This document shows positions 1-44,212 of a stretch of 44,212 bases of DNA, piece after piece. The notes under the pieces are model-generated. The model was not told where the DNA came from, did no database searches, and saw nothing but the letters and a program-made list of their open reading frames with translations. This DNA is from Ruminococcus flavefaciens (GTDB lineage: Bacteria; Bacillota; Clostridia; Oscillospirales; Ruminococcaceae). Every line of letters starts with the position of its first letter. The first letter of the stretch is position 1. A program made the translations under genes and the position numbers. The stretch spans positions 1,032,569-1,076,780 of the forward strand of contig JAMPAU010000001.1 in NCBI GenBank assembly GCA_023667045.1, written 5' to 3'.

Positions 1-25
1 GAAAGTAGAACAATGCCGGCACTTA

Positions 26-57
26 TTAAATCAGAAGTCACAAGGCTTCTGATTTAA
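26..57. terminator. Inverted repeat upstream of tRNA
   Basis: A perfect 12-bp stem (TTAAATCAGAAG / CTTCTGATTTAA) with an 8-nt loop lies just before the tRNA. There is no long T-run on either side, so it may be a weak terminator or processing hairpin of the gene to the left, which is outside the window. Confidence 0.4.
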
Positions 58-64
58 ACCATGA

Positions 65-138
65 GGGCCATTAGCTCAGTTGGTTAGAGCATCCGGCTCA
101 TAACCGGACGGTCTGGGGTTCGAGTCCCTAATGGCCCA
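65..138 (+). tRNA. tRNA with CAU anticodon (Ile2 or elongator Met)
   Basis: The cloverleaf can be folded by eye. The acceptor stem GGGCCAT (65-71) pairs with ATGGCCC (131-137), the anticodon stem CCGG/CCGG encloses loop CTCATAA with anticodon CAT (99-101), and the T-arm carries GGTTCGAGTCC. A138 is the discriminator and CCA is not encoded. A CAU anticodon is shared by initiator Met, elongator Met and lysidine-modified Ile2. The first acceptor pair G-C argues against an initiator. The GGxCC-type acceptor resembles the Firmicutes Ile2 form, but Met versus Ile2 cannot be settled by eye. Confidence 0.93.
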
Positions 139-153
139 CTTAATATTATTATA

Positions 154-178
154 AAGTCCGATTTTTCGGGCTTTTTTT
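154..178 (+). terminator. Rho-independent terminator after tRNA
   Basis: The 8-bp stem AAGTCCGA / TCGGGCTT with a TTTT loop is followed by a run of T. The T-run ends just before the ribosome binding site of the next gene, so tRNA transcription should stop here. Confidence 0.7.
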
Positions 179-194
179 GCATGGAGGAATAAAT

Positions 195-1016
195 TTGTCA
201 GAAGATACAATCGTAACTGAATTTAACAAGACCATATGGAAAAATTTTCTGAAAGGTCTTAAAACATACCAGCTTATTGAGGACGGTGATAAAATAGCAG
301 TCTGTATTTCCGGCGGTAAAGATTCAATGCTTATGGCTAAGTGTATGCAGAGGTGGCACCGTTACGGAAATGTAGATTTTGAGGTTTGTTTTATTGTAAT
401 GAACCCCGGTTACAGTGAAAAAAACTTCCGAAAAATAGAGGAAAACGCTGAAAAACTTGGTTTGCCGATGCAGATTTTTGAGACAAAAATTTTTGAATCG
501 GTTGCCAAAGAAAAGCATAATCCATGTTTTTTGTGTTCACGGCTTAGACGTGGCTATCTTTATAAAACCGCTCAAGAGTTGGGTTGCAATAAGATAGCCC
601 TTGGACATCATTTTGACGACGTGATAGAGACCATTCTTATGGGTATGCTGTACGGTTCGCAGATGCAGACCATGATGCCGAAAATCCACAGCGAAAATTA
701 CAAGGGTATGGAAGTTATCCGTCCGCTTTACCTTGTGCGTGAGGGAAATATAATAAAATGGGCAGAATCCAATGAACTCAGCTTTATAGACTGTGCCTGT
801 CGTGTTACTGAGGGTCGGGAAGTTCAGCCGTCAAAGCGTCTGGAAATAAAAAATCTGCTAAAACAGCTCCGTGCGGTAAATCCTGAAGTGGATATGAATA
901 TTTTCCGGAGTGCCGAAAACGTCAATTTGCAGACCCTTATTTCTTATCATATTGGCGACGAGTATCATCATTTTTTGGACAGCTACGGCGACGGAAAAAG
1001 TGTTCGTGGTACATGA
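195..1016 (+). CDS. TtcA-like tRNA 2-thiolation PP-loop ATPase
   Basis: Member of the TtcA/TilS N-type ATP pyrophosphatase superfamily. TtcA proteins thiolate C32 of some tRNAs, using ATP to adenylate the base and an Fe-S cluster to handle sulfur. Visible motifs, numbered from the start chosen here: PP-loop SGGKDS (39-44), CxxC (Cys111, Cys114) followed by SRLRRG, the LGHHFDD motif (~136-142), and a third cysteine region CAC (200-202). This is the TtcA cysteine arrangement for a [4Fe-4S] cluster. I chose TTG at 195 because GGAGGA (183-188) sits at proper spacing; an upstream TTG at 177 lies inside the terminator T-run. Length, 273 aa, is usual. The gene directly follows a tRNA gene, but the terminator between them argues against cotranscription. 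The exact thiolated base is not known for this subgroup. Confidence 0.85.
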   Translation: MSEDTIVTEFNKTIWKNFLKGLKTYQLIEDGDKIAVCISGGKDSMLMAKCMQRWHRYGNVDFEVCFIVMNPGYSEKNFRKIEENAEKLGLPMQIFETKIFESVAKEKHNPCFLCSRLRRGYLYKTAQELGCNKIALGHHFDDVIETILMGMLYGSQMQTMMPKIHSENYKGMEVIRPLYLVREGNIIKWAESNELSFIDCACRVTEGREVQPSKRLEIKNLLKQLRAVNPEVDMNIFRSAENVNLQTLISYHIGDEYHHFLDSYGDGKSVRGT

Positions 1017-1026
1017 AAAATTTTTC

Positions 1027-1055
1027 TTTACATTCTTAGGATTTGGTGATATAAT
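1027..1055 (+). promoter_or_regulatory. SigA promoter of the FNT gene
   Basis: TTTACA (1027-1032), 17-bp spacer, TATAAT (1050-1055), upstream of the GTG start at 1088. Confidence 0.75.
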
Positions 1056-1087
1056 ATATAGGAAATATTAATGAAAGGAGTGTTAAA

Positions 1088-1711
1088 GTGAAAAGATTTG
1101 CAGATATTCTGTTAAGGGCGATTGCTACAGGTTTTGCTATCGGTATCGGCGGAGTGGTGTATCTTTCGTGTGACAATAAGTACATAGGGGCATTTTTGTT
1201 CGGCACTGGACTTTTTGTAATACTTAGTTTCGGGTTCAATCTTTTTACCGGAAAGGTCGGCTATGCTGTTGAAAACAAGCCCCCATATCTGATAGACCTT
1301 GCTGTTATATGGCTCGGAAATCTTATCGGCACTGCCCTAACTGCCGGACTGATTCTATGTACGAGAATTTCTGGAATAGGCGAAAAGGCAAAGGCAATAT
1401 GTGATGTGAAACTCGGCGACACGCTTTTAAGCAACTTTATTCTTGCCTTTTTCTGCGGAATGCTCATGTTTATTGCGGCGGACGGCTACAAAAATATAAG
1501 CAATACAGCCGGAAAAATGCTTGCGATATTTCTTCCGGTCGTGGTTTTCATTCTGAGCGGATTTGAGCATTGTGTTGCAAATATGTTTTATTTTACGATT
1601 GCACAGGTGTGGTCACTGAAAACATTCGGTTATCTTATTGTAATGAGTTTAGGAAACTCCGCCGGAGGTATTTTCATACCGCTTTTAAGAAAAGGCTTTG
1701 CGAAAAAGTAA
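1088..1711 (+). CDS. Formate/nitrite transporter family membrane protein (short)
   Basis: Hydrophobic protein of 207 aa with about six membrane segments. FNT-like features include an N-terminal helix with GFAIGIGGVVYLS, the FNLFTGKVGY loop, and a late segment GFEHCVANMFYFTIA close to the FNT signature GFEHSVANM. FNT channels (FocA, NirC, HSC) are pentameric and move formate, nitrite or hydrosulfide with protons. Typical members have 250-280 aa, so this one is short, mainly at the termini and loops. The GTG start at 1088 has GAAAGGAG 8 nt upstream. It has its own promoter and a terminator shared with the convergent gene. Substrate is not decidable here; formate export would suit a fermentative anaerobe. 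Confidence 0.85.
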   Translation: MKRFADILLRAIATGFAIGIGGVVYLSCDNKYIGAFLFGTGLFVILSFGFNLFTGKVGYAVENKPPYLIDLAVIWLGNLIGTALTAGLILCTRISGIGEKAKAICDVKLGDTLLSNFILAFFCGMLMFIAADGYKNISNTAGKMLAIFLPVVVFILSGFEHCVANMFYFTIAQVWSLKTFGYLIVMSLGNSAGGIFIPLLRKGFAKK

Positions 1712-1716
1712 AAAAG

Positions 1717-1751
1717 AACTTCCGATACTATGAGTACCGGAAGTTTTTTTA
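1717..1751. terminator. Bidirectional terminator
   Basis: AACTTCCG...CGGAAGTT stem with T-runs on both strands, between the convergent FNT and transglutaminase-dockerin genes. Confidence 0.85.
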
Positions 1752-1763
1752 TTTCCCGAAAAT

Positions 1764-3230
1764 TTACATTTTGGATAATAAGAGCTGTCTCATCAGAACA
1801 ACGTCGAAAGAATCGGTCAAGCCGTCGCCGTTGAAGTCGCAAGAAAACTCAACGGTTTTGCCCAGCACTGCATTTGAGCAATAAACGAGGTCAGCGATAT
1901 TTACTTTGCCGTCATGGTTGAGGTCACCGGAGAGGTCGGGCTTCGGGGCGGTAGTTTCAGTAGTAGATGATGTTGTTGAGGTAGTTGTAGAAGTATTAGT
2001 GGTTGAGGTGGAAGTTTTTGTAGTTGTAGTGGAATCAGATGTAGTGGTGGTTGAAGTGGTAGAAGATGACGACGTTGTGGTAGAGGTTGTAGTAGTAGAT
2101 GATGTTGTTGTGGAAGTAGTTGTGGTAGTAGATGTAGTAGTAGAAGAAGTAGCGGTAGTAGAAAATACATAATCGGACTCGGAGATTTCGGGATAAACAA
2201 TATTAGTATAGTCATGCTTGCCGTTTTCAGAGTGTTTTATGTTGAAACTGTCTGAACCTTTAAGGAAGTACTCGTATTTCAGTTCAGCACCATTTTTGCC
2301 GTCGAGGTCGTCCCAAGTCACATCAACAGCGTACCATTTGCCGTCTTCCATTTGAACATAGTCCCACATATGAGCGGTACGGTCTGTTTCGTTGAAGTTT
2401 CCGAAAACAAGCACGCACGGTATATCAAGCCTGTCGCATATGAGTTTAAAAGCCTTTGAATAGCCCTCGCAGACAACACCCGGCTGGACTATTGCACCAA
2501 CCGCTGAACTATAGAAATCGGCGTTTACATCGTAATATGTAAAGTTGCATATATAGTCGTGGATTGATTTAAGCTGTTCATATCTTGAATCGCCCTCAAC
2601 CGGAAAATCTTCAACGGCATTTTCAAGCAGGGTTTTGTATTCTTTCACGCCGTCGAGAGAGCCGTAAGCGTCATGATAGGCAGGGGTAAAGACGAGAGAG
2701 TATATAGTTACGCTGTATTTTCCGGTTTTCCAGTCACGCTTTGTATTGGAATTGCCTATACCTATTGAAAGTTTCGCCTCATTAATCCAGAAGATTTCCG
2801 GCATATCAAGCAGGAGTGCGTCAATACCGTTTTTGCAGTTGCTAAAAATACTGCTGCTGAAAACCGCCTCGTCTTCTTCCGTATAACTGCTTGAAGACGG
2901 CAGGTGACTGAGGGTCATTGAAACAGGTTCGGGGAAAGTTACGGTTATCTTTTCAGTAGAGGGAGTGACGAGAGATGACATAGCATCATAGACGGCAAGA
3001 TTATTTGGGTCAAGCTGTTCACGGAAATTATATGCAAACTCACTGTTATTTGAGAGTATGGCAGGAGTATCGGAAAAGCTTAGACTGATGTCTTCAAAAG
3101 TAAATTCCATTTCAGAAAAGCTCTCTGTAACGTTTTCGGAATTTACGGCATAAGCTGAAAGCATGGTATTTCCGGCAAAGGTGTTTGTTACAGCCAAAAT
3201 GCACAGGGCAGGCAGAAATAATTTTTTCAT
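1764..3230 (-). CDS. Secreted transglutaminase-like protein with C-terminal dockerin
   Basis: 488-aa exported protein. Residues 1-25 form a signal peptide. The transglutaminase/cysteine-protease-like domain spans about 215-330, with a complete triad Cys254 (VVCEGYSKAF), His287 (AHMWDYV) and Asp303 (YAVDVTWDD). A nearly pure Thr/Ser linker follows (357-428). The type I dockerin (about 434-486) has two loops, DLNHDGKVN and DFNGDGLTD, each followed by a helix. Dockerins bind cohesins, so the enzyme probably docks on a cellulosome or cell-surface scaffold. Substrate is unknown; proteolysis and crosslinking are both possible for this fold. Start: ATG with GGAGG 9 nt upstream. The gene is monocistronic with its own promoter and a terminator shared with the FNT gene. 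Confidence 0.9.
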   Translation of the reverse strand: MKKLFLPALCILAVTNTFAGNTMLSAYAVNSENVTESFSEMEFTFEDISLSFSDTPAILSNNSEFAYNFREQLDPNNLAVYDAMSSLVTPSTEKITVTFPEPVSMTLSHLPSSSSYTEEDEAVFSSSIFSNCKNGIDALLLDMPEIFWINEAKLSIGIGNSNTKRDWKTGKYSVTIYSLVFTPAYHDAYGSLDGVKEYKTLLENAVEDFPVEGDSRYEQLKSIHDYICNFTYYDVNADFYSSAVGAIVQPGVVCEGYSKAFKLICDRLDIPCVLVFGNFNETDRTAHMWDYVQMEDGKWYAVDVTWDDLDGKNGAELKYEYFLKGSDSFNIKHSENGKHDYTNIVYPEISESDYVFSTTATSSTTTSTTTTTSTTTSSTTTTSTTTSSSSTTSTTTTSDSTTTTKTSTSTTNTSTTTSTTSSTTETTAPKPDLSGDLNHDGKVNIADLVYCSNAVLGKTVEFSCDFNGDGLTDSFDVVLMRQLLLSKM

Positions 3231-3292
3231 GGTTAATAACCTCCGTATTCAGTAAAATATTCCCATTCCCTTTGATGTTCTGTATTTATTAT

Positions 3293-3321
3293 ATTATACA
3301 ATAAAAATGCGGTTCTGTCAA
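3293..3321 (-). promoter_or_regulatory. SigA promoter of the transglutaminase-dockerin gene
   Basis: On the minus strand: TTGACA, 17-bp spacer, TATAAT, both consensus hexamers. Confidence 0.85.
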
Positions 3322-3425
3322 TAAAAATTATCAAACCTAAACACAACGGCAAGTCAGTGGGGGCTGTTATGTAGAAATATACAAAAAAAATCACTTTTAG
3401 GGTTGAATATTTGTTATATTGTCGC

Positions 3426-3454
3426 TTGAAAAAATTCCGGTACTGTGATATACT
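3426..3454 (+). promoter_or_regulatory. SigA promoter of the aminotransferase gene
   Basis: TTGAAA, 17-bp spacer, TATACT, about 45 bp before the ATG at 3499. It is back-to-back with the divergent promoter at 3293-3321. Confidence 0.75.
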
Positions 3455-3498
3455 TGTAATTGGGCAATTTTACATTATGTAAAGGAGAGTTTCTAAAA

Positions 3499-4773
3499 AT
3501 GAATTTATTTCAGATGAACAGAAATGAGCTTGAGACTTTCAAGAATGAAACTGAAGCTCAGTACAATGATTTTAAGGCACTGGGACTTAGTCTCAATATG
3601 TCAAGAGGAAATCCGTGCAAGGAACAGCTTGAGCTTAGTCTTGATATGCTGAATGTCTTTGACGACGGCGATTTCAAGAGCGAAAACGGCATTGATGTCC
3701 GTAACTACGGTATGCTCGACGGTATTCCGGAGGCAAAGAAATTTTTTGCTGATATGATTGGCGTTTCAGACGATGAGGTTATTATTTTCGGAAACTCCAG
3801 TCTTAATGCTATGTTTTGGGCAGTACAAACAGCTTACAATAAGGGCATTCTCGGTGCTACACCATGGTCAAAACTCGATAAGGTCAAGTTCCTCTGCCCT
3901 GTGCCGGGATATGACAGACATTTCAAGGTTACTGAATTTTTCGGCGTTGAGATGATTAATATTCCCATGACTGCTACTGGTCCGGATATGGACATGATTG
4001 AAAAGCTTGTTTCAGAAGATGATTCTATAAAGGGCATTTGGTGCGTTCCTCAGTACTCAAACCCCGACGGCATTTCATACAGCGACGAAACTGTAAAGCG
4101 TTTTGCAAACCTCAAGCCCCTTGCAAAAGATTTCCGTATTTTTTGGGATAACGCTTACTGTATTCACCACCTCACAGAAAACCCGAAACTCATTCTCAAT
4201 ATTCTTGACGAAGCTAAAAAAGCCGGAAATGAAGATATTGTTTATATTTTCGGTTCTACATCAAAGATTACATTCCCTGGTGCTGGCGTTGCTGTAATGG
4301 GTGCAAGCAAGAAGAATGTTGACGAACTCAAAAAGTATCTCGGCATAAGCATTATCAGCTATGACAAGATGAATCAGCTCCGTCATGTGAAGTTTTTTGG
4401 AAACTTTGAGGGTATGTGCGAGCATATGAAAAAGCACCGTGACATTATCGCTCCTAAGTTCAACCACGTATGCGAGGCACTCGAAAAGGAAATTGCACCT
4501 CTCGGAATCGGTTCATGGACTGTGCCGGAGGGTGGTTATTTCATTTCTTTCAACGCTCCTGACGGCTGTGCAAAGAGAATAGTTCAGCTCTGTGCTGAGG
4601 CAGGCGTAACTCTTACCGGAGCAGGTGCTACATTCCCGTACGGTAAAGACCCCGACGACAAAAATATCCGTCTCGCTCCTACTTATCCGTCTATGGACGA
4701 ACTCAAAAAGGCTATGGAACTTTTCATTATCTGTGTGAAACTCGCAAGTGCTGAAAAACTCCTTGCTGAATAA
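3499..4773 (+). CDS. Aspartate aminotransferase, MocR-type class I fold (subgroup Ic-like)
   Basis: PLP-dependent aminotransferase of the Aminotran_MocR family, whose studied members include the Corynebacterium aspartate aminotransferase. Expected reaction: aspartate + 2-oxoglutarate to oxaloacetate + glutamate in the cytoplasm. Visible residues, numbered from the ATG at 3499: the substrate-carboxylate Asn in SNPDG (188), Asp217 and Tyr220 (WDNAY) for PLP pyridine and phenol contacts, and the Schiff-base Lys256 in FGSTSKITFPGAG. Length is 424 aa, normal for the family. This start has AAAGGAGAG at good spacing; an upstream in-frame ATG at 3460 lacks an SD. It is a single gene with its own promoter and terminator. 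Confidence 0.88.
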   Translation: MNLFQMNRNELETFKNETEAQYNDFKALGLSLNMSRGNPCKEQLELSLDMLNVFDDGDFKSENGIDVRNYGMLDGIPEAKKFFADMIGVSDDEVIIFGNSSLNAMFWAVQTAYNKGILGATPWSKLDKVKFLCPVPGYDRHFKVTEFFGVEMINIPMTATGPDMDMIEKLVSEDDSIKGIWCVPQYSNPDGISYSDETVKRFANLKPLAKDFRIFWDNAYCIHHLTENPKLILNILDEAKKAGNEDIVYIFGSTSKITFPGAGVAVMGASKKNVDELKKYLGISIISYDKMNQLRHVKFFGNFEGMCEHMKKHRDIIAPKFNHVCEALEKEIAPLGIGSWTVPEGGYFISFNAPDGCAKRIVQLCAEAGVTLTGAGATFPYGKDPDDKNIRLAPTYPSMDELKKAMELFIICVKLASAEKLLAE

Positions 4774-4784
4774 TAAAAAAATAT

Positions 4785-4816
4785 GTCCGGTGCTGTGAAG
4801 TGCCGGACTTTTATTT
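4785..4816 (+). terminator. Terminator of the aminotransferase gene
   Basis: GTCCGG...CCGGAC stem followed by TTTTATTT. Confidence 0.8.
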
Positions 4817-4865
4817 CTGTAACAATATATCAGCCGTCCGCATAGAATACCATGAGGTGATGTAT

Positions 4866-5558
4866 ATGATAACAAACGGTATAGATGTTTCACAGTGGCA
4901 GGGTATTATAAACTGGCAGGAAGTAAAGACGGATTTCTGTATAATGCGTGCCGGTTATGGACGGCTTGCGTCACAGAGGGATAAGTTCTTTGATGAGAAT
5001 TACAACGGCTGTAAAAATAATTCGATTCCGTGCGGTGCTTACTGGTACTCGTACGCCCTCACGCCCGAAGAAGCCGTACAGGAAGCTAACGCCTGTATGC
5101 AGGTTATAAAGGGGAAAAAATTTGAATATCCGATATATTTTGACGTTGAGGAACAGAGCCAGTTTGCACTTGGTAAAAATGCCGTCAGTAGTATAATAAG
5201 GGCTTTCATGGAGACCCTCGAAAATGCAGGTTACTGGACGGGGCTGTATATGAGTTCGTACTATCTTGAAAACTACACCGACGATGATATAAAAGTAAAA
5301 TATGCCCTGTGGGTTGCGGACTATACGGAAAACGCACCTACTTATGACGGCGTGTACGGTATGTGGCAGAAGTCCGCTACCGGAACGGTAAACGGTATAG
5401 ACGGCGACGTTGACCTTGACGAGTGCTATGTTGACTATCCGGAAGACATGAAAACAGCAGGTCTTAATGGTTACGACAGACCGCCCGACAAGAAAACCGT
5501 AAGCATTACGGCGACTATAGACGGAGTGAATTATTCCGGCGAACTGACCGAAATATAA
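4866..5558 (+). CDS. GH25 muramidase (lysozyme-type)
   Basis: Single-domain glycoside hydrolase family 25 protein, 230 aa. The N-terminal strand GIDVSQWQG carries the first acidic residue and IYFDVEEQ the catalytic Asp/Glu pair; RAGYG, WVADY and MWQKS are typical barrel strands. GH25 enzymes cut the beta-1,4 bond between MurNAc and GlcNAc in peptidoglycan. No signal peptide or wall-binding module is present, so it probably acts inside the cell, in a spore mother cell, or after lysis. ATG at 4866 is preferred because GAGGTGA (4854-4860) is properly spaced; the ATG at 4860 overlaps the SD. The C-terminal ~25 residues look like a separate beta-strand extension. Neighbouring cortex-lytic genes suggest a shared role in peptidoglycan turnover. 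Confidence 0.88.
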   Translation: MITNGIDVSQWQGIINWQEVKTDFCIMRAGYGRLASQRDKFFDENYNGCKNNSIPCGAYWYSYALTPEEAVQEANACMQVIKGKKFEYPIYFDVEEQSQFALGKNAVSSIIRAFMETLENAGYWTGLYMSSYYLENYTDDDIKVKYALWVADYTENAPTYDGVYGMWQKSATGTVNGIDGDVDLDECYVDYPEDMKTAGLNGYDRPPDKKTVSITATIDGVNYSGELTEI

Positions 5559-5567
5559 AAACAAAAA

Positions 5568-5595
5568 GCCTGTATCTTGCGGTACAGGTTTTTTG
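5568..5595 (+). terminator. Terminator of the GH25 gene
   Basis: GCCTGTATC...GGTACAGGT hairpin followed by a T-run. Confidence 0.8.
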
Positions 5596-5640
5596 TGCGG
5601 GATATGAAAATTTTCACCAAACTTTCATCAAACTATCACG

Positions 5641-5660
5641 TTTTTTTTTTTTTTTTTTTT
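5641..5660 (+). repeat. Poly-T tract of 20 in the promoter region of the NPCBM gene
   Basis: An uninterrupted run of 20 T lies just before TATGCT (5663-5668), a possible -10 element, and about 49 bp before the ATG at 5709. Tracts this long are prone to slipped-strand length change. It is the longest homopolymer I saw in the window. Confidence 0.95.
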
Positions 5661-5708
5661 GCTATGCTATCACATAGAAGTAAATTTTCATACAGGAGGT
5701 TTAAAACT

Positions 5709-6419
5709 ATGGGAGACTTTGACAAGAAAAAAGCGTGGGGTATCGGCGGTGTGCTTACAGGATTAGCGGCAGTAATTGCAGTACTGGCTAATTTGTCTCA
5801 GATTGTAGAGGGAGTAAGAGATTTTTTTGACAAGCCGGAAAAATCAGTAACTACTACTTCTATTGTGGAGACAGTCGAAAAAGAACCCGAAGAAACAGTG
5901 GTTGAGCAGGAGGACGTTATTCAAGCTGAGGAGAATTATGCAGAAGTCGTTGAAGAAGTACCGCCCACTGAGCCACAGCCTACAGTTGTGTATCTTGATA
6001 GTCTGAAAGTAGCTGAATCAAATGGATTTTATGAAAATGAAGTATCAGCAGAAAGCACTGTCGGTGATAAATATATAGGTCATATTATGACTATCGGACA
6101 CGTTGGCGTTTGTGATTCTGAAACAGAATTTGGAATGTTTTATTTAGGAGGAAAATATAAAATATTAAGTGGAAATATTGCAATTAATGATACGAGCTGG
6201 GAAGGTGCAAGAGGCGAATTATCAATATCATGTGATGATAATGTTATTTATACAACCGAAGAAATGGGAAGAGCTACCGCACCGTTTCCTTTGCCGGAAA
6301 ATTTAAGTGTTGAGGGTTGCCAATGGTTAAAAATTTCATTAGTCAATTATGGCGGTACATGGAATGCTGGTTGGGATAAAAAAACAAATGTTATACTTGC
6401 CGACTGGAAATTAGAATAA
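5709..6419 (+). CDS. Membrane-anchored NPCBM-domain protein
   Basis: 236-aa protein. Residues ~10-32 (WGIGGVLTGLAAVIAVLANL) form one membrane anchor, ~40-90 a Glu/Val/Pro-rich acidic stalk, and ~95-236 a beta-rich module resembling the NPCBM family (novel putative carbohydrate-binding module). NPCBM features include YIGHIMTIGH near the start, a central DTSWEGARGELSISCDDN segment, and the end CQWLKISLVNYG...VILADWKLE. NPCBM modules are thought to bind glycans, so this is probably a surface glycan-binding or sensor protein with no catalytic domain. ATG at 5709 follows AGGAGGT. The reading frame stays open upstream through the T20 tract, but no SD supports an earlier start. Expression may depend on tract length. 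Confidence 0.75.
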   Translation: MGDFDKKKAWGIGGVLTGLAAVIAVLANLSQIVEGVRDFFDKPEKSVTTTSIVETVEKEPEETVVEQEDVIQAEENYAEVVEEVPPTEPQPTVVYLDSLKVAESNGFYENEVSAESTVGDKYIGHIMTIGHVGVCDSETEFGMFYLGGKYKILSGNIAINDTSWEGARGELSISCDDNVIYTTEEMGRATAPFPLPENLSVEGCQWLKISLVNYGGTWNAGWDKKTNVILADWKLE

Positions 6420-6425
6420 TAAATA

Positions 6426-6455
6426 CCGCCCTTTTTATCGGGGCGGATTTTTTTG
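6426..6455 (+). terminator. Terminator of the NPCBM gene
   Basis: CCGCCC...GGGCGG stem followed by ATTTTTTTT. Confidence 0.85.
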
Positions 6456-6457
6456 TA

Positions 6458-6484
6458 ATAATATGGAAGTCTCCGGCATATACT
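6458..6484 (+). promoter_or_regulatory. Possible SigE/SigK-type sporulation promoter
   Basis: ATA (6458-6460), 16 bp, CATATACT (6477-6484) fits the mother-cell -10 pattern CATANNNT with a short -35. It precedes a SleC-like operon, where such control would be expected. The -35 element is weak evidence by itself. Confidence 0.4.
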
Positions 6485-6512
6485 TGACAAGAAACTTTAT
6501 GGAGGCGATTGA

Positions 6513-7274
6513 ATGGACAAAAACGCTATCGAACAATACAAGCGTGAAATGATGAAACTGTACGGCAAGAGTACTGTTCCGGCAGACGAAAGTAAGCCGG
6601 TGACAAAAGAAGAACCAGTACCGGTAGTTGAGGAGGCAAATGAAACGTCCGCACTTGAACCCATAGCACCGGAGCAGGTGAGCAGTCCGCAGACATACGA
6701 GGAACAGCACCCAGTCTCTGAGGAGATAGAGGACGTTGACGAAAATGCTCCCGATGATACGGCTTATTCCGTGAATGAACGCTACCCCGAACCCGACCTA
6801 TCGGAGATTAAATTAGGCGAAGAACGTTCTTCTAATCCGTCGCTGGCTGAATATCCCTCTGAAGTAAGCATGGGAAACTCAACCGGATATATACTTGTCA
6901 ACACACGCACCGGAGAGGATTCTTCCCCCGTCATAAACGCCTCAGTGATGATAACCGCTGTGGTGGACGGACGGCGTGAAATAATAGCCTCCGGAGTGAC
7001 CGACGAAAGCGGTGTAAGCCCGAAGTTTGCCGTACCTGCTCCTGACCTTATTCATTCACAGTCGCCGGACACACTCAAAAGACCGTACAGCCTTTACGAT
7101 ATAAGCGTGACAGCAGACAGATTTTTCAATGCAAGGAGCGTTGACGTGCCTGTTTTTTCGGGGATAACCTCTGTGCAGAATTTCGGCATGATACCGCTTC
7201 CGCTTATGATGAGTTCCAACGATGAGACAGTTACTTATATTAATCAAGAACCTAATTTCCCGTCCGGAAACTGA
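6513..7274 (+). CDS. SleC-type N-terminal beta-sandwich domain protein
   Basis: 253 aa. Residues 1-125 are acidic, Pro/Glu-rich and probably disordered. Residues ~128-232 form a carboxypeptidase-regulatory-like beta-sandwich (GYILVNTRTGEDSSPVINA, GVTDESGVSPKFAVPAP, RPYSLYDISVTADRFF, GITSVQNFGMIPLP). I recognise this pattern from the N-terminal part of clostridial spore-cortex-lytic SleC proteins. No catalytic residue is visible, so it is likely a substrate-positioning or chaperone-like partner. The next gene starts 18 bp downstream and encodes the remaining SleC-like modules. ATG 6513 has GGAGG upstream. There is no signal peptide. Confidence 0.65.
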   Translation: MDKNAIEQYKREMMKLYGKSTVPADESKPVTKEEPVPVVEEANETSALEPIAPEQVSSPQTYEEQHPVSEEIEDVDENAPDDTAYSVNERYPEPDLSEIKLGEERSSNPSLAEYPSEVSMGNSTGYILVNTRTGEDSSPVINASVMITAVVDGRREIIASGVTDESGVSPKFAVPAPDLIHSQSPDTLKRPYSLYDISVTADRFFNARSVDVPVFSGITSVQNFGMIPLPLMMSSNDETVTYINQEPNFPSGN

Positions 7275-7292
7275 CAAGGAAAGGATTTTCAT

Positions 7293-8681
7293 ATGCTTAC
7301 AGGACCGCCCTTTATTCCAGAAACTATTACCGTGCATTTAGGTACACCGGACTCAAATGCACCCAATGTAACGCTTGATTTTGCCTCATATGTAAAGAAT
7401 GTAGCGTCAAGCGAGATTTTCCCTACATGGCCCGAAAATTCCCTCCGTGCAAATATCTATGCAATAACAACTTTTGCACTAAACAGAATATACACGGAAT
7501 GGTACAGGGCAAGGGGATATAACTTTGATATAACTTCAACCACACAGTACGACCAGAAATTCATAAACGGTCGTGAAATATTTGAAAATATCAGCTACCT
7601 TGTAGATGAGCTTTTCAACGATTATGTCAGGCGACAGGGAACTATCGAACCGCTGTTCACTGCATTCTGCAACGGAACTACAACAACGTGCGACGGACTT
7701 TCTCAATGGGGTACTGTCACGCTTGCGAATCAAGGACTGACCCCTTTTGAAATTTTACAGTACTATTACGGAAACGATATAGAGATTGTAAAAAACGCCC
7801 CTGTCCAGACAGCACTGCCTTCATATCCTGGCATGGAGCTTTCACTGGGTTCGGCAAGAAATGACATAAAGTCATTGCAGATATATCTTAACAGGATTTC
7901 AAGAAACTATCCTGCCATTCCCAAAATACCCTCAGCAGACGGAATATACGACACGGCGACGGAATCGGCTGTGAGGAAGTTTCAAGAGGTTTTCGGACTG
8001 GAAGTGACAGGAGTTGTGAATCAGGCTACATGGGACAAAATAACATATATCTATACAAGCGTAAAGCACATTGCAGAACTCGACTCAGAGGGTGTACGCC
8101 TTGAGGAAATAGCCCCCGACTATGAAAACCTTAGGTTTGGTATGCAGAGTGTAGCAGTTAGCGTGCTTCAATATTACCTTGCTGTGATTGGTGCGTACTA
8201 TGAGGCTGTGTCTCCGGTGGAGATTACCGGATATTTCGGCGAAATGACGGAAAACTCTGTGAAGTCTTTTCAGAGGGTTTTCGGACTTCCGCAGACAGGC
8301 GAGGTAGACCGTGCAACAAGAAATGATATTTACCGTGCATATCAAGGTATACTTGAATCAGTACCGCCAGACTATACGGAAGTGGCACTATACCCGAATA
8401 CCGTTCTTAAAGAGGGCATAACAAGCGATTCTGTACGGATAATACAGGAGTACTTAACACTTATACATGAGACATATCCGGACATTCCGGCGGTGAATAA
8501 TACCGGATATTTCGGACCTCTTACAAGGCAGTCGGTTATTGAGTTTCAGAAACAGTTTGGCATAAACCCTACCGGCATAGTCGGGGCTGTCACGTGGGAC
8601 AGGATAGCAGAGGTTTATTCAGACCTTAAATACGGATTTGATAAGAGACCGTACCAAAATCCCGGCTATACTATCGGGTAG
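7293..8681 (+). CDS. SleC/SpoIID-like lytic transglycosylase with three peptidoglycan-binding repeats
   Basis: 462 aa. Residues ~8-180 form a SpoIID/SleC-type catalytic domain. VASSEIFPTWPENSLRANI corresponds to the SpoIID signature, with Glu41 as the probable catalytic acid, and FCNGTTTTCDGLSQWG is the conserved C-terminal half. Three PG_binding_1 modules follow at about 183-262, 280-357 and 370-448, each with the G.Y...T..AV..FQ...G...TG..n..TW pattern. SleC enzymes are lytic transglycosylases that degrade spore cortex at germination. There is no signal peptide. ATG 7293 has AAGGAAAGG upstream. It sits between two other module genes with 18-bp gaps on each side, an operon encoding pieces that clostridial SleC carries in one chain. 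Confidence 0.8.
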   Translation: MLTGPPFIPETITVHLGTPDSNAPNVTLDFASYVKNVASSEIFPTWPENSLRANIYAITTFALNRIYTEWYRARGYNFDITSTTQYDQKFINGREIFENISYLVDELFNDYVRRQGTIEPLFTAFCNGTTTTCDGLSQWGTVTLANQGLTPFEILQYYYGNDIEIVKNAPVQTALPSYPGMELSLGSARNDIKSLQIYLNRISRNYPAIPKIPSADGIYDTATESAVRKFQEVFGLEVTGVVNQATWDKITYIYTSVKHIAELDSEGVRLEEIAPDYENLRFGMQSVAVSVLQYYLAVIGAYYEAVSPVEITGYFGEMTENSVKSFQRVFGLPQTGEVDRATRNDIYRAYQGILESVPPDYTEVALYPNTVLKEGITSDSVRIIQEYLTLIHETYPDIPAVNNTGYFGPLTRQSVIEFQKQFGINPTGIVGAVTWDRIAEVYSDLKYGFDKRPYQNPGYTIG

Positions 8682-8699
8682 CAAAAGGAGAGTATTTTT

Positions 8700-9230
8700 A
8701 TGGCGTACAACGAGGTACAGAAAAGACAGCATATAGTTGAGTTACAGACTTATCTGTATGCGATTTCATTCATAAACAAGGAAATACCACAGGTAGCTCC
8801 CAGCGGAGTGTACAACAGGGAGACGATATTTGCAGTGAGGGCGTTTCAACATGAATACGGTCTACAGGAAACGGGCAGTACAGACCCAGCCACATGGAAT
8901 AAGATTGTAAGCGTGTACCGCTCGTACTTGCGTGCAGAGCCTATGCCCTATAATGCTTTTCCATCTTCTTCGTATGTGGCACACATGGGCGAAAACGGTC
9001 AGCTGATTTACATATTGCAGGCAATGCTCGGAGAGATTTGTGACAGCTATGATAATGCCCCCAGTCTGACAGTATGCGGAAACTACAACAAAGATACGTC
9101 TGATACTGTGAGGTTCTTTCAGAAGAAGGTAGGACTTCCACAGAGCGGAAACGTCGACAGCGGTACGTGGAATATGCTTGTGACGTGCTGTGAGCATATA
9201 AGCAATACATCATTGAGAAATAAAAAATAG
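8700..9230 (+). CDS. Protein with two PG_binding_1 modules
   Basis: 176 aa made of two peptidoglycan-binding type 1 modules (about 5-78 and 92-165), each ending in a TWN helix start. Both show the repeat core (SGVYNRETIFAVRAFQHEYG and CGNYNKDTSDTVRFFQKKVG). It has no catalytic domain and no signal peptide. AAGGAG precedes the ATG. As third gene of the SleC-like operon it probably targets or stabilises the upstream transglycosylase on cortex peptidoglycan. Together the two genes encode five such modules. Confidence 0.8.
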   Translation: MAYNEVQKRQHIVELQTYLYAISFINKEIPQVAPSGVYNRETIFAVRAFQHEYGLQETGSTDPATWNKIVSVYRSYLRAEPMPYNAFPSSSYVAHMGENGQLIYILQAMLGEICDSYDNAPSLTVCGNYNKDTSDTVRFFQKKVGLPQSGNVDSGTWNMLVTCCEHISNTSLRNKK

Positions 9231-9233
9231 TGC

Positions 9234-9262
9234 TTGCAATTTCCGGAAGATTAAGGTATAAT
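9234..9262 (+). promoter_or_regulatory. SigA promoter of the dockerin esterase gene
   Basis: TTGCAA, 17-bp spacer, TATAAT, ~38 bp before the start codon. Confidence 0.75.
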
Positions 9263-9299
9263 TAAATTAATATTATTATCTGAGGGAAGTGTTTAAAAA

Positions 9300-11012
9300 A
9301 TGATTAAGAAAATTATACTGTCGCTGTCGGCAATGGTAACTGTTTCTGCTGTGATATGCACAGCTGTGTCTGCTTCGGGGTATACCGTTTCCGACTTGAA
9401 AAATCTCGGCGACGCTATTTTAGGCAGGGGAGAGGTTACAGAGGATATGGATTTGACGGGCGACGGGGTTGTGGACTCTTTTGACCTCGTGCTTATGAGA
9501 AAAAATTTTGTTTCAACAGGGGATTTCAAGGAAATGACTTTCAGTGCAACGGAAGACTATGTGAAATACACAGGCAGAAACTATTATGACGGTAAAACGG
9601 CTTGGCTCGTACAGAGCGGTTCAGCAGTGGAGTTTACAGTTAATGCAAAGTCGGCAGAGGTGACAATAACAGGCGACTATTCGATAAACAATGACGAAAA
9701 ATACCGCCCACGCTATGCCGTGATAGTGGACGGCGAAATAATAGCCGACGTAATCATGAGCGAGAAAACTCAGACAGTAAAGCTTTTTGATGAGGAAACT
9801 TCACGCACTGCTGAAGTAAAGGTTATACATCTTTCAGAGGCAAACAACGGCACTATAGGCGTATCGGAAATAAAGGTTAATTCAGATTCTCCTGCACCCG
9901 TTGTGCCAGCAGAGAAAAAAGACCTTACAATAGAATTTATCGGGGATTCAATCACCTGTGCATACGGCGTTGAGGGCAAGTCAGCCTATGAGAATTTTTC
10001 AACAACAACTGAAAATTTCATGAAGTCATACGCATATCTTACTGCCGAAAAGCTCGGAGCGGATTACAGTGCGGTATGTTACAGCGGACATGGTGTTGTT
10101 TCTGGTTATTCCAGCGACGGTGAAATAAACACGGCAAGCCTTGTACCGCCCTATTACAAGAATTACGGCAATCTGAAAGACTATGCTAAACCATGGGACT
10201 TTACAAAGAATCCTAACGACGTTGTTGTTATAAATCTCGGTACTAATGATTCTTCATATGTAGATGTAGATTTGGATAAAAGAAGTCAGGAATTTGTGGA
10301 CGGCTATGTGGAGTTCCTTGAAACTATCCGTGAATGCAACCCCGATGCATACATTATATGTACAGTCGGTATTATGGGGGCTGAAAATGAATATCCGCTT
10401 ATTGAGCAGGCTATAGAAATATTCAAGGAAAAAACAGGCGACGAAAGAGTAACAAGCTATAAATCTCCTGTACAGAATCAAGCGGACGGCATAGGTGCGG
10501 ACTGGCACCCCTCTGAAATCACACAACAGAAAAATGCATATATTCTTGCTGATAAGATATGCAACGCTCTTGGCATTGAATCAGACCAGATAGGGCTTGA
10601 TGTGGCACAGGACGCTGAATACACTCTGAAAAAAGATGATAATGCTATGGTTTCGGATTACTTCTCGGACTGGGATAAATCGTATCATATAACAACAGTT
10701 ACAGGCGGAACATCAAGCGAATCGGTGCAGGCTGTCATTTCGGAAATCGGTATGCGACAGAACAGCAAGTACCGTCTCAGTTTTCAGATTGATACGGCAG
10801 ACGGTATGGAAATACCATTCTGCATAAGAAACATCAAAACAGGCGAAATAATTTTTGAAGATGTTTTCATCGGTACAGGCGGAAAGTCACTCTATGAAAA
10901 AGAACTGGTTGACGAGGTAGCAGACTGCAACGCTGAAATTATTTTCAGTATCGGCAGTGCGGATAATTCAAGAGTAAGTCTCTATGAGCTGAGACTTGAA
11001 AAAATCGGCTGA
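9300..11012 (+). CDS. Secreted CE2-type SGNH esterase with N-terminal partial dockerin
   Basis: 570 aa. Signal peptide 1-25; dockerin-like segment ~28-72 with one canonical calcium loop (DLTGDGVVDSFDLVLMRKNF); beta jelly-roll ~78-195; SGNH hydrolase ~205-425 with nucleophile Ser217 in GDSIT, block GTND (314-317), and Asp401/His403 in DWHPS. This order matches CE2 acetyl esterases, which remove acetyl groups from xylan or mannan. The C-terminal ~440-570 is a beta-rich module like CBM4/9-type domains. The first dockerin repeat lacks its calcium loop, which is unusual. Own SigA promoter and terminator. Substrate specificity cannot be read from sequence. Confidence 0.85.
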   Translation: MIKKIILSLSAMVTVSAVICTAVSASGYTVSDLKNLGDAILGRGEVTEDMDLTGDGVVDSFDLVLMRKNFVSTGDFKEMTFSATEDYVKYTGRNYYDGKTAWLVQSGSAVEFTVNAKSAEVTITGDYSINNDEKYRPRYAVIVDGEIIADVIMSEKTQTVKLFDEETSRTAEVKVIHLSEANNGTIGVSEIKVNSDSPAPVVPAEKKDLTIEFIGDSITCAYGVEGKSAYENFSTTTENFMKSYAYLTAEKLGADYSAVCYSGHGVVSGYSSDGEINTASLVPPYYKNYGNLKDYAKPWDFTKNPNDVVVINLGTNDSSYVDVDLDKRSQEFVDGYVEFLETIRECNPDAYIICTVGIMGAENEYPLIEQAIEIFKEKTGDERVTSYKSPVQNQADGIGADWHPSEITQQKNAYILADKICNALGIESDQIGLDVAQDAEYTLKKDDNAMVSDYFSDWDKSYHITTVTGGTSSESVQAVISEIGMRQNSKYRLSFQIDTADGMEIPFCIRNIKTGEIIFEDVFIGTGGKSLYEKELVDEVADCNAEIIFSIGSADNSRVSLYELRLEKIG

Positions 11013-11022
11013 TTAAATAAAA

Positions 11023-11056
11023 ATCCGTACATCTGTGAGGTGTACGGACTTTTTTT
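11023..11056 (+). terminator. Terminator of the esterase gene
   Basis: ATCCGTACA...TGTACGGAC stem followed by TTTTTTT. Confidence 0.85.
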
Positions 11057-11108
11057 ATTTTCTGAAAAATATCTTATTATTTGTGCGACCCAGTATATAG
11101 TCGGCTGA

Positions 11109-11270
11109 AACTTTGCAATATCAGACTGCTGTAAGTATTTATCTTCATGCCAATCTAATGGTGGCAGTTGTAAAAGCTGTAGATATTATGATTTCAATCG
11201 GGGTGTATGCAAAAACGGAAGCGGTCATGTAACCAGTCCAAATAATGTGCATGAATGGTGGAAAATCTGA
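11109..11270 (+). pseudogene. Cys-rich reading-frame remnant without start codon
   Basis: In the 400-bp gap before the aldolase gene, one frame is open from 11109 to the TGA at 11268-11270. It encodes a cysteine-rich stretch (CxxNGGSCKSCRYYD...GVCKNGSGHV...SPNNVHEWWKI). The CxxC and spaced Cys/His pattern and the WW-K ending resemble small zinc-ribbon-like proteins. No ATG/GTG/TTG with an SD precedes it, so it is most likely the tail of a decayed gene. The rest of the gap (11271-11330) shows nothing recognisable. Confidence 0.35.
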
Positions 11271-11330
11271 CATAATGATTGTATGAATTATAAGTTACAA
11301 AAATAATTTGTAAATTTTTTCCTAAGGGTA

Positions 11331-11359
11331 TTGCAATTTGAAAAAAGATATAGTATAAT
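11331..11359 (+). promoter_or_regulatory. SigA promoter of the aldolase gene
   Basis: TTGCAA (11331-11336), 17-bp spacer, TATAAT (11354-11359). The leader holds a small GGGCA/TGCCC hairpin (~11372-11384) without a T-run. Confidence 0.85.
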
Positions 11360-11413
11360 AATAATTACAGGGCAAAATGCCCCCGACAGTAAAAATTAGG
11401 AGGAATTTTAATT

Positions 11414-12277
11414 ATGTTAGTTTCGGCTACAGAAATGCTTCAGAAGGCAAGAGCTGGCAAGTACGCAGTAGGTCAGTTCAACATCAACAACCTTGAGTGG
11501 ACAAAGGCTATTCTCCTTACAGCTCAGGAATGCAACTCACCTGTTATTCTTGGTGTTTCAGAGGGTGCAGGCAAGTATATGACAGGCTTTGAGACTGTCG
11601 CAGCTATGGTTAAGGCTATGGACGAATCACTCGGAATCACAGTTCCTGTTGCTCTCCACCTCGACCACGGCTCATATGACGGTTGTTACAAGTGCATTAA
11701 GGCAGGTTTCACTTCTATCATGTTTGACGGCTCACACTTCCCGATTGAAGAAAACGTTGCTAAGACAACAGAACTCGTAAACGTTGCACATCAGCTTGGT
11801 CTTTCAATTGAAGCTGAAGTTGGTGCTATCGGCGGTGAAGAAGACGGCGTAGTAGGCAAGGGCGAATGTGCAGACCCGAATGAATGCAAGCAGATTGCAG
11901 ACCTTGGAGTTGATTTCCTCGCAGCAGGTATCGGCAATATCCACGGCGTATATCCGGAAAACTGGGAGGGTCTTAGCTTTGAAACTCTCGAAGCTGTAAA
12001 TAATGCAGTAGGCGAAATGCCTCTCGTTCTTCACGGCGGTACAGGTATTCCCGACGATATGATTACAAAGGCTATCTCTCTCGGCGTTGCTAAAATCAAC
12101 GTTAACACAGAGTGCCAGCTCGTATTTGCTGACGCTACAAGAGGTTACATTGAGGCAGGCAAGGACAAGCAGGGCAAGGGATTTGACCCACGTAAACTTC
12201 TCGCTCCTGGCTTTGAGGCTATCAAGGCTAAGGTTAAGGAAAAAATGGAACTTTTCGGAAGCGTTGACAAGGCATAA
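11414..12277 (+). CDS. fba: Class II fructose-bisphosphate aldolase
   Basis: 287 aa. Cleaves fructose 1,6-bisphosphate to dihydroxyacetone phosphate and glyceraldehyde 3-phosphate in glycolysis, and runs in reverse in gluconeogenesis. Class II hallmarks: catalytic Asp84 and zinc ligand His85 in HLDHGS, Glu136 (EAEVGAIGG), His177 (GNIHGVY) and His207 (VLHGGTG), and the phosphate-binding GAKINVNT-type strand near 225. Length fits the Fba/GatY group. AGGAGG precedes the ATG. Codon use looks biased (GCT, CTC, AAG, GGC), as expected for high expression. Monocistronic, with a strong promoter and terminator. A tagatose-bisphosphate aldolase role is possible but less likely given no sugar operon nearby. 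Confidence 0.93.
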   Translation: MLVSATEMLQKARAGKYAVGQFNINNLEWTKAILLTAQECNSPVILGVSEGAGKYMTGFETVAAMVKAMDESLGITVPVALHLDHGSYDGCYKCIKAGFTSIMFDGSHFPIEENVAKTTELVNVAHQLGLSIEAEVGAIGGEEDGVVGKGECADPNECKQIADLGVDFLAAGIGNIHGVYPENWEGLSFETLEAVNNAVGEMPLVLHGGTGIPDDMITKAISLGVAKINVNTECQLVFADATRGYIEAGKDKQGKGFDPRKLLAPGFEAIKAKVKEKMELFGSVDKA

Positions 12278-12287
12278 TTAAAAAACT

Positions 12288-12320
12288 ATACGGACATCAC
12301 AGCGGTGTCCGTATTTTTTT
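12288..12320 (+). terminator. Terminator of fba
   Basis: ATACGGACA...TGTCCGTAT stem with T-run. Confidence 0.88.
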
Positions 12321-12396
12321 ATGGGCAGTTTTTTTCTTTTGTGCATATAATGTTATGGGAAAAGTATTTCCCGAATAATGCAAAGGAGGAAATTTT

Positions 12397-13260
12397 ATGG
12401 CAACTTTTTACAATCAGGCTACTTTGTCATACAACGGAAATGTGAGAAGTTCAAATATCACAACAGGCGAGATAATTGAAGTGCTTTCCGCTGACAAGAA
12501 TGCAGTGCTTGATAATTATTCTGCTGATAATGATATTGTATACGTTATAAGCATTGTAAACAATGGCAATATGGCTTATAATAATATAACAATAACCGAT
12601 AATCTCGGTTCATATACACCCGCTGAAACGTCTCCGGCAGTAGTACCGCTGACCTATGTTGCAGATTCTGTGAATCTATATGTAAACGGCGTGAAACAGG
12701 CAGACCCTACGGTTACGGAAACCAACCCCCTCACTATCGGAAATATCAGCGTGCCAGCCAATGGCAATGCTGTGGTTATATATTCGGCAAGACCTAATCA
12801 GTTTGCACCTATGGGAACTGACGGAAGCATAACAAACAATGCCGTAATAAGCGGTAATAATTTCACTGATATTCCGGTATCGGAAACAGTTACTCCGAGA
12901 AATACAGCAGACCTCACTATAAGCAAGTCTCTTACTCCTACAGAGGTGGAGGAAAACGGTGCAGTGACTTACACGTTTGTTATACAGAACTTCGGAAACA
13001 CTGCCTCTACTGCTGACGATGATGTTGTATTCCGTGACGTATTCAGTCCGGTACTCAATTCGCTTACGGCTACTTTCAACGGCACAGCTTGGACTGCTGG
13101 TACTGACTACACTTACGACGCAACAACAGGTGAGTTTGTCACTGAAACAGGAAAAATTGAAGTACCTCCGGCTACTTTCACACAGGACACTCAGACGGGT
13201 GCTTGGAGCGTACAGCCAGGGGTCAGCACGCTTGTCATCAGAGGAAATATTCAAAGCTGA
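12397..13260 (+). CDS. DUF11-repeat protein without signal peptide
   Basis: 287 aa, with two beta-rich DUF11-like (conserved repeat, TIGR01451-type) regions. The first spans ~40-165 (VYVISIVNNGNMAYNNITITDNLG...YVADSVNLYVNG) and the second ~175-287 (ADLTISKSLTPTEVEENGAVTYTFVIQNFGNTASTADDDVVFRDVFSPVL). Such repeats occur in surface or spore-coat proteins of Firmicutes. There is no signal peptide, membrane segment or sortase motif, so it could be an assembled spore-coat or intracellular structural protein. AAAGGAGGAA precedes the ATG. A CATATAAT box at 12344-12351 could be a sporulation -10, but I see no matching -35. It is followed by its own terminator. Confidence 0.75.
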   Translation: MATFYNQATLSYNGNVRSSNITTGEIIEVLSADKNAVLDNYSADNDIVYVISIVNNGNMAYNNITITDNLGSYTPAETSPAVVPLTYVADSVNLYVNGVKQADPTVTETNPLTIGNISVPANGNAVVIYSARPNQFAPMGTDGSITNNAVISGNNFTDIPVSETVTPRNTADLTISKSLTPTEVEENGAVTYTFVIQNFGNTASTADDDVVFRDVFSPVLNSLTATFNGTAWTAGTDYTYDATTGEFVTETGKIEVPPATFTQDTQTGAWSVQPGVSTLVIRGNIQS

Positions 13261-13269
13261 CACAATTAA

Positions 13270-13297
13270 GGACGGGTTTTATAATCCGTCCTTTTTT
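13270..13297 (+). terminator. Terminator of the DUF11 gene
   Basis: GGACGG...CCGTCC stem with TTTTTT tail. Confidence 0.85.
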
Positions 13298-13382
13298 AAG
13301 AATTATTTAAGAAAAATCCACTCCATATTTAAAGAGTACGTACTATAATGATTTCATAAAAGAAAGATAAGGAGCGGATAAA

Positions 13383-14786
13383 ATGCTGAAAAAAGAAAGA
13401 TATTTAAGTATTATTTCCGGAATATTTTTCGGGGCTGTCATGCTTTTGTCGGGGTACTCTCTGATACCTGTTGTGAGCAGGGAGTGCGGTCATAAGGGTG
13501 TGGGTGTTTTGCTTGTGATAGCATTAATGATATTTTCATATATGCTATCAATGGCAACTGACAGGCTTGAAAAACTCTCCGGAAAATTAATCTGCGGAGA
13601 CAGCAAAAAAGCCGACAGGATATTCTGTGCTGTGGCTTTAATGCTTTTTGCAGTACAGGTGATTTTTGCATTCGGTCGGGACTTTACGCCGAAAAACGAC
13701 CTATCATATGTATGTCAAGGTGCAGAAAACCTCGTGACAGGAAAACCTCTTTACAATGATATACCGGATATACATAGTCATTATTTTGCAGTATATCCAA
13801 ATAACCATATGCTTTTTACTGTCATTTACGGACTGTATAAACTGGAGTATATTATTACTGGCAATATAACAAACACTTTGCCTGTAATATTAAATATTAT
13901 AAGTCTTAATATTTCGTACGTACTTATGTACTGTACGGCAAGGGTTATGTACAGTCCGGAGAGGTCATTGGTGTGTGCAGTGCGTGGGCTGATGTTTACA
14001 CCGATAATAACGTATTCGGCTTTTTTCTATACAGATTCAATGGCAATGCCTTGGATTACAGGGGCTTTATACTTATATGTCAAATGGTGCAGGAACGGAA
14101 AACTTTTACATATGGCTTTATGCGGAACAGTACTTGCATTTGCGTACAAGCTGAAAGGCAGTGCAGGAATATTCATACCGGCAGTAATAGTTGACATGAT
14201 ACTGAGCAGGAGAAAGAAAGGCGTAAGAGGATTGGCGGTGCTTGTTGTAGTGTTTGCGGTATGCTGTGCGGTACTTGGGGAAATATCCGGCAGAGTAGCA
14301 GGGGTTGACAGCACAGAACTTGAAAGATACCGTTTTCCGCTTATTCACTGGGTGATGATGAGTGCTGACGGTCGGGGAGGTTACTGTGCTGAGGATTTCA
14401 AGTATACACTGAGTTTCAACGGATATGACAGCAAGGTAAACGCCGATATATGCAGACTTGCGGAAAAAATGTCTGCTGAGGGCGTATCGGGATTCTGCGG
14501 ACATCTCTTTCAGAAAATATCATATACATGGCGTGACTGCACATATATGGCAGGATATTATAATAAATACGATTTTCTTAGGAGTTACGGATTCTATACA
14601 TTTACGGCGGTATGTCATTTTACGCTTATGTCTGGAATAGTAAGGCGAAGCATTTTTGAAAAGAAAAGCACGGATTTTTCACTTATGCTGAAAGTAATGC
14701 TGACGGGTCTTGCTGTGTTCTTGATGATATGGGAGGCAAGGTGTCGTTATCTTGTGAGTTTCTTTGTACTTTTTGCACTCATATAG
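13383..14786 (+). CDS. Polytopic GT-C-like membrane glycosyltransferase
   Basis: 467 aa with about ten hydrophobic segments. The first two helices are followed by a helix ending in FGRDFTPKNDLSYVCQGAENLVTGKPLY, an extracytoplasmic loop with acidic residues of the kind used by lipid-phosphate-sugar-dependent GT-C enzymes (GT39/PMT-like). Further loops include HSHYFAVYPNNH and a large late loop (SADGRGGYCAEDFKYTLSFNGYDS). The likely role is transfer of a sugar from a polyprenyl carrier to a glycan or protein outside the membrane; donor and acceptor are unknown. It ends right after a membrane segment (ARCRYLVSFFVLFALI), so the C-terminus is short compared with many relatives. ATG follows AAGGAG. 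A TATAAT lies at 13344-13349, with no convincing -35. Confidence 0.7.
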   Translation: MLKKERYLSIISGIFFGAVMLLSGYSLIPVVSRECGHKGVGVLLVIALMIFSYMLSMATDRLEKLSGKLICGDSKKADRIFCAVALMLFAVQVIFAFGRDFTPKNDLSYVCQGAENLVTGKPLYNDIPDIHSHYFAVYPNNHMLFTVIYGLYKLEYIITGNITNTLPVILNIISLNISYVLMYCTARVMYSPERSLVCAVRGLMFTPIITYSAFFYTDSMAMPWITGALYLYVKWCRNGKLLHMALCGTVLAFAYKLKGSAGIFIPAVIVDMILSRRKKGVRGLAVLVVVFAVCCAVLGEISGRVAGVDSTELERYRFPLIHWVMMSADGRGGYCAEDFKYTLSFNGYDSKVNADICRLAEKMSAEGVSGFCGHLFQKISYTWRDCTYMAGYYNKYDFLRSYGFYTFTAVCHFTLMSGIVRRSIFEKKSTDFSLMLKVMLTGLAVFLMIWEARCRYLVSFFVLFALI

Positions 14787-14794
14787 AATTTCTA

Positions 14795-14823
14795 TTGACA
14801 TATAACTTCTCTTGATGTATAAT
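14795..14823 (+). promoter_or_regulatory. Consensus SigA promoter of the frameshifted small gene
   Basis: TTGACA, 17-bp spacer, TATAAT: perfect hexamers. It is followed by AAGGAG (14851-14856) and ATG at 14862. Confidence 0.88.
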
Positions 14824-14861
14824 TTTAATAAGACAAATCGGAATTTAGACAAGGAGTTTTT

Positions 14862-15169
14862 ATGTATAAAAAAATGTAGTAGCGGAATGGGAAGAAAAAC
14901 GTCATGCCAAAGACCCGAATCATTTTAAATATGCAAGATTGAAAATATATGCGCCTGAAGAAAGTGATTTGCACGAAATCACACTGACTTATATCAAAAA
15001 ACTTTACAACAATGGTGCGTGGGATTTTGCTGTTCAGCATATTGACGATAAAAATCTGAATATCATCACTTTCAAATGGAATGGTGAAGTGTGTGCTGTA
15101 GATGCAATAGCAGAACTACATTTTCATTGTGAGTATACAATAAAATCCGAATGGGGAATAGAACTATAA
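14862..15169 (+). pseudogene. Frameshifted small gene (poly-A slip after codon 4)
   Basis: ATG at 14862 has a good SD and a perfect promoter, but its frame stops after five codons (MYKKM, then TAG at 14877). A run of seven A (14868-14874) lies in codons 3-4. With one more A the frame continues without interruption to the TAA at 15167-15169, giving about 102 aa. The sequence runs VVAEWEEKRHAKDPNHF..., then a compact alpha/beta-looking domain (IKKLYNNGAWDFAVQHI, NIITFKWNGEVCAVDAIAELHF). Function not recognised. Intact expression signals suggest a recent slip, transcriptional slippage on the A-run, or a sequencing error rather than an old pseudogene. Confidence 0.7.
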
Positions 15170-15206
15170 ATTCTGATTTATGCGAATAAACCAATAATTA
15201 AAATAA

Positions 15207-15238
15207 GCCCGAAAGCAGTTCAAAAGCTACTTTCGGGC
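15207..15238. terminator. Strong hairpin between convergent genes
   Basis: Stem GCCCGAAAGCAG / CTACTTTCGGGC (one mismatch), with an AT-rich but imperfect T-tail on both strands. It probably terminates both flanking genes. Confidence 0.65.
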
Positions 15239-15262
15239 ATTACTTCTATATGAGTATTTGTC

Positions 15263-15808
15263 TTAGGATTGTCCCTTTATTTTAATGATTTCGTTTTCAG
15301 AAAGTTCTTTTCCGTCGAAAAATTTTTGCATAGTGCAGGGTGCAAATTCACGGTCGTAATATTCCATAGCCCATTTGATAAAAGATTCGGCATTTTGGTG
15401 GATATATCCCATAAGCCATGACTTACCGCCGTCATTTTCCGGCAGTATGTTCTGATACCATTTTTCAGTACTGTATAGATACCACATACAGAAAGTAGTT
15501 AAGTTTTTTTCGTCATTATTGAGCAGGCTGAGGAGTTTTTCAGGCATACCGGAAAAAATATATTCATTGTCTGATTCATAGGCAAAAGTATTAAGTTCGT
15601 TTTCGTGGTCGAAACCTTTTATTATAATGCCTTTTTCAGCAAGGATAACAGTAAGTTCATCGCCACTGCCGTTGTCGATGATGTACCATAAAACGCCGTC
15701 GGAAAAGCCTTTGTTTATGATTCTGAGCCAGTCGTCGCCGTCATCTGTCATAAGGCTGTCAAGGGCATACATAGCATTGAGGGACTTTATAATTAAATCT
15801 TTATCCAT
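15263..15808 (-). CDS. Hypothetical protein, 181 aa
   Basis: Soluble acidic protein, not recognised. It has an N-terminal helical start (MDKDLIIKSLNAMYALDSL), an apparent beta section (GVLWYIIDNGSGDELTVILAEKGIIIKGFD) and a helical C-terminal half rich in Trp/Tyr (FCMWYLYSTEKWYQNILPEN...SWLMGYIHQNAESFIKWAMEYY). The layout is reminiscent of small SMI1/Imm-like immunity proteins, but no toxin gene adjoins. It starts 12 bp after the stop of the gene at 15821-16447 and is likely cotranscribed. The SD is weak. Confidence 0.7.
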   Translation of the reverse strand: MDKDLIIKSLNAMYALDSLMTDDGDDWLRIINKGFSDGVLWYIIDNGSGDELTVILAEKGIIIKGFDHENELNTFAYESDNEYIFSGMPEKLLSLLNNDEKNLTTFCMWYLYSTEKWYQNILPENDGGKSWLMGYIHQNAESFIKWAMEYYDREFAPCTMQKFFDGKELSENEIIKIKGQS

Positions 15809-15820
15809 AATAGTATGTCT

Positions 15821-16447
15821 TCAGATGATTTCTTCTTCGTCATTATTGTCGATACTACCCCATATGTCTGGAAAGACTGCCTGTAATGCCTCGTGTGAGG
15901 CTTTACGACCTCTTGCGGTATTTATCATGATGTCAAACATATACTCCTTTATGCAGAGCGTAAACGGAGCGTTAGGGGTGTCTATGAGAAAATCGCCTTT
16001 TTCCTTGTAATCGAGGTTGCATATAAAAATCATCTGGGCAAAATCTCTTTCATTTTTTTCAAGACGACTGGTTATCTGCCTGCCCTTTTCCTCTGAGATA
16101 TTGCAGAGAGTGCAGAGTTCGCCGAAAGTACCGCCAAGACGTTGCCACTCGCCAAGCATGAGGAACATAAACTGACCTATATCTTTCATTGAAGAAATAG
16201 CTTTTTCGTATTCTTTGTCGTAAGTATTAGGGAGTTTGATAGTGATGTTTTCCGGCAGAATTTCGCTTGCCTTTGCTTTACGTCTTTCTTCAGCCCGAAA
16301 AAGCTCTTTGACCCTTATTGATTCCGCTACAGCCATAACTCCGGCGGTTCTGAGACTGCACAATGCCTTGTAGGCATTCTGACGGGTTTTCATTTTATTG
16401 AATCTGAGTATTTTTTTTAAGGCTATCATCATGCTTATGTCTTTCAC
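15821..16447 (-). CDS. Hypothetical protein, 208 aa
   Basis: Not recognised. It is basic and helical in the first ~70 residues (ALKKILRFNKMKTRQNAYKALCSLRTAGVMAVAESIRVKELFRAEERRKAK). The rest is mixed, containing MKDIGQFMFLMLGEWQRLGGTFGELCTLCNISEEKGRQITSRLEKNERDF, which has the look of a helix-turn-helix-like bundle, and an acidic tail. The GTG start at 16447 has AAGGAG 7 nt upstream, which decides it over later ATGs. It is probably the first gene of a pair with the 181-aa protein downstream. Confidence 0.7.
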   Translation of the reverse strand: MKDISMMIALKKILRFNKMKTRQNAYKALCSLRTAGVMAVAESIRVKELFRAEERRKAKASEILPENITIKLPNTYDKEYEKAISSMKDIGQFMFLMLGEWQRLGGTFGELCTLCNISEEKGRQITSRLEKNERDFAQMIFICNLDYKEKGDFLIDTPNAPFTLCIKEYMFDIMINTARGRKASHEALQAVFPDIWGSIDNNDEEEII

Positions 16448-16487
16448 TTTTATTCTCCTTTTCTGTGGTATGTTTTTGGGAAGATGT

Positions 16488-16528
16488 AAAAAAGACCTGT
16501 CAAAAACAAAGAAGTTTCAACAAGTCTG
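16488..16528 (-). terminator. Probable terminator of tRNA-Leu
   Basis: On the minus strand AGACTTGT...ACAGGTCT, loop of ~20 nt, then TTTTTT, ~10 bp after the tRNA 3' end. Confidence 0.5.
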
Positions 16529-16537
16529 CTGTTTAGT

Positions 16538-16620
16538 GCGGATAACAGGAGTTGAACCTGCACCGAGTTGCCCCGACTAGCACCTGAAGCTAGCGCGTCT
16601 GCCTATTCCGCCATATCCGC
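16538..16620 (-). tRNA. tRNA-Leu(CAG)
   Basis: Reverse-strand cloverleaf with a long variable arm. The acceptor stem GCGGATA pairs with its complement at the 3' end, the anticodon stem CTAGC/GCTAG holds loop TTCAGGT (anticodon CAG), and the variable stem reads GTCGGGGCAACTCGG-like. The T-arm is GGTTCAACTCC. The discriminator is A and CCA is not encoded. Confidence 0.93.
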
Positions 16621-16644
16621 ATATTATTTTATTCAACGCATATT

Positions 16645-16673
16645 ATTATATCACATTATTCAGAGTTTGTCAA
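16645..16673 (-). promoter_or_regulatory. SigA promoter of tRNA-Leu
   Basis: Minus strand TTGACA, 17-bp spacer, TATAAT. Confidence 0.85.
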
Positions 16674-16694
16674 GAGGTTTTCAGAAATTTTTTT

Positions 16695-16727
16695 TTAAAA
16701 AAGTGGGACAGATAAAAAATCCGTCCC
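16695..16727 (-). terminator. Terminator of the DUF1292 gene
   Basis: Minus strand GGGACGGAT...ATCTGTCCC hairpin followed by ACTTTTTT. Confidence 0.8.
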
Positions 16728-16739
16728 TAAGAGTATGTA

Positions 16740-17051
16740 TTATACTTCCTCAAATTCCTCAGCGTCTTCATAGGCGTTTTCAATATCTTCCATGAAGTAC
16801 TGTGAAATTTCTTCAAATTCGTCATCATCTTCGATAGAGGCGAGGACTTCTTCGCCGTTTTCCTCAACGACTTTAAGTATAACGAGTTCAAGATTTGCAT
16901 TAAGAAAATCATCGTCCTCGATAGCTGGGAGCATAGCGAAATACTGTTCTCCGTTCATTTCCACAGCGTCCACGAGTTCAAAGCACCTTTTGTTGCCGTG
17001 TTCGTCGATAAGCTCAAAAAGCTCCGGTGTAAATTCATTCATTTCAGACAT
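16740..17051 (-). CDS. DUF1292 (YrzB-like) acidic protein
   Basis: 103-aa, very acidic cytoplasmic protein. Segments ELFELIDEHGNKRCFELVDAVEMNGEQYFAML and ELVILKVVEENGEEVLASIEDDDEFEEISQYF match the DUF1292 pattern, widespread in Firmicutes (YrzB in Bacillus, often near yrrK and alaS). Function unknown. ATG at 17051 with GGAGA upstream is chosen; the frame is open another 62 codons upstream but would cross the -10 and -35 elements. The C-terminal tail is almost all Asp/Glu. Here it stands alone, with its own promoter and terminator. Confidence 0.88.
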   Translation of the reverse strand: MSEMNEFTPELFELIDEHGNKRCFELVDAVEMNGEQYFAMLPAIEDDDFLNANLELVILKVVEENGEEVLASIEDDDEFEEISQYFMEDIENAYEDAEEFEEV

Positions 17052-17090
17052 AATAAGTCTCCAATCCGGCATAAGCCATTTAATATATGT

Positions 17091-17119
17091 ATTATACACT
17101 ATTTTCGGCAGAAATGCAA
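17091..17119 (-). promoter_or_regulatory. SigA promoter of the DUF1292 gene
   Basis: Minus strand TTGCAT, 17-bp spacer, TATAAT. This fixes the CDS start at 17051 rather than upstream. Confidence 0.8.
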
Positions 17120-17230
17120 GTGGAAATATACTCCGGAAATTCATTTGTGCAATATGCAGTAGGGTAAGTCTTTTCAGTTGTTGATTTCGCTGAAATACAT
17201 CAAAATTATGAAAAATCTTGAAAAATACTG

Positions 17231-17259
17231 TTGACAAATCACAAAAAGTATGTTATTAT
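17231..17259 (+). promoter_or_regulatory. SigA promoter of the large ncRNA candidate
   Basis: TTGACA (17231-17236), 17-bp spacer, TATTAT (17254-17259). Predicted transcription start ~17266. Confidence 0.85.
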
Positions 17260-17265
17260 AAATAC

Positions 17266-17871
17266 AACGAAAGGGAAACAGAGTTACAGAAGTTTCCTAA
17301 AAGCTGAATTTGCTTGGTCTGAGGTTTTCCTCAATGTGAATTAATTAAAGCGGAAAGGAAAGTGAGTCCGATGGAGTGTACAGAAAAACAGCAGATTGAA
17401 GCCGGCGGGCTTGCTGTATGGTTGAAATGATATAAGAGGGAATATAGGCTTTTATGCTTGTTCCGGTGAATGAATAATATGATATTTTAATTTCAATCGT
17501 AAAGCTGACGTATTGCTGACTTTGGAAAATGGTTTCATATCTGAAAGAAAAAAGATACAGGATTATCTGAAATTATGACGATTAGTCTTTAGATACATGA
17601 CCTTAAAAAATTCTGATGTAAGGATTGATTCCAATGAGAAGAAATGTTATCTTTTAATTTCACAGTGCGAAAGGTGAACATTACGCTCCGGACATAGTGC
17701 GGTTCGGGCAGTATGATTAAAAGGTGATACCGATGAATAATATGATTCTGCTAAAAAACTGAAAGGACTGAGTCCCAAAAAGTAATTCGGCACGGCAATG
17801 AAAGTTGCCATTGATACAACTGAATAAAACAAAAATTTCCTCAGCATATTACGGCTGAGGTTTTTTGTTTT
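17266..17871 (+). ncRNA. Candidate large structured non-coding RNA (~600 nt)
   Basis: The region between a near-consensus promoter and a perfect intrinsic terminator holds no reading frame of credible length on this strand; the longest ATG frame with an SD encodes only 19 codons (17371-17430). Local hairpins are visible: TGAGG-TTTT-CCTCA (17320-17333), GGACTGAGTCC (~17765), GGCAA...TTGCC (~17800). Internal sequence repeats occur: the 14-mer ATGAATAATATGAT at 17470-17483 and 17733-17746, and TTTTAATTTCA at 17485-17495 and 17652-17662. There is no tmRNA 3' tRNA-like end or tag frame, and no RNase P core that I can recognise. The length and host lineage fit ROOL-type RNAs (rumen-originating, ornate, large), but I cannot verify homology. 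Confidence 0.6.
17839..17871 (+). terminator. Terminator of the ncRNA, overlapping the rarA 3' end
   Basis: CCTCAGC...GCTGAGG hairpin followed by TTTTTTGTTTT. The convergent rarA stop codon (17849-17851) lies in its loop. Confidence 0.88.
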
Positions 17872-19141
17872 GTTCGGAGCTTTCTGTGATTTTCTGCCGA
17901 TATAGCATGGCAGACTGCTCCTGTTTGTTGTCTCCGAAATGATAATACACGTGGTCGGCGATAGTGTCCGGAAGATACTGCTGTTTTACATAGTGATTCG
18001 GAAAATTATGCGGATAAAGATAGTTCTGACCGGAGACTTCCGCACCCTTGCCGTCAAAATGCATATTCTGTAAATGTCGTGGAAAGTCAAGAGAGCCATA
18101 TTTTTTTACGTCGTCAATTGCAGAGTTTATCGCCGTGTATACGCTGTTGGACTTTGGTGCGGTGGCAAGAAGTATTACCGCCTCTGCTATTGGAAGTCTT
18201 GCCTCTGGAAGTCCGAGCTGTAAAGCCGAATCAACGCAAGCCTTTGTTATCACGACAGCCTGAGGGTAGGCAAGTCCCACGTCCTCTGAGGCTATGCACA
18301 GCAAACGTCTGCACAGTGGCAGTATATCTCCGGCTTCAATTAACCGTGAGGCATAGTGCAGTGCGGCGTTTTCGTCAGAACCCCTAACAGACTTATGAAA
18401 AGCTGAAAGTATATCATAATGCTGGTCGCCGTCACGGTCGTAACGCATATTGCTTTTTTGTGCAATAATTTTAAGCGAATCTGTAGTTACGGTTATTTTT
18501 CCGCCGGATTCTTCACCACATATGAAGGCAAGTTCAGCGGTATTCATGGCTTTTCGGACATCTCCGCCACAGTTTCGGGCTATGATATTCAGCGTTTCTT
18601 CGTTGTATACGATTTCTGTGTTGTTTTCTTCCGAGATAATCCGGAAAGCTCTTTTTACAGCCGGAATAATACTCTCCGGAGTTACAGGCTTGAACTCAAA
18701 AACCGTACATCTGCTTATTATTGCACTGTACACCGAAAAGTACGGATTTTCAGTGGTAGAAGCTATAAGCGTTATATCGCCGTTTTCTATGTACTCAAGG
18801 AGTGTCTGCTGTTGTTTTTTGTTGAGGTACTGAATTTCATCGAGATACAGCAGTATGCCGTTTTCCGTGCCGAAAGTCCCTATATCCGCTATAACGTCCT
18901 TTATGTCTGAGACAGACGCTGTAGTGCCGTTGAGACGGTGCAGTGTCATTCCGCAGTTTTCGGCTATGATTCGTGCAACGGTAGTTTTTCCCACGCCGGA
19001 ACTACCATAAAATATCATATTCGGGACTTTTCCGCTTTCTATAATACGTCTGAGAGGTTTTCCGGCTGATAGTATATGTTCCTGTCCCACGACTTCATCA
19101 AGTGTGCGTGGACGTATTCTGTCTGCTAATGGTGATGGCAT
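17849..19141 (-). CDS. rarA: Replication-associated recombination protein A (RarA/MgsA)
   Basis: 430-aa AAA+ ATPase related to clamp loaders and RuvB, active at stalled replication forks. The N-terminus PLADRIRPRTLDEVVGQEHIL is diagnostic. Walker A is GSSGVGKT (46-53), Walker B ILLYLDEIQ (~100), and sensor 1 STTENPYFSV. The C-terminal tetramerisation domain contains RLLCIASEDVGLAYP and the end section SLDFPRHLQNMHFDGKGAEVSGQNYLYPHNF. ATG at 19141 is chosen because AAAGGAAAGG precedes it and the protein then begins at the family's usual residue; a longer frame to 19210 overlaps the preceding terminator and gene. The upstream operon ends at the hairpin 19172-19199, so rarA may be partly read-through. 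Confidence 0.92.
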   Translation of the reverse strand: MPSPLADRIRPRTLDEVVGQEHILSAGKPLRRIIESGKVPNMIFYGSSGVGKTTVARIIAENCGMTLHRLNGTTASVSDIKDVIADIGTFGTENGILLYLDEIQYLNKKQQQTLLEYIENGDITLIASTTENPYFSVYSAIISRCTVFEFKPVTPESIIPAVKRAFRIISEENNTEIVYNEETLNIIARNCGGDVRKAMNTAELAFICGEESGGKITVTTDSLKIIAQKSNMRYDRDGDQHYDILSAFHKSVRGSDENAALHYASRLIEAGDILPLCRRLLCIASEDVGLAYPQAVVITKACVDSALQLGLPEARLPIAEAVILLATAPKSNSVYTAINSAIDDVKKYGSLDFPRHLQNMHFDGKGAEVSGQNYLYPHNFPNHYVKQQYLPDTIADHVYYHFGDNKQEQSAMLYRQKITESSEQNKKPQP

Positions 19142-19171
19142 ATTTACCTTTCCTTTCTGTGATAAAAGATT

Positions 19172-19199
19172 AAGAGCGTTATTTATTTTTAACGCTCTT
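19172..19199 (-). terminator. Terminator of the Hsp70/AAA+ operon
   Basis: Perfect 9-bp stem AAGAGCGTT / AACGCTCTT. On the minus strand it is followed by AATCTTTT, a modest T-tail. It lies just after the stop of the last gene at 19207. Confidence 0.6.
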
Positions 19200-19206
19200 G
19201 TATACA

Positions 19207-20355
19207 TCAATAGAAATCAATATAATATTCGTCAACCCAGCCGTAATAATCGCCGTCGTCTGTGTCCCATAGTTCGTACCATGTAACATTATACGATTCG
19301 CATTTATTCTTAGCGGTAACGTGCCACTGGTCGCCGAGTGATTTTCTGACGAGATTTTTTTTGCTGAACTCTTTAAACTCTGAAACATAGTCGGTCGGGA
19401 ATCCGGCTACAGTAACGCCGTGACAGTTAATCTGACCTTTCATGTTGCTTACTGGCACTATTTCGGCAGGTTCGGACGGATAAAAGTATATATATTCCTC
19501 ATCAACCCAGCCGTAGTAATCTCCGCTGTCTGTGTCGTATAGTTCGTACCATGTAACGCTGTATGATGTGAAAATACTCCGTGCAGTGACGTGCAGACCG
19601 TTTGTGAGCTTTTTGGTGACGTATGAGCAGTCACCGCCATCAACAACATAGTCGCTTGTATAGCCAGATATATTGTCACCTTTGGTGATAATCTGACCCT
19701 CTAATCTGTCAATTCTTTCATCTGCTGAAACAATCGCTGTAGTAGATGTGGAAACAGTAGTAGTTGTAGTAGTTTCCGTAGTAGTGGAAGAAACAGTAGT
19801 CTGAGTAGTTGTAGTAGTAGATGTGGTAGTTGTTGTGGTTGTTGTGGTAGAAGTAGTGGTTGTTGTTACGGTAGTAGTTTCTGTTGTGGGAACGGTTGTA
19901 GCTGTGGTAAGTATTAATGACTCTGCTGAATTGTTATTGTTATTCACAAGAATGCTGTCTGTTTTTTCGGTAGCACTCTGGTCAAAGAAATATCTGTACG
20001 CCATAAATCCCATAGCCCCTACAATAGCCACAGACATAACCCCTATTACTCTCAGCGGAGTTTTTGACTTTTTTCTTCTTTTCGGTACAATTACAGGAGT
20101 ATCAGACGAATCAGAGGTAGGGGAATGCAACTGCCTTTGATTTCTTTCGATAGATATAAGTTCAGACTTTGCCTCGTCCAGTTTCTTTTTCGTTTTTATC
20201 TCTTGTATTTTAAATTCCTGTGTTTTAAGATGTGCTATATAGTTTTGTTTTTCAGCCTTGAAACGCTTTCTGACTGATTTTAGGGAGTATTTTTTCAGCG
20301 GTTCAGAGGATTCCGTGTCAGTGCTGATATTATAAATATGCGATTTATTATTCAT
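19207..20355 (-). CDS. Membrane-anchored protein with two SH3-like repeats on a Thr-rich stalk
   Basis: 382 aa. Residues 1-100 are cytoplasmic, basic, with a predicted coiled coil (~30-75: FKAEKQNYIAHLKTQEFKIQEIKTKKKLDEAKSELISI). One membrane segment spans ~101-123 (LRVIGVMSVAIVGAMGFMAYRYF). Residues ~150-215 are an almost pure Thr linker. Two repeats follow (~222-298 and ~305-382), each with GxxTDYV...HVTA...S(Y)xVTWYEL(Y/W)DTD.GDYYGWVDE.YI.FY, looking like bacterial SH3-type modules. It is the last gene of the operon, 21 bp after the AAA+ gene. The topology (coiled coil inside, SH3 outside) suggests a connector between the cytoplasmic machine and the cell wall. Exact function unknown. Confidence 0.75.
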   Translation of the reverse strand: MNNKSHIYNISTDTESSEPLKKYSLKSVRKRFKAEKQNYIAHLKTQEFKIQEIKTKKKLDEAKSELISIERNQRQLHSPTSDSSDTPVIVPKRRKKSKTPLRVIGVMSVAIVGAMGFMAYRYFFDQSATEKTDSILVNNNNNSAESLILTTATTVPTTETTTVTTTTTSTTTTTTTTTSTTTTTQTTVSSTTTETTTTTTVSTSTTAIVSADERIDRLEGQIITKGDNISGYTSDYVVDGGDCSYVTKKLTNGLHVTARSIFTSYSVTWYELYDTDSGDYYGWVDEEYIYFYPSEPAEIVPVSNMKGQINCHGVTVAGFPTDYVSEFKEFSKKNLVRKSLGDQWHVTAKNKCESYNVTWYELWDTDDGDYYGWVDEYYIDFY

Positions 20356-20376
20356 TTGATACCTGCCATTTCTGAT

Positions 20377-22992
20377 TTAACCCACACGGGTATCGTCAAT
20401 CAAATCACGGGTTATGAGCAGACGTTCACGCTCACCGCAATTATTATTATAGTCATAACTGTCAGCCTCATAAGCGGAACGCACAAGCTTGTCAAAATAG
20501 CCTTTTATGTCTGCACCGGAAGGCATATATCTCTGTGAATTTACTTCAAATATTCTTTTCAGCTTGTCTTCAATGTCGCTGTCATCAAAACTGTTTATGA
20601 TAAACTGCTCAATGTACTGCATTCTGAAAGAGTGCTGTTTACCTTTCTGAGTTTCACGGACAAGTTTTTCATAGGCGTATTCAATATCCTCACTGCTGAA
20701 AGACAGATGCTCCTGTTGTTCGCAAAACATCTTCATCATTCTTATGCCGTCATAGCGTGCAGGGTTGCTCATTTCAAATTTTTCATCTATACGACCCTCA
20801 CGAATCATAGCTTCATCGAGCTTTTCATAGAAGTTGGTAGCACCGACAAAAAGCACTTTAGTTTCCGGATTACGCAGGGTTTTTTCGTCGTCAAGCTGAG
20901 TGAGCATAGTACCACGTATGCGTGAATCAAGCCTTTCGGAAGAAGCGAGCGAATCAAATTCATCAAAGAAAAGCAGTACGCCTTTTTCCTTTGTACACAT
21001 TTCCGACAGCTGTAATGCACCGTCAAAAATCTCGATAAGAGTTTTGTTCTGTTCGCTGGGACTGATTTTGGTGAAAACGTCGCTTGTTATTTTCATAAAG
21101 TAAAGGTTGTTCTTTTTTGCGGCAGCCTCAGCGAGCTTGGACTTGCCGTTTCCGGGAGGACCATAAAGCAGTATTCCCTTTTTTGGCTTTATCTTGTAGT
21201 ACTCTGCTTTTTCACGTTCTTTTCTGTCAAACATTCTTACTTGATTGTCAATAGCCTTTTTTTCTGTCTCATAACCTATGATAGTGTCATATGACTGCCG
21301 ACAGCTTGCAGAATCGAGAATCCTTATATTCAGCTTATCCTGAAGTCTTTTCACCCTGTCGTTTTCAAATATATTCAGAGTGGTGTCAAAAAGTTCCTTT
21401 ATTTCGTCCTCTTTTTTATACGAGGAAATCAGCCGACCTTTTAGCATGGCATTCTGTTCAAGCTTGTCCACGAAGTCTTTTATATCTCTGCCGGAAAGCC
21501 TGTTGGTTTTTGCTATGAAATCGGTCTTGAAAGAGAAGTCTCTGAATCCCACCATGCCTTTTTTTATTAGGTTCTTGTCAAAGAGCCTTTCCCTGTTTAC
21601 AGCGTCGGGCAGGGGAATTTCAACAGGAGTGCCGAGACGGCTTTTTATTGCACTGTCAAGAACATTCACCCTGTTTGTAGCAGCGATAACAAAAACTTTG
21701 CTGTTTCCGGTGGTGAGACCGTCCATTTCAACAAGGAACTGATTAACCATATCCTTTGCGAAACTGTCGCTGTCTCCGGAGCTTCCGTCAAAGTCACGGC
21801 TCGGAAATACAGTATCAGCCTCGTCTATGAATATGATAGCCGGTTCGCAGGCTCTTGCTTTCTGGAAAAGCCTTTTTACTTTCGGGCTTGTCTGACCCAC
21901 GTATTCGCCTTTCAAATCAGAGAGAGAGGGATTAAGAAAATGACAGTTTTTGTCGTTTGCCAGTGCCTTTACTAAAAAGGTCTTGCCTGTGCCAGAAGGA
22001 CCTGTGAGAATAAGACCCTTTGTAAGCGAAAGAGTTTTCTGACCGTCGGCTTTAAGAAATTCGTCTATCTGACCGCTTATTTTAAGCTTTATACGCTCGT
22101 CAAGTACAACGTCGTCGAGGGTTACTTTTTCCTCAATTATTTTATCCAGCGTTTCTTCAAAGTCGTTTCTGCTTATCCGGTTGTCTGTTTTCTGCATGAC
22201 GTTTCTGAATACTTTTATTGATTCGTTAAGCGATTTTTCGCCGGAGGCTACAGCGTCGGAAATATCACGCAGTTCCTTAAATTCTTCTGAGTTTATTGTT
22301 TTTCTGTACTGACGGAGATATATACGCAGGTAGGTATAATAAACCTCGTCGGGATTGGGCGATGCAATCATGCTGACATTTTTTCCGTCGAGATTGAAAT
22401 TGTACTTGCGTAGCATATTTACTTCTTCTATGCTCACCGTGACGACAACGTTTTTCAGCTTGCATAAATCCTTGAGCTTTTCTATGTAGCTGAGACAGTC
22501 GTCGTTAGAGCCTTTATAAAGTCCGGTAGTCCATTCATAGTCCTCAAAGAAGAATATAATTTTTCTGTCGGGATTCTGCTGACTGTATCTTACTGATTTA
22601 AGGAAATAGTTTTCAGATTCAGAGTTGGAGTTTTCCTGTGCAGTAGATTCTGCCGTATTGTCATTGGCTTTTAAAGTTTCATCATCAGCGTCATCAAGAC
22701 TGAGGTCATCGGAGTCGTCGCCGGCTGTTGCTTGACCGTTAAACATCTCGTTGCACAGTATGAAACTTCCGTTAAGAAATCTGTAAGTTTCAAAGCTGTC
22801 GTTTTTGATGTAGACGAAATAATCATATCCACGCTCGGCAAGGAAGTATCTTCTGAGGGTTTCTTTCATACTGCAAACGCCTGTATACAGATTATACATA
22901 AAGAGGTCGTGGATATATTCGCCGTACATAATGAAGAAGTTTTCGCCCTTCTCCATTTCTTTTCTTATATTTTCAATGATTCTGTTTTCCAT
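20377..22992 (-). CDS. Double AAA+ ATPase with novel N-terminal region
   Basis: 871 aa, soluble. AAA domain 1, ~295-525: Walker A GPSGTGKT (331-338), Walker B IIFIDEAD (386-393), sensor AATN (437-440). AAA domain 2, ~565-815: Walker A GPPGNGKS (611-618), Walker B LLFFDEFD (673-680), GATN (717-720), and REGRID (731-736) with the arginine pair. Both are classic AAA (Cdc48/FtsH/spastin-like) modules, expected to form a hexameric translocase or unfoldase. The first 290 residues are unlike Cdc48 N-domains. They contain IIFFFEDYEW (145-154), which resembles a Walker B, and an early FFIMYGE strand without a P-loop, so a degenerate third AAA-like fold is possible. An acidic insert lies at 91-130. The ATG directly follows the stop of the preceding gene. 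Confidence 0.85.
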   Translation of the reverse strand: MENRIIENIRKEMEKGENFFIMYGEYIHDLFMYNLYTGVCSMKETLRRYFLAERGYDYFVYIKNDSFETYRFLNGSFILCNEMFNGQATAGDDSDDLSLDDADDETLKANDNTAESTAQENSNSESENYFLKSVRYSQQNPDRKIIFFFEDYEWTTGLYKGSNDDCLSYIEKLKDLCKLKNVVVTVSIEEVNMLRKYNFNLDGKNVSMIASPNPDEVYYTYLRIYLRQYRKTINSEEFKELRDISDAVASGEKSLNESIKVFRNVMQKTDNRISRNDFEETLDKIIEEKVTLDDVVLDERIKLKISGQIDEFLKADGQKTLSLTKGLILTGPSGTGKTFLVKALANDKNCHFLNPSLSDLKGEYVGQTSPKVKRLFQKARACEPAIIFIDEADTVFPSRDFDGSSGDSDSFAKDMVNQFLVEMDGLTTGNSKVFVIAATNRVNVLDSAIKSRLGTPVEIPLPDAVNRERLFDKNLIKKGMVGFRDFSFKTDFIAKTNRLSGRDIKDFVDKLEQNAMLKGRLISSYKKEDEIKELFDTTLNIFENDRVKRLQDKLNIRILDSASCRQSYDTIIGYETEKKAIDNQVRMFDRKEREKAEYYKIKPKKGILLYGPPGNGKSKLAEAAAKKNNLYFMKITSDVFTKISPSEQNKTLIEIFDGALQLSEMCTKEKGVLLFFDEFDSLASSERLDSRIRGTMLTQLDDEKTLRNPETKVLFVGATNFYEKLDEAMIREGRIDEKFEMSNPARYDGIRMMKMFCEQQEHLSFSSEDIEYAYEKLVRETQKGKQHSFRMQYIEQFIINSFDDSDIEDKLKRIFEVNSQRYMPSGADIKGYFDKLVRSAYEADSYDYNNNCGERERLLITRDLIDDTRVG

Positions 22993-23739
22993 TTAGTCTG
23001 CCTCATCATCGGGAAGTGTTGCGATAACCTTTGAAAGTTCTTTCAGAGCCTTGTTAAACTTCTGATTGTCCGGATTTCCTATATTTTCAAGTTCTTCCTT
23101 TAGCCTGTTTAGTTCTTCCTCATTTTCCTTAGATTTTTTAACAATGGAATTTCTTTCAGCCTGTAATTCTTCTTTCCGGCGTTTAAGTTCCTCGTCGCTT
23201 GTATTTAAGTAGAGTTCTTCAATTTCACGTTTCAGTCCGTCAAGTTCTCTGATTATACCGGATTTTTCCTTTTGCAGTTCAATAAGCCTGTCACGTTCTT
23301 TTTTCTGTTCTTTTCTTTCTGCCTCATAGTCTTGAATCTCGTCAATTAGCTGGCTGTTGAGGCTGTCGAAACTCACCTTACGCATAGAGCTTATCATTCT
23401 TCTGAAATGTTTCTGCATAGTTTCAGTAATATCAAACCATTCAGAGATATTTTCAGAAAAGTCCTCATTGCCGAAATTAGCTTTATTAAATTCATCGGTG
23501 AAAATATCATCAAGGATTTTAGCAGAGACAGGATAAAACATCACAAGCCCCTTGATATATTCAAGCTGTTTTTCCTTTGGAAATCCGGTGATTATCTTTG
23601 CGATTGTCTGGTGGTATCTGTCAATGTAGTCAAGTATTTTAGGTTTTGCTATTTCATGGAGTGAAAGGTCGTCGTCTGTGCATGAGGCAATAGTTTGTAT
23701 TGCGTCAAGCACGGCATTCTGTATTAATTCTTCTTCCAT
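22993..23739 (-). CDS. Coiled-coil protein of the Hsp70/AAA+ operon (248 aa)
   Basis: Not recognised by family. Residues 1-120 are helical and acidic (EEELIQNAVLDAIQTIASC...KPKILDYIDRYHQTIAKIITGFPKEKQLEYIKGLVMFYPVSAKILDDIF). Residues ~122-235 form a long charged coiled coil (QDYEAERKEQKKERDRLIELQKEK...). ATG has GGGAGGAAATT upstream. It ends exactly where the AAA+ ATPase begins, so translation is coupled. By analogy with adaptor proteins of AAA+ machines it may be a partner or recruiter of the ATPase; this is inference from position and shape. Confidence 0.75.
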   Translation of the reverse strand: MEEELIQNAVLDAIQTIASCTDDDLSLHEIAKPKILDYIDRYHQTIAKIITGFPKEKQLEYIKGLVMFYPVSAKILDDIFTDEFNKANFGNEDFSENISEWFDITETMQKHFRRMISSMRKVSFDSLNSQLIDEIQDYEAERKEQKKERDRLIELQKEKSGIIRELDGLKREIEELYLNTSDEELKRRKEELQAERNSIVKKSKENEEELNRLKEELENIGNPDNQKFNKALKELSKVIATLPDDEAD

Positions 23740-23753
23740 AATTTCCTCCCGTA

Positions 23754-25259
23754 TCAGTATACACTTCTTGATGCAGTATTTTCAGACTTTGCATTTGCGG
23801 GCGGAGTGCCGAAAATAGACCGTCCGTTTTTGGTGATGTCTTCTATAATAAGACCCTCTCCGGAGAGTTCGCTTCTTATGTCTTTCCACTTTGAACCGCA
23901 CGTACCTTTTGATGATTCCTTGTGGTCTATATCAATAACCGGTTGTCCGTCGTCAACCACAGATACCCTGTCATATTTTATAATCTCGTCTCCGGCGGTG
24001 CATTCAATGCAGTAGCCGTCATTTAGGAAGTCGCCGTTTTTCACTACTTTTACATCATAGTTCATTTTCAGCATGACTTTTTTTATACTCAGCATATTGT
24101 AGATAGTTTTCTTCATATTCTGGTGAACGAGAACCGCCTTGTTTGAGGCTTCTTCTATCAGATTGCTGAGGTCGGAAATATAGGATTCAGCGAGGTCAAA
24201 CTGTTCATTGTCGTACATTGCGTTTATCTGTGAGAGCCTGTCAGAAATAAGCTGAGGATAGTCTGTGTCGCTGTTTTTTTCAAGAAACTCCTGTAGGGTC
24301 ATTTTACTGCCACGCTTGTCTTCACGCTTAAATTCGTCTTCCGGATTTGAAAAAATCCTGTTGTCGAGCCTTTCGCATACGTTGTCAATCATAGACTTTA
24401 TCTGTCCTTGACGTTCAAGGAAAGCACTGTATACTTTATTCAGTTCACTGCTAAAAATGGATATTTCAGTTGACATGGCAGAATAACCGCTGATTACTTC
24501 GCTGTCTGACTTATTGAGGAATGTAAGTGTTTTTTCCGCAAGTATTTTGTAGTCTTCACTGAGGAATTTTCCGGCTGTTGCCTTGTCGATTTCAGTAAAT
24601 TCCTTGCGGATTGTATCTCTTGTGTCTTTAGCGTGTTTTCTTACTTCAATAGCTTCTTTTGATTTTTTAGTAATATCTGCCACAGAGCTGGCTATTTTTT
24701 TAAATTCAGACTTTTTGCTTTCGATAACAGATTCATTGTTTTTAGCCTTTGAGCATACCGATGTAAATTCACTGCGGACAGAATTTACAGCAGAGGAAAG
24801 ATTTCTGTATTCCTGTGCAATGTTTCCGGCACTTCTGTACTCGTCGTCACAGTACCAAGGGTCACTGTGTCTGCTGGTATGTATTTTGTCAGATATGCAT
24901 TTTCTTATGTCTTCTGCTCTCTTGTCGGTATCTTTATAACGGCTTAAAAGAGAAGTATAGGAGTTTTCGTTCACATCTACTATATAATTCTCTCTGCCGT
25001 TGTGAAATTCGCTTACAAAATCGTTGTATTCCTTTTCAAGCTTTTCGACAGCTTCCGGAAATTCATTTTTCACCTCGTCGGAAATAACCAGTTTAGCAGA
25101 TGGGATTTCCTTTTCTGCCTCATTGTAGGCTTTTTTTAGTCTGTTACAGGCAGACTGTGCTTTTTTGAATGCGTCGTTTAAAATATCCATAGAGGCACTG
25201 CGTGTATTTTCGCCGTTTCTGAGAAGTGCGTTTACCTCAGACGCTTTTTTTCCGCTCAT
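23754..25259 (-). CDS. Coiled-coil protein with C-terminal globular domain (501 aa)
   Basis: Mostly helical protein. Long amphipathic helices with spectrin-like breaks run through ~20-390, including several Ser-rich stretches. A compact C-terminal domain (~395-485) has alternating strands (NYDVKVVKNGDFLNDGYCIECTAGDEIIKYDRVSVVDDGQPVIDIDHKE, then SKWKDIRSELSGEGLIIEDITKNG). I recognise no family. The start overlaps the stop of the radical SAM gene by 4 bp (ATGA), and the next gene begins 14 bp after its stop. It is probably a structural or adaptor subunit of the same complex. Confidence 0.75.
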   Translation of the reverse strand: MSGKKASEVNALLRNGENTRSASMDILNDAFKKAQSACNRLKKAYNEAEKEIPSAKLVISDEVKNEFPEAVEKLEKEYNDFVSEFHNGRENYIVDVNENSYTSLLSRYKDTDKRAEDIRKCISDKIHTSRHSDPWYCDDEYRSAGNIAQEYRNLSSAVNSVRSEFTSVCSKAKNNESVIESKKSEFKKIASSVADITKKSKEAIEVRKHAKDTRDTIRKEFTEIDKATAGKFLSEDYKILAEKTLTFLNKSDSEVISGYSAMSTEISIFSSELNKVYSAFLERQGQIKSMIDNVCERLDNRIFSNPEDEFKREDKRGSKMTLQEFLEKNSDTDYPQLISDRLSQINAMYDNEQFDLAESYISDLSNLIEEASNKAVLVHQNMKKTIYNMLSIKKVMLKMNYDVKVVKNGDFLNDGYCIECTAGDEIIKYDRVSVVDDGQPVIDIDHKESSKGTCGSKWKDIRSELSGEGLIIEDITKNGRSIFGTPPANAKSENTASRSVY

Positions 25260-25852
25260 TCCAAATCCTCCAGTTCCCTTAAAAATTGACTGTAAAAGTC
25301 TTTTGGCGGTATACCTATAAAATATATTTCACCGTTGTCGTCTATTTCAAATGAGAAGTCCCTTTGCTTTGACGACAGGATTTTTTCAGCATAAGGCTTG
25401 TATTTTTCTGTAAAGAAATAAATATCTTGATTATCCGAACCCCTGTAAGCAGAACCGCTGTTCATTTCGTCTAAATATTCGCCGTCAACAAATATATCGA
25501 CATTGCGGAAAAATTCTTCTGAATCGGGGTACATGGCGAGTATTTCGCTGTAGGTATACCCCGAATAGAGCATTACATCAAGTTTGGTGTGTAATTTGAG
25601 CAGGGTTATGAGTTCTTTAAGTTCATTGTATTGAAGAAAAGGCTCGCCACCGCTGACAGTTATTCCGCATATGTCGTCAAGAGAGGTTATGCAGTTTATT
25701 ATTTCTTTAACGCTTTTTGTGTAGCCTCCGCTGAATTTTCTGCCCTCCGGATTTATGCAGTTAGGGCAGTTTTTTTTACAGCCTTGAACCCAGATTACAT
25801 AGCGTTTTCCAGGTCCGAGACTGTTTGTTATAGATTCGTGACTTATTCTCAT
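25256..25852 (-). CDS. NrdG-like radical SAM protein
   Basis: 198 aa. Canonical radical SAM motif CX3CX2C at Cys25, Cys29, Cys32 (VQGCKKNCPNCINPEGRKF), preceded by GPGKRYVIWVQGC as in NrdG-type activases, and the SAM-binding GGE motif (68-70, TVSGGEPFLQ). This group binds one [4Fe-4S] cluster and makes a 5'-deoxyadenosyl radical. NrdG-like members usually activate a glycyl radical enzyme, but none is encoded in this operon. It could therefore modify a neighbouring protein or act on a partner elsewhere. ATG overlaps the upstream stop (TAATG) and its own stop overlaps the next ATG, so its expression is tightly coupled to the coiled-coil genes. Confidence 0.85.
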   Translation of the reverse strand: MRISHESITNSLGPGKRYVIWVQGCKKNCPNCINPEGRKFSGGYTKSVKEIINCITSLDDICGITVSGGEPFLQYNELKELITLLKLHTKLDVMLYSGYTYSEILAMYPDSEEFFRNVDIFVDGEYLDEMNSGSAYRGSDNQDIYFFTEKYKPYAEKILSSKQRDFSFEIDDNGEIYFIGIPPKDFYSQFLRELEDLE

Positions 25853-27747
25853 TATTCAGCAGATACTATAGCTTTCTTGTCAATAGAGCCGTCGTCTTTT
25901 CTGCGGAGAGCAGGCACATATATGGCGTTGGCATTCCAGAAGTCCGTCCTTCTTGGTTCGGAGAGGTCTTTCATGTTAGCCCTCTTGAAATCAATACTGT
26001 TAGTGCCGTCAAGACCCAAATCATCGAGAGCCTTACCGCCGTAATATTCGTTTACAGCCTTGATAAGATTTCGCTCGTCTTCTGTGAGGGTTTCCTGATG
26101 TTTGTTTCTGTATGTTTCAAGAGAATTATATACTACTCTTGCAAAGCCGTAATCAGCAGAGAAGTATGTTATGAACTTGATAAGGTCTTTAAAGGGCAGT
26201 AAGCCGGCGTCTTCCTTAACCTGTATGCCCATTTCGTTGTAAGCCCAGTCCATAGACTTTTGGCACTTATACATAAGGTTGTAGATTTTGCAGTAGTCGC
26301 TTACAGATTCGTCATGCTTTGAGATAGTATCGTTTACTGTTTTGAGTTCGGCATTGAGACTGTCAATAGTATTGTTGCGTTCTGTAATGGTATTGTTAGC
26401 GGTTGCGAGGTTATTTTCGAGCCTTTCAATTTCGCTGTCACGGTCTGCAATAGTTCTGTTAGCGGATTCTATGTTGGCTTTAAGAGTTTCGATTGTCTTA
26501 TTGCGGTCTTTTATACTATCGTTGGCTTCTTTGAGGTTATTATTTAAAGTCTGGATAGTGCGGTTGCGTTGTTCAATGGTGTCATTGGCGTTTCTGATGT
26601 CATTTTTGAGTGATTCTATTTTTTCCTCACGGTCTTGAATGTAATCATTAGCTTCATCAAGATTTACTCCAAGACGAGTTATTGTTTCATTACGTATTAC
26701 AATAGTGTCATTTGCTTTTTTAAGCTGTTCATTGAGGTCAGCGATTTTTTCGTTACGCTCATCAATAGTCTCGTTTGCGTTTCTGAGGTCATTTTTGAGA
26801 GATTCTATTTCGTCGTCACGTTCTTCAATGCTTTTTTTTGCATTGGACAGTGAAACAGTGAGGTCTTCAATAGTCTCGTTGCAGTTTTGGATAGTAGACT
26901 TAGCTTTTTCAAGTTTTTCGGCGAGTGTATCAATAGTTTCGTTACGCTCATCAATGGTCTCGTTGGCGTTTTTGAGGTCGTTTTCGAGTGATTCTATTTT
27001 TCTGTCAAGCTTTTCGATTTCTTCGGAGTGCTGATTCTGAAGTTCCTGTGTTTTGAGGTCAAAATCTTCCCTATATGTTTCAAGCTCAGATTCTGCCGAT
27101 TTCAGCTTGGTGGACAGCTTGTCATTTTCGCTGTAAACTTCGTCAGTTTCGGCGTGAAGTTCTTCCAGTTTGTCTTTTATCTTGTCGAGTTCAGACTTGA
27201 GAGCCTTGTTTTCAGCGGTCAGTTTATCTACCTTTTCCAGAGCCTCATCTGCGGACTGGTGGGTTTCTTCCAGTTCATCTTCAGTTTTCTGTAGTTTGGT
27301 TTCTGTTTTTTCAAGCTTGTTTTTCAGCCTGTCACGCTCGTCATAAACTTCGTCAGCCTCGTCATGCAGTTCTTCGAGTTCTTTTTTAGCTTTTCTGATT
27401 TCTTTCTTCAGAGACTCGACCGTGCTGTCTGAGTATTCATTGTCTGAGGTGGTATTTTCTGCGGATATTTCCGCCGACTTACTAGACTGTGTCTTGCTCA
27501 AATCAGAAACTTTTTTGTCAAGCTCCTCTAATTTAGGGAGAACAATTTCTTTTATCAGCTTTAGTACTTCGTTGTCCTTGCTGGAAGAATATTTGTCCAG
27601 TTCATCATCAAAGGAATGTGAGTTGGATTCAAAGAAATCCATATCCAGTTCATTATTTTTGGTTGTATCGTCCAAATCTTCCATAGAAGAAGTTTTTTCA
27701 GATTCTTTTTGGCTGTTGTAAGTGGCGTGCCTGTATTGTTTTGCCAT
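25852..27747 (-). CDS. 631-aa coiled-coil protein with ten 21-residue repeats
   Basis: Residues 1-110 are acidic and Ser-rich. Residues ~109-260 form a coiled coil containing modules ELEELHDEADEVYDERDRLK and a variant with HAETDEVYSENDK. Residues 261-470 form ten tandem 21-residue units, each beginning AN-x-(T/S)-I-x-x-R-(N/D) and continuing x-x-I-x-x-L. Twenty-one residues are exactly three heptads, so the array makes a continuous coiled coil of roughly 30 nm. Residues ~484-631 are a globular C-terminal domain (CKIYNLMYKCQKSMDWAYNEMGIQ...). No membrane segment. AAGGAG precedes the ATG. It is likely the scaffold of the operon. Function unknown; homologs would need a search limited to the C-terminal domain. 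Confidence 0.85.
   Translation of the reverse strand: MAKQYRHATYNSQKESEKTSSMEDLDDTTKNNELDMDFFESNSHSFDDELDKYSSSKDNEVLKLIKEIVLPKLEELDKKVSDLSKTQSSKSAEISAENTTSDNEYSDSTVESLKKEIRKAKKELEELHDEADEVYDERDRLKNKLEKTETKLQKTEDELEETHQSADEALEKVDKLTAENKALKSELDKIKDKLEELHAETDEVYSENDKLSTKLKSAESELETYREDFDLKTQELQNQHSEEIEKLDRKIESLENDLKNANETIDERNETIDTLAEKLEKAKSTIQNCNETIEDLTVSLSNAKKSIEERDDEIESLKNDLRNANETIDERNEKIADLNEQLKKANDTIVIRNETITRLGVNLDEANDYIQDREEKIESLKNDIRNANDTIEQRNRTIQTLNNNLKEANDSIKDRNKTIETLKANIESANRTIADRDSEIERLENNLATANNTITERNNTIDSLNAELKTVNDTISKHDESVSDYCKIYNLMYKCQKSMDWAYNEMGIQVKEDAGLLPFKDLIKFITYFSADYGFARVVYNSLETYRNKHQETLTEDERNLIKAVNEYYGGKALDDLGLDGTNSIDFKRANMKDLSEPRRTDFWNANAIYVPALRRKDDGSIDKKAIVSAE
26338..26967 (-). 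repeat. 63-bp tandem coding repeat (ten units)
   Basis: Ten in-frame units of 63 bp inside the 631-aa coiled-coil gene. DNA identity between units is partial, while the protein pattern AN..I..RN..I..L...L is kept, so the array is old and under selection for heptads. Confidence 0.85.
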
Positions 27748-27767
27748 GTTTTTATAATCTCCTTCCG

Positions 27768-28214
27768 TTAATTTTCGGGGTCAGCGTGAAATTTTTTCAG
27801 TTCTTCTTCTGCTATTTTCAGACTGATTTTCAGCCTGTCACGCTCGTCATAAACCTTGTCAGCCTCGTCATGCAGTTCTTCGAGTTCTTTTTTAGTTTGT
27901 CTGAGTTCTTTGTCACGTTCTGCAATAATGCTGTGCTTTTTTTCAAGTTCTTCAGTGAGTGTATCAATAGTTTCGTTATGCTTATCAATAATCTTACTGA
28001 AACTTTTAGGGTCATTTTTGAGGTCTTCAATAATTTCCTTATAGCGTTCAATGGTAATGTAAGATGTGTAAAGCCTTTCAGTGAGGGTATCAATAGTTTC
28101 GTTACACTCATCAATGGTGCTGTTGGCGTTTCTGAGGTCATTTCTGAGAGAATCTATTTCGTCCTTAAGAATATGGTTATATTTATGAAGTAAATCTTCA
28201 ATTGATTTAGACAT
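27768..28214 (-). CDS. Small coiled-coil paralog A (148 aa)
   Basis: Almost entirely coiled coil. Residues 1-95 contain two units related to the 21-residue repeat of the 631-aa protein (RNDLRNANSTIDECNETIDTL). The C-terminal half carries ELEELHDEADKVYDERDRLK and ends KISLKIAEEELKKFHADPEN, nearly the same as paralog B. AAGGAGATTATGA precedes the ATG, and this leader is repeated before paralog B. It probably arose by duplication and may co-assemble with the long protein. There is no catalytic motif. Confidence 0.78.
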   Translation of the reverse strand: MSKSIEDLLHKYNHILKDEIDSLRNDLRNANSTIDECNETIDTLTERLYTSYITIERYKEIIEDLKNDPKSFSKIIDKHNETIDTLTEELEKKHSIIAERDKELRQTKKELEELHDEADKVYDERDRLKISLKIAEEELKKFHADPEN

Positions 28215-28230
28215 TCATAATCTCCTTTCG

Positions 28231-28740
28231 TCAGTTTATGAGGTCAGCGTGCAGTTTTTTCAGTTCTTCTTCTGCTATTTTCAGACTGATTTTCAGCCTG
28301 TCACGCTCGTCATAAACCTTGTCAGCCTCGCTGTGCAGTTCTTCGAGTTCCTTTTCAAGCTTTGCAGTAATTTTGTCAGCGGTCTGTAGCTTTTCTGTGA
28401 GGTCAGCTATTGTTTCATCACGTTCTGCAATATCGCTGTTGGCTTTTTCAAGTTTTTCTTTGAGGTCTGTAATAGTTTCCTCATGCTTTGCAATAGTGCT
28501 GTGGGCTTTGTCAAGCTTGTGTTTCAGCCTGTCACGCTTATCATAAACTTCGTCAGCCTCGTCATGTAGTTCTTCGAGTTCTTTTTTAGCTTTTCTGAGG
28601 TCTTTCTTTAAAGACTCGACCGTGCTGTTCTTCGAGTTTTTTTTTGCTTTTCTAAGTTCTTTGGTACGATTTGCAATATAGTTGTCGACTTCGTCAACAC
28701 TTATGAGAGGCAGTTCAACACCAGAAAAGTAATCAGGCAT
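28231..28740 (-). CDS. Small coiled-coil paralog B (169 aa)
   Basis: Short unique N-terminus (MPDYFSGVELPLISVDEVDNYIANRTKE), then coiled coil. Two copies of the EELH(D/S)EAD(E/K)VYD(E/K)RDRLK module (~78-97 and ~134-153) flank two units of the 21-residue type (AHSTIAKHEETITDL, ANSDIAERDETIADL). It ends KISLKIAEEELKKLHADLIN. The unique N-terminus may be a targeting or binding peptide. Upstream is a broken copy of the same gene with the same 3' end. Confidence 0.78.
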   Translation of the reverse strand: MPDYFSGVELPLISVDEVDNYIANRTKELRKAKKNSKNSTVESLKKDLRKAKKELEELHDEADEVYDKRDRLKHKLDKAHSTIAKHEETITDLKEKLEKANSDIAERDETIADLTEKLQTADKITAKLEKELEELHSEADKVYDERDRLKISLKIAEEELKKLHADLIN

Positions 28741-28756
28741 TCATAATCTCCTTTCG

Positions 28757-28970
28757 TCAGTTTATGAGGTCAGCGTGAAGTTTTTTCAGTTCTTCTTCTG
28801 CTATTTGCAGACTGACTTTCAGCCTGTCACGCTCGTCATAAACCTCGTCAGCCTCGCTGTGCAGTTCTTCGAGTTCCTTTTAAAGCCTTGCAGTAGTTTT
28901 GTTAGCTGTCTGTAGTTTTTCGTTAAGTTTTTCGTTTGTTGCACTCTGCAATGGTATTGTTTGAACTCAT
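28757..28970 (-). pseudogene. Broken third small coiled-coil paralog
   Basis: The ATG at 28970 has a good SD, but its frame stops after 15 codons. Shifting frame recovers EKLNEKLQTANKTTARL, a TAA where paralog B has GAA (Glu), and then ELEELHSEADEVYDERDRLK...EEELKKLHADLIN to the stop at 28757. It thus carries at least one frameshift and one nonsense mutation compared with paralog B. The flanking leader sequence is repeated before paralogs A and B. The gene lies 16 bp after the Hsp70-like gene. Confidence 0.85.
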
Positions 28971-28986
28971 TAATAATCTCCTTGTG

Positions 28987-31536
28987 TCAGTTTCTGAGGT
29001 CAGCGTCAAATTCGCCCGTCTTGACATCTATAGTATGGATTTCGGGATTTTCGCTCACAGAATCGCCGTTTACTATGCAGTACTCTATAGTGTGTTCGTT
29101 TTTGATACGGATAAATATAGTATAGCCACGAGCGTCGGGGGTGCTGATGAGCAGGGGCTTTTCGTTTTTGGTTTTGACTTCACGGAATTCAATATCAGTT
29201 TCGTTTTTGAGAATCTTTCTGAATTTAACCCACTCTGAGCTTTCGGGGTCAACTTCAATCTCCTTGAATTTATTAGCACTGGTAAATCCGATAAAGTACT
29301 TGAATTTAGCTTCGTCGCCGTAAACCTGCATATCGCTGAGACAGAGCTGACCGAGAGCCACTGCTGTTTTAGGAGTAACGGCATAACGGGGGTTTGTCTC
29401 TGTCTGGTCTTCAATCTGGTCAACAAGCTGTATTCTGTTGTTTGTGAAATTTTCTTTAAATTTCTTTTCCATGCTTTCTCGTACTATCTTACTTCTTGAA
29501 CTGTTTCCTGCTCTGAAGATATACACTTCTGATTTATTATAGTAAGGAGTATTCTTGAAAGCAATATCCATTTCCTGAGAGAATATCTCGATTTTTTCCT
29601 TAATGATATTATCAATATATCCCTCTATGTCGTCACGGTCAACGCTGAAACGTATATCGTCTATGGCAGTGCCATTGCATGAATACATAGTCACCTTGTC
29701 TTGTTCATTGTAGCTTTTTCCCTCAAAGATTTTTCTTGAGATTCTTTCGCTTATTACGTTGAGGTTAGCCTTTGCGTCGCTTGACCTGCTGTTAAGCCTT
29801 GACGGAAGTTCAGCCGGAACTTTTTCACCGAAAGGAATTTTAATCGGTATGTCGTTTTCAATCATAAGATTGATATTTTCGCAGTAGATTTTATAGGAAA
29901 CTTTCTCAATGATTCTTTCACCGCCTGCATCATCAAAGCCGTTTGTTCTCTTGATTGTTATAGCTGGTACATCGTATTCCTCGTCCATAGTAAGCTCGCC
30001 AAAAGAGAAGTCCAGAGTACCACCGCCGAAATCATACACGGCAAATAATGTTTTCTGGTCGTATTCAACAGGCAGATAATCAGTACCGCATATTGCACCG
30101 ATATATGCAACAGGCTCTGCATTTTCCATTTTTACATCAACCTTGTCACGCAGGGTTTTTGGCACAGAACGCTGAATACCGTATTTAAGAGAATTTGAAA
30201 TAAGCTGTTTTATTTCTTCATTGAATTTTACAGGGGAGGTAATGCGGAAATTAATATGAATTTTTCCCTCTACTACATTGTTTACACAGCGACCGATAAG
30301 ATAGCCGTAAAAAGCTACAGGGTCGAAATGATTTTCATTCTGCTTTTTTGGGTCATCAACGATATAAACGTATTCGTCTGTCTTGTCATACGGAATAACC
30401 TGTGGTTCTTCCTTTTCAATTTCAATCTGATAAGGGGTCATCTTGAGCAGGGTCTGTATAGAATCGAGCTGTCTCTTTTCGGCTGGTTCTTCACCGGCGA
30501 GTACTTCCTTTACGGTATAGCCGAAATCAAAATCAGACTTTAGACCCTCTCCGGTATTTGCATTGCGGAGATGAGACTGGAAACTTCCCTTTACAATAGC
30601 GGGTACATTGTTTGTATCTTCAATCCATTCCCTGTAAACGCTTTTCCAGTCGTAGACCATTATATTTGTAGGGTTTTCAAAAATATTCTCGCCGTCAACG
30701 CTTTCCACTTCACAGAGGCTTTTGAGTTCTTTCTGACCGTCGTCGTTTATATAGGCAACGCATGATGAGGAAGTACCGAAATCTACAGAAACAATATGTC
30801 TGTCTATTCTGTCGCATACGTCGTATTCTGTATTAATGAAGGCTATCTTTATTTCGCTCTGTATTATCTTTTCTATGCTTGATGTCATATCCGAGAGAAC
30901 TTCAATGTAGCCGGACAATGTGAGATATTTCTTGTTCTGAAATTCTCCTGAGAATACTGCACTTATAGCGTCAGTATTAAATTCAACGATAGCCTGATTT
31001 CTTGAATTGACAATAACATAGCCCTCTGAGCAGAGGTCTTCCGGCAGATTCATTGAGTCGGCTTTATTGAAGACAATGCGTACTTTCTTTTCTTTTTCGG
31101 GACAGAAAGTTCTTTCAATCAAAACCAGTATTTTCCTTTTGCCCATATTTGTCCAGAGACCAGCCTTTGAGTCGCAGAGATTCTGCATACGTATGGGTTC
31201 ATAGTTTAAGAGAAGATTTTCTGTAATATCGCAGTATTCAATTTTCGGGAAAGTTGCGGTTGTCTTTGCCTCGACTGCACGTATTATATCCTGCTCTGTG
31301 AGTTCGTTGATTTTTGCAAGCACAGCCTCTTTGCCCTCGAATACTTCCGTATCGAATGTATCATCAGTTACATTCTGATAAAAGATTTTCATTGCAGAGT
31401 TAGGGAGGAGTTTTTCACAATCATAGTCAATATCATTTATTGCTCTTGACTTTCCTCTTACTCTGTATACAATGGCGGACGCTGTGTTTTTGTCGATATT
31501 TTCAAGACAAAGCTGTTTGATTTTCGGGCTTCCCAT
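28987..31536 (-). CDS. Hsp70/actin-fold ATPase with long N-terminal extension
   Basis: 849 aa. Residues 1-245 are an unrecognised N-terminal region. The Hsp70-like nucleotide-binding domain spans ~247-735. Phosphate-1 motif is VDFGTSSSCVAY (251-262), phosphate-2 is YDFGGGTLDFSFG (501-513), and the adenosine motif is IFRAGNSSRS (673-682). The last ~115 residues are beta-rich and too short for a DnaK substrate-binding domain with lid; no EEVD-type tail. Such proteins switch conformation with ATP, typically as chaperones or scaffolds. A strong SD (AGGAGG) precedes the ATG, which overlaps the upstream stop (TAATG). It is the second gene of the operon. Partners are probably the neighbouring coiled-coil and AAA+ proteins; this is inference from gene order. 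Confidence 0.85.
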   Translation of the reverse strand: MGSPKIKQLCLENIDKNTASAIVYRVRGKSRAINDIDYDCEKLLPNSAMKIFYQNVTDDTFDTEVFEGKEAVLAKINELTEQDIIRAVEAKTTATFPKIEYCDITENLLLNYEPIRMQNLCDSKAGLWTNMGKRKILVLIERTFCPEKEKKVRIVFNKADSMNLPEDLCSEGYVIVNSRNQAIVEFNTDAISAVFSGEFQNKKYLTLSGYIEVLSDMTSSIEKIIQSEIKIAFINTEYDVCDRIDRHIVSVDFGTSSSCVAYINDDGQKELKSLCEVESVDGENIFENPTNIMVYDWKSVYREWIEDTNNVPAIVKGSFQSHLRNANTGEGLKSDFDFGYTVKEVLAGEEPAEKRQLDSIQTLLKMTPYQIEIEKEEPQVIPYDKTDEYVYIVDDPKKQNENHFDPVAFYGYLIGRCVNNVVEGKIHINFRITSPVKFNEEIKQLISNSLKYGIQRSVPKTLRDKVDVKMENAEPVAYIGAICGTDYLPVEYDQKTLFAVYDFGGGTLDFSFGELTMDEEYDVPAITIKRTNGFDDAGGERIIEKVSYKIYCENINLMIENDIPIKIPFGEKVPAELPSRLNSRSSDAKANLNVISERISRKIFEGKSYNEQDKVTMYSCNGTAIDDIRFSVDRDDIEGYIDNIIKEKIEIFSQEMDIAFKNTPYYNKSEVYIFRAGNSSRSKIVRESMEKKFKENFTNNRIQLVDQIEDQTETNPRYAVTPKTAVALGQLCLSDMQVYGDEAKFKYFIGFTSANKFKEIEVDPESSEWVKFRKILKNETDIEFREVKTKNEKPLLISTPDARGYTIFIRIKNEHTIEYCIVNGDSVSENPEIHTIDVKTGEFDADLRN

Positions 31537-32312
31537 TAATAATTTCCTCCTAAGTTAATAGTTCTGATTTTTTCATACATACCGAATATTTTGTTTTTAT
31601 TTTCTGCATATAGCTTTGCTACTCCGATTAAAAGGGCGTATTCTTTTTTTGAGTCGTATCTTCCGCAGGAGATAAGAAACAAAATATCCTTGAGTATACA
31701 ATCTCTTATTTTTTGGTTTTTTATCTTGTCAAAATAATTATTCAGACTGTTTTTTTTATATTTTGAATTGCAGTATTCGTACATAATTTCAATATAGTTC
31801 TGATATTGTATGCCGAAATTATAGAGCATTTCACGGATATGAATAAGCTGTCCGGCAGTAAATCCGGTACAGCCGTATACATTGAAGAAAACAAGTATAG
31901 TCTTTATGTACCGGCTTTTATCTTCTCTGCCTAAGTCTTTTGCAGGGTGGTAAAACTCACGTTTCCAGCGGTAATCAAGCAATAGCATAAGGTCTTTCAT
32001 AAGGCTTTCAGATACAGATGTAATCATTGCATCGCTGTTTATTTTTATTACAGCCTCAAGTTTGTCTCCGGCATAGTTAACAGGAAACCACACATTGCAT
32101 CTTGCTTTTTTGTTGCTGTACTTTATGCTCAGTCCCTCGTCGTGTTCCCTGTCGAGCGTTATTTTTTCTGAATGTTTTTTGAAGAATCCGTCAAGGTCTT
32201 CTGAATAGCGGTTTACAAGGAACTGTGCCGTAATATTCTGGTCTATAATATCATCAGAATAATATATTTTGTCTTTTTTTCTTTTCCATAGGTCAAAGTC
32301 AAGCAGTGAAAT
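31536..32312 (-). CDS. First gene of the Hsp70/AAA+ operon, unknown, probable AUU start
   Basis: Not recognised. From conventional starts the frame begins at GTG 32093 (185 aa), but no SD is there and the frame is open 73 codons further, back to TAA at 32313-32315. Directly after that TAA is ATT (32310-32312), preceded by AAGGGGG (32321-32327) at 8 nt. An AUU start would give 258 aa beginning SLLDFDLWKRKKDKIYYSDDIIDQ after Met. The upstream part has protein-like composition and no breaks. The body is mixed alpha/beta at first, then helical (TILVFFNVYGCTGF, IREMLYNFGIQYQNYIEIMYEY). There is no membrane segment. The gene lies ~60 nt after the promoter and overlaps the Hsp70-like gene. Confidence 0.65.
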   Translation of the reverse strand: MSLLDFDLWKRKKDKIYYSDDIIDQNITAQFLVNRYSEDLDGFFKKHSEKITLDREHDEGLSIKYSNKKARCNVWFPVNYAGDKLEAVIKINSDAMITSVSESLMKDLMLLLDYRWKREFYHPAKDLGREDKSRYIKTILVFFNVYGCTGFTAGQLIHIREMLYNFGIQYQNYIEIMYEYCNSKYKKNSLNNYFDKIKNQKIRDCILKDILFLISCGRYDSKKEYALLIGVAKLYAENKNKIFGMYEKIRTINLGGNY

Positions 32313-32379
32313 TTAAAAAACCCCCTTAATTAACAATTTGTTAAAATATACCAAAACGCAGTATTCATGCATTTTGTTT

Positions 32380-32408
32380 ATTATATCATATTAACCAAAA
32401 GCAGTCAA
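32380..32408 (-). promoter_or_regulatory. SigA promoter of the Hsp70/AAA+ operon
   Basis: Minus strand TTGACT, 17-bp spacer, TATAAT. Predicted start near 32373. No operator-like inverted repeat is obvious. Confidence 0.85.
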
Positions 32409-32546
32409 GTAGCAAATCAAATTTTCTGCATTAAAATTATATTTCTACATATTATACAAATTTAAGGCGGTTTTTTGTCTTGCTTTAACAGCATTTTTGC
32501 ATACGATATAAAAGGCTGAATATTTGTGCGGATTTTATGCAAATAC

Positions 32547-32575
32547 TTGACATTTAAGGACAAATATAGTATAAT
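32547..32575 (+). promoter_or_regulatory. SigA promoter of the pectate lyase gene
   Basis: TTGACA, 17-bp spacer, TATAAT, perfect hexamers, ~37 bp before the ATG. Between this and the divergent operon promoter (32409-32546) I see only AT-rich sequence. Confidence 0.88.
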
Positions 32576-32611
32576 TATACATACTAAATATTTTAAAAGG
32601 AGGATTTCCAT

Positions 32612-35470
32612 ATGGAACATTCAAAACGAATACGGCAGACAGTATTCTTTGCTTTTGTTCTGCTTACAGCATGGATTATACCGCTTTTCTGCTGTAATAC
32701 TTCACTGCTGACAGCCAGTGCGGTTTCTACCGACTATCCTGCTCAGCTTATGAATATAGCAGTCAAAGACAATAAATCTGTGCTGTCTGAAAACGGTACT
32801 GCCGACGGTTCAGCCGTTTCCATAAAGTCTCTCGGAGGGGACTTGTCTTCTGCATGGCGTTTTGACAGGGTAAACACCGACTCAAAAGGCACTTTCTTTA
32901 AAATCTGCAATGCAGAATCCGGTCGCTTGCTTACGCCTTCGGGCTATACCATAAAAGCCGGAACAGGTGTGATAATGTACGGCAGTGAATCGCACCAGAC
33001 ACAGCACTGGTATGTTATCCCAGTGAAAAATGACAAGCAGGGAAACGGTCTCTACTACAAAATAGTAAACTACTCCGATACCTCGCTTGCACTTACACAG
33101 GGCAAGTCCGGAATCACTCTTGAATCCTATACAGGTGCTGACAATCAGTTATGGTTGCTTAATGCCGACGGTTTACAGGGTTTTGCCGGCTACTGTGACA
33201 ATGACAACAACGGAAACATCAAGGCAGGGGATATAGGCGGACTTTTCGGTGAAACTGTTGAAGTATCTACTTTTGACGACCTCAAAAAATATGCCGAATC
33301 AGATACGCCATATACTATTGTTGTGACAAAAAATATAAAGGTTACAGAGCTGAATATGAACGGCACAAGGTATATGTGTACCGCCGGAAGAATCTATCTG
33401 CATGACAACAAAACCATTATAGGCAGTTACAACGCCCACACGCTTTTTAATGTACAGTTCTGTACGGCAACCTCAAAGGGCGTGGGAAACAACATCATCA
33501 TTAAAAACTTTGAAATGCAACATGACGCTGAATCAAATAACAATGATTCAATAGTATGCTATTTCGGTTCGGGCAAGAATATCTGGGTAGACCATGTGAC
33601 ATTTACAGGTCACGAGAATCACGGATACGCTCCGAAAACACAGCTTGTTGATGAGGATAAATTCCTTGCCTGCTGTTATGACGCTGATTACTGCACAGTT
33701 TCAGACAGTTCTTTCGGAGAGCATAAATATGGTCTTATTCTCGGCTATCCTTCTGACGATGATAACACAAAGTCCAAGTATGACGGATTCCCTCATATTA
33801 CTCTTTACTCAAATAAGTATGATGGCTGTGAAACAAGAGGTCCGGGACTTATGAGGTGGGGTTACTTCCATTCTTTCAATAACTATGTGAATGATTTCAG
33901 CATGGCTTACACAGTACACAGCGGTTGCGACATATACGCTGAAAACTGCTATTACGAAAACGGCGGTAACGTTATATGCGACTGGAACTCCATAACATAT
34001 GCAGGTGCTTATGCCGAAAGCGGTTCAAAGTTCTCGAAGTGCAACAGAACTGTACAGGGTGAGGGTACGGCAAATAATCCGAGCTACTCAAATGCAACTA
34101 CATGGAGACCGTCCGGAAATTATACGTACTCAAAGCTTACCGCTGACGAGGCTAAAAGCTACTGCACGACATACAGCGGTTGCCAGTCATCAAAGGACAC
34201 TGTAAAGTATATACGTTTTTCAAAGAACGGTGTGCCAAGTGCTGGATTTACAACTTTGCCGTCCGGTGAAATGACTACCACAAAGCAGACTACAACAAAA
34301 CAGACTACCACCAAGTCCACAACTACCACAACAACTACTACCACCACAACAGCTCCGCCAGTGGCAAGCTTTAATGACGGCTCTGCATACCGCATAAAGA
34401 ATGCAGATTCCGGACTGTATATGCAGGTTGCCGACGCAAAGGCTGAAAACAGTAATAACGTTCAGCAGTGGGGAAGCGACGGAACAGCAGTTCACGACGT
34501 ATGGAAGATGTATAATGCAGGCGACGGATATTATTACATAATCTCATGCGTGGGAGACGGCGGAACTTACGCTCTTGACGTTGCCGGCAAGAAAACTGCT
34601 AACGGCACTAATATTGATATCTACCAGTACAACGGCGGTACAAATCAGCAGTTTATGATTACAAAGAATACAGACGGCAGTTACAAGATATGCACAAGAG
34701 TTTCCGGCGGAAAATCAGTCGTTGAAGTAAAAGACGCTGATAAAAATTCCGGTGCTAATATTCAGCAGTGGGAAATAAACGGAGCAGGCTGTCAGAACTG
34801 GATTCTTGAACCCGCAACAGACTTAGGTTGTACAATGGACGAAAACCTTGTATATACCTTTGAGAATGTAAATTCCGGTATGGTAATGGAAATAACAGAC
34901 GGAAAAACTGCTGAAAATACTAACGTTCAGCAGTGGGTTTCAAATGATTATGACTGTCAGAAATGGATTCTCAAGTCATTTGGTTCGGGTAATTACTACT
35001 GGATTCGCTCCGCACAGAACAACGGCTATGCACTTAAAGCAGACGGTGCTTCAGACGGCGGTAATATTTATATAGCTCCGTATTCCACAAAAGACAGCTC
35101 ACAGCTTTTCCGGTTCACTAAAAATCCGGATGGCTCTTACAGCATTATCACTCATGCCTCAAAGGATAAGTGCCTTGTTGAAGTAGCTTCAGCCTCAATG
35201 GAAAGTGGTGCTAACGTTCAGCAGTGGTCTGCCACAAACAGCAGTTGTCAGAAATGGAATATAAAGACGGAAAAGAAAAACGAAAAAGTTTCCGGAGATG
35301 TAAACGGCGATGGAAAGTTTACAAGTGCCGATTTAGTGGCTCTTGAAAAATGGCTTTTGTCCGTACCTAATACATCACTTGCCGACTGGAAGTCAGCAGA
35401 CCTTAATGAAGACAACGTACTTGATGTCTTTGACCTCTGCCTTATGAGACGTATGTATATTAACGGATAA
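32612..35470 (+). CDS. Secreted PL1-type pectate lyase with ricin-type CBMs and dockerin
   Basis: 952 aa. Signal peptide 1-38; ricin-type beta-trefoil ~45-186; pectate lyase domain ~205-545; Thr/Lys linker 555-580; ricin-type modules ~588-735 and ~740-880 with QQW repeats; type I dockerin ~888-950 with loops DVNGDGKFT and DLNEDNVLD. PL1 features are NIIIKNFEM, NIWVDHVTF (Asp327 in a calcium-binding position) and RGPGLMRWGYFHSFNNYV, whose Arg409 and Arg415 occupy the catalytic and substrate arginine region. The enzyme should cleave polygalacturonate by beta-elimination outside the cell, docked on a cellulosome. The N-terminal trefoil before the catalytic domain is an extra module. AAGGAGG precedes the ATG. 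Confidence 0.88.
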   Translation: MEHSKRIRQTVFFAFVLLTAWIIPLFCCNTSLLTASAVSTDYPAQLMNIAVKDNKSVLSENGTADGSAVSIKSLGGDLSSAWRFDRVNTDSKGTFFKICNAESGRLLTPSGYTIKAGTGVIMYGSESHQTQHWYVIPVKNDKQGNGLYYKIVNYSDTSLALTQGKSGITLESYTGADNQLWLLNADGLQGFAGYCDNDNNGNIKAGDIGGLFGETVEVSTFDDLKKYAESDTPYTIVVTKNIKVTELNMNGTRYMCTAGRIYLHDNKTIIGSYNAHTLFNVQFCTATSKGVGNNIIIKNFEMQHDAESNNNDSIVCYFGSGKNIWVDHVTFTGHENHGYAPKTQLVDEDKFLACCYDADYCTVSDSSFGEHKYGLILGYPSDDDNTKSKYDGFPHITLYSNKYDGCETRGPGLMRWGYFHSFNNYVNDFSMAYTVHSGCDIYAENCYYENGGNVICDWNSITYAGAYAESGSKFSKCNRTVQGEGTANNPSYSNATTWRPSGNYTYSKLTADEAKSYCTTYSGCQSSKDTVKYIRFSKNGVPSAGFTTLPSGEMTTTKQTTTKQTTTKSTTTTTTTTTTTAPPVASFNDGSAYRIKNADSGLYMQVADAKAENSNNVQQWGSDGTAVHDVWKMYNAGDGYYYIISCVGDGGTYALDVAGKKTANGTNIDIYQYNGGTNQQFMITKNTDGSYKICTRVSGGKSVVEVKDADKNSGANIQQWEINGAGCQNWILEPATDLGCTMDENLVYTFENVNSGMVMEITDGKTAENTNVQQWVSNDYDCQKWILKSFGSGNYYWIRSAQNNGYALKADGASDGGNIYIAPYSTKDSSQLFRFTKNPDGSYSIITHASKDKCLVEVASASMESGANVQQWSATNSSCQKWNIKTEKKNEKVSGDVNGDGKFTSADLVALEKWLLSVPNTSLADWKSADLNEDNVLDVFDLCLMRRMYING

Positions 35471-35488
35471 AATATAATAAATATAAAA

Positions 35489-35525
35489 ATCCCCTTGATA
35501 TTTAAAGAATCAAGGGGATTTTTTT
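35489..35525. terminator. Bidirectional terminator
   Basis: ATCCCCTTGAT...ATCAAGGGGAT, 11-bp perfect stem with T-runs on both strands, between convergent genes. Confidence 0.9.
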
Positions 35526-35527
35526 AA

Positions 35528-36802
35528 TCAGTTTTTAACTTCAATTATTTTATTTCCGCCATCGTCTTTAGCCTTGTGCAGTGCCTTGTCGAGTTTAAGG
35601 AATAGTGAATTAAGGTCGGGGCAGTCTTTAGCGTGGTAATGGTACATACAGCCGGAAACACTAAGCTGAACAGATATATTGAATATGGTGTAAGAAGACG
35701 ACATCTTTTTGAAAATACTGTCAACGATATTTTTAATCTTATCCTTTGAAACGTCCGGATTGAATACAAAGCAAAATTCATCGGGTGTGATGTTGTAGAT
35801 TTCAGCGTGCTTTGAATACTCCTCTTTAAGTTTTTCGGCGATTGTAACAAGGAATTTATCACTGAAATCACGACCAAAGTTTTCATTGAAATCACGTAAA
35901 CGGTCGAAATTGAAGTTTACAATGTAGAAATTTTCTGATTCAAGGCGTACTTTAAGGTCGTCGTCCATAGAATAGCGGTTTTTAAGACCAGTAAGTGAAT
36001 TTGTATAGGAATTAACCTTTGTTTTTTCACGTGAGGAGAAAAGTTTCTGAGAAAATACTTCGAGTTCTTCCTTTTTCTTTTTAAGTTCGAGGGCGGTTTT
36101 CTTAGCGGAGCGTTGCATTAATATAATCATTGCAATACCAGCGGCGAAAATAGCCAACATTGTAATTATAATCCATACAACCGACTGAGCTTTTTTTACA
36201 AAGAGGCCATGGCTTGCTTCTTTCTGGAGTACTGCTGCCTCATCGATAAGAGCGGTTGTCTTTTCCATAATCGGAGAAATATTAGCAAATTCCTTATGTA
36301 TTTTCTTTGCGGCATTTTTTGTATCGGAATCGCCTATAGTCATATCAAATTCGCTTAATTTTTCACGGTAGTTTTCGATAGACTCCCATGCTTCTTCAAC
36401 CTTTTTGTCGGCTTTGCTGTCAATTGTATCTATGCTGTCAAATTCTGCTTTTATATTGTCAATTTCCACAAAGTTTTCCGCAATTTTTTCTTGACTGGCT
36501 TTTACACGGGTGAGTTTTTCAGTATCGCTGATACTTTCATTTGTCAAGTCAAATACGATTGAATAAAAATTTGCATTTGAAGATACAATCTTTGTATTCA
36601 TTGTACCGATACATTCTGTAGCGATTCGAGCGTCGTTCATTGAAAATCCTGCCTGAGCAAAAGAAACAATCATAACAATCATATTCAGAATAGAAAGAAT
36701 AGTGTATATGATTTTGATAAGAAGAAACTGTTTAGGGTTATACCCCTCAAGCTGATTTTCGTTTTTGCCGTTAGCAGATGTGTTTTCTGAGTTTTTTTCC
36801 AT
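35528..36802 (-). CDS. Membrane protein with degenerate GGDEF domain
   Basis: 424 aa. TM1 ~28-50, an extracytoplasmic helical sensor ~51-205 (four-helix-bundle style), TM2 ~208-232, a short coiled coil, then a GGDEF-fold domain ~265-424. The NSLTGLKNRYSMDDDL start motif is intact, but the signature reads ITPDEF instead of GG(D/E)EF. Active diguanylate cyclases need the two glycines, so activity is doubtful; it may bind nucleotides or act through protein contacts. ATG at 36802 has AAGGAA 8 nt upstream; the longer frame to 36838 lacks support. A ~195-nt leader separates it from the promoter and holds a small hydrophobic frame. Confidence 0.82.
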   Translation of the reverse strand: MEKNSENTSANGKNENQLEGYNPKQFLLIKIIYTILSILNMIVMIVSFAQAGFSMNDARIATECIGTMNTKIVSSNANFYSIVFDLTNESISDTEKLTRVKASQEKIAENFVEIDNIKAEFDSIDTIDSKADKKVEEAWESIENYREKLSEFDMTIGDSDTKNAAKKIHKEFANISPIMEKTTALIDEAAVLQKEASHGLFVKKAQSVVWIIITMLAIFAAGIAMIILMQRSAKKTALELKKKKEELEVFSQKLFSSREKTKVNSYTNSLTGLKNRYSMDDDLKVRLESENFYIVNFNFDRLRDFNENFGRDFSDKFLVTIAEKLKEEYSKHAEIYNITPDEFCFVFNPDVSKDKIKNIVDSIFKKMSSSYTIFNISVQLSVSGCMYHYHAKDCPDLNSLFLKLDKALHKAKDDGGNKIIEVKN

Positions 36803-36816
36803 AGTATATATTCCTT

Positions 36817-36903
36817 TCATTGATTTTTCCCAAGGCACAGCCTCAGAAGTTTTACGAGTACATAAATAACAAATATCACCGCCGAATCTCTTATAAATTT
36901 CAT
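36817..36903 (-). CDS. Putative 28-aa membrane microprotein in the GGDEF leader
   Basis: ATG to TGA frame inside the transcribed leader. It starts MKFIRDSAVIFVIYVLVKLL and ends in a basic, polar tail, so it looks like a single membrane helix with a positive flank. Its stop lies directly upstream of the SD used by the GGDEF gene. The SD (GGAC) is poor. It could be a small sensor-associated peptide, a leader peptide, or chance. Confidence 0.35.
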   Translation of the reverse strand: MKFIRDSAVIFVIYVLVKLLRLCLGKNQ

Positions 36904-37003
36904 ATCATCGTCCGCATAAGCCGGATTAATCAACTTTATCAGATACTTTAAAAAATTTAACTATTGCATATTATGAATGAATTTATATTTTTTTTATAAT
37001 TAC

Positions 37004-37032
37004 ATTATACCATATAAAAACATTTTTGTCAA
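37004..37032 (-). promoter_or_regulatory. SigA promoter of the GGDEF gene
   Basis: Minus strand TTGACA, 17-bp spacer, TATAAT. Predicted start ~36997, leaving a ~195-nt 5' leader. I saw no match to a c-di-GMP riboswitch core by eye. Confidence 0.85.
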
Positions 37033-37050
37033 GTATTAATAAAAATTTAT

Positions 37051-37083
37051 AAAAAAAGTCCATACTTTTCATAAGCATGGACT
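37051..37083 (-). terminator. Terminator of the 234-aa protein gene
   Basis: Minus strand AGTCCAT...ATGGACT hairpin followed by TTTTTTT. Confidence 0.85.
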
Positions 37084-37098
37084 TTTAAATTTTATTTT

Positions 37099-37803
37099 TC
37101 AGAATTTTGCTGTGCCAAAGAAAACGTTATTGAAGAAGTCTTTAGTTTTTTCAGCACCCAATGCCTTTTTAAACATATCGGTTGAGACACCGCCCATATC
37201 CACGAGGTTATCAGAATATTTCTGAATAGCCGTGTGTTTTGCGGACTTCTGCTCGTCGGTAAGCTCGGGGAGATTAAGAGAGTTTTTCAGAGTAATTCTA
37301 AGGCTGTCAGCAAGCATACTGGCTGTCTCATCATCGGCACTGCGGTCTGTCATTTTGTAGAGACCAATCGGGCGTATGTCATCATACCAGTTAGGAGACG
37401 GAGTGGTGCTTTTAAGACCGCTGTATTTTTCATTGAGTATGCTGAGTTCGTCAAGTACTTTTTTGTAGTCTGTATTTTGCGGGTCAGCACATACTTCATA
37501 AAACTCCACATAATTTATACGACCCTCGTCATTATACATATAATCGACGGAGATAAGGGGAAGTTCCTTATTATAAGGCGTAAGAACGACAGTAAACATC
37601 TGTTGCATTCCGTCTGTTTTCATAACGCTGAGATTGCCGTAGCCCTCAACATTATACTGCTGAACATCAAAGAGGAGCATTCCCATAATATTAAGACTTG
37701 AATATTCGCCGGTATCTACAGGGGTAAGCGTATAGTACTCTGAAATCAAGCCGAGAGTATCGCTGATGTTTTTTTCCATTATCGTACTGTTGTATTTTTT
37801 CAC
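37099..37803 (-). CDS. Hypothetical protein, 234 aa
   Basis: Soluble, no signal peptide. A mixed alpha/beta first half (NIMGMLLFDVQQYNVEGYGNLSVMK, MFTVVLTPYNKELPLISVDYMYNDEGRINYVEFYEV) is followed by helices (WYDDIRPIGLYKMTDRSADDETASMLADSLRITLKNSL) and the tail FKKALGAEKTKDFFNNVFFG. The strand order and the PLISVDYMY phrase loosely recall ferredoxin-dependent bilin-reductase-like folds, but I see no diagnostic residue and do not claim it. GTG start at 37803. It has its own promoter and terminator. Confidence 0.7.
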   Translation of the reverse strand: MKKYNSTIMEKNISDTLGLISEYYTLTPVDTGEYSSLNIMGMLLFDVQQYNVEGYGNLSVMKTDGMQQMFTVVLTPYNKELPLISVDYMYNDEGRINYVEFYEVCADPQNTDYKKVLDELSILNEKYSGLKSTTPSPNWYDDIRPIGLYKMTDRSADDETASMLADSLRITLKNSLNLPELTDEQKSAKHTAIQKYSDNLVDMGGVSTDMFKKALGAEKTKDFFNNVFFGTAKF

Positions 37804-37823
37804 GTAATCAAACCTGCTTTCTT

Positions 37824-37852
37824 ATGATATATTGTATACGCAATAATTACAA
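37824..37852 (-). promoter_or_regulatory. Probable SigA promoter of the 234-aa protein gene
   Basis: Minus strand TTGTAA, 17-bp spacer, TATCAT. Confidence 0.55.
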
Positions 37853-37936
37853 CATTACCTGTTAAAAAAATCACGTTCAATATTTATTGTATTATAGCAT
37901 AAATTATAAAAAATGTCAACAGAAAAAATAATTTTA

Positions 37937-38437
37937 TTATTTTATCTGCAAACGCATAACTCTTTTTGATACAAACTGTGCACACATACCCGTAAAGAAT
38001 CCGGCTATACACCCAGATACAATCATTATCGGCAGATAGGAGATTACCGTGAAAGTTTTTGTCATACAGACGGCAACTGTAATTTGTCCGATATTATGAA
38101 AGACCGCACCGGCTATACTGCACAGCCACAGATAATTTTCATTTATTACTTTTTTCAGTACAGACATTCCAAGCAGACAAAACAACGCTCCGGAAGCACT
38201 GTAGATTATAGCTGAAATATTTCCACCGAATACAGAGCCGAGAAGTACTCTCGTAAATACAATCATTGCCGTTTCGCTGAATTTATAGTGGTATACCGCA
38301 TAGACCGTTATTATATTCGCAAGACCGAGTTTCACGCCCTGAACAGCCGACAAATTAGGTATGCGGAGTTCAATTATGAAGATTATCAGTGCAACCGCCG
38401 TGAGCATGGATAATTCAGTAAGTTTTTTTGTTTTCAT
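37937..38437 (-). CDS. Gx transporter / HepS_1-family membrane protein
   Basis: 166 aa, five to six membrane helices. The pattern KKLTELSMLTAVALIIFIIELRIPN...VQGVKLGLANIITVYAVY and RVLLGSVFGGN fits the Gx-transporter family (also labelled heptaprenyl diphosphate synthase component I), related to small ECF-type S-components. It is often found beside NusG_II, ApbE and FMN-binding proteins. It may import a flavin or quinone precursor for the redox system, or help make the quinone. ATG at 38437 has GAGGAG upstream, and the preceding gene's stop TAA lies one base before it. Last gene of the five-gene operon; no clear terminator follows. Confidence 0.78.
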   Translation of the reverse strand: MKTKKLTELSMLTAVALIIFIIELRIPNLSAVQGVKLGLANIITVYAVYHYKFSETAMIVFTRVLLGSVFGGNISAIIYSASGALFCLLGMSVLKKVINENYLWLCSIAGAVFHNIGQITVAVCMTKTFTVISYLPIMIVSGCIAGFFTGMCAQFVSKRVMRLQIK

Positions 38438-38438
38438 A

Positions 38439-38792
38439 TTAATTCTCCTCATTCCCGAACCTTATAACAAGCCTGTTAGGCAGACAGACTAAAGGCATAC
38501 TCTCAGATTTAAGAAAACCCGAATTTACGCATACTTTATCCGGACATTCAGCCTCTGAAATACATATACTGCCGTCAGATATAGTCACTGTATTTGAAGA
38601 TTTTCCGTCCGGTGACGGTATTTTTATTGTCTGATTTTCAGCGGTTAACAAATCAAATGTATAAATTATTTTTCCGTCCTGTACCACTTCAACGATATTC
38701 TTTTCAGATGGTTTCATTGAAATTAAAGTCAGAACGGCTGATACAATAAAAACAGCTATTATTATAAATATTACTAATTTAGTTTTCTTCAT
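38439..38792 (-). CDS. NusG_II-domain membrane-anchored protein
   Basis: 117 aa. N-terminal membrane segment (~5-27) and an extracytoplasmic NusG domain II-like beta-barrel. The family pattern ISEAECPDKVCVNSGFL...MPLVCLPNRLVIRF is complete, including Cys residues in ECPDKVC and VCLPN. It shares only the KOW-like fold with the transcription factor NusG. It is commonly linked to Gx transporters, ApbE and Rnf-type systems; molecular role unknown. Its start overlaps the apbE stop by 14 bp. Confidence 0.85.
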   Translation of the reverse strand: MKKTKLVIFIIIAVFIVSAVLTLISMKPSEKNIVEVVQDGKIIYTFDLLTAENQTIKIPSPDGKSSNTVTISDGSICISEAECPDKVCVNSGFLKSESMPLVCLPNRLVIRFGNEEN

Positions 38793-39828
38793 GCCGGAGT
38801 ACCTCTGTAGTCATGCCGGAAAGCATTTTAATATTATTTTCTATGCCGTCGGTTATAATGATGTTTCCGTCGTCTGTAACAAGTATCATGTCAAAATTAT
38901 CATTTTTCTGCCAGTATTCAATAGCTTTTTCCGTACCTGCCACGAAAAGAGCCGTTGAGAGTGCGTCGCATTCAAGACCGTTTCCGCCTATTATCGTTAC
39001 CGAAACAAGACCGTTGTCGGCTGGTCTGCCTGTTTTTGTGTCTATTATATGCCAGTAGTTTACGCCGTCATCGCCTGTGAAAAATCTTTCATAGTTTCCG
39101 GAAGTAATAACCGCCTTGTCCTCGACTGATAAAATGCACATTTCTGTGTCGGGCTGAAAAGGATTTTTTACGGCTATATTCCATAGAGAGCCGTCGGGTT
39201 TAGTACCGAGTGTCTGGACGTTTCCGCCAAGATTTATGACAGCTGATTCTATGCCTTTCTCTCTGAAAATCTCCATTACCTTGTCGCCTGTATAGCCTTT
39301 GGTGAGCGAACCGGTATCAATCTGAAAATCCGCCGGTATTTTTACCGAATCATCAGAAGTTTCTATCCGTTGAAAATCAACGTTTTCAAGGAGCTTTTCA
39401 ATTATTTTTTCGTCGGGTATTTTATATTCGCCTGTAGTGAAGCCCCATTCCTTTACAACCGGATAAACTGTAATATCCAAAGCTCCGTAAGTTTCATTTC
39501 CTATTTCAACTGCTTTTTCTATGATTTCAATAGTATCACTGCTTACGGCGGTATAGTTTCCGGCAGAGTGATTTATATTCCATATATCGCTGTTTTCTGC
39601 GGTCACGGAAAGTATTTTTTCAAGGGTCATGATTTCATTTTCCGCTTCACTGAGAGCAGAGGACGTATTTTCACCATAGGCTTTCAGATTCATGTAAGTA
39701 TCCATTGCGAATATATCACGGGTTTCTGATATATTTGTTTTTTCGCTGATATTGCTAACCTGCTCCCGTTTCGGAGAACAAGAGCAGGCAGTTAATATCA
39801 TAATCAATATAGCAAATGTTTTTTTCAT
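38779..39828 (-). CDS. apbE: FAD:protein FMN transferase (ApbE), lipoprotein
   Basis: 349 aa. Lipobox ILTAC with Cys15 as lipidation site. ApbE motifs: IFAMDTYMNLKAYG near 39, IDTGSLTKGYTGDKVMEIF (~170-188), AVINLGGNVQTLG, a histidine-containing HIIDTKTGRPA (~260-270), and ECDALSTALFVAG (~303-315). ApbE attaches FMN from FAD to Thr/Ser of target proteins outside the membrane, with Mg2+. An obvious target is the FMN_bind domain of the adjacent upstream gene product (SGAT with Thr447), possibly also the secreted first gene product. The gene begins 2 bp after the upstream stop. Confidence 0.93.
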   Translation of the reverse strand: MKKTFAILIMILTACSCSPKREQVSNISEKTNISETRDIFAMDTYMNLKAYGENTSSALSEAENEIMTLEKILSVTAENSDIWNINHSAGNYTAVSSDTIEIIEKAVEIGNETYGALDITVYPVVKEWGFTTGEYKIPDEKIIEKLLENVDFQRIETSDDSVKIPADFQIDTGSLTKGYTGDKVMEIFREKGIESAVINLGGNVQTLGTKPDGSLWNIAVKNPFQPDTEMCILSVEDKAVITSGNYERFFTGDDGVNYWHIIDTKTGRPADNGLVSVTIIGGNGLECDALSTALFVAGTEKAIEYWQKNDNFDMILVTDDGNIIITDGIENNIKMLSGMTTEVLRHEEN

Positions 39829-39830
39829 AG

Positions 39831-41231
39831 TCAGTTTTTAGCCGAATTGAGAGCTTTTTGTACGGCTTCCATTATGGCGTTTGAGCTGTAAGTTGCACCG
39901 GAATAAGCATCAACATCTGTATTCTGTGAGGAAAGAATCTGTGAGATTACAGAATCCTGTGCAGAATTGAAATACCAGTCATCACTTTCTTCAGTGCGTG
40001 CAGAAATAGAAGTTATCACATCATTTTCAATGGTAATATCAACAAATACGTCGCCGTCGTAACCATATGCACTTGCTGAGTATGTACCGTTTTTGTAAAC
40101 GTATGACGGTTCTGTTTCAGGGGGAGTTTCCGGTTCGTCAGGCTGTTCAGGAGTTTCTTCCTGTGATTCTTCCGGCTGATTGTTTTCTTCCGGTTCTTCG
40201 GCTGATTCCTCTGAATTTTCCGGCTGAGATTCTTCATTTTCTGCTGTGGTTGTTGTTGTTTCAGTAGTTGCAGTGTCTGTAGTTTCCGTTTCGGTATCAG
40301 AAATATCAGTAGTAGTATCAGTTTCAGAAACTGTCTGTACAGTTGTAGTAGTAGCTGTATCGTCGGACGGGGCTGTCGTGGCTGTACTTTCAGCAGATAC
40401 GGCAGTAGTAGTAGCAGACGAAATACTGTGAGTGCTTCCGGAATTGGATTTGTCTTCCGGCTTGTCTGCACCGCACGAAACAAGCACGCCGGAAACAGCA
40501 CCTAAAAATGCCAATGCACTTATAATATTAAGAATTGTTTTATTTTTTGGTTTCATTTTAATCACTATATGTTTTCTTATTCTCATCACTGCATAGCCGA
40601 TAAATGCCACGCTGTATACGAGAATATTAAAGAAAATTCCCTCACGCCCTGCCTTAGCCATAGGGTAGTAAAGCACAAGTACATGAATATATATCATCGC
40701 ATAGAAAAGATATGCAGTACGCTGTATTTTTTTCCATAGTTTAGCGTTCATTTTCTTACGGACTGCCGGAAATGACATCACAGTAAGAGGTATCATTATA
40801 ACAAGCATGGCGATTGACAATATACCTGCGATTTTCTGATTGTCGGACATTCTTCCAGCGTCAGTGAAAAGTCTGACAAAATAAGTCTGTCCAAATCCGA
40901 TATTATGACCTAAAGTTAATATTGCCGTAAAAATTGAAAGTTCTCCCCTTATGGGCATGAGTTTCTTTATAGGAGCAGAACCATTAGGCAAAGCTCCCAT
41001 GAACATTACAACATACCATAAAGCCGTTGCTAATGCTCCTCTTGTAAAAAGTCCAATAATGTAAGTATTGACAAATTCCGGCAGAGACCGTGTATTAGCT
41101 CCGGCGAGTATAACGCTTGCTACTGTAATAATAACCGCCGTCGTATAGAAAATAAACGGGTGCTTTTTCAGTGGCTTTCCGCAAAGAAAAGCAAAGCCAA
41201 AAGCAAGAATCAGGGCAATGAGGAAAAGCAT
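39831..41231 (-). CDS. Ferric-reductase-like heme membrane protein fused to FMN_bind domain
   Basis: 466 aa. Six to seven membrane helices within 1-255, with His109 (LTLGHNIGFG) and His183 (YIHVLVLYY) as likely heme ligands of a ferric-reductase-like (MsrQ/YedZ-type) bundle. An acidic Thr/Glu/Pro linker spans ~258-385, and an extracytoplasmic FMN_bind domain ~388-466. The domain ends in DAYSGATYSS, where Thr447 is the expected covalent flavin site made by ApbE. The fusion offers an electron path from the membrane quinone/heme side to a flavin outside the cell, as in flavin-based extracellular electron transfer. Electron donor and final acceptor are not visible. GAAAGGTG precedes the ATG. Confidence 0.88.
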   Translation of the reverse strand: MLFLIALILAFGFAFLCGKPLKKHPFIFYTTAVIITVASVILAGANTRSLPEFVNTYIIGLFTRGALATALWYVVMFMGALPNGSAPIKKLMPIRGELSIFTAILTLGHNIGFGQTYFVRLFTDAGRMSDNQKIAGILSIAMLVIMIPLTVMSFPAVRKKMNAKLWKKIQRTAYLFYAMIYIHVLVLYYPMAKAGREGIFFNILVYSVAFIGYAVMRIRKHIVIKMKPKNKTILNIISALAFLGAVSGVLVSCGADKPEDKSNSGSTHSISSATTTAVSAESTATTAPSDDTATTTTVQTVSETDTTTDISDTETETTDTATTETTTTTAENEESQPENSEESAEEPEENNQPEESQEETPEQPDEPETPPETEPSYVYKNGTYSASAYGYDGDVFVDITIENDVITSISARTEESDDWYFNSAQDSVISQILSSQNTDVDAYSGATYSSNAIMEAVQKALNSAKN

Positions 41232-41254
41232 ATTATTTCACCTTTCAGATTTAA

Positions 41255-42787
41255 TTATTTATTTTTCTTTCTTACTGCAAAAGCTGTAGCTACTGCACAA
41301 GCCATTACTGCGACAGGTACAGCTACTCCGGCTACGCCTGTCTTGGGGCTTTCTTTTCCAGTAGATGAAGCTGTTGTTGTAGCTTTTGCTGTGGTGGTAG
41401 TAGTTTTGGCGGTAGTAGCAGGTGCTGTAGTATTGTTGTTATCATTGTTGTTGTCGTTATTTTCGCCGTTGTTTTCTGTAGGAGCAGGTGGTTCAGAATT
41501 TCCACCGATTGTCATTGTAAATTCAAGAGGAGTATTATAGCCTGTTGCCTTTACAGACATAGTATAACTGCCCTCACCGCTGAATACGTTGCCGTTTCTT
41601 GAAGAAGCAGAAGTATCAATTTTTCCGTCTTCGCCGATGATTTTAACACTGCCCTTGCCTGTAGCGGAGTAATCAGTGCCGTTTACAGTAACTGTTGATA
41701 TATTTTTAACAAAGTTAGAGAAATCATTATCGTCTGCACCGTCAGCCTTTACTAAAGCAAAGTCAGAATAAACAGCCGGCATATTGTCTGTAGTGAGCGT
41801 GAAACTTGCAGTCATATCAGCGTATTTTCTAGAACTGTCTGAAACTGTAAGAGTATAAGAGCCAGCCACAGCATCAGTATAAGAGATTTCGCTGTCTGTA
41901 ACTGTAAAGTTATCAGCTATGCTGTAGGATTTTTCATAGTCATCTGGGAAGTTTTCAGTTGTAAATGAAGTTGTTCCTGTGCCGGAAGTACTTTCAGAAA
42001 CATTGACAGAACCGTCAAATTTTACCGGAACATATGTATCTGTAGGGATATTTGTGTAGCCGTCAAGAGTGATGAAAGAAACTTCACTGATTGTTGAACC
42101 CATAAGATTTACAAAATTTTCATATGGGAGAGTATTACCATGCGGTTCAGAAGTCTTTATACCAGAAGACCATGCAAGTTCGCCACGCCAGATATTAGCC
42201 TCGTGCCACATAGCATAGACACTGCCGTCAGTGGTCTTTATTGTTGCACCGTAAATAGCACTCATTTCCGGAGTGTTTTCAATGTCAATGAGGTAGTCGC
42301 CCCATGGTGTGCTTGTGCTAAGTTTGATTGAAGATTCGCTGGCTGTAACTGGTGTTTCGTCCTGAACTGCTGAAAATACTGCCTTGCCGTCTTCAACTGT
42401 TACTGTCTTGTATGCGGACGGTACATAATCCACAGCAGTGAAGTTATAGTTGTTTTCGCCGAGTGAATCAAGGTCTGACTGTGTGAGTGCAACAGGGTAT
42501 GTTACGCCAAGAATAGTACCTGTGCCGTCTTCATTTGCCTGATTGTATGTACCCTCGAAAAGCTCACCCTCGCCGTTCTTTGACCACTTTGAAGTTGTAG
42601 CAGAAGATACAGCGTCAACCTCATATTCATTGGCACTGCCGGAGAGTTCGGCTCTGTAAAAGTCTGCATACGGGATATTCATTGTACCATATACAATATC
42701 TCCCTCTGCTCCTGCTGAAAGCGGGATTACGCTTGCTACAGACAGTGCAAGTGCCGTCGCACTGATAAGTGATGTGATTTTTTTCAT
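41255..42787 (-). CDS. Secreted Tp47/Shr-like surface protein with C-terminal anchor
   Basis: 510 aa. Signal peptide 1-27. Residues ~30-270 look like the Tp47 domain found in Firmicutes surface proteins (VYGTMNIPYADFYRAEL...VDAVSSATTSKW...GTILGVTYPVAL). A middle beta-rich region follows (~275-345), then a Shr-like hemoglobin-interacting domain (PF07550-type, ~350-430: STVTVNGTDYSATGKGSVKI...GYNTPLEF). An Asn/Thr linker (~435-475) and a C-terminal SPKTG, membrane segment and RKKNK tail resemble a sortase-like anchor with SPKTG in place of LPxTG. DAVSSATTS (58-66) resembles the ApbE target motif. It is the first gene of the redox operon and may bind heme, flavin or a metal outside the cell. Confidence 0.75.
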   Translation of the reverse strand: MKKITSLISATALALSVASVIPLSAGAEGDIVYGTMNIPYADFYRAELSGSANEYEVDAVSSATTSKWSKNGEGELFEGTYNQANEDGTGTILGVTYPVALTQSDLDSLGENNYNFTAVDYVPSAYKTVTVEDGKAVFSAVQDETPVTASESSIKLSTSTPWGDYLIDIENTPEMSAIYGATIKTTDGSVYAMWHEANIWRGELAWSSGIKTSEPHGNTLPYENFVNLMGSTISEVSFITLDGYTNIPTDTYVPVKFDGSVNVSESTSGTGTTSFTTENFPDDYEKSYSIADNFTVTDSEISYTDAVAGSYTLTVSDSSRKYADMTASFTLTTDNMPAVYSDFALVKADGADDNDFSNFVKNISTVTVNGTDYSATGKGSVKIIGEDGKIDTSASSRNGNVFSGEGSYTMSVKATGYNTPLEFTMTIGGNSEPPAPTENNGENNDNNNDNNNTTAPATTAKTTTTTAKATTTASSTGKESPKTGVAGVAVPVAVMACAVATAFAVRKKNK

Positions 42788-42812
42788 ATACTTACTCCTT
42801 ATAGATTTATTA

Positions 42813-42826
42813 TTAGCATATACTAA
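42813..42826. promoter_or_regulatory. Operator-like palindrome 1 of the redox operon
   Basis: TTAGCATATACTAA, one mismatch from the perfect palindrome, in the 5' leader. Confidence 0.6.
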
Positions 42827-42861
42827 TATGAATTCAAAATAAAAAGCCGGTTCGACTTTAA

Positions 42862-42875
42862 TTAGTATATACTAA
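42862..42875. promoter_or_regulatory. Operator-like palindrome 2 of the redox operon
   Basis: TTAGTATATACTAA, a perfect 14-bp palindrome at or next to the predicted transcription start (~42876). Confidence 0.75.
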
Positions 42876-42880
42876 TAAGG

Positions 42881-42894
42881 TTAGTATACACTAA
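42881..42894. promoter_or_regulatory. Operator-like palindrome 3, overlapping the -10
   Basis: TTAGTATACACTAA. It contains the minus-strand -10 TATACT, so a bound protein would block RNA polymerase. Confidence 0.7.
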
Positions 42895-42911
42895 TTTTTT
42901 TAGTTTGTCAA
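42883..42911 (-). promoter_or_regulatory. SigA promoter of the flavin redox operon
   Basis: Minus strand TTGACA (42906-42911), 17-bp spacer, TATACT (42883-42888). The remaining intergenic sequence (42912-43066) is AT-rich with nothing recognisable. Confidence 0.85.
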
Positions 42912-43066
42912 TATATGTTTCAAAAAAATTTTCCGCATAGGTTAAAAAAATGCTTTATTGAATAATATACAAATTATCAAGCCGATATTTTTGTACATTT
43001 TCTTTAAATCGGATTTTTACTTTTTGTATAATATTGTTATAGTTTAACATATTAGACATGAAAATT

Positions 43067-43100
43067 CCCCAACAGAATGCACCTTAAAATTCTGTTGGGG
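43067..43100 (-). terminator. Terminator of the ankyrin-like gene
   Basis: CCCCAACAGAA / TTCTGTTGGGG perfect stem; the minus-strand tail is AATTTTC. Confidence 0.75.
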
Positions 43101-43122
43101 ATATGATTAATAAATTATTTTA

Positions 43123-44212
43123 TCATTCATATTCTTCAAGAAGCTCAACCAAATCGTCACGGCAATATCTTTTATACTCATTCTTCAGATTAAAGTATTC
43201 AAGACCATATTCTTCCTGAAGTTTATCGGGTGGCGGTTTTAAATTTGCACCTCTGTCAATAAGGAGTTCTATAGTTGCCTTTGATGCATACTTACTATTT
43301 TTAAGAATGCTGTCTTCCATTTCCGTGCCTGAATCAAGAACCATTTCTATCATGTCAGATGACGCATAAGGAATTATATCAGTAAGCATTTCCGGACTGA
43401 CTTTATATCCATTTTTTATAGCTAACTTAAATGATTTCTTTTTATTTTGATGTGAAAGTTCCATAATTATTTTATCTGTTATTACTGCACCGTGCGATAT
43501 AAGATATTCAGCAACCTCATCACTTAACCAGTTATAATGGGCATATTCAAAGGTATATCCTTCGTCAAACAGAAAATCAATAATCTTCTTTTTATCACCG
43601 GTCAAGTCACTTAAACCGAAACACCAACCAAATACTTCTTCGTCTGGTATTCCATATTCTTCTTTTATATAGTCGTAAACCAATCTGAAAAGTTCATAGT
43701 CTCCGCTGTTTATAGCTGATGTTATTGCAGGATAATTTGTCAGACTGCTGTTTGGCTTTATACCGTGGTCAATATAGTATTGAACCATATCATATCTGCC
43801 GTATACAATAGCTATATCAAAACCATTGGCTATACGTTCATAATCAAAACCCGCAAAAGAATCAGCGTCATCAATTCCAGAATCAAATTTTATGTCTTCA
43901 CCATTTACTTCCAGAATATATTCCAGCATTTCAATACTGCATGATGCTGTCAGTTCTCCATAATTATTTTGGGTATCATCTTCCAGATTAAAAAATTTTT
44001 TTAATTTTTTATATTCTTCAACTGTACCAAAAAGAGTAGCATATTCTAAAATTTCATACTTTTCATATTCGTCTAATTTGTTTTTGTCTTTTTCAGCACT
44101 TTTAACCGCATTTGAAATATCACCGCACAAAGCGTATACATAAGTATCCAGATAATCAAATTTACCGCCCTCATCAATATATCTGTTAGCAAGCATTTTT
44201 ACTGTCTGCGGA
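43123..44212 (-). CDS. Ankyrin-repeat-like protein, 5' end outside window
   Basis: At least 357 aa from an internal Met at 44196. The frame stays open to the window edge (PQTVK before that Met) and no SD is seen, so the true start is probably further right. The protein is a series of degenerate ~30-35-residue helix-turn-helix units of ankyrin type, such as GDYELFRLVYDYIKEEYG, YDMVQYYIDHGIKPNSSL, VAEYLISHGAVITDKII, IEMVLDSGTEMEDS and IELLIDRGANLKPPP. It is acidic, with no signal peptide or membrane segment in the visible part. Probably a protein-binding scaffold; partner unknown. A terminator follows. Confidence 0.75.
   Translation of the reverse strand, partial: PQTVKMLANRYIDEGGKFDYLDTYVYALCGDISNAVKSAEKDKNKLDEYEKYEILEYATLFGTVEEYKKLKKFFNLEDDTQNNYGELTASCSIEMLEYILEVNGEDIKFDSGIDDADSFAGFDYERIANGFDIAIVYGRYDMVQYYIDHGIKPNSSLTNYPAITSAINSGDYELFRLVYDYIKEEYGIPDEEVFGWCFGLSDLTGDKKKIIDFLFDEGYTFEYAHYNWLSDEVAEYLISHGAVITDKIIMELSHQNKKKSFKLAIKNGYKVSPEMLTDIIPYASSDMIEMVLDSGTEMEDSILKNSKYASKATIELLIDRGANLKPPPDKLQEEYGLEYFNLKNEYKRYCRDDLVELLEEYE

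Follow-up and report, generated by a model that had tools for sequence, protein, structure and literature searches.

The window analysed here, a stretch of 44,212 nucleotides from Ruminococcus flavefaciens, carries on its minus strand an operon of about 13 kb (19207-32312) in which genes for an Hsp70-like ATPase, a Cdc48/p97-type ATPase and a radical-SAM enzyme are combined with an array of coiled-coil genes and a putative membrane protein. Its gene order, promoter, terminator and purifying selection are shared with a second species, an uncultured Ruminococcus MAG (L002), which supports the view, already put forward in a preliminary description of this DNA, that the operon forms one functional unit. 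The best clue beyond that earlier reading appears to be a recurring link between radical-SAM and AAA+ genes. By its placement in phylogenetic trees, the radical-SAM enzyme of the operon, gene F, belongs to a little-noticed branch whose members often adjoin AAA+ genes. The operon may encode a single machine, tethered to the membrane and driven by ATP, that remodels proteins and includes its own protein-modifying enzyme. A conflict-type use would be the likeliest for it, and this reading is tentative, at a little less than an even chance. The features of the region, in descending order of coordinates, are as follows.

32380..32408, minus strand: promoter, TTGACT-17-TATAAT with a TG before the -10 hexamer, 11/12 consensus matches
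31536..32312, minus strand: gene A, 258 aa
28987..31536, minus strand: gene B, 849 aa, Hsp70-like ATPase
28757..28970, minus strand: broken coiled-coil gene copy with a stop after 15 codons, recognised by repeat comparison
28231..28740, minus strand: gene C, 169 aa, coiled coil
27768..28214, minus strand: gene D, 148 aa, coiled coil
25852..27747, minus strand: gene E, 631 aa, coiled coil whose C-terminal domain (about 145 aa) is conserved
25256..25852, minus strand: gene F, 198 aa, NrdG-like radical-SAM enzyme
23754..25259, minus strand: gene G, 501 aa, long-helical with a C-terminal beta part, from a structure model and comparison with L002
22993..23739, minus strand: gene H, 248 aa, C-terminal half coiled-coil-like
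20377..22992, minus strand: gene I, 871 aa, tandem AAA ATPase of the Cdc48/p97 type
19207..20355, minus strand: gene J, 382 aa, one hydrophobic span near residue 101, a Thr-rich linker and two SH3-like repeats recognised by eye
19172..19199, minus strand: terminator-like hairpin between the operon and rarA
17849..19141, minus strand: rarA, a downstream core gene outside the operon

The preliminary description had counted eleven collinear minus-strand frames, one of them broken, and the listing of open reading frames agrees, with ten intact frames and one broken coiled-coil copy within 19207-32312. Many of the junctions overlap or abut, as had also been described (for example at 31536, 25852, 25256/25259 and 22993/22992), and the widest intergenic gap, 28740-28987, is the one that contains the broken copy. 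The promoter has the same hexamers and spacing in L002 and ranks second among 42 promoter-like sites found in 17500-33000, where 32.6 were expected (sd 4.5). The strong site therefore stands as claimed, but three internal minus-strand sites at 29642, 25350 and 25006, with 10/12 matches each, leave the claim of a single promoter unproven. A hairpin at 32376-32352 lies just downstream of the promoter and overlaps the likely transcript start. At the other end of the operon, the hairpin reported after the last gene is present at 19199-19172 and is conserved in L002. The listed frame of rarA (17849-19210, TTG start) overlaps gene J; its start is most likely the ATG at 19141, behind the hairpin, which fits L002 better than the TTG. 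The 5' end of gene A at 32312 is an ATT immediately after a TAA, with no ATG, GTG or TTG there, and AAGGGGG stands eight bases upstream. The ATT behind this motif is the probable start of gene A. L002 has an upstream ATG in place of the ATT. The ATT may be a start codon of a rare kind, or else an error in the sequence.

L002 is the sole relative in which the operon was found, by one contig scan with short peptide patterns that detects close kin only. It has the order A-B-E-F-G-H-I-J-rarA, as in the window, and a single coiled-coil gene replaces C, D, E and the broken copy, so that C and D are without separate counterparts. Identity between the two species is 52% for A, 71% for B, 30% for E, 71% for F, 68% for G, 64% for H, 82% for I and 68% for the repeat part of J. 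The dN/dS ratios are 0.29 for A, 0.125 for B, 0.41 for E, 0.16 for F, 0.15 for G, 0.14 for H, 0.06 for I and 0.20 for J, and are rough because dS is near saturation (1.2-2.0 for the operon genes, similar to 1.4 for rarA). On these values the eight compared genes, a set that leaves out C and D, are evidently under purifying selection, and the operon divides into a constant core and variable coiled coils. The stretch 25852-28970 consists of tandem coiled-coil copies, one of them broken, with repeats up to 93% identical, where L002 has its single gene; 28735-28943 is 90% identical to 28209-28417. The low overall identity of gene E conceals a C-terminal part that is clearly more similar.

Genes A, G, H and J gave no Pfam match above cut-off. 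The structure model of gene G has a mean pLDDT of 63.7, with the C-terminal part below 50, and was used for helical character alone. Its residues 389-488 are identical to L002 at 98 of 100 positions despite 36 silent codon changes. Gene J had been described as a membrane protein with SH3-like repeats; it has one hydrophobic span, and the repeats were seen by eye and have no Pfam SH3 match. A crude hydropathy scan found no strongly hydrophobic stretch in genes B-I. PADLOC gave no match specific to the operon among its proteins: the matches of E, C and D were judged to be coiled-coil noise, and those of I (IetA, TRIP13) to be generic AAA.

Gene B is identified by its motifs as a remote Hsp70-like protein. 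The phosphate motifs reported earlier were verified (DFGTSS at 252 and DFGGGT at 502) and are followed by an adenosine motif (RAGNS at 675), in the order found in Hsp70. With DnaK/Hsp70 chaperones it therefore shares the phosphate and adenosine motifs and a weak DnaK match (NCBIfam), but it differs from them in about 245 extra residues that precede the first phosphate motif and in matching 0 Pfam families at E up to 1, hence not HSP70 (PF00012). An AlphaFold model built from two sequences reached a pLDDT of 32 and was set aside. The full-length protein occurs in 2/100 genus genomes, with remote kin in 4 more and in 8 further genomes among 297 of the family. In thirteen fetched stretches with such remote kin, some of them short contigs, A, F, I and J all went unmatched at E 0.1, and weak matches numbered three for G (E 0.005-0.06), two for H (0.05 and 0.09) and one for the E domain (0.06). 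The preliminary description had named homologues scattered without these neighbours as evidence against a dedicated system. Remote Hsp70 kin do occur without them, but the sole close copy keeps them.

Several of the remote Hsp70 kin L019-L028, which are of about 940-1100 aa, adjoin a smaller protein (about 240 aa) whose C-terminus looks similar by eye, and the three proteins of this group that were scanned have no Hsp70 Pfam match. A remote B homologue on an Acinetobacter piscicola plasmid (L191) adjoins HEPN, dynamin and integrase genes. Gene B was not found in phage records, and neither B nor I was found in viral contigs by a scan with two short peptide patterns each, which detects close kin only.

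Gene I matches AAA at E 2.4e-58 in two stretches. Its Walker A motifs at 331 and 611 and Walker B motifs at 386 and 673 confirm the AAA+ pair with two intact Walker sites that had been described, and its best solved-structure matches are p97/Cdc48. With Cdc48/p97 it shares a pair of classic AAA domains whose Walker sites are intact; it differs in its operon partners and in an N-terminal region of about 250 residues for which no Pfam match is listed. The N-terminal domain gives a weak profile match (probability 7-21%) to those of the other linked AAA+ proteins. As a tandem classic AAA protein closest to p97/Cdc48, gene I is ruled out as ClpB-like. With this motor and with a gene B that is remote and has no Pfam match, the suggested parallel to DnaK plus ClpB reduces to a loose analogy. 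Of the envelope-linked remodelling machine proposed earlier, the two ATP-driven machines within one unit remain and the ClpB likeness of the motor is lost.

Gene F has Fer4_12 and Radical_SAM matches and a CxxxCxxC motif at residue 25. In common with NrdG it has its superfamily, this motif and a match of 102.3 bits to the NrdG model TIGR02491; it differs in lying under the curated cut-off of 126.1, in having no NrdD alongside and in falling on the opposite side of a 96/90 branch in the tree considered below. NrdD has a single match in the genome, split into two pieces within one frame at C24:668789-670738, and its own NrdG, which passes the cut-off, lies with it; gene F is hence ruled out as the NrdD activase. 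The earlier observation of an NrdG-like enzyme lacking a glycyl-radical partner in the operon is therefore upheld, with NrdD lying elsewhere.

A search with gene F found matches in 254 of 321 class genomes; of those listed, 20 were fetched, for the most part the highest-scoring. NrdD lies within 1.5 kb in 15 of these, a short contig (L137) shows neither NrdD nor an AAA+ gene, and the remaining four (L126, L127, L128 and L140) have no NrdD and have AAA+ genes nearby; L127 also has a weak Hsp70-like gene, and L126 and L128 have kinase genes. When the L128 AAA protein was searched against phages, 147 records matched in part; the two annotated ones among the 15 listed are clpB, and the match was taken as generic. 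In a first tree of 26 rows, eight radical-SAM proteins from such operons fell on one side of a branch (94/88). A profile was built from these eight proteins and run on 329 phylum genomes, and the 16 top-ranking new matches from genomes other than that of the window served as a prospective test. Eleven lie 0-1 genes from an AAA+ gene (L175-L183, L185, L186) and five beside NrdD (L184, L187-L190); the eleven are not independent, with four from one genus and two from another. Searches of plasmids by tblastn gave 66 and 107 records, 15 and 20 of them listed, from which ten regions were chosen by hand, leaving out nrdG-annotated rows and some near-copies, with L195 and L201 still close kin. An AAA+ gene, by annotation or HMM, lies near the radical-SAM gene in 9/10, and the tenth region, from Geminocystis (L198), has two double-GTPase genes instead.

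In a radical-SAM tree of 51 rows (midpoint root), the 96/90 branch parts 25 rows, including gene F, from 26. The 26-row side holds all 21 NrdD-labelled rows, L137 and four AAA-linked rows (L183, L196, L199 and L200), and linkage and branch are hence not the same thing. On the 25-row side an AAA+ gene lies within 4.3 kb in 23/25; the exceptions are L198 and L094, which has Hsp70 genes on a contig that ends before any AAA+ gene. Tree labels were assigned manually to four rows, those of the window, L002, L085 and L094, the last of them wrongly as AAA, and L126 and L127 were labelled 'other' by a 3-kb limit, their AAA+ genes being at 3.3 and 4.2 kb. Among scored NrdD-linked rows an AAA+ match occurs in 0/20, the 21st being the genome's own NrdG, added by hand and unscored. 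Since the AAA models came from the linked operons, a separate control was made on the NrdD neighbourhoods, using the 101 proteins, NrdD excluded, whose frames are 150-1100 aa long and lie no farther than 4.3 kb from one of the 20 NrdD-linked genes. None of the 101 matches the four AAA models at E 0.01, the single Walker A pattern among them is an ArsA-like GKGGVGKT, and of the 99 families that Pfam gives at E 1e-10, the 25 most frequent include none of the AAA kind. The operon bears both marks of the AAA-linked branch, with gene F on the 25-row side and the AAA+ gene I in the same operon.

Three of the plasmid rows on the NrdG side have settings of their own. On pTRESU01 of Treponema succinifaciens (L199) the radical-SAM and AAA genes lie within a contractile-injection cluster. 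On the Paenarthrobacter and Paenibacillus plasmids (L196, L200) AAA, DUF2997 and radical-SAM genes are clustered, with DUF1257 too in L200.

The genome of the window has a second Hsp70/radical-SAM/tandem-AAA operon, on contig C101 (L085, G000:C101:28000-47999), behind a phage-type integrase. Its order is integrase, Hsp70 (512 aa), Hsp70-like (779), radical SAM (205), proteins of 235, 471 and 484 aa, tandem AAA (949) and a GTPase-like protein whose double-GTPase matches are below cut-off. Genome G274 has part of this gene set, and on a Calothrix plasmid consecutive genes encode Hsp70, a TPR protein, the radical-SAM enzyme, a protein of 494 aa, a tandem AAA and a coiled-coil protein. Profile comparisons found no homology of A, E, G and H to the C101, G274 and Calothrix proteins, so that what is shared is F and, broadly, Hsp70 and AAA+, and nothing more. 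A likeness of gene G to the 484-aa protein, noticed by eye, was unsupported by profile comparison, and gene J has no match in the C101 operon.

The operon is rare. Gene G occurs in 2/125 genus genomes and, among 391 class genomes, as a full match in its own genome alone; two weak partial matches (E 3e-7 and 2e-4) were taken as coiled-coil noise. A RarA query, for comparison, matches in 124/125 genus genomes, some of these being merely weak AAA matches. In two of the 12 fetched rarA regions (L066, L069) rarA directly adjoins a divergent lyase gene whose orthologue flanks the operon in the window, which indicates that the operon is accessory. It interrupts the rarA-lyase pair in the window, either by gain here or by loss there. 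The two operon carriers are not sisters in a rarA tree of 31 rows, a pattern that could reflect losses as well as transfer at one site. The neighbours of the operon are rarA and a pectate-lyase-like gene, with no evident defence island.

How the parts may work together can be sketched from their kinships. Gene F, a relative of activases that take hydrogen from a protein backbone, would modify a protein of the operon, and its likeliest target or dock would be the near-invariant C-terminal part of gene G. The Cdc48-like motor, gene I, may remodel the target to give F access, or free the modified form, with the Hsp70-like gene B as an ATP switch. The fast-changing coiled coils E, C and D would provide a variable sensing or scaffold part, and gene J may tether the machine to the membrane and present the complex to the cell wall. 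Its likeliest use would be a conflict-type response, in defence or in envelope stress. Long-lived glycyl radicals are unlikely in the hosts of the Calothrix, Rhizobium and Caballeronia plasmids; the presence of the branch on these plasmids argues against such a radical as the product and for a stable modification.

More widely, across Bacillota, Cyanobacteria and Proteobacteria, the NrdG-like radical-SAM branch may work with AAA+ unfoldases, partly together with Hsp70, with kinase/phosphatase/FHA modules or with double-GTPase modules. The motor would open a target for backbone modification and the operon would be the rare Hsp70 plus Cdc48-like form of an unnamed class, a proposal that is quite possible, if slightly less probable than its negation. 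If true, bacteria would possess a general way of linking the unfolding of proteins to radical chemistry performed on them, and many uncharacterised operons, with members annotated as '4Fe-4S single cluster domain-containing protein' or 'radical SAM protein', would become testable. Moreover, a modification step would be added to chaperone-based conflict systems, for which the radical-SAM effector in print, in the portion of that work drawn on here, has a predicted peptide target (PMC7159879).

Several other explanations can be set against the modifying machine. That the operon is a chance run of unrelated accessory genes might be suggested by the remote Hsp70 homologues that occur elsewhere without these neighbours, but the same order and boundaries persist in two species at dS 1.2-2.0 and the radical-SAM/AAA+ pairing recurs, and this very improbable explanation was rejected on the strength of the conserved order and boundaries. 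Hsp70 and AAA+ chaperones can partner in disaggregation, which, with the place of gene F in the activase superfamily, would suit a chaperone of stress or repair that rescues iron-sulphur or glycyl-radical proteins after damage, F being the reactivase. The operon is rare and accessory, however, and F's branch occurs on the plasmids of hosts in which glycyl radicals are unlikely, so that such a role is improbable.

The array of coiled coils and the hydrophobic span, Thr-rich linker and SH3-like repeats of gene J invite a role in the assembly of an envelope or surface structure, in which J would anchor, the coiled coils form a filament and the chaperones assemble it. The Treponema contractile-injection cluster also holds radical-SAM and AAA genes, its row being on the NrdG side. 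This role is unlikely, as B-I are without a strongly hydrophobic stretch in the crude scan and the C101 operon is without a J match. Defence against phages or mobile elements, with coiled coils that sense, Hsp70 and AAA+ that set a threshold and a modified protein as effector, is a possibility to be taken seriously, if a doubtful one. It would account for the patchy presence at one site and the variable coiled-coil module, and it is in keeping with the position of the C101 operon behind an integrase and its double-GTPase-like gene below cut-off, with the remote Hsp70 homologue beside HEPN, dynamin and integrase genes on the Acinetobacter plasmid, and with the prediction of chaperone-based conflict systems in the part of the literature drawn on (PMC7159879). 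Against it, no nuclease, toxin or nucleotide-signal gene is among the matches listed, and the location beside rarA and the pectate-lyase-like gene is no evident defence island.

As the preliminary description had supposed, no named system with this gene set was found in the open-licence literature. The closest account is that of Kaur et al. 2020, which, in the portion considered, predicts chaperone-based conflict systems that include double-GTPase systems with HSP70, as well as MoxR-vWA-FtsH systems with a radical-SAM component that is thought to modify a peptide effector (PMC7159879). With the FtsH ternary systems, as described there, the operon of the window shares a classic AAA ATPase and a radical-SAM enzyme; unlike them, it has no vWA and no protease domain among the matches listed, and gene I is Cdc48-like. 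Neither a MoxR ATPase nor a vWA protein is among the matches listed for the ten proteins (Pfam) or for seven of them (NCBIfam), and the best AAA match in the operon is classic AAA, not MoxR. With the DO-GTPase/GAP1 systems of the HSP70 theme, again as far as that portion of the source describes them, it has in common an HSP70 protein, sometimes two, and a constant core with variable parts, but no double-GTPase, GrpE or GAP1 is among the matches listed, of which there are 25 at most for the AAA and coiled-coil proteins. The best reading is therefore of an operon that appears conflict-system-like, without the defining genes of the described families among the matches listed. The C101 operon of the same genome stands nearer to the DO-GTPase/GAP1 systems as set out in that source (PMC7159879), with two HSP70 matches and a weak double-GTPase match, and its radical-SAM protein belongs to the branch of gene F.
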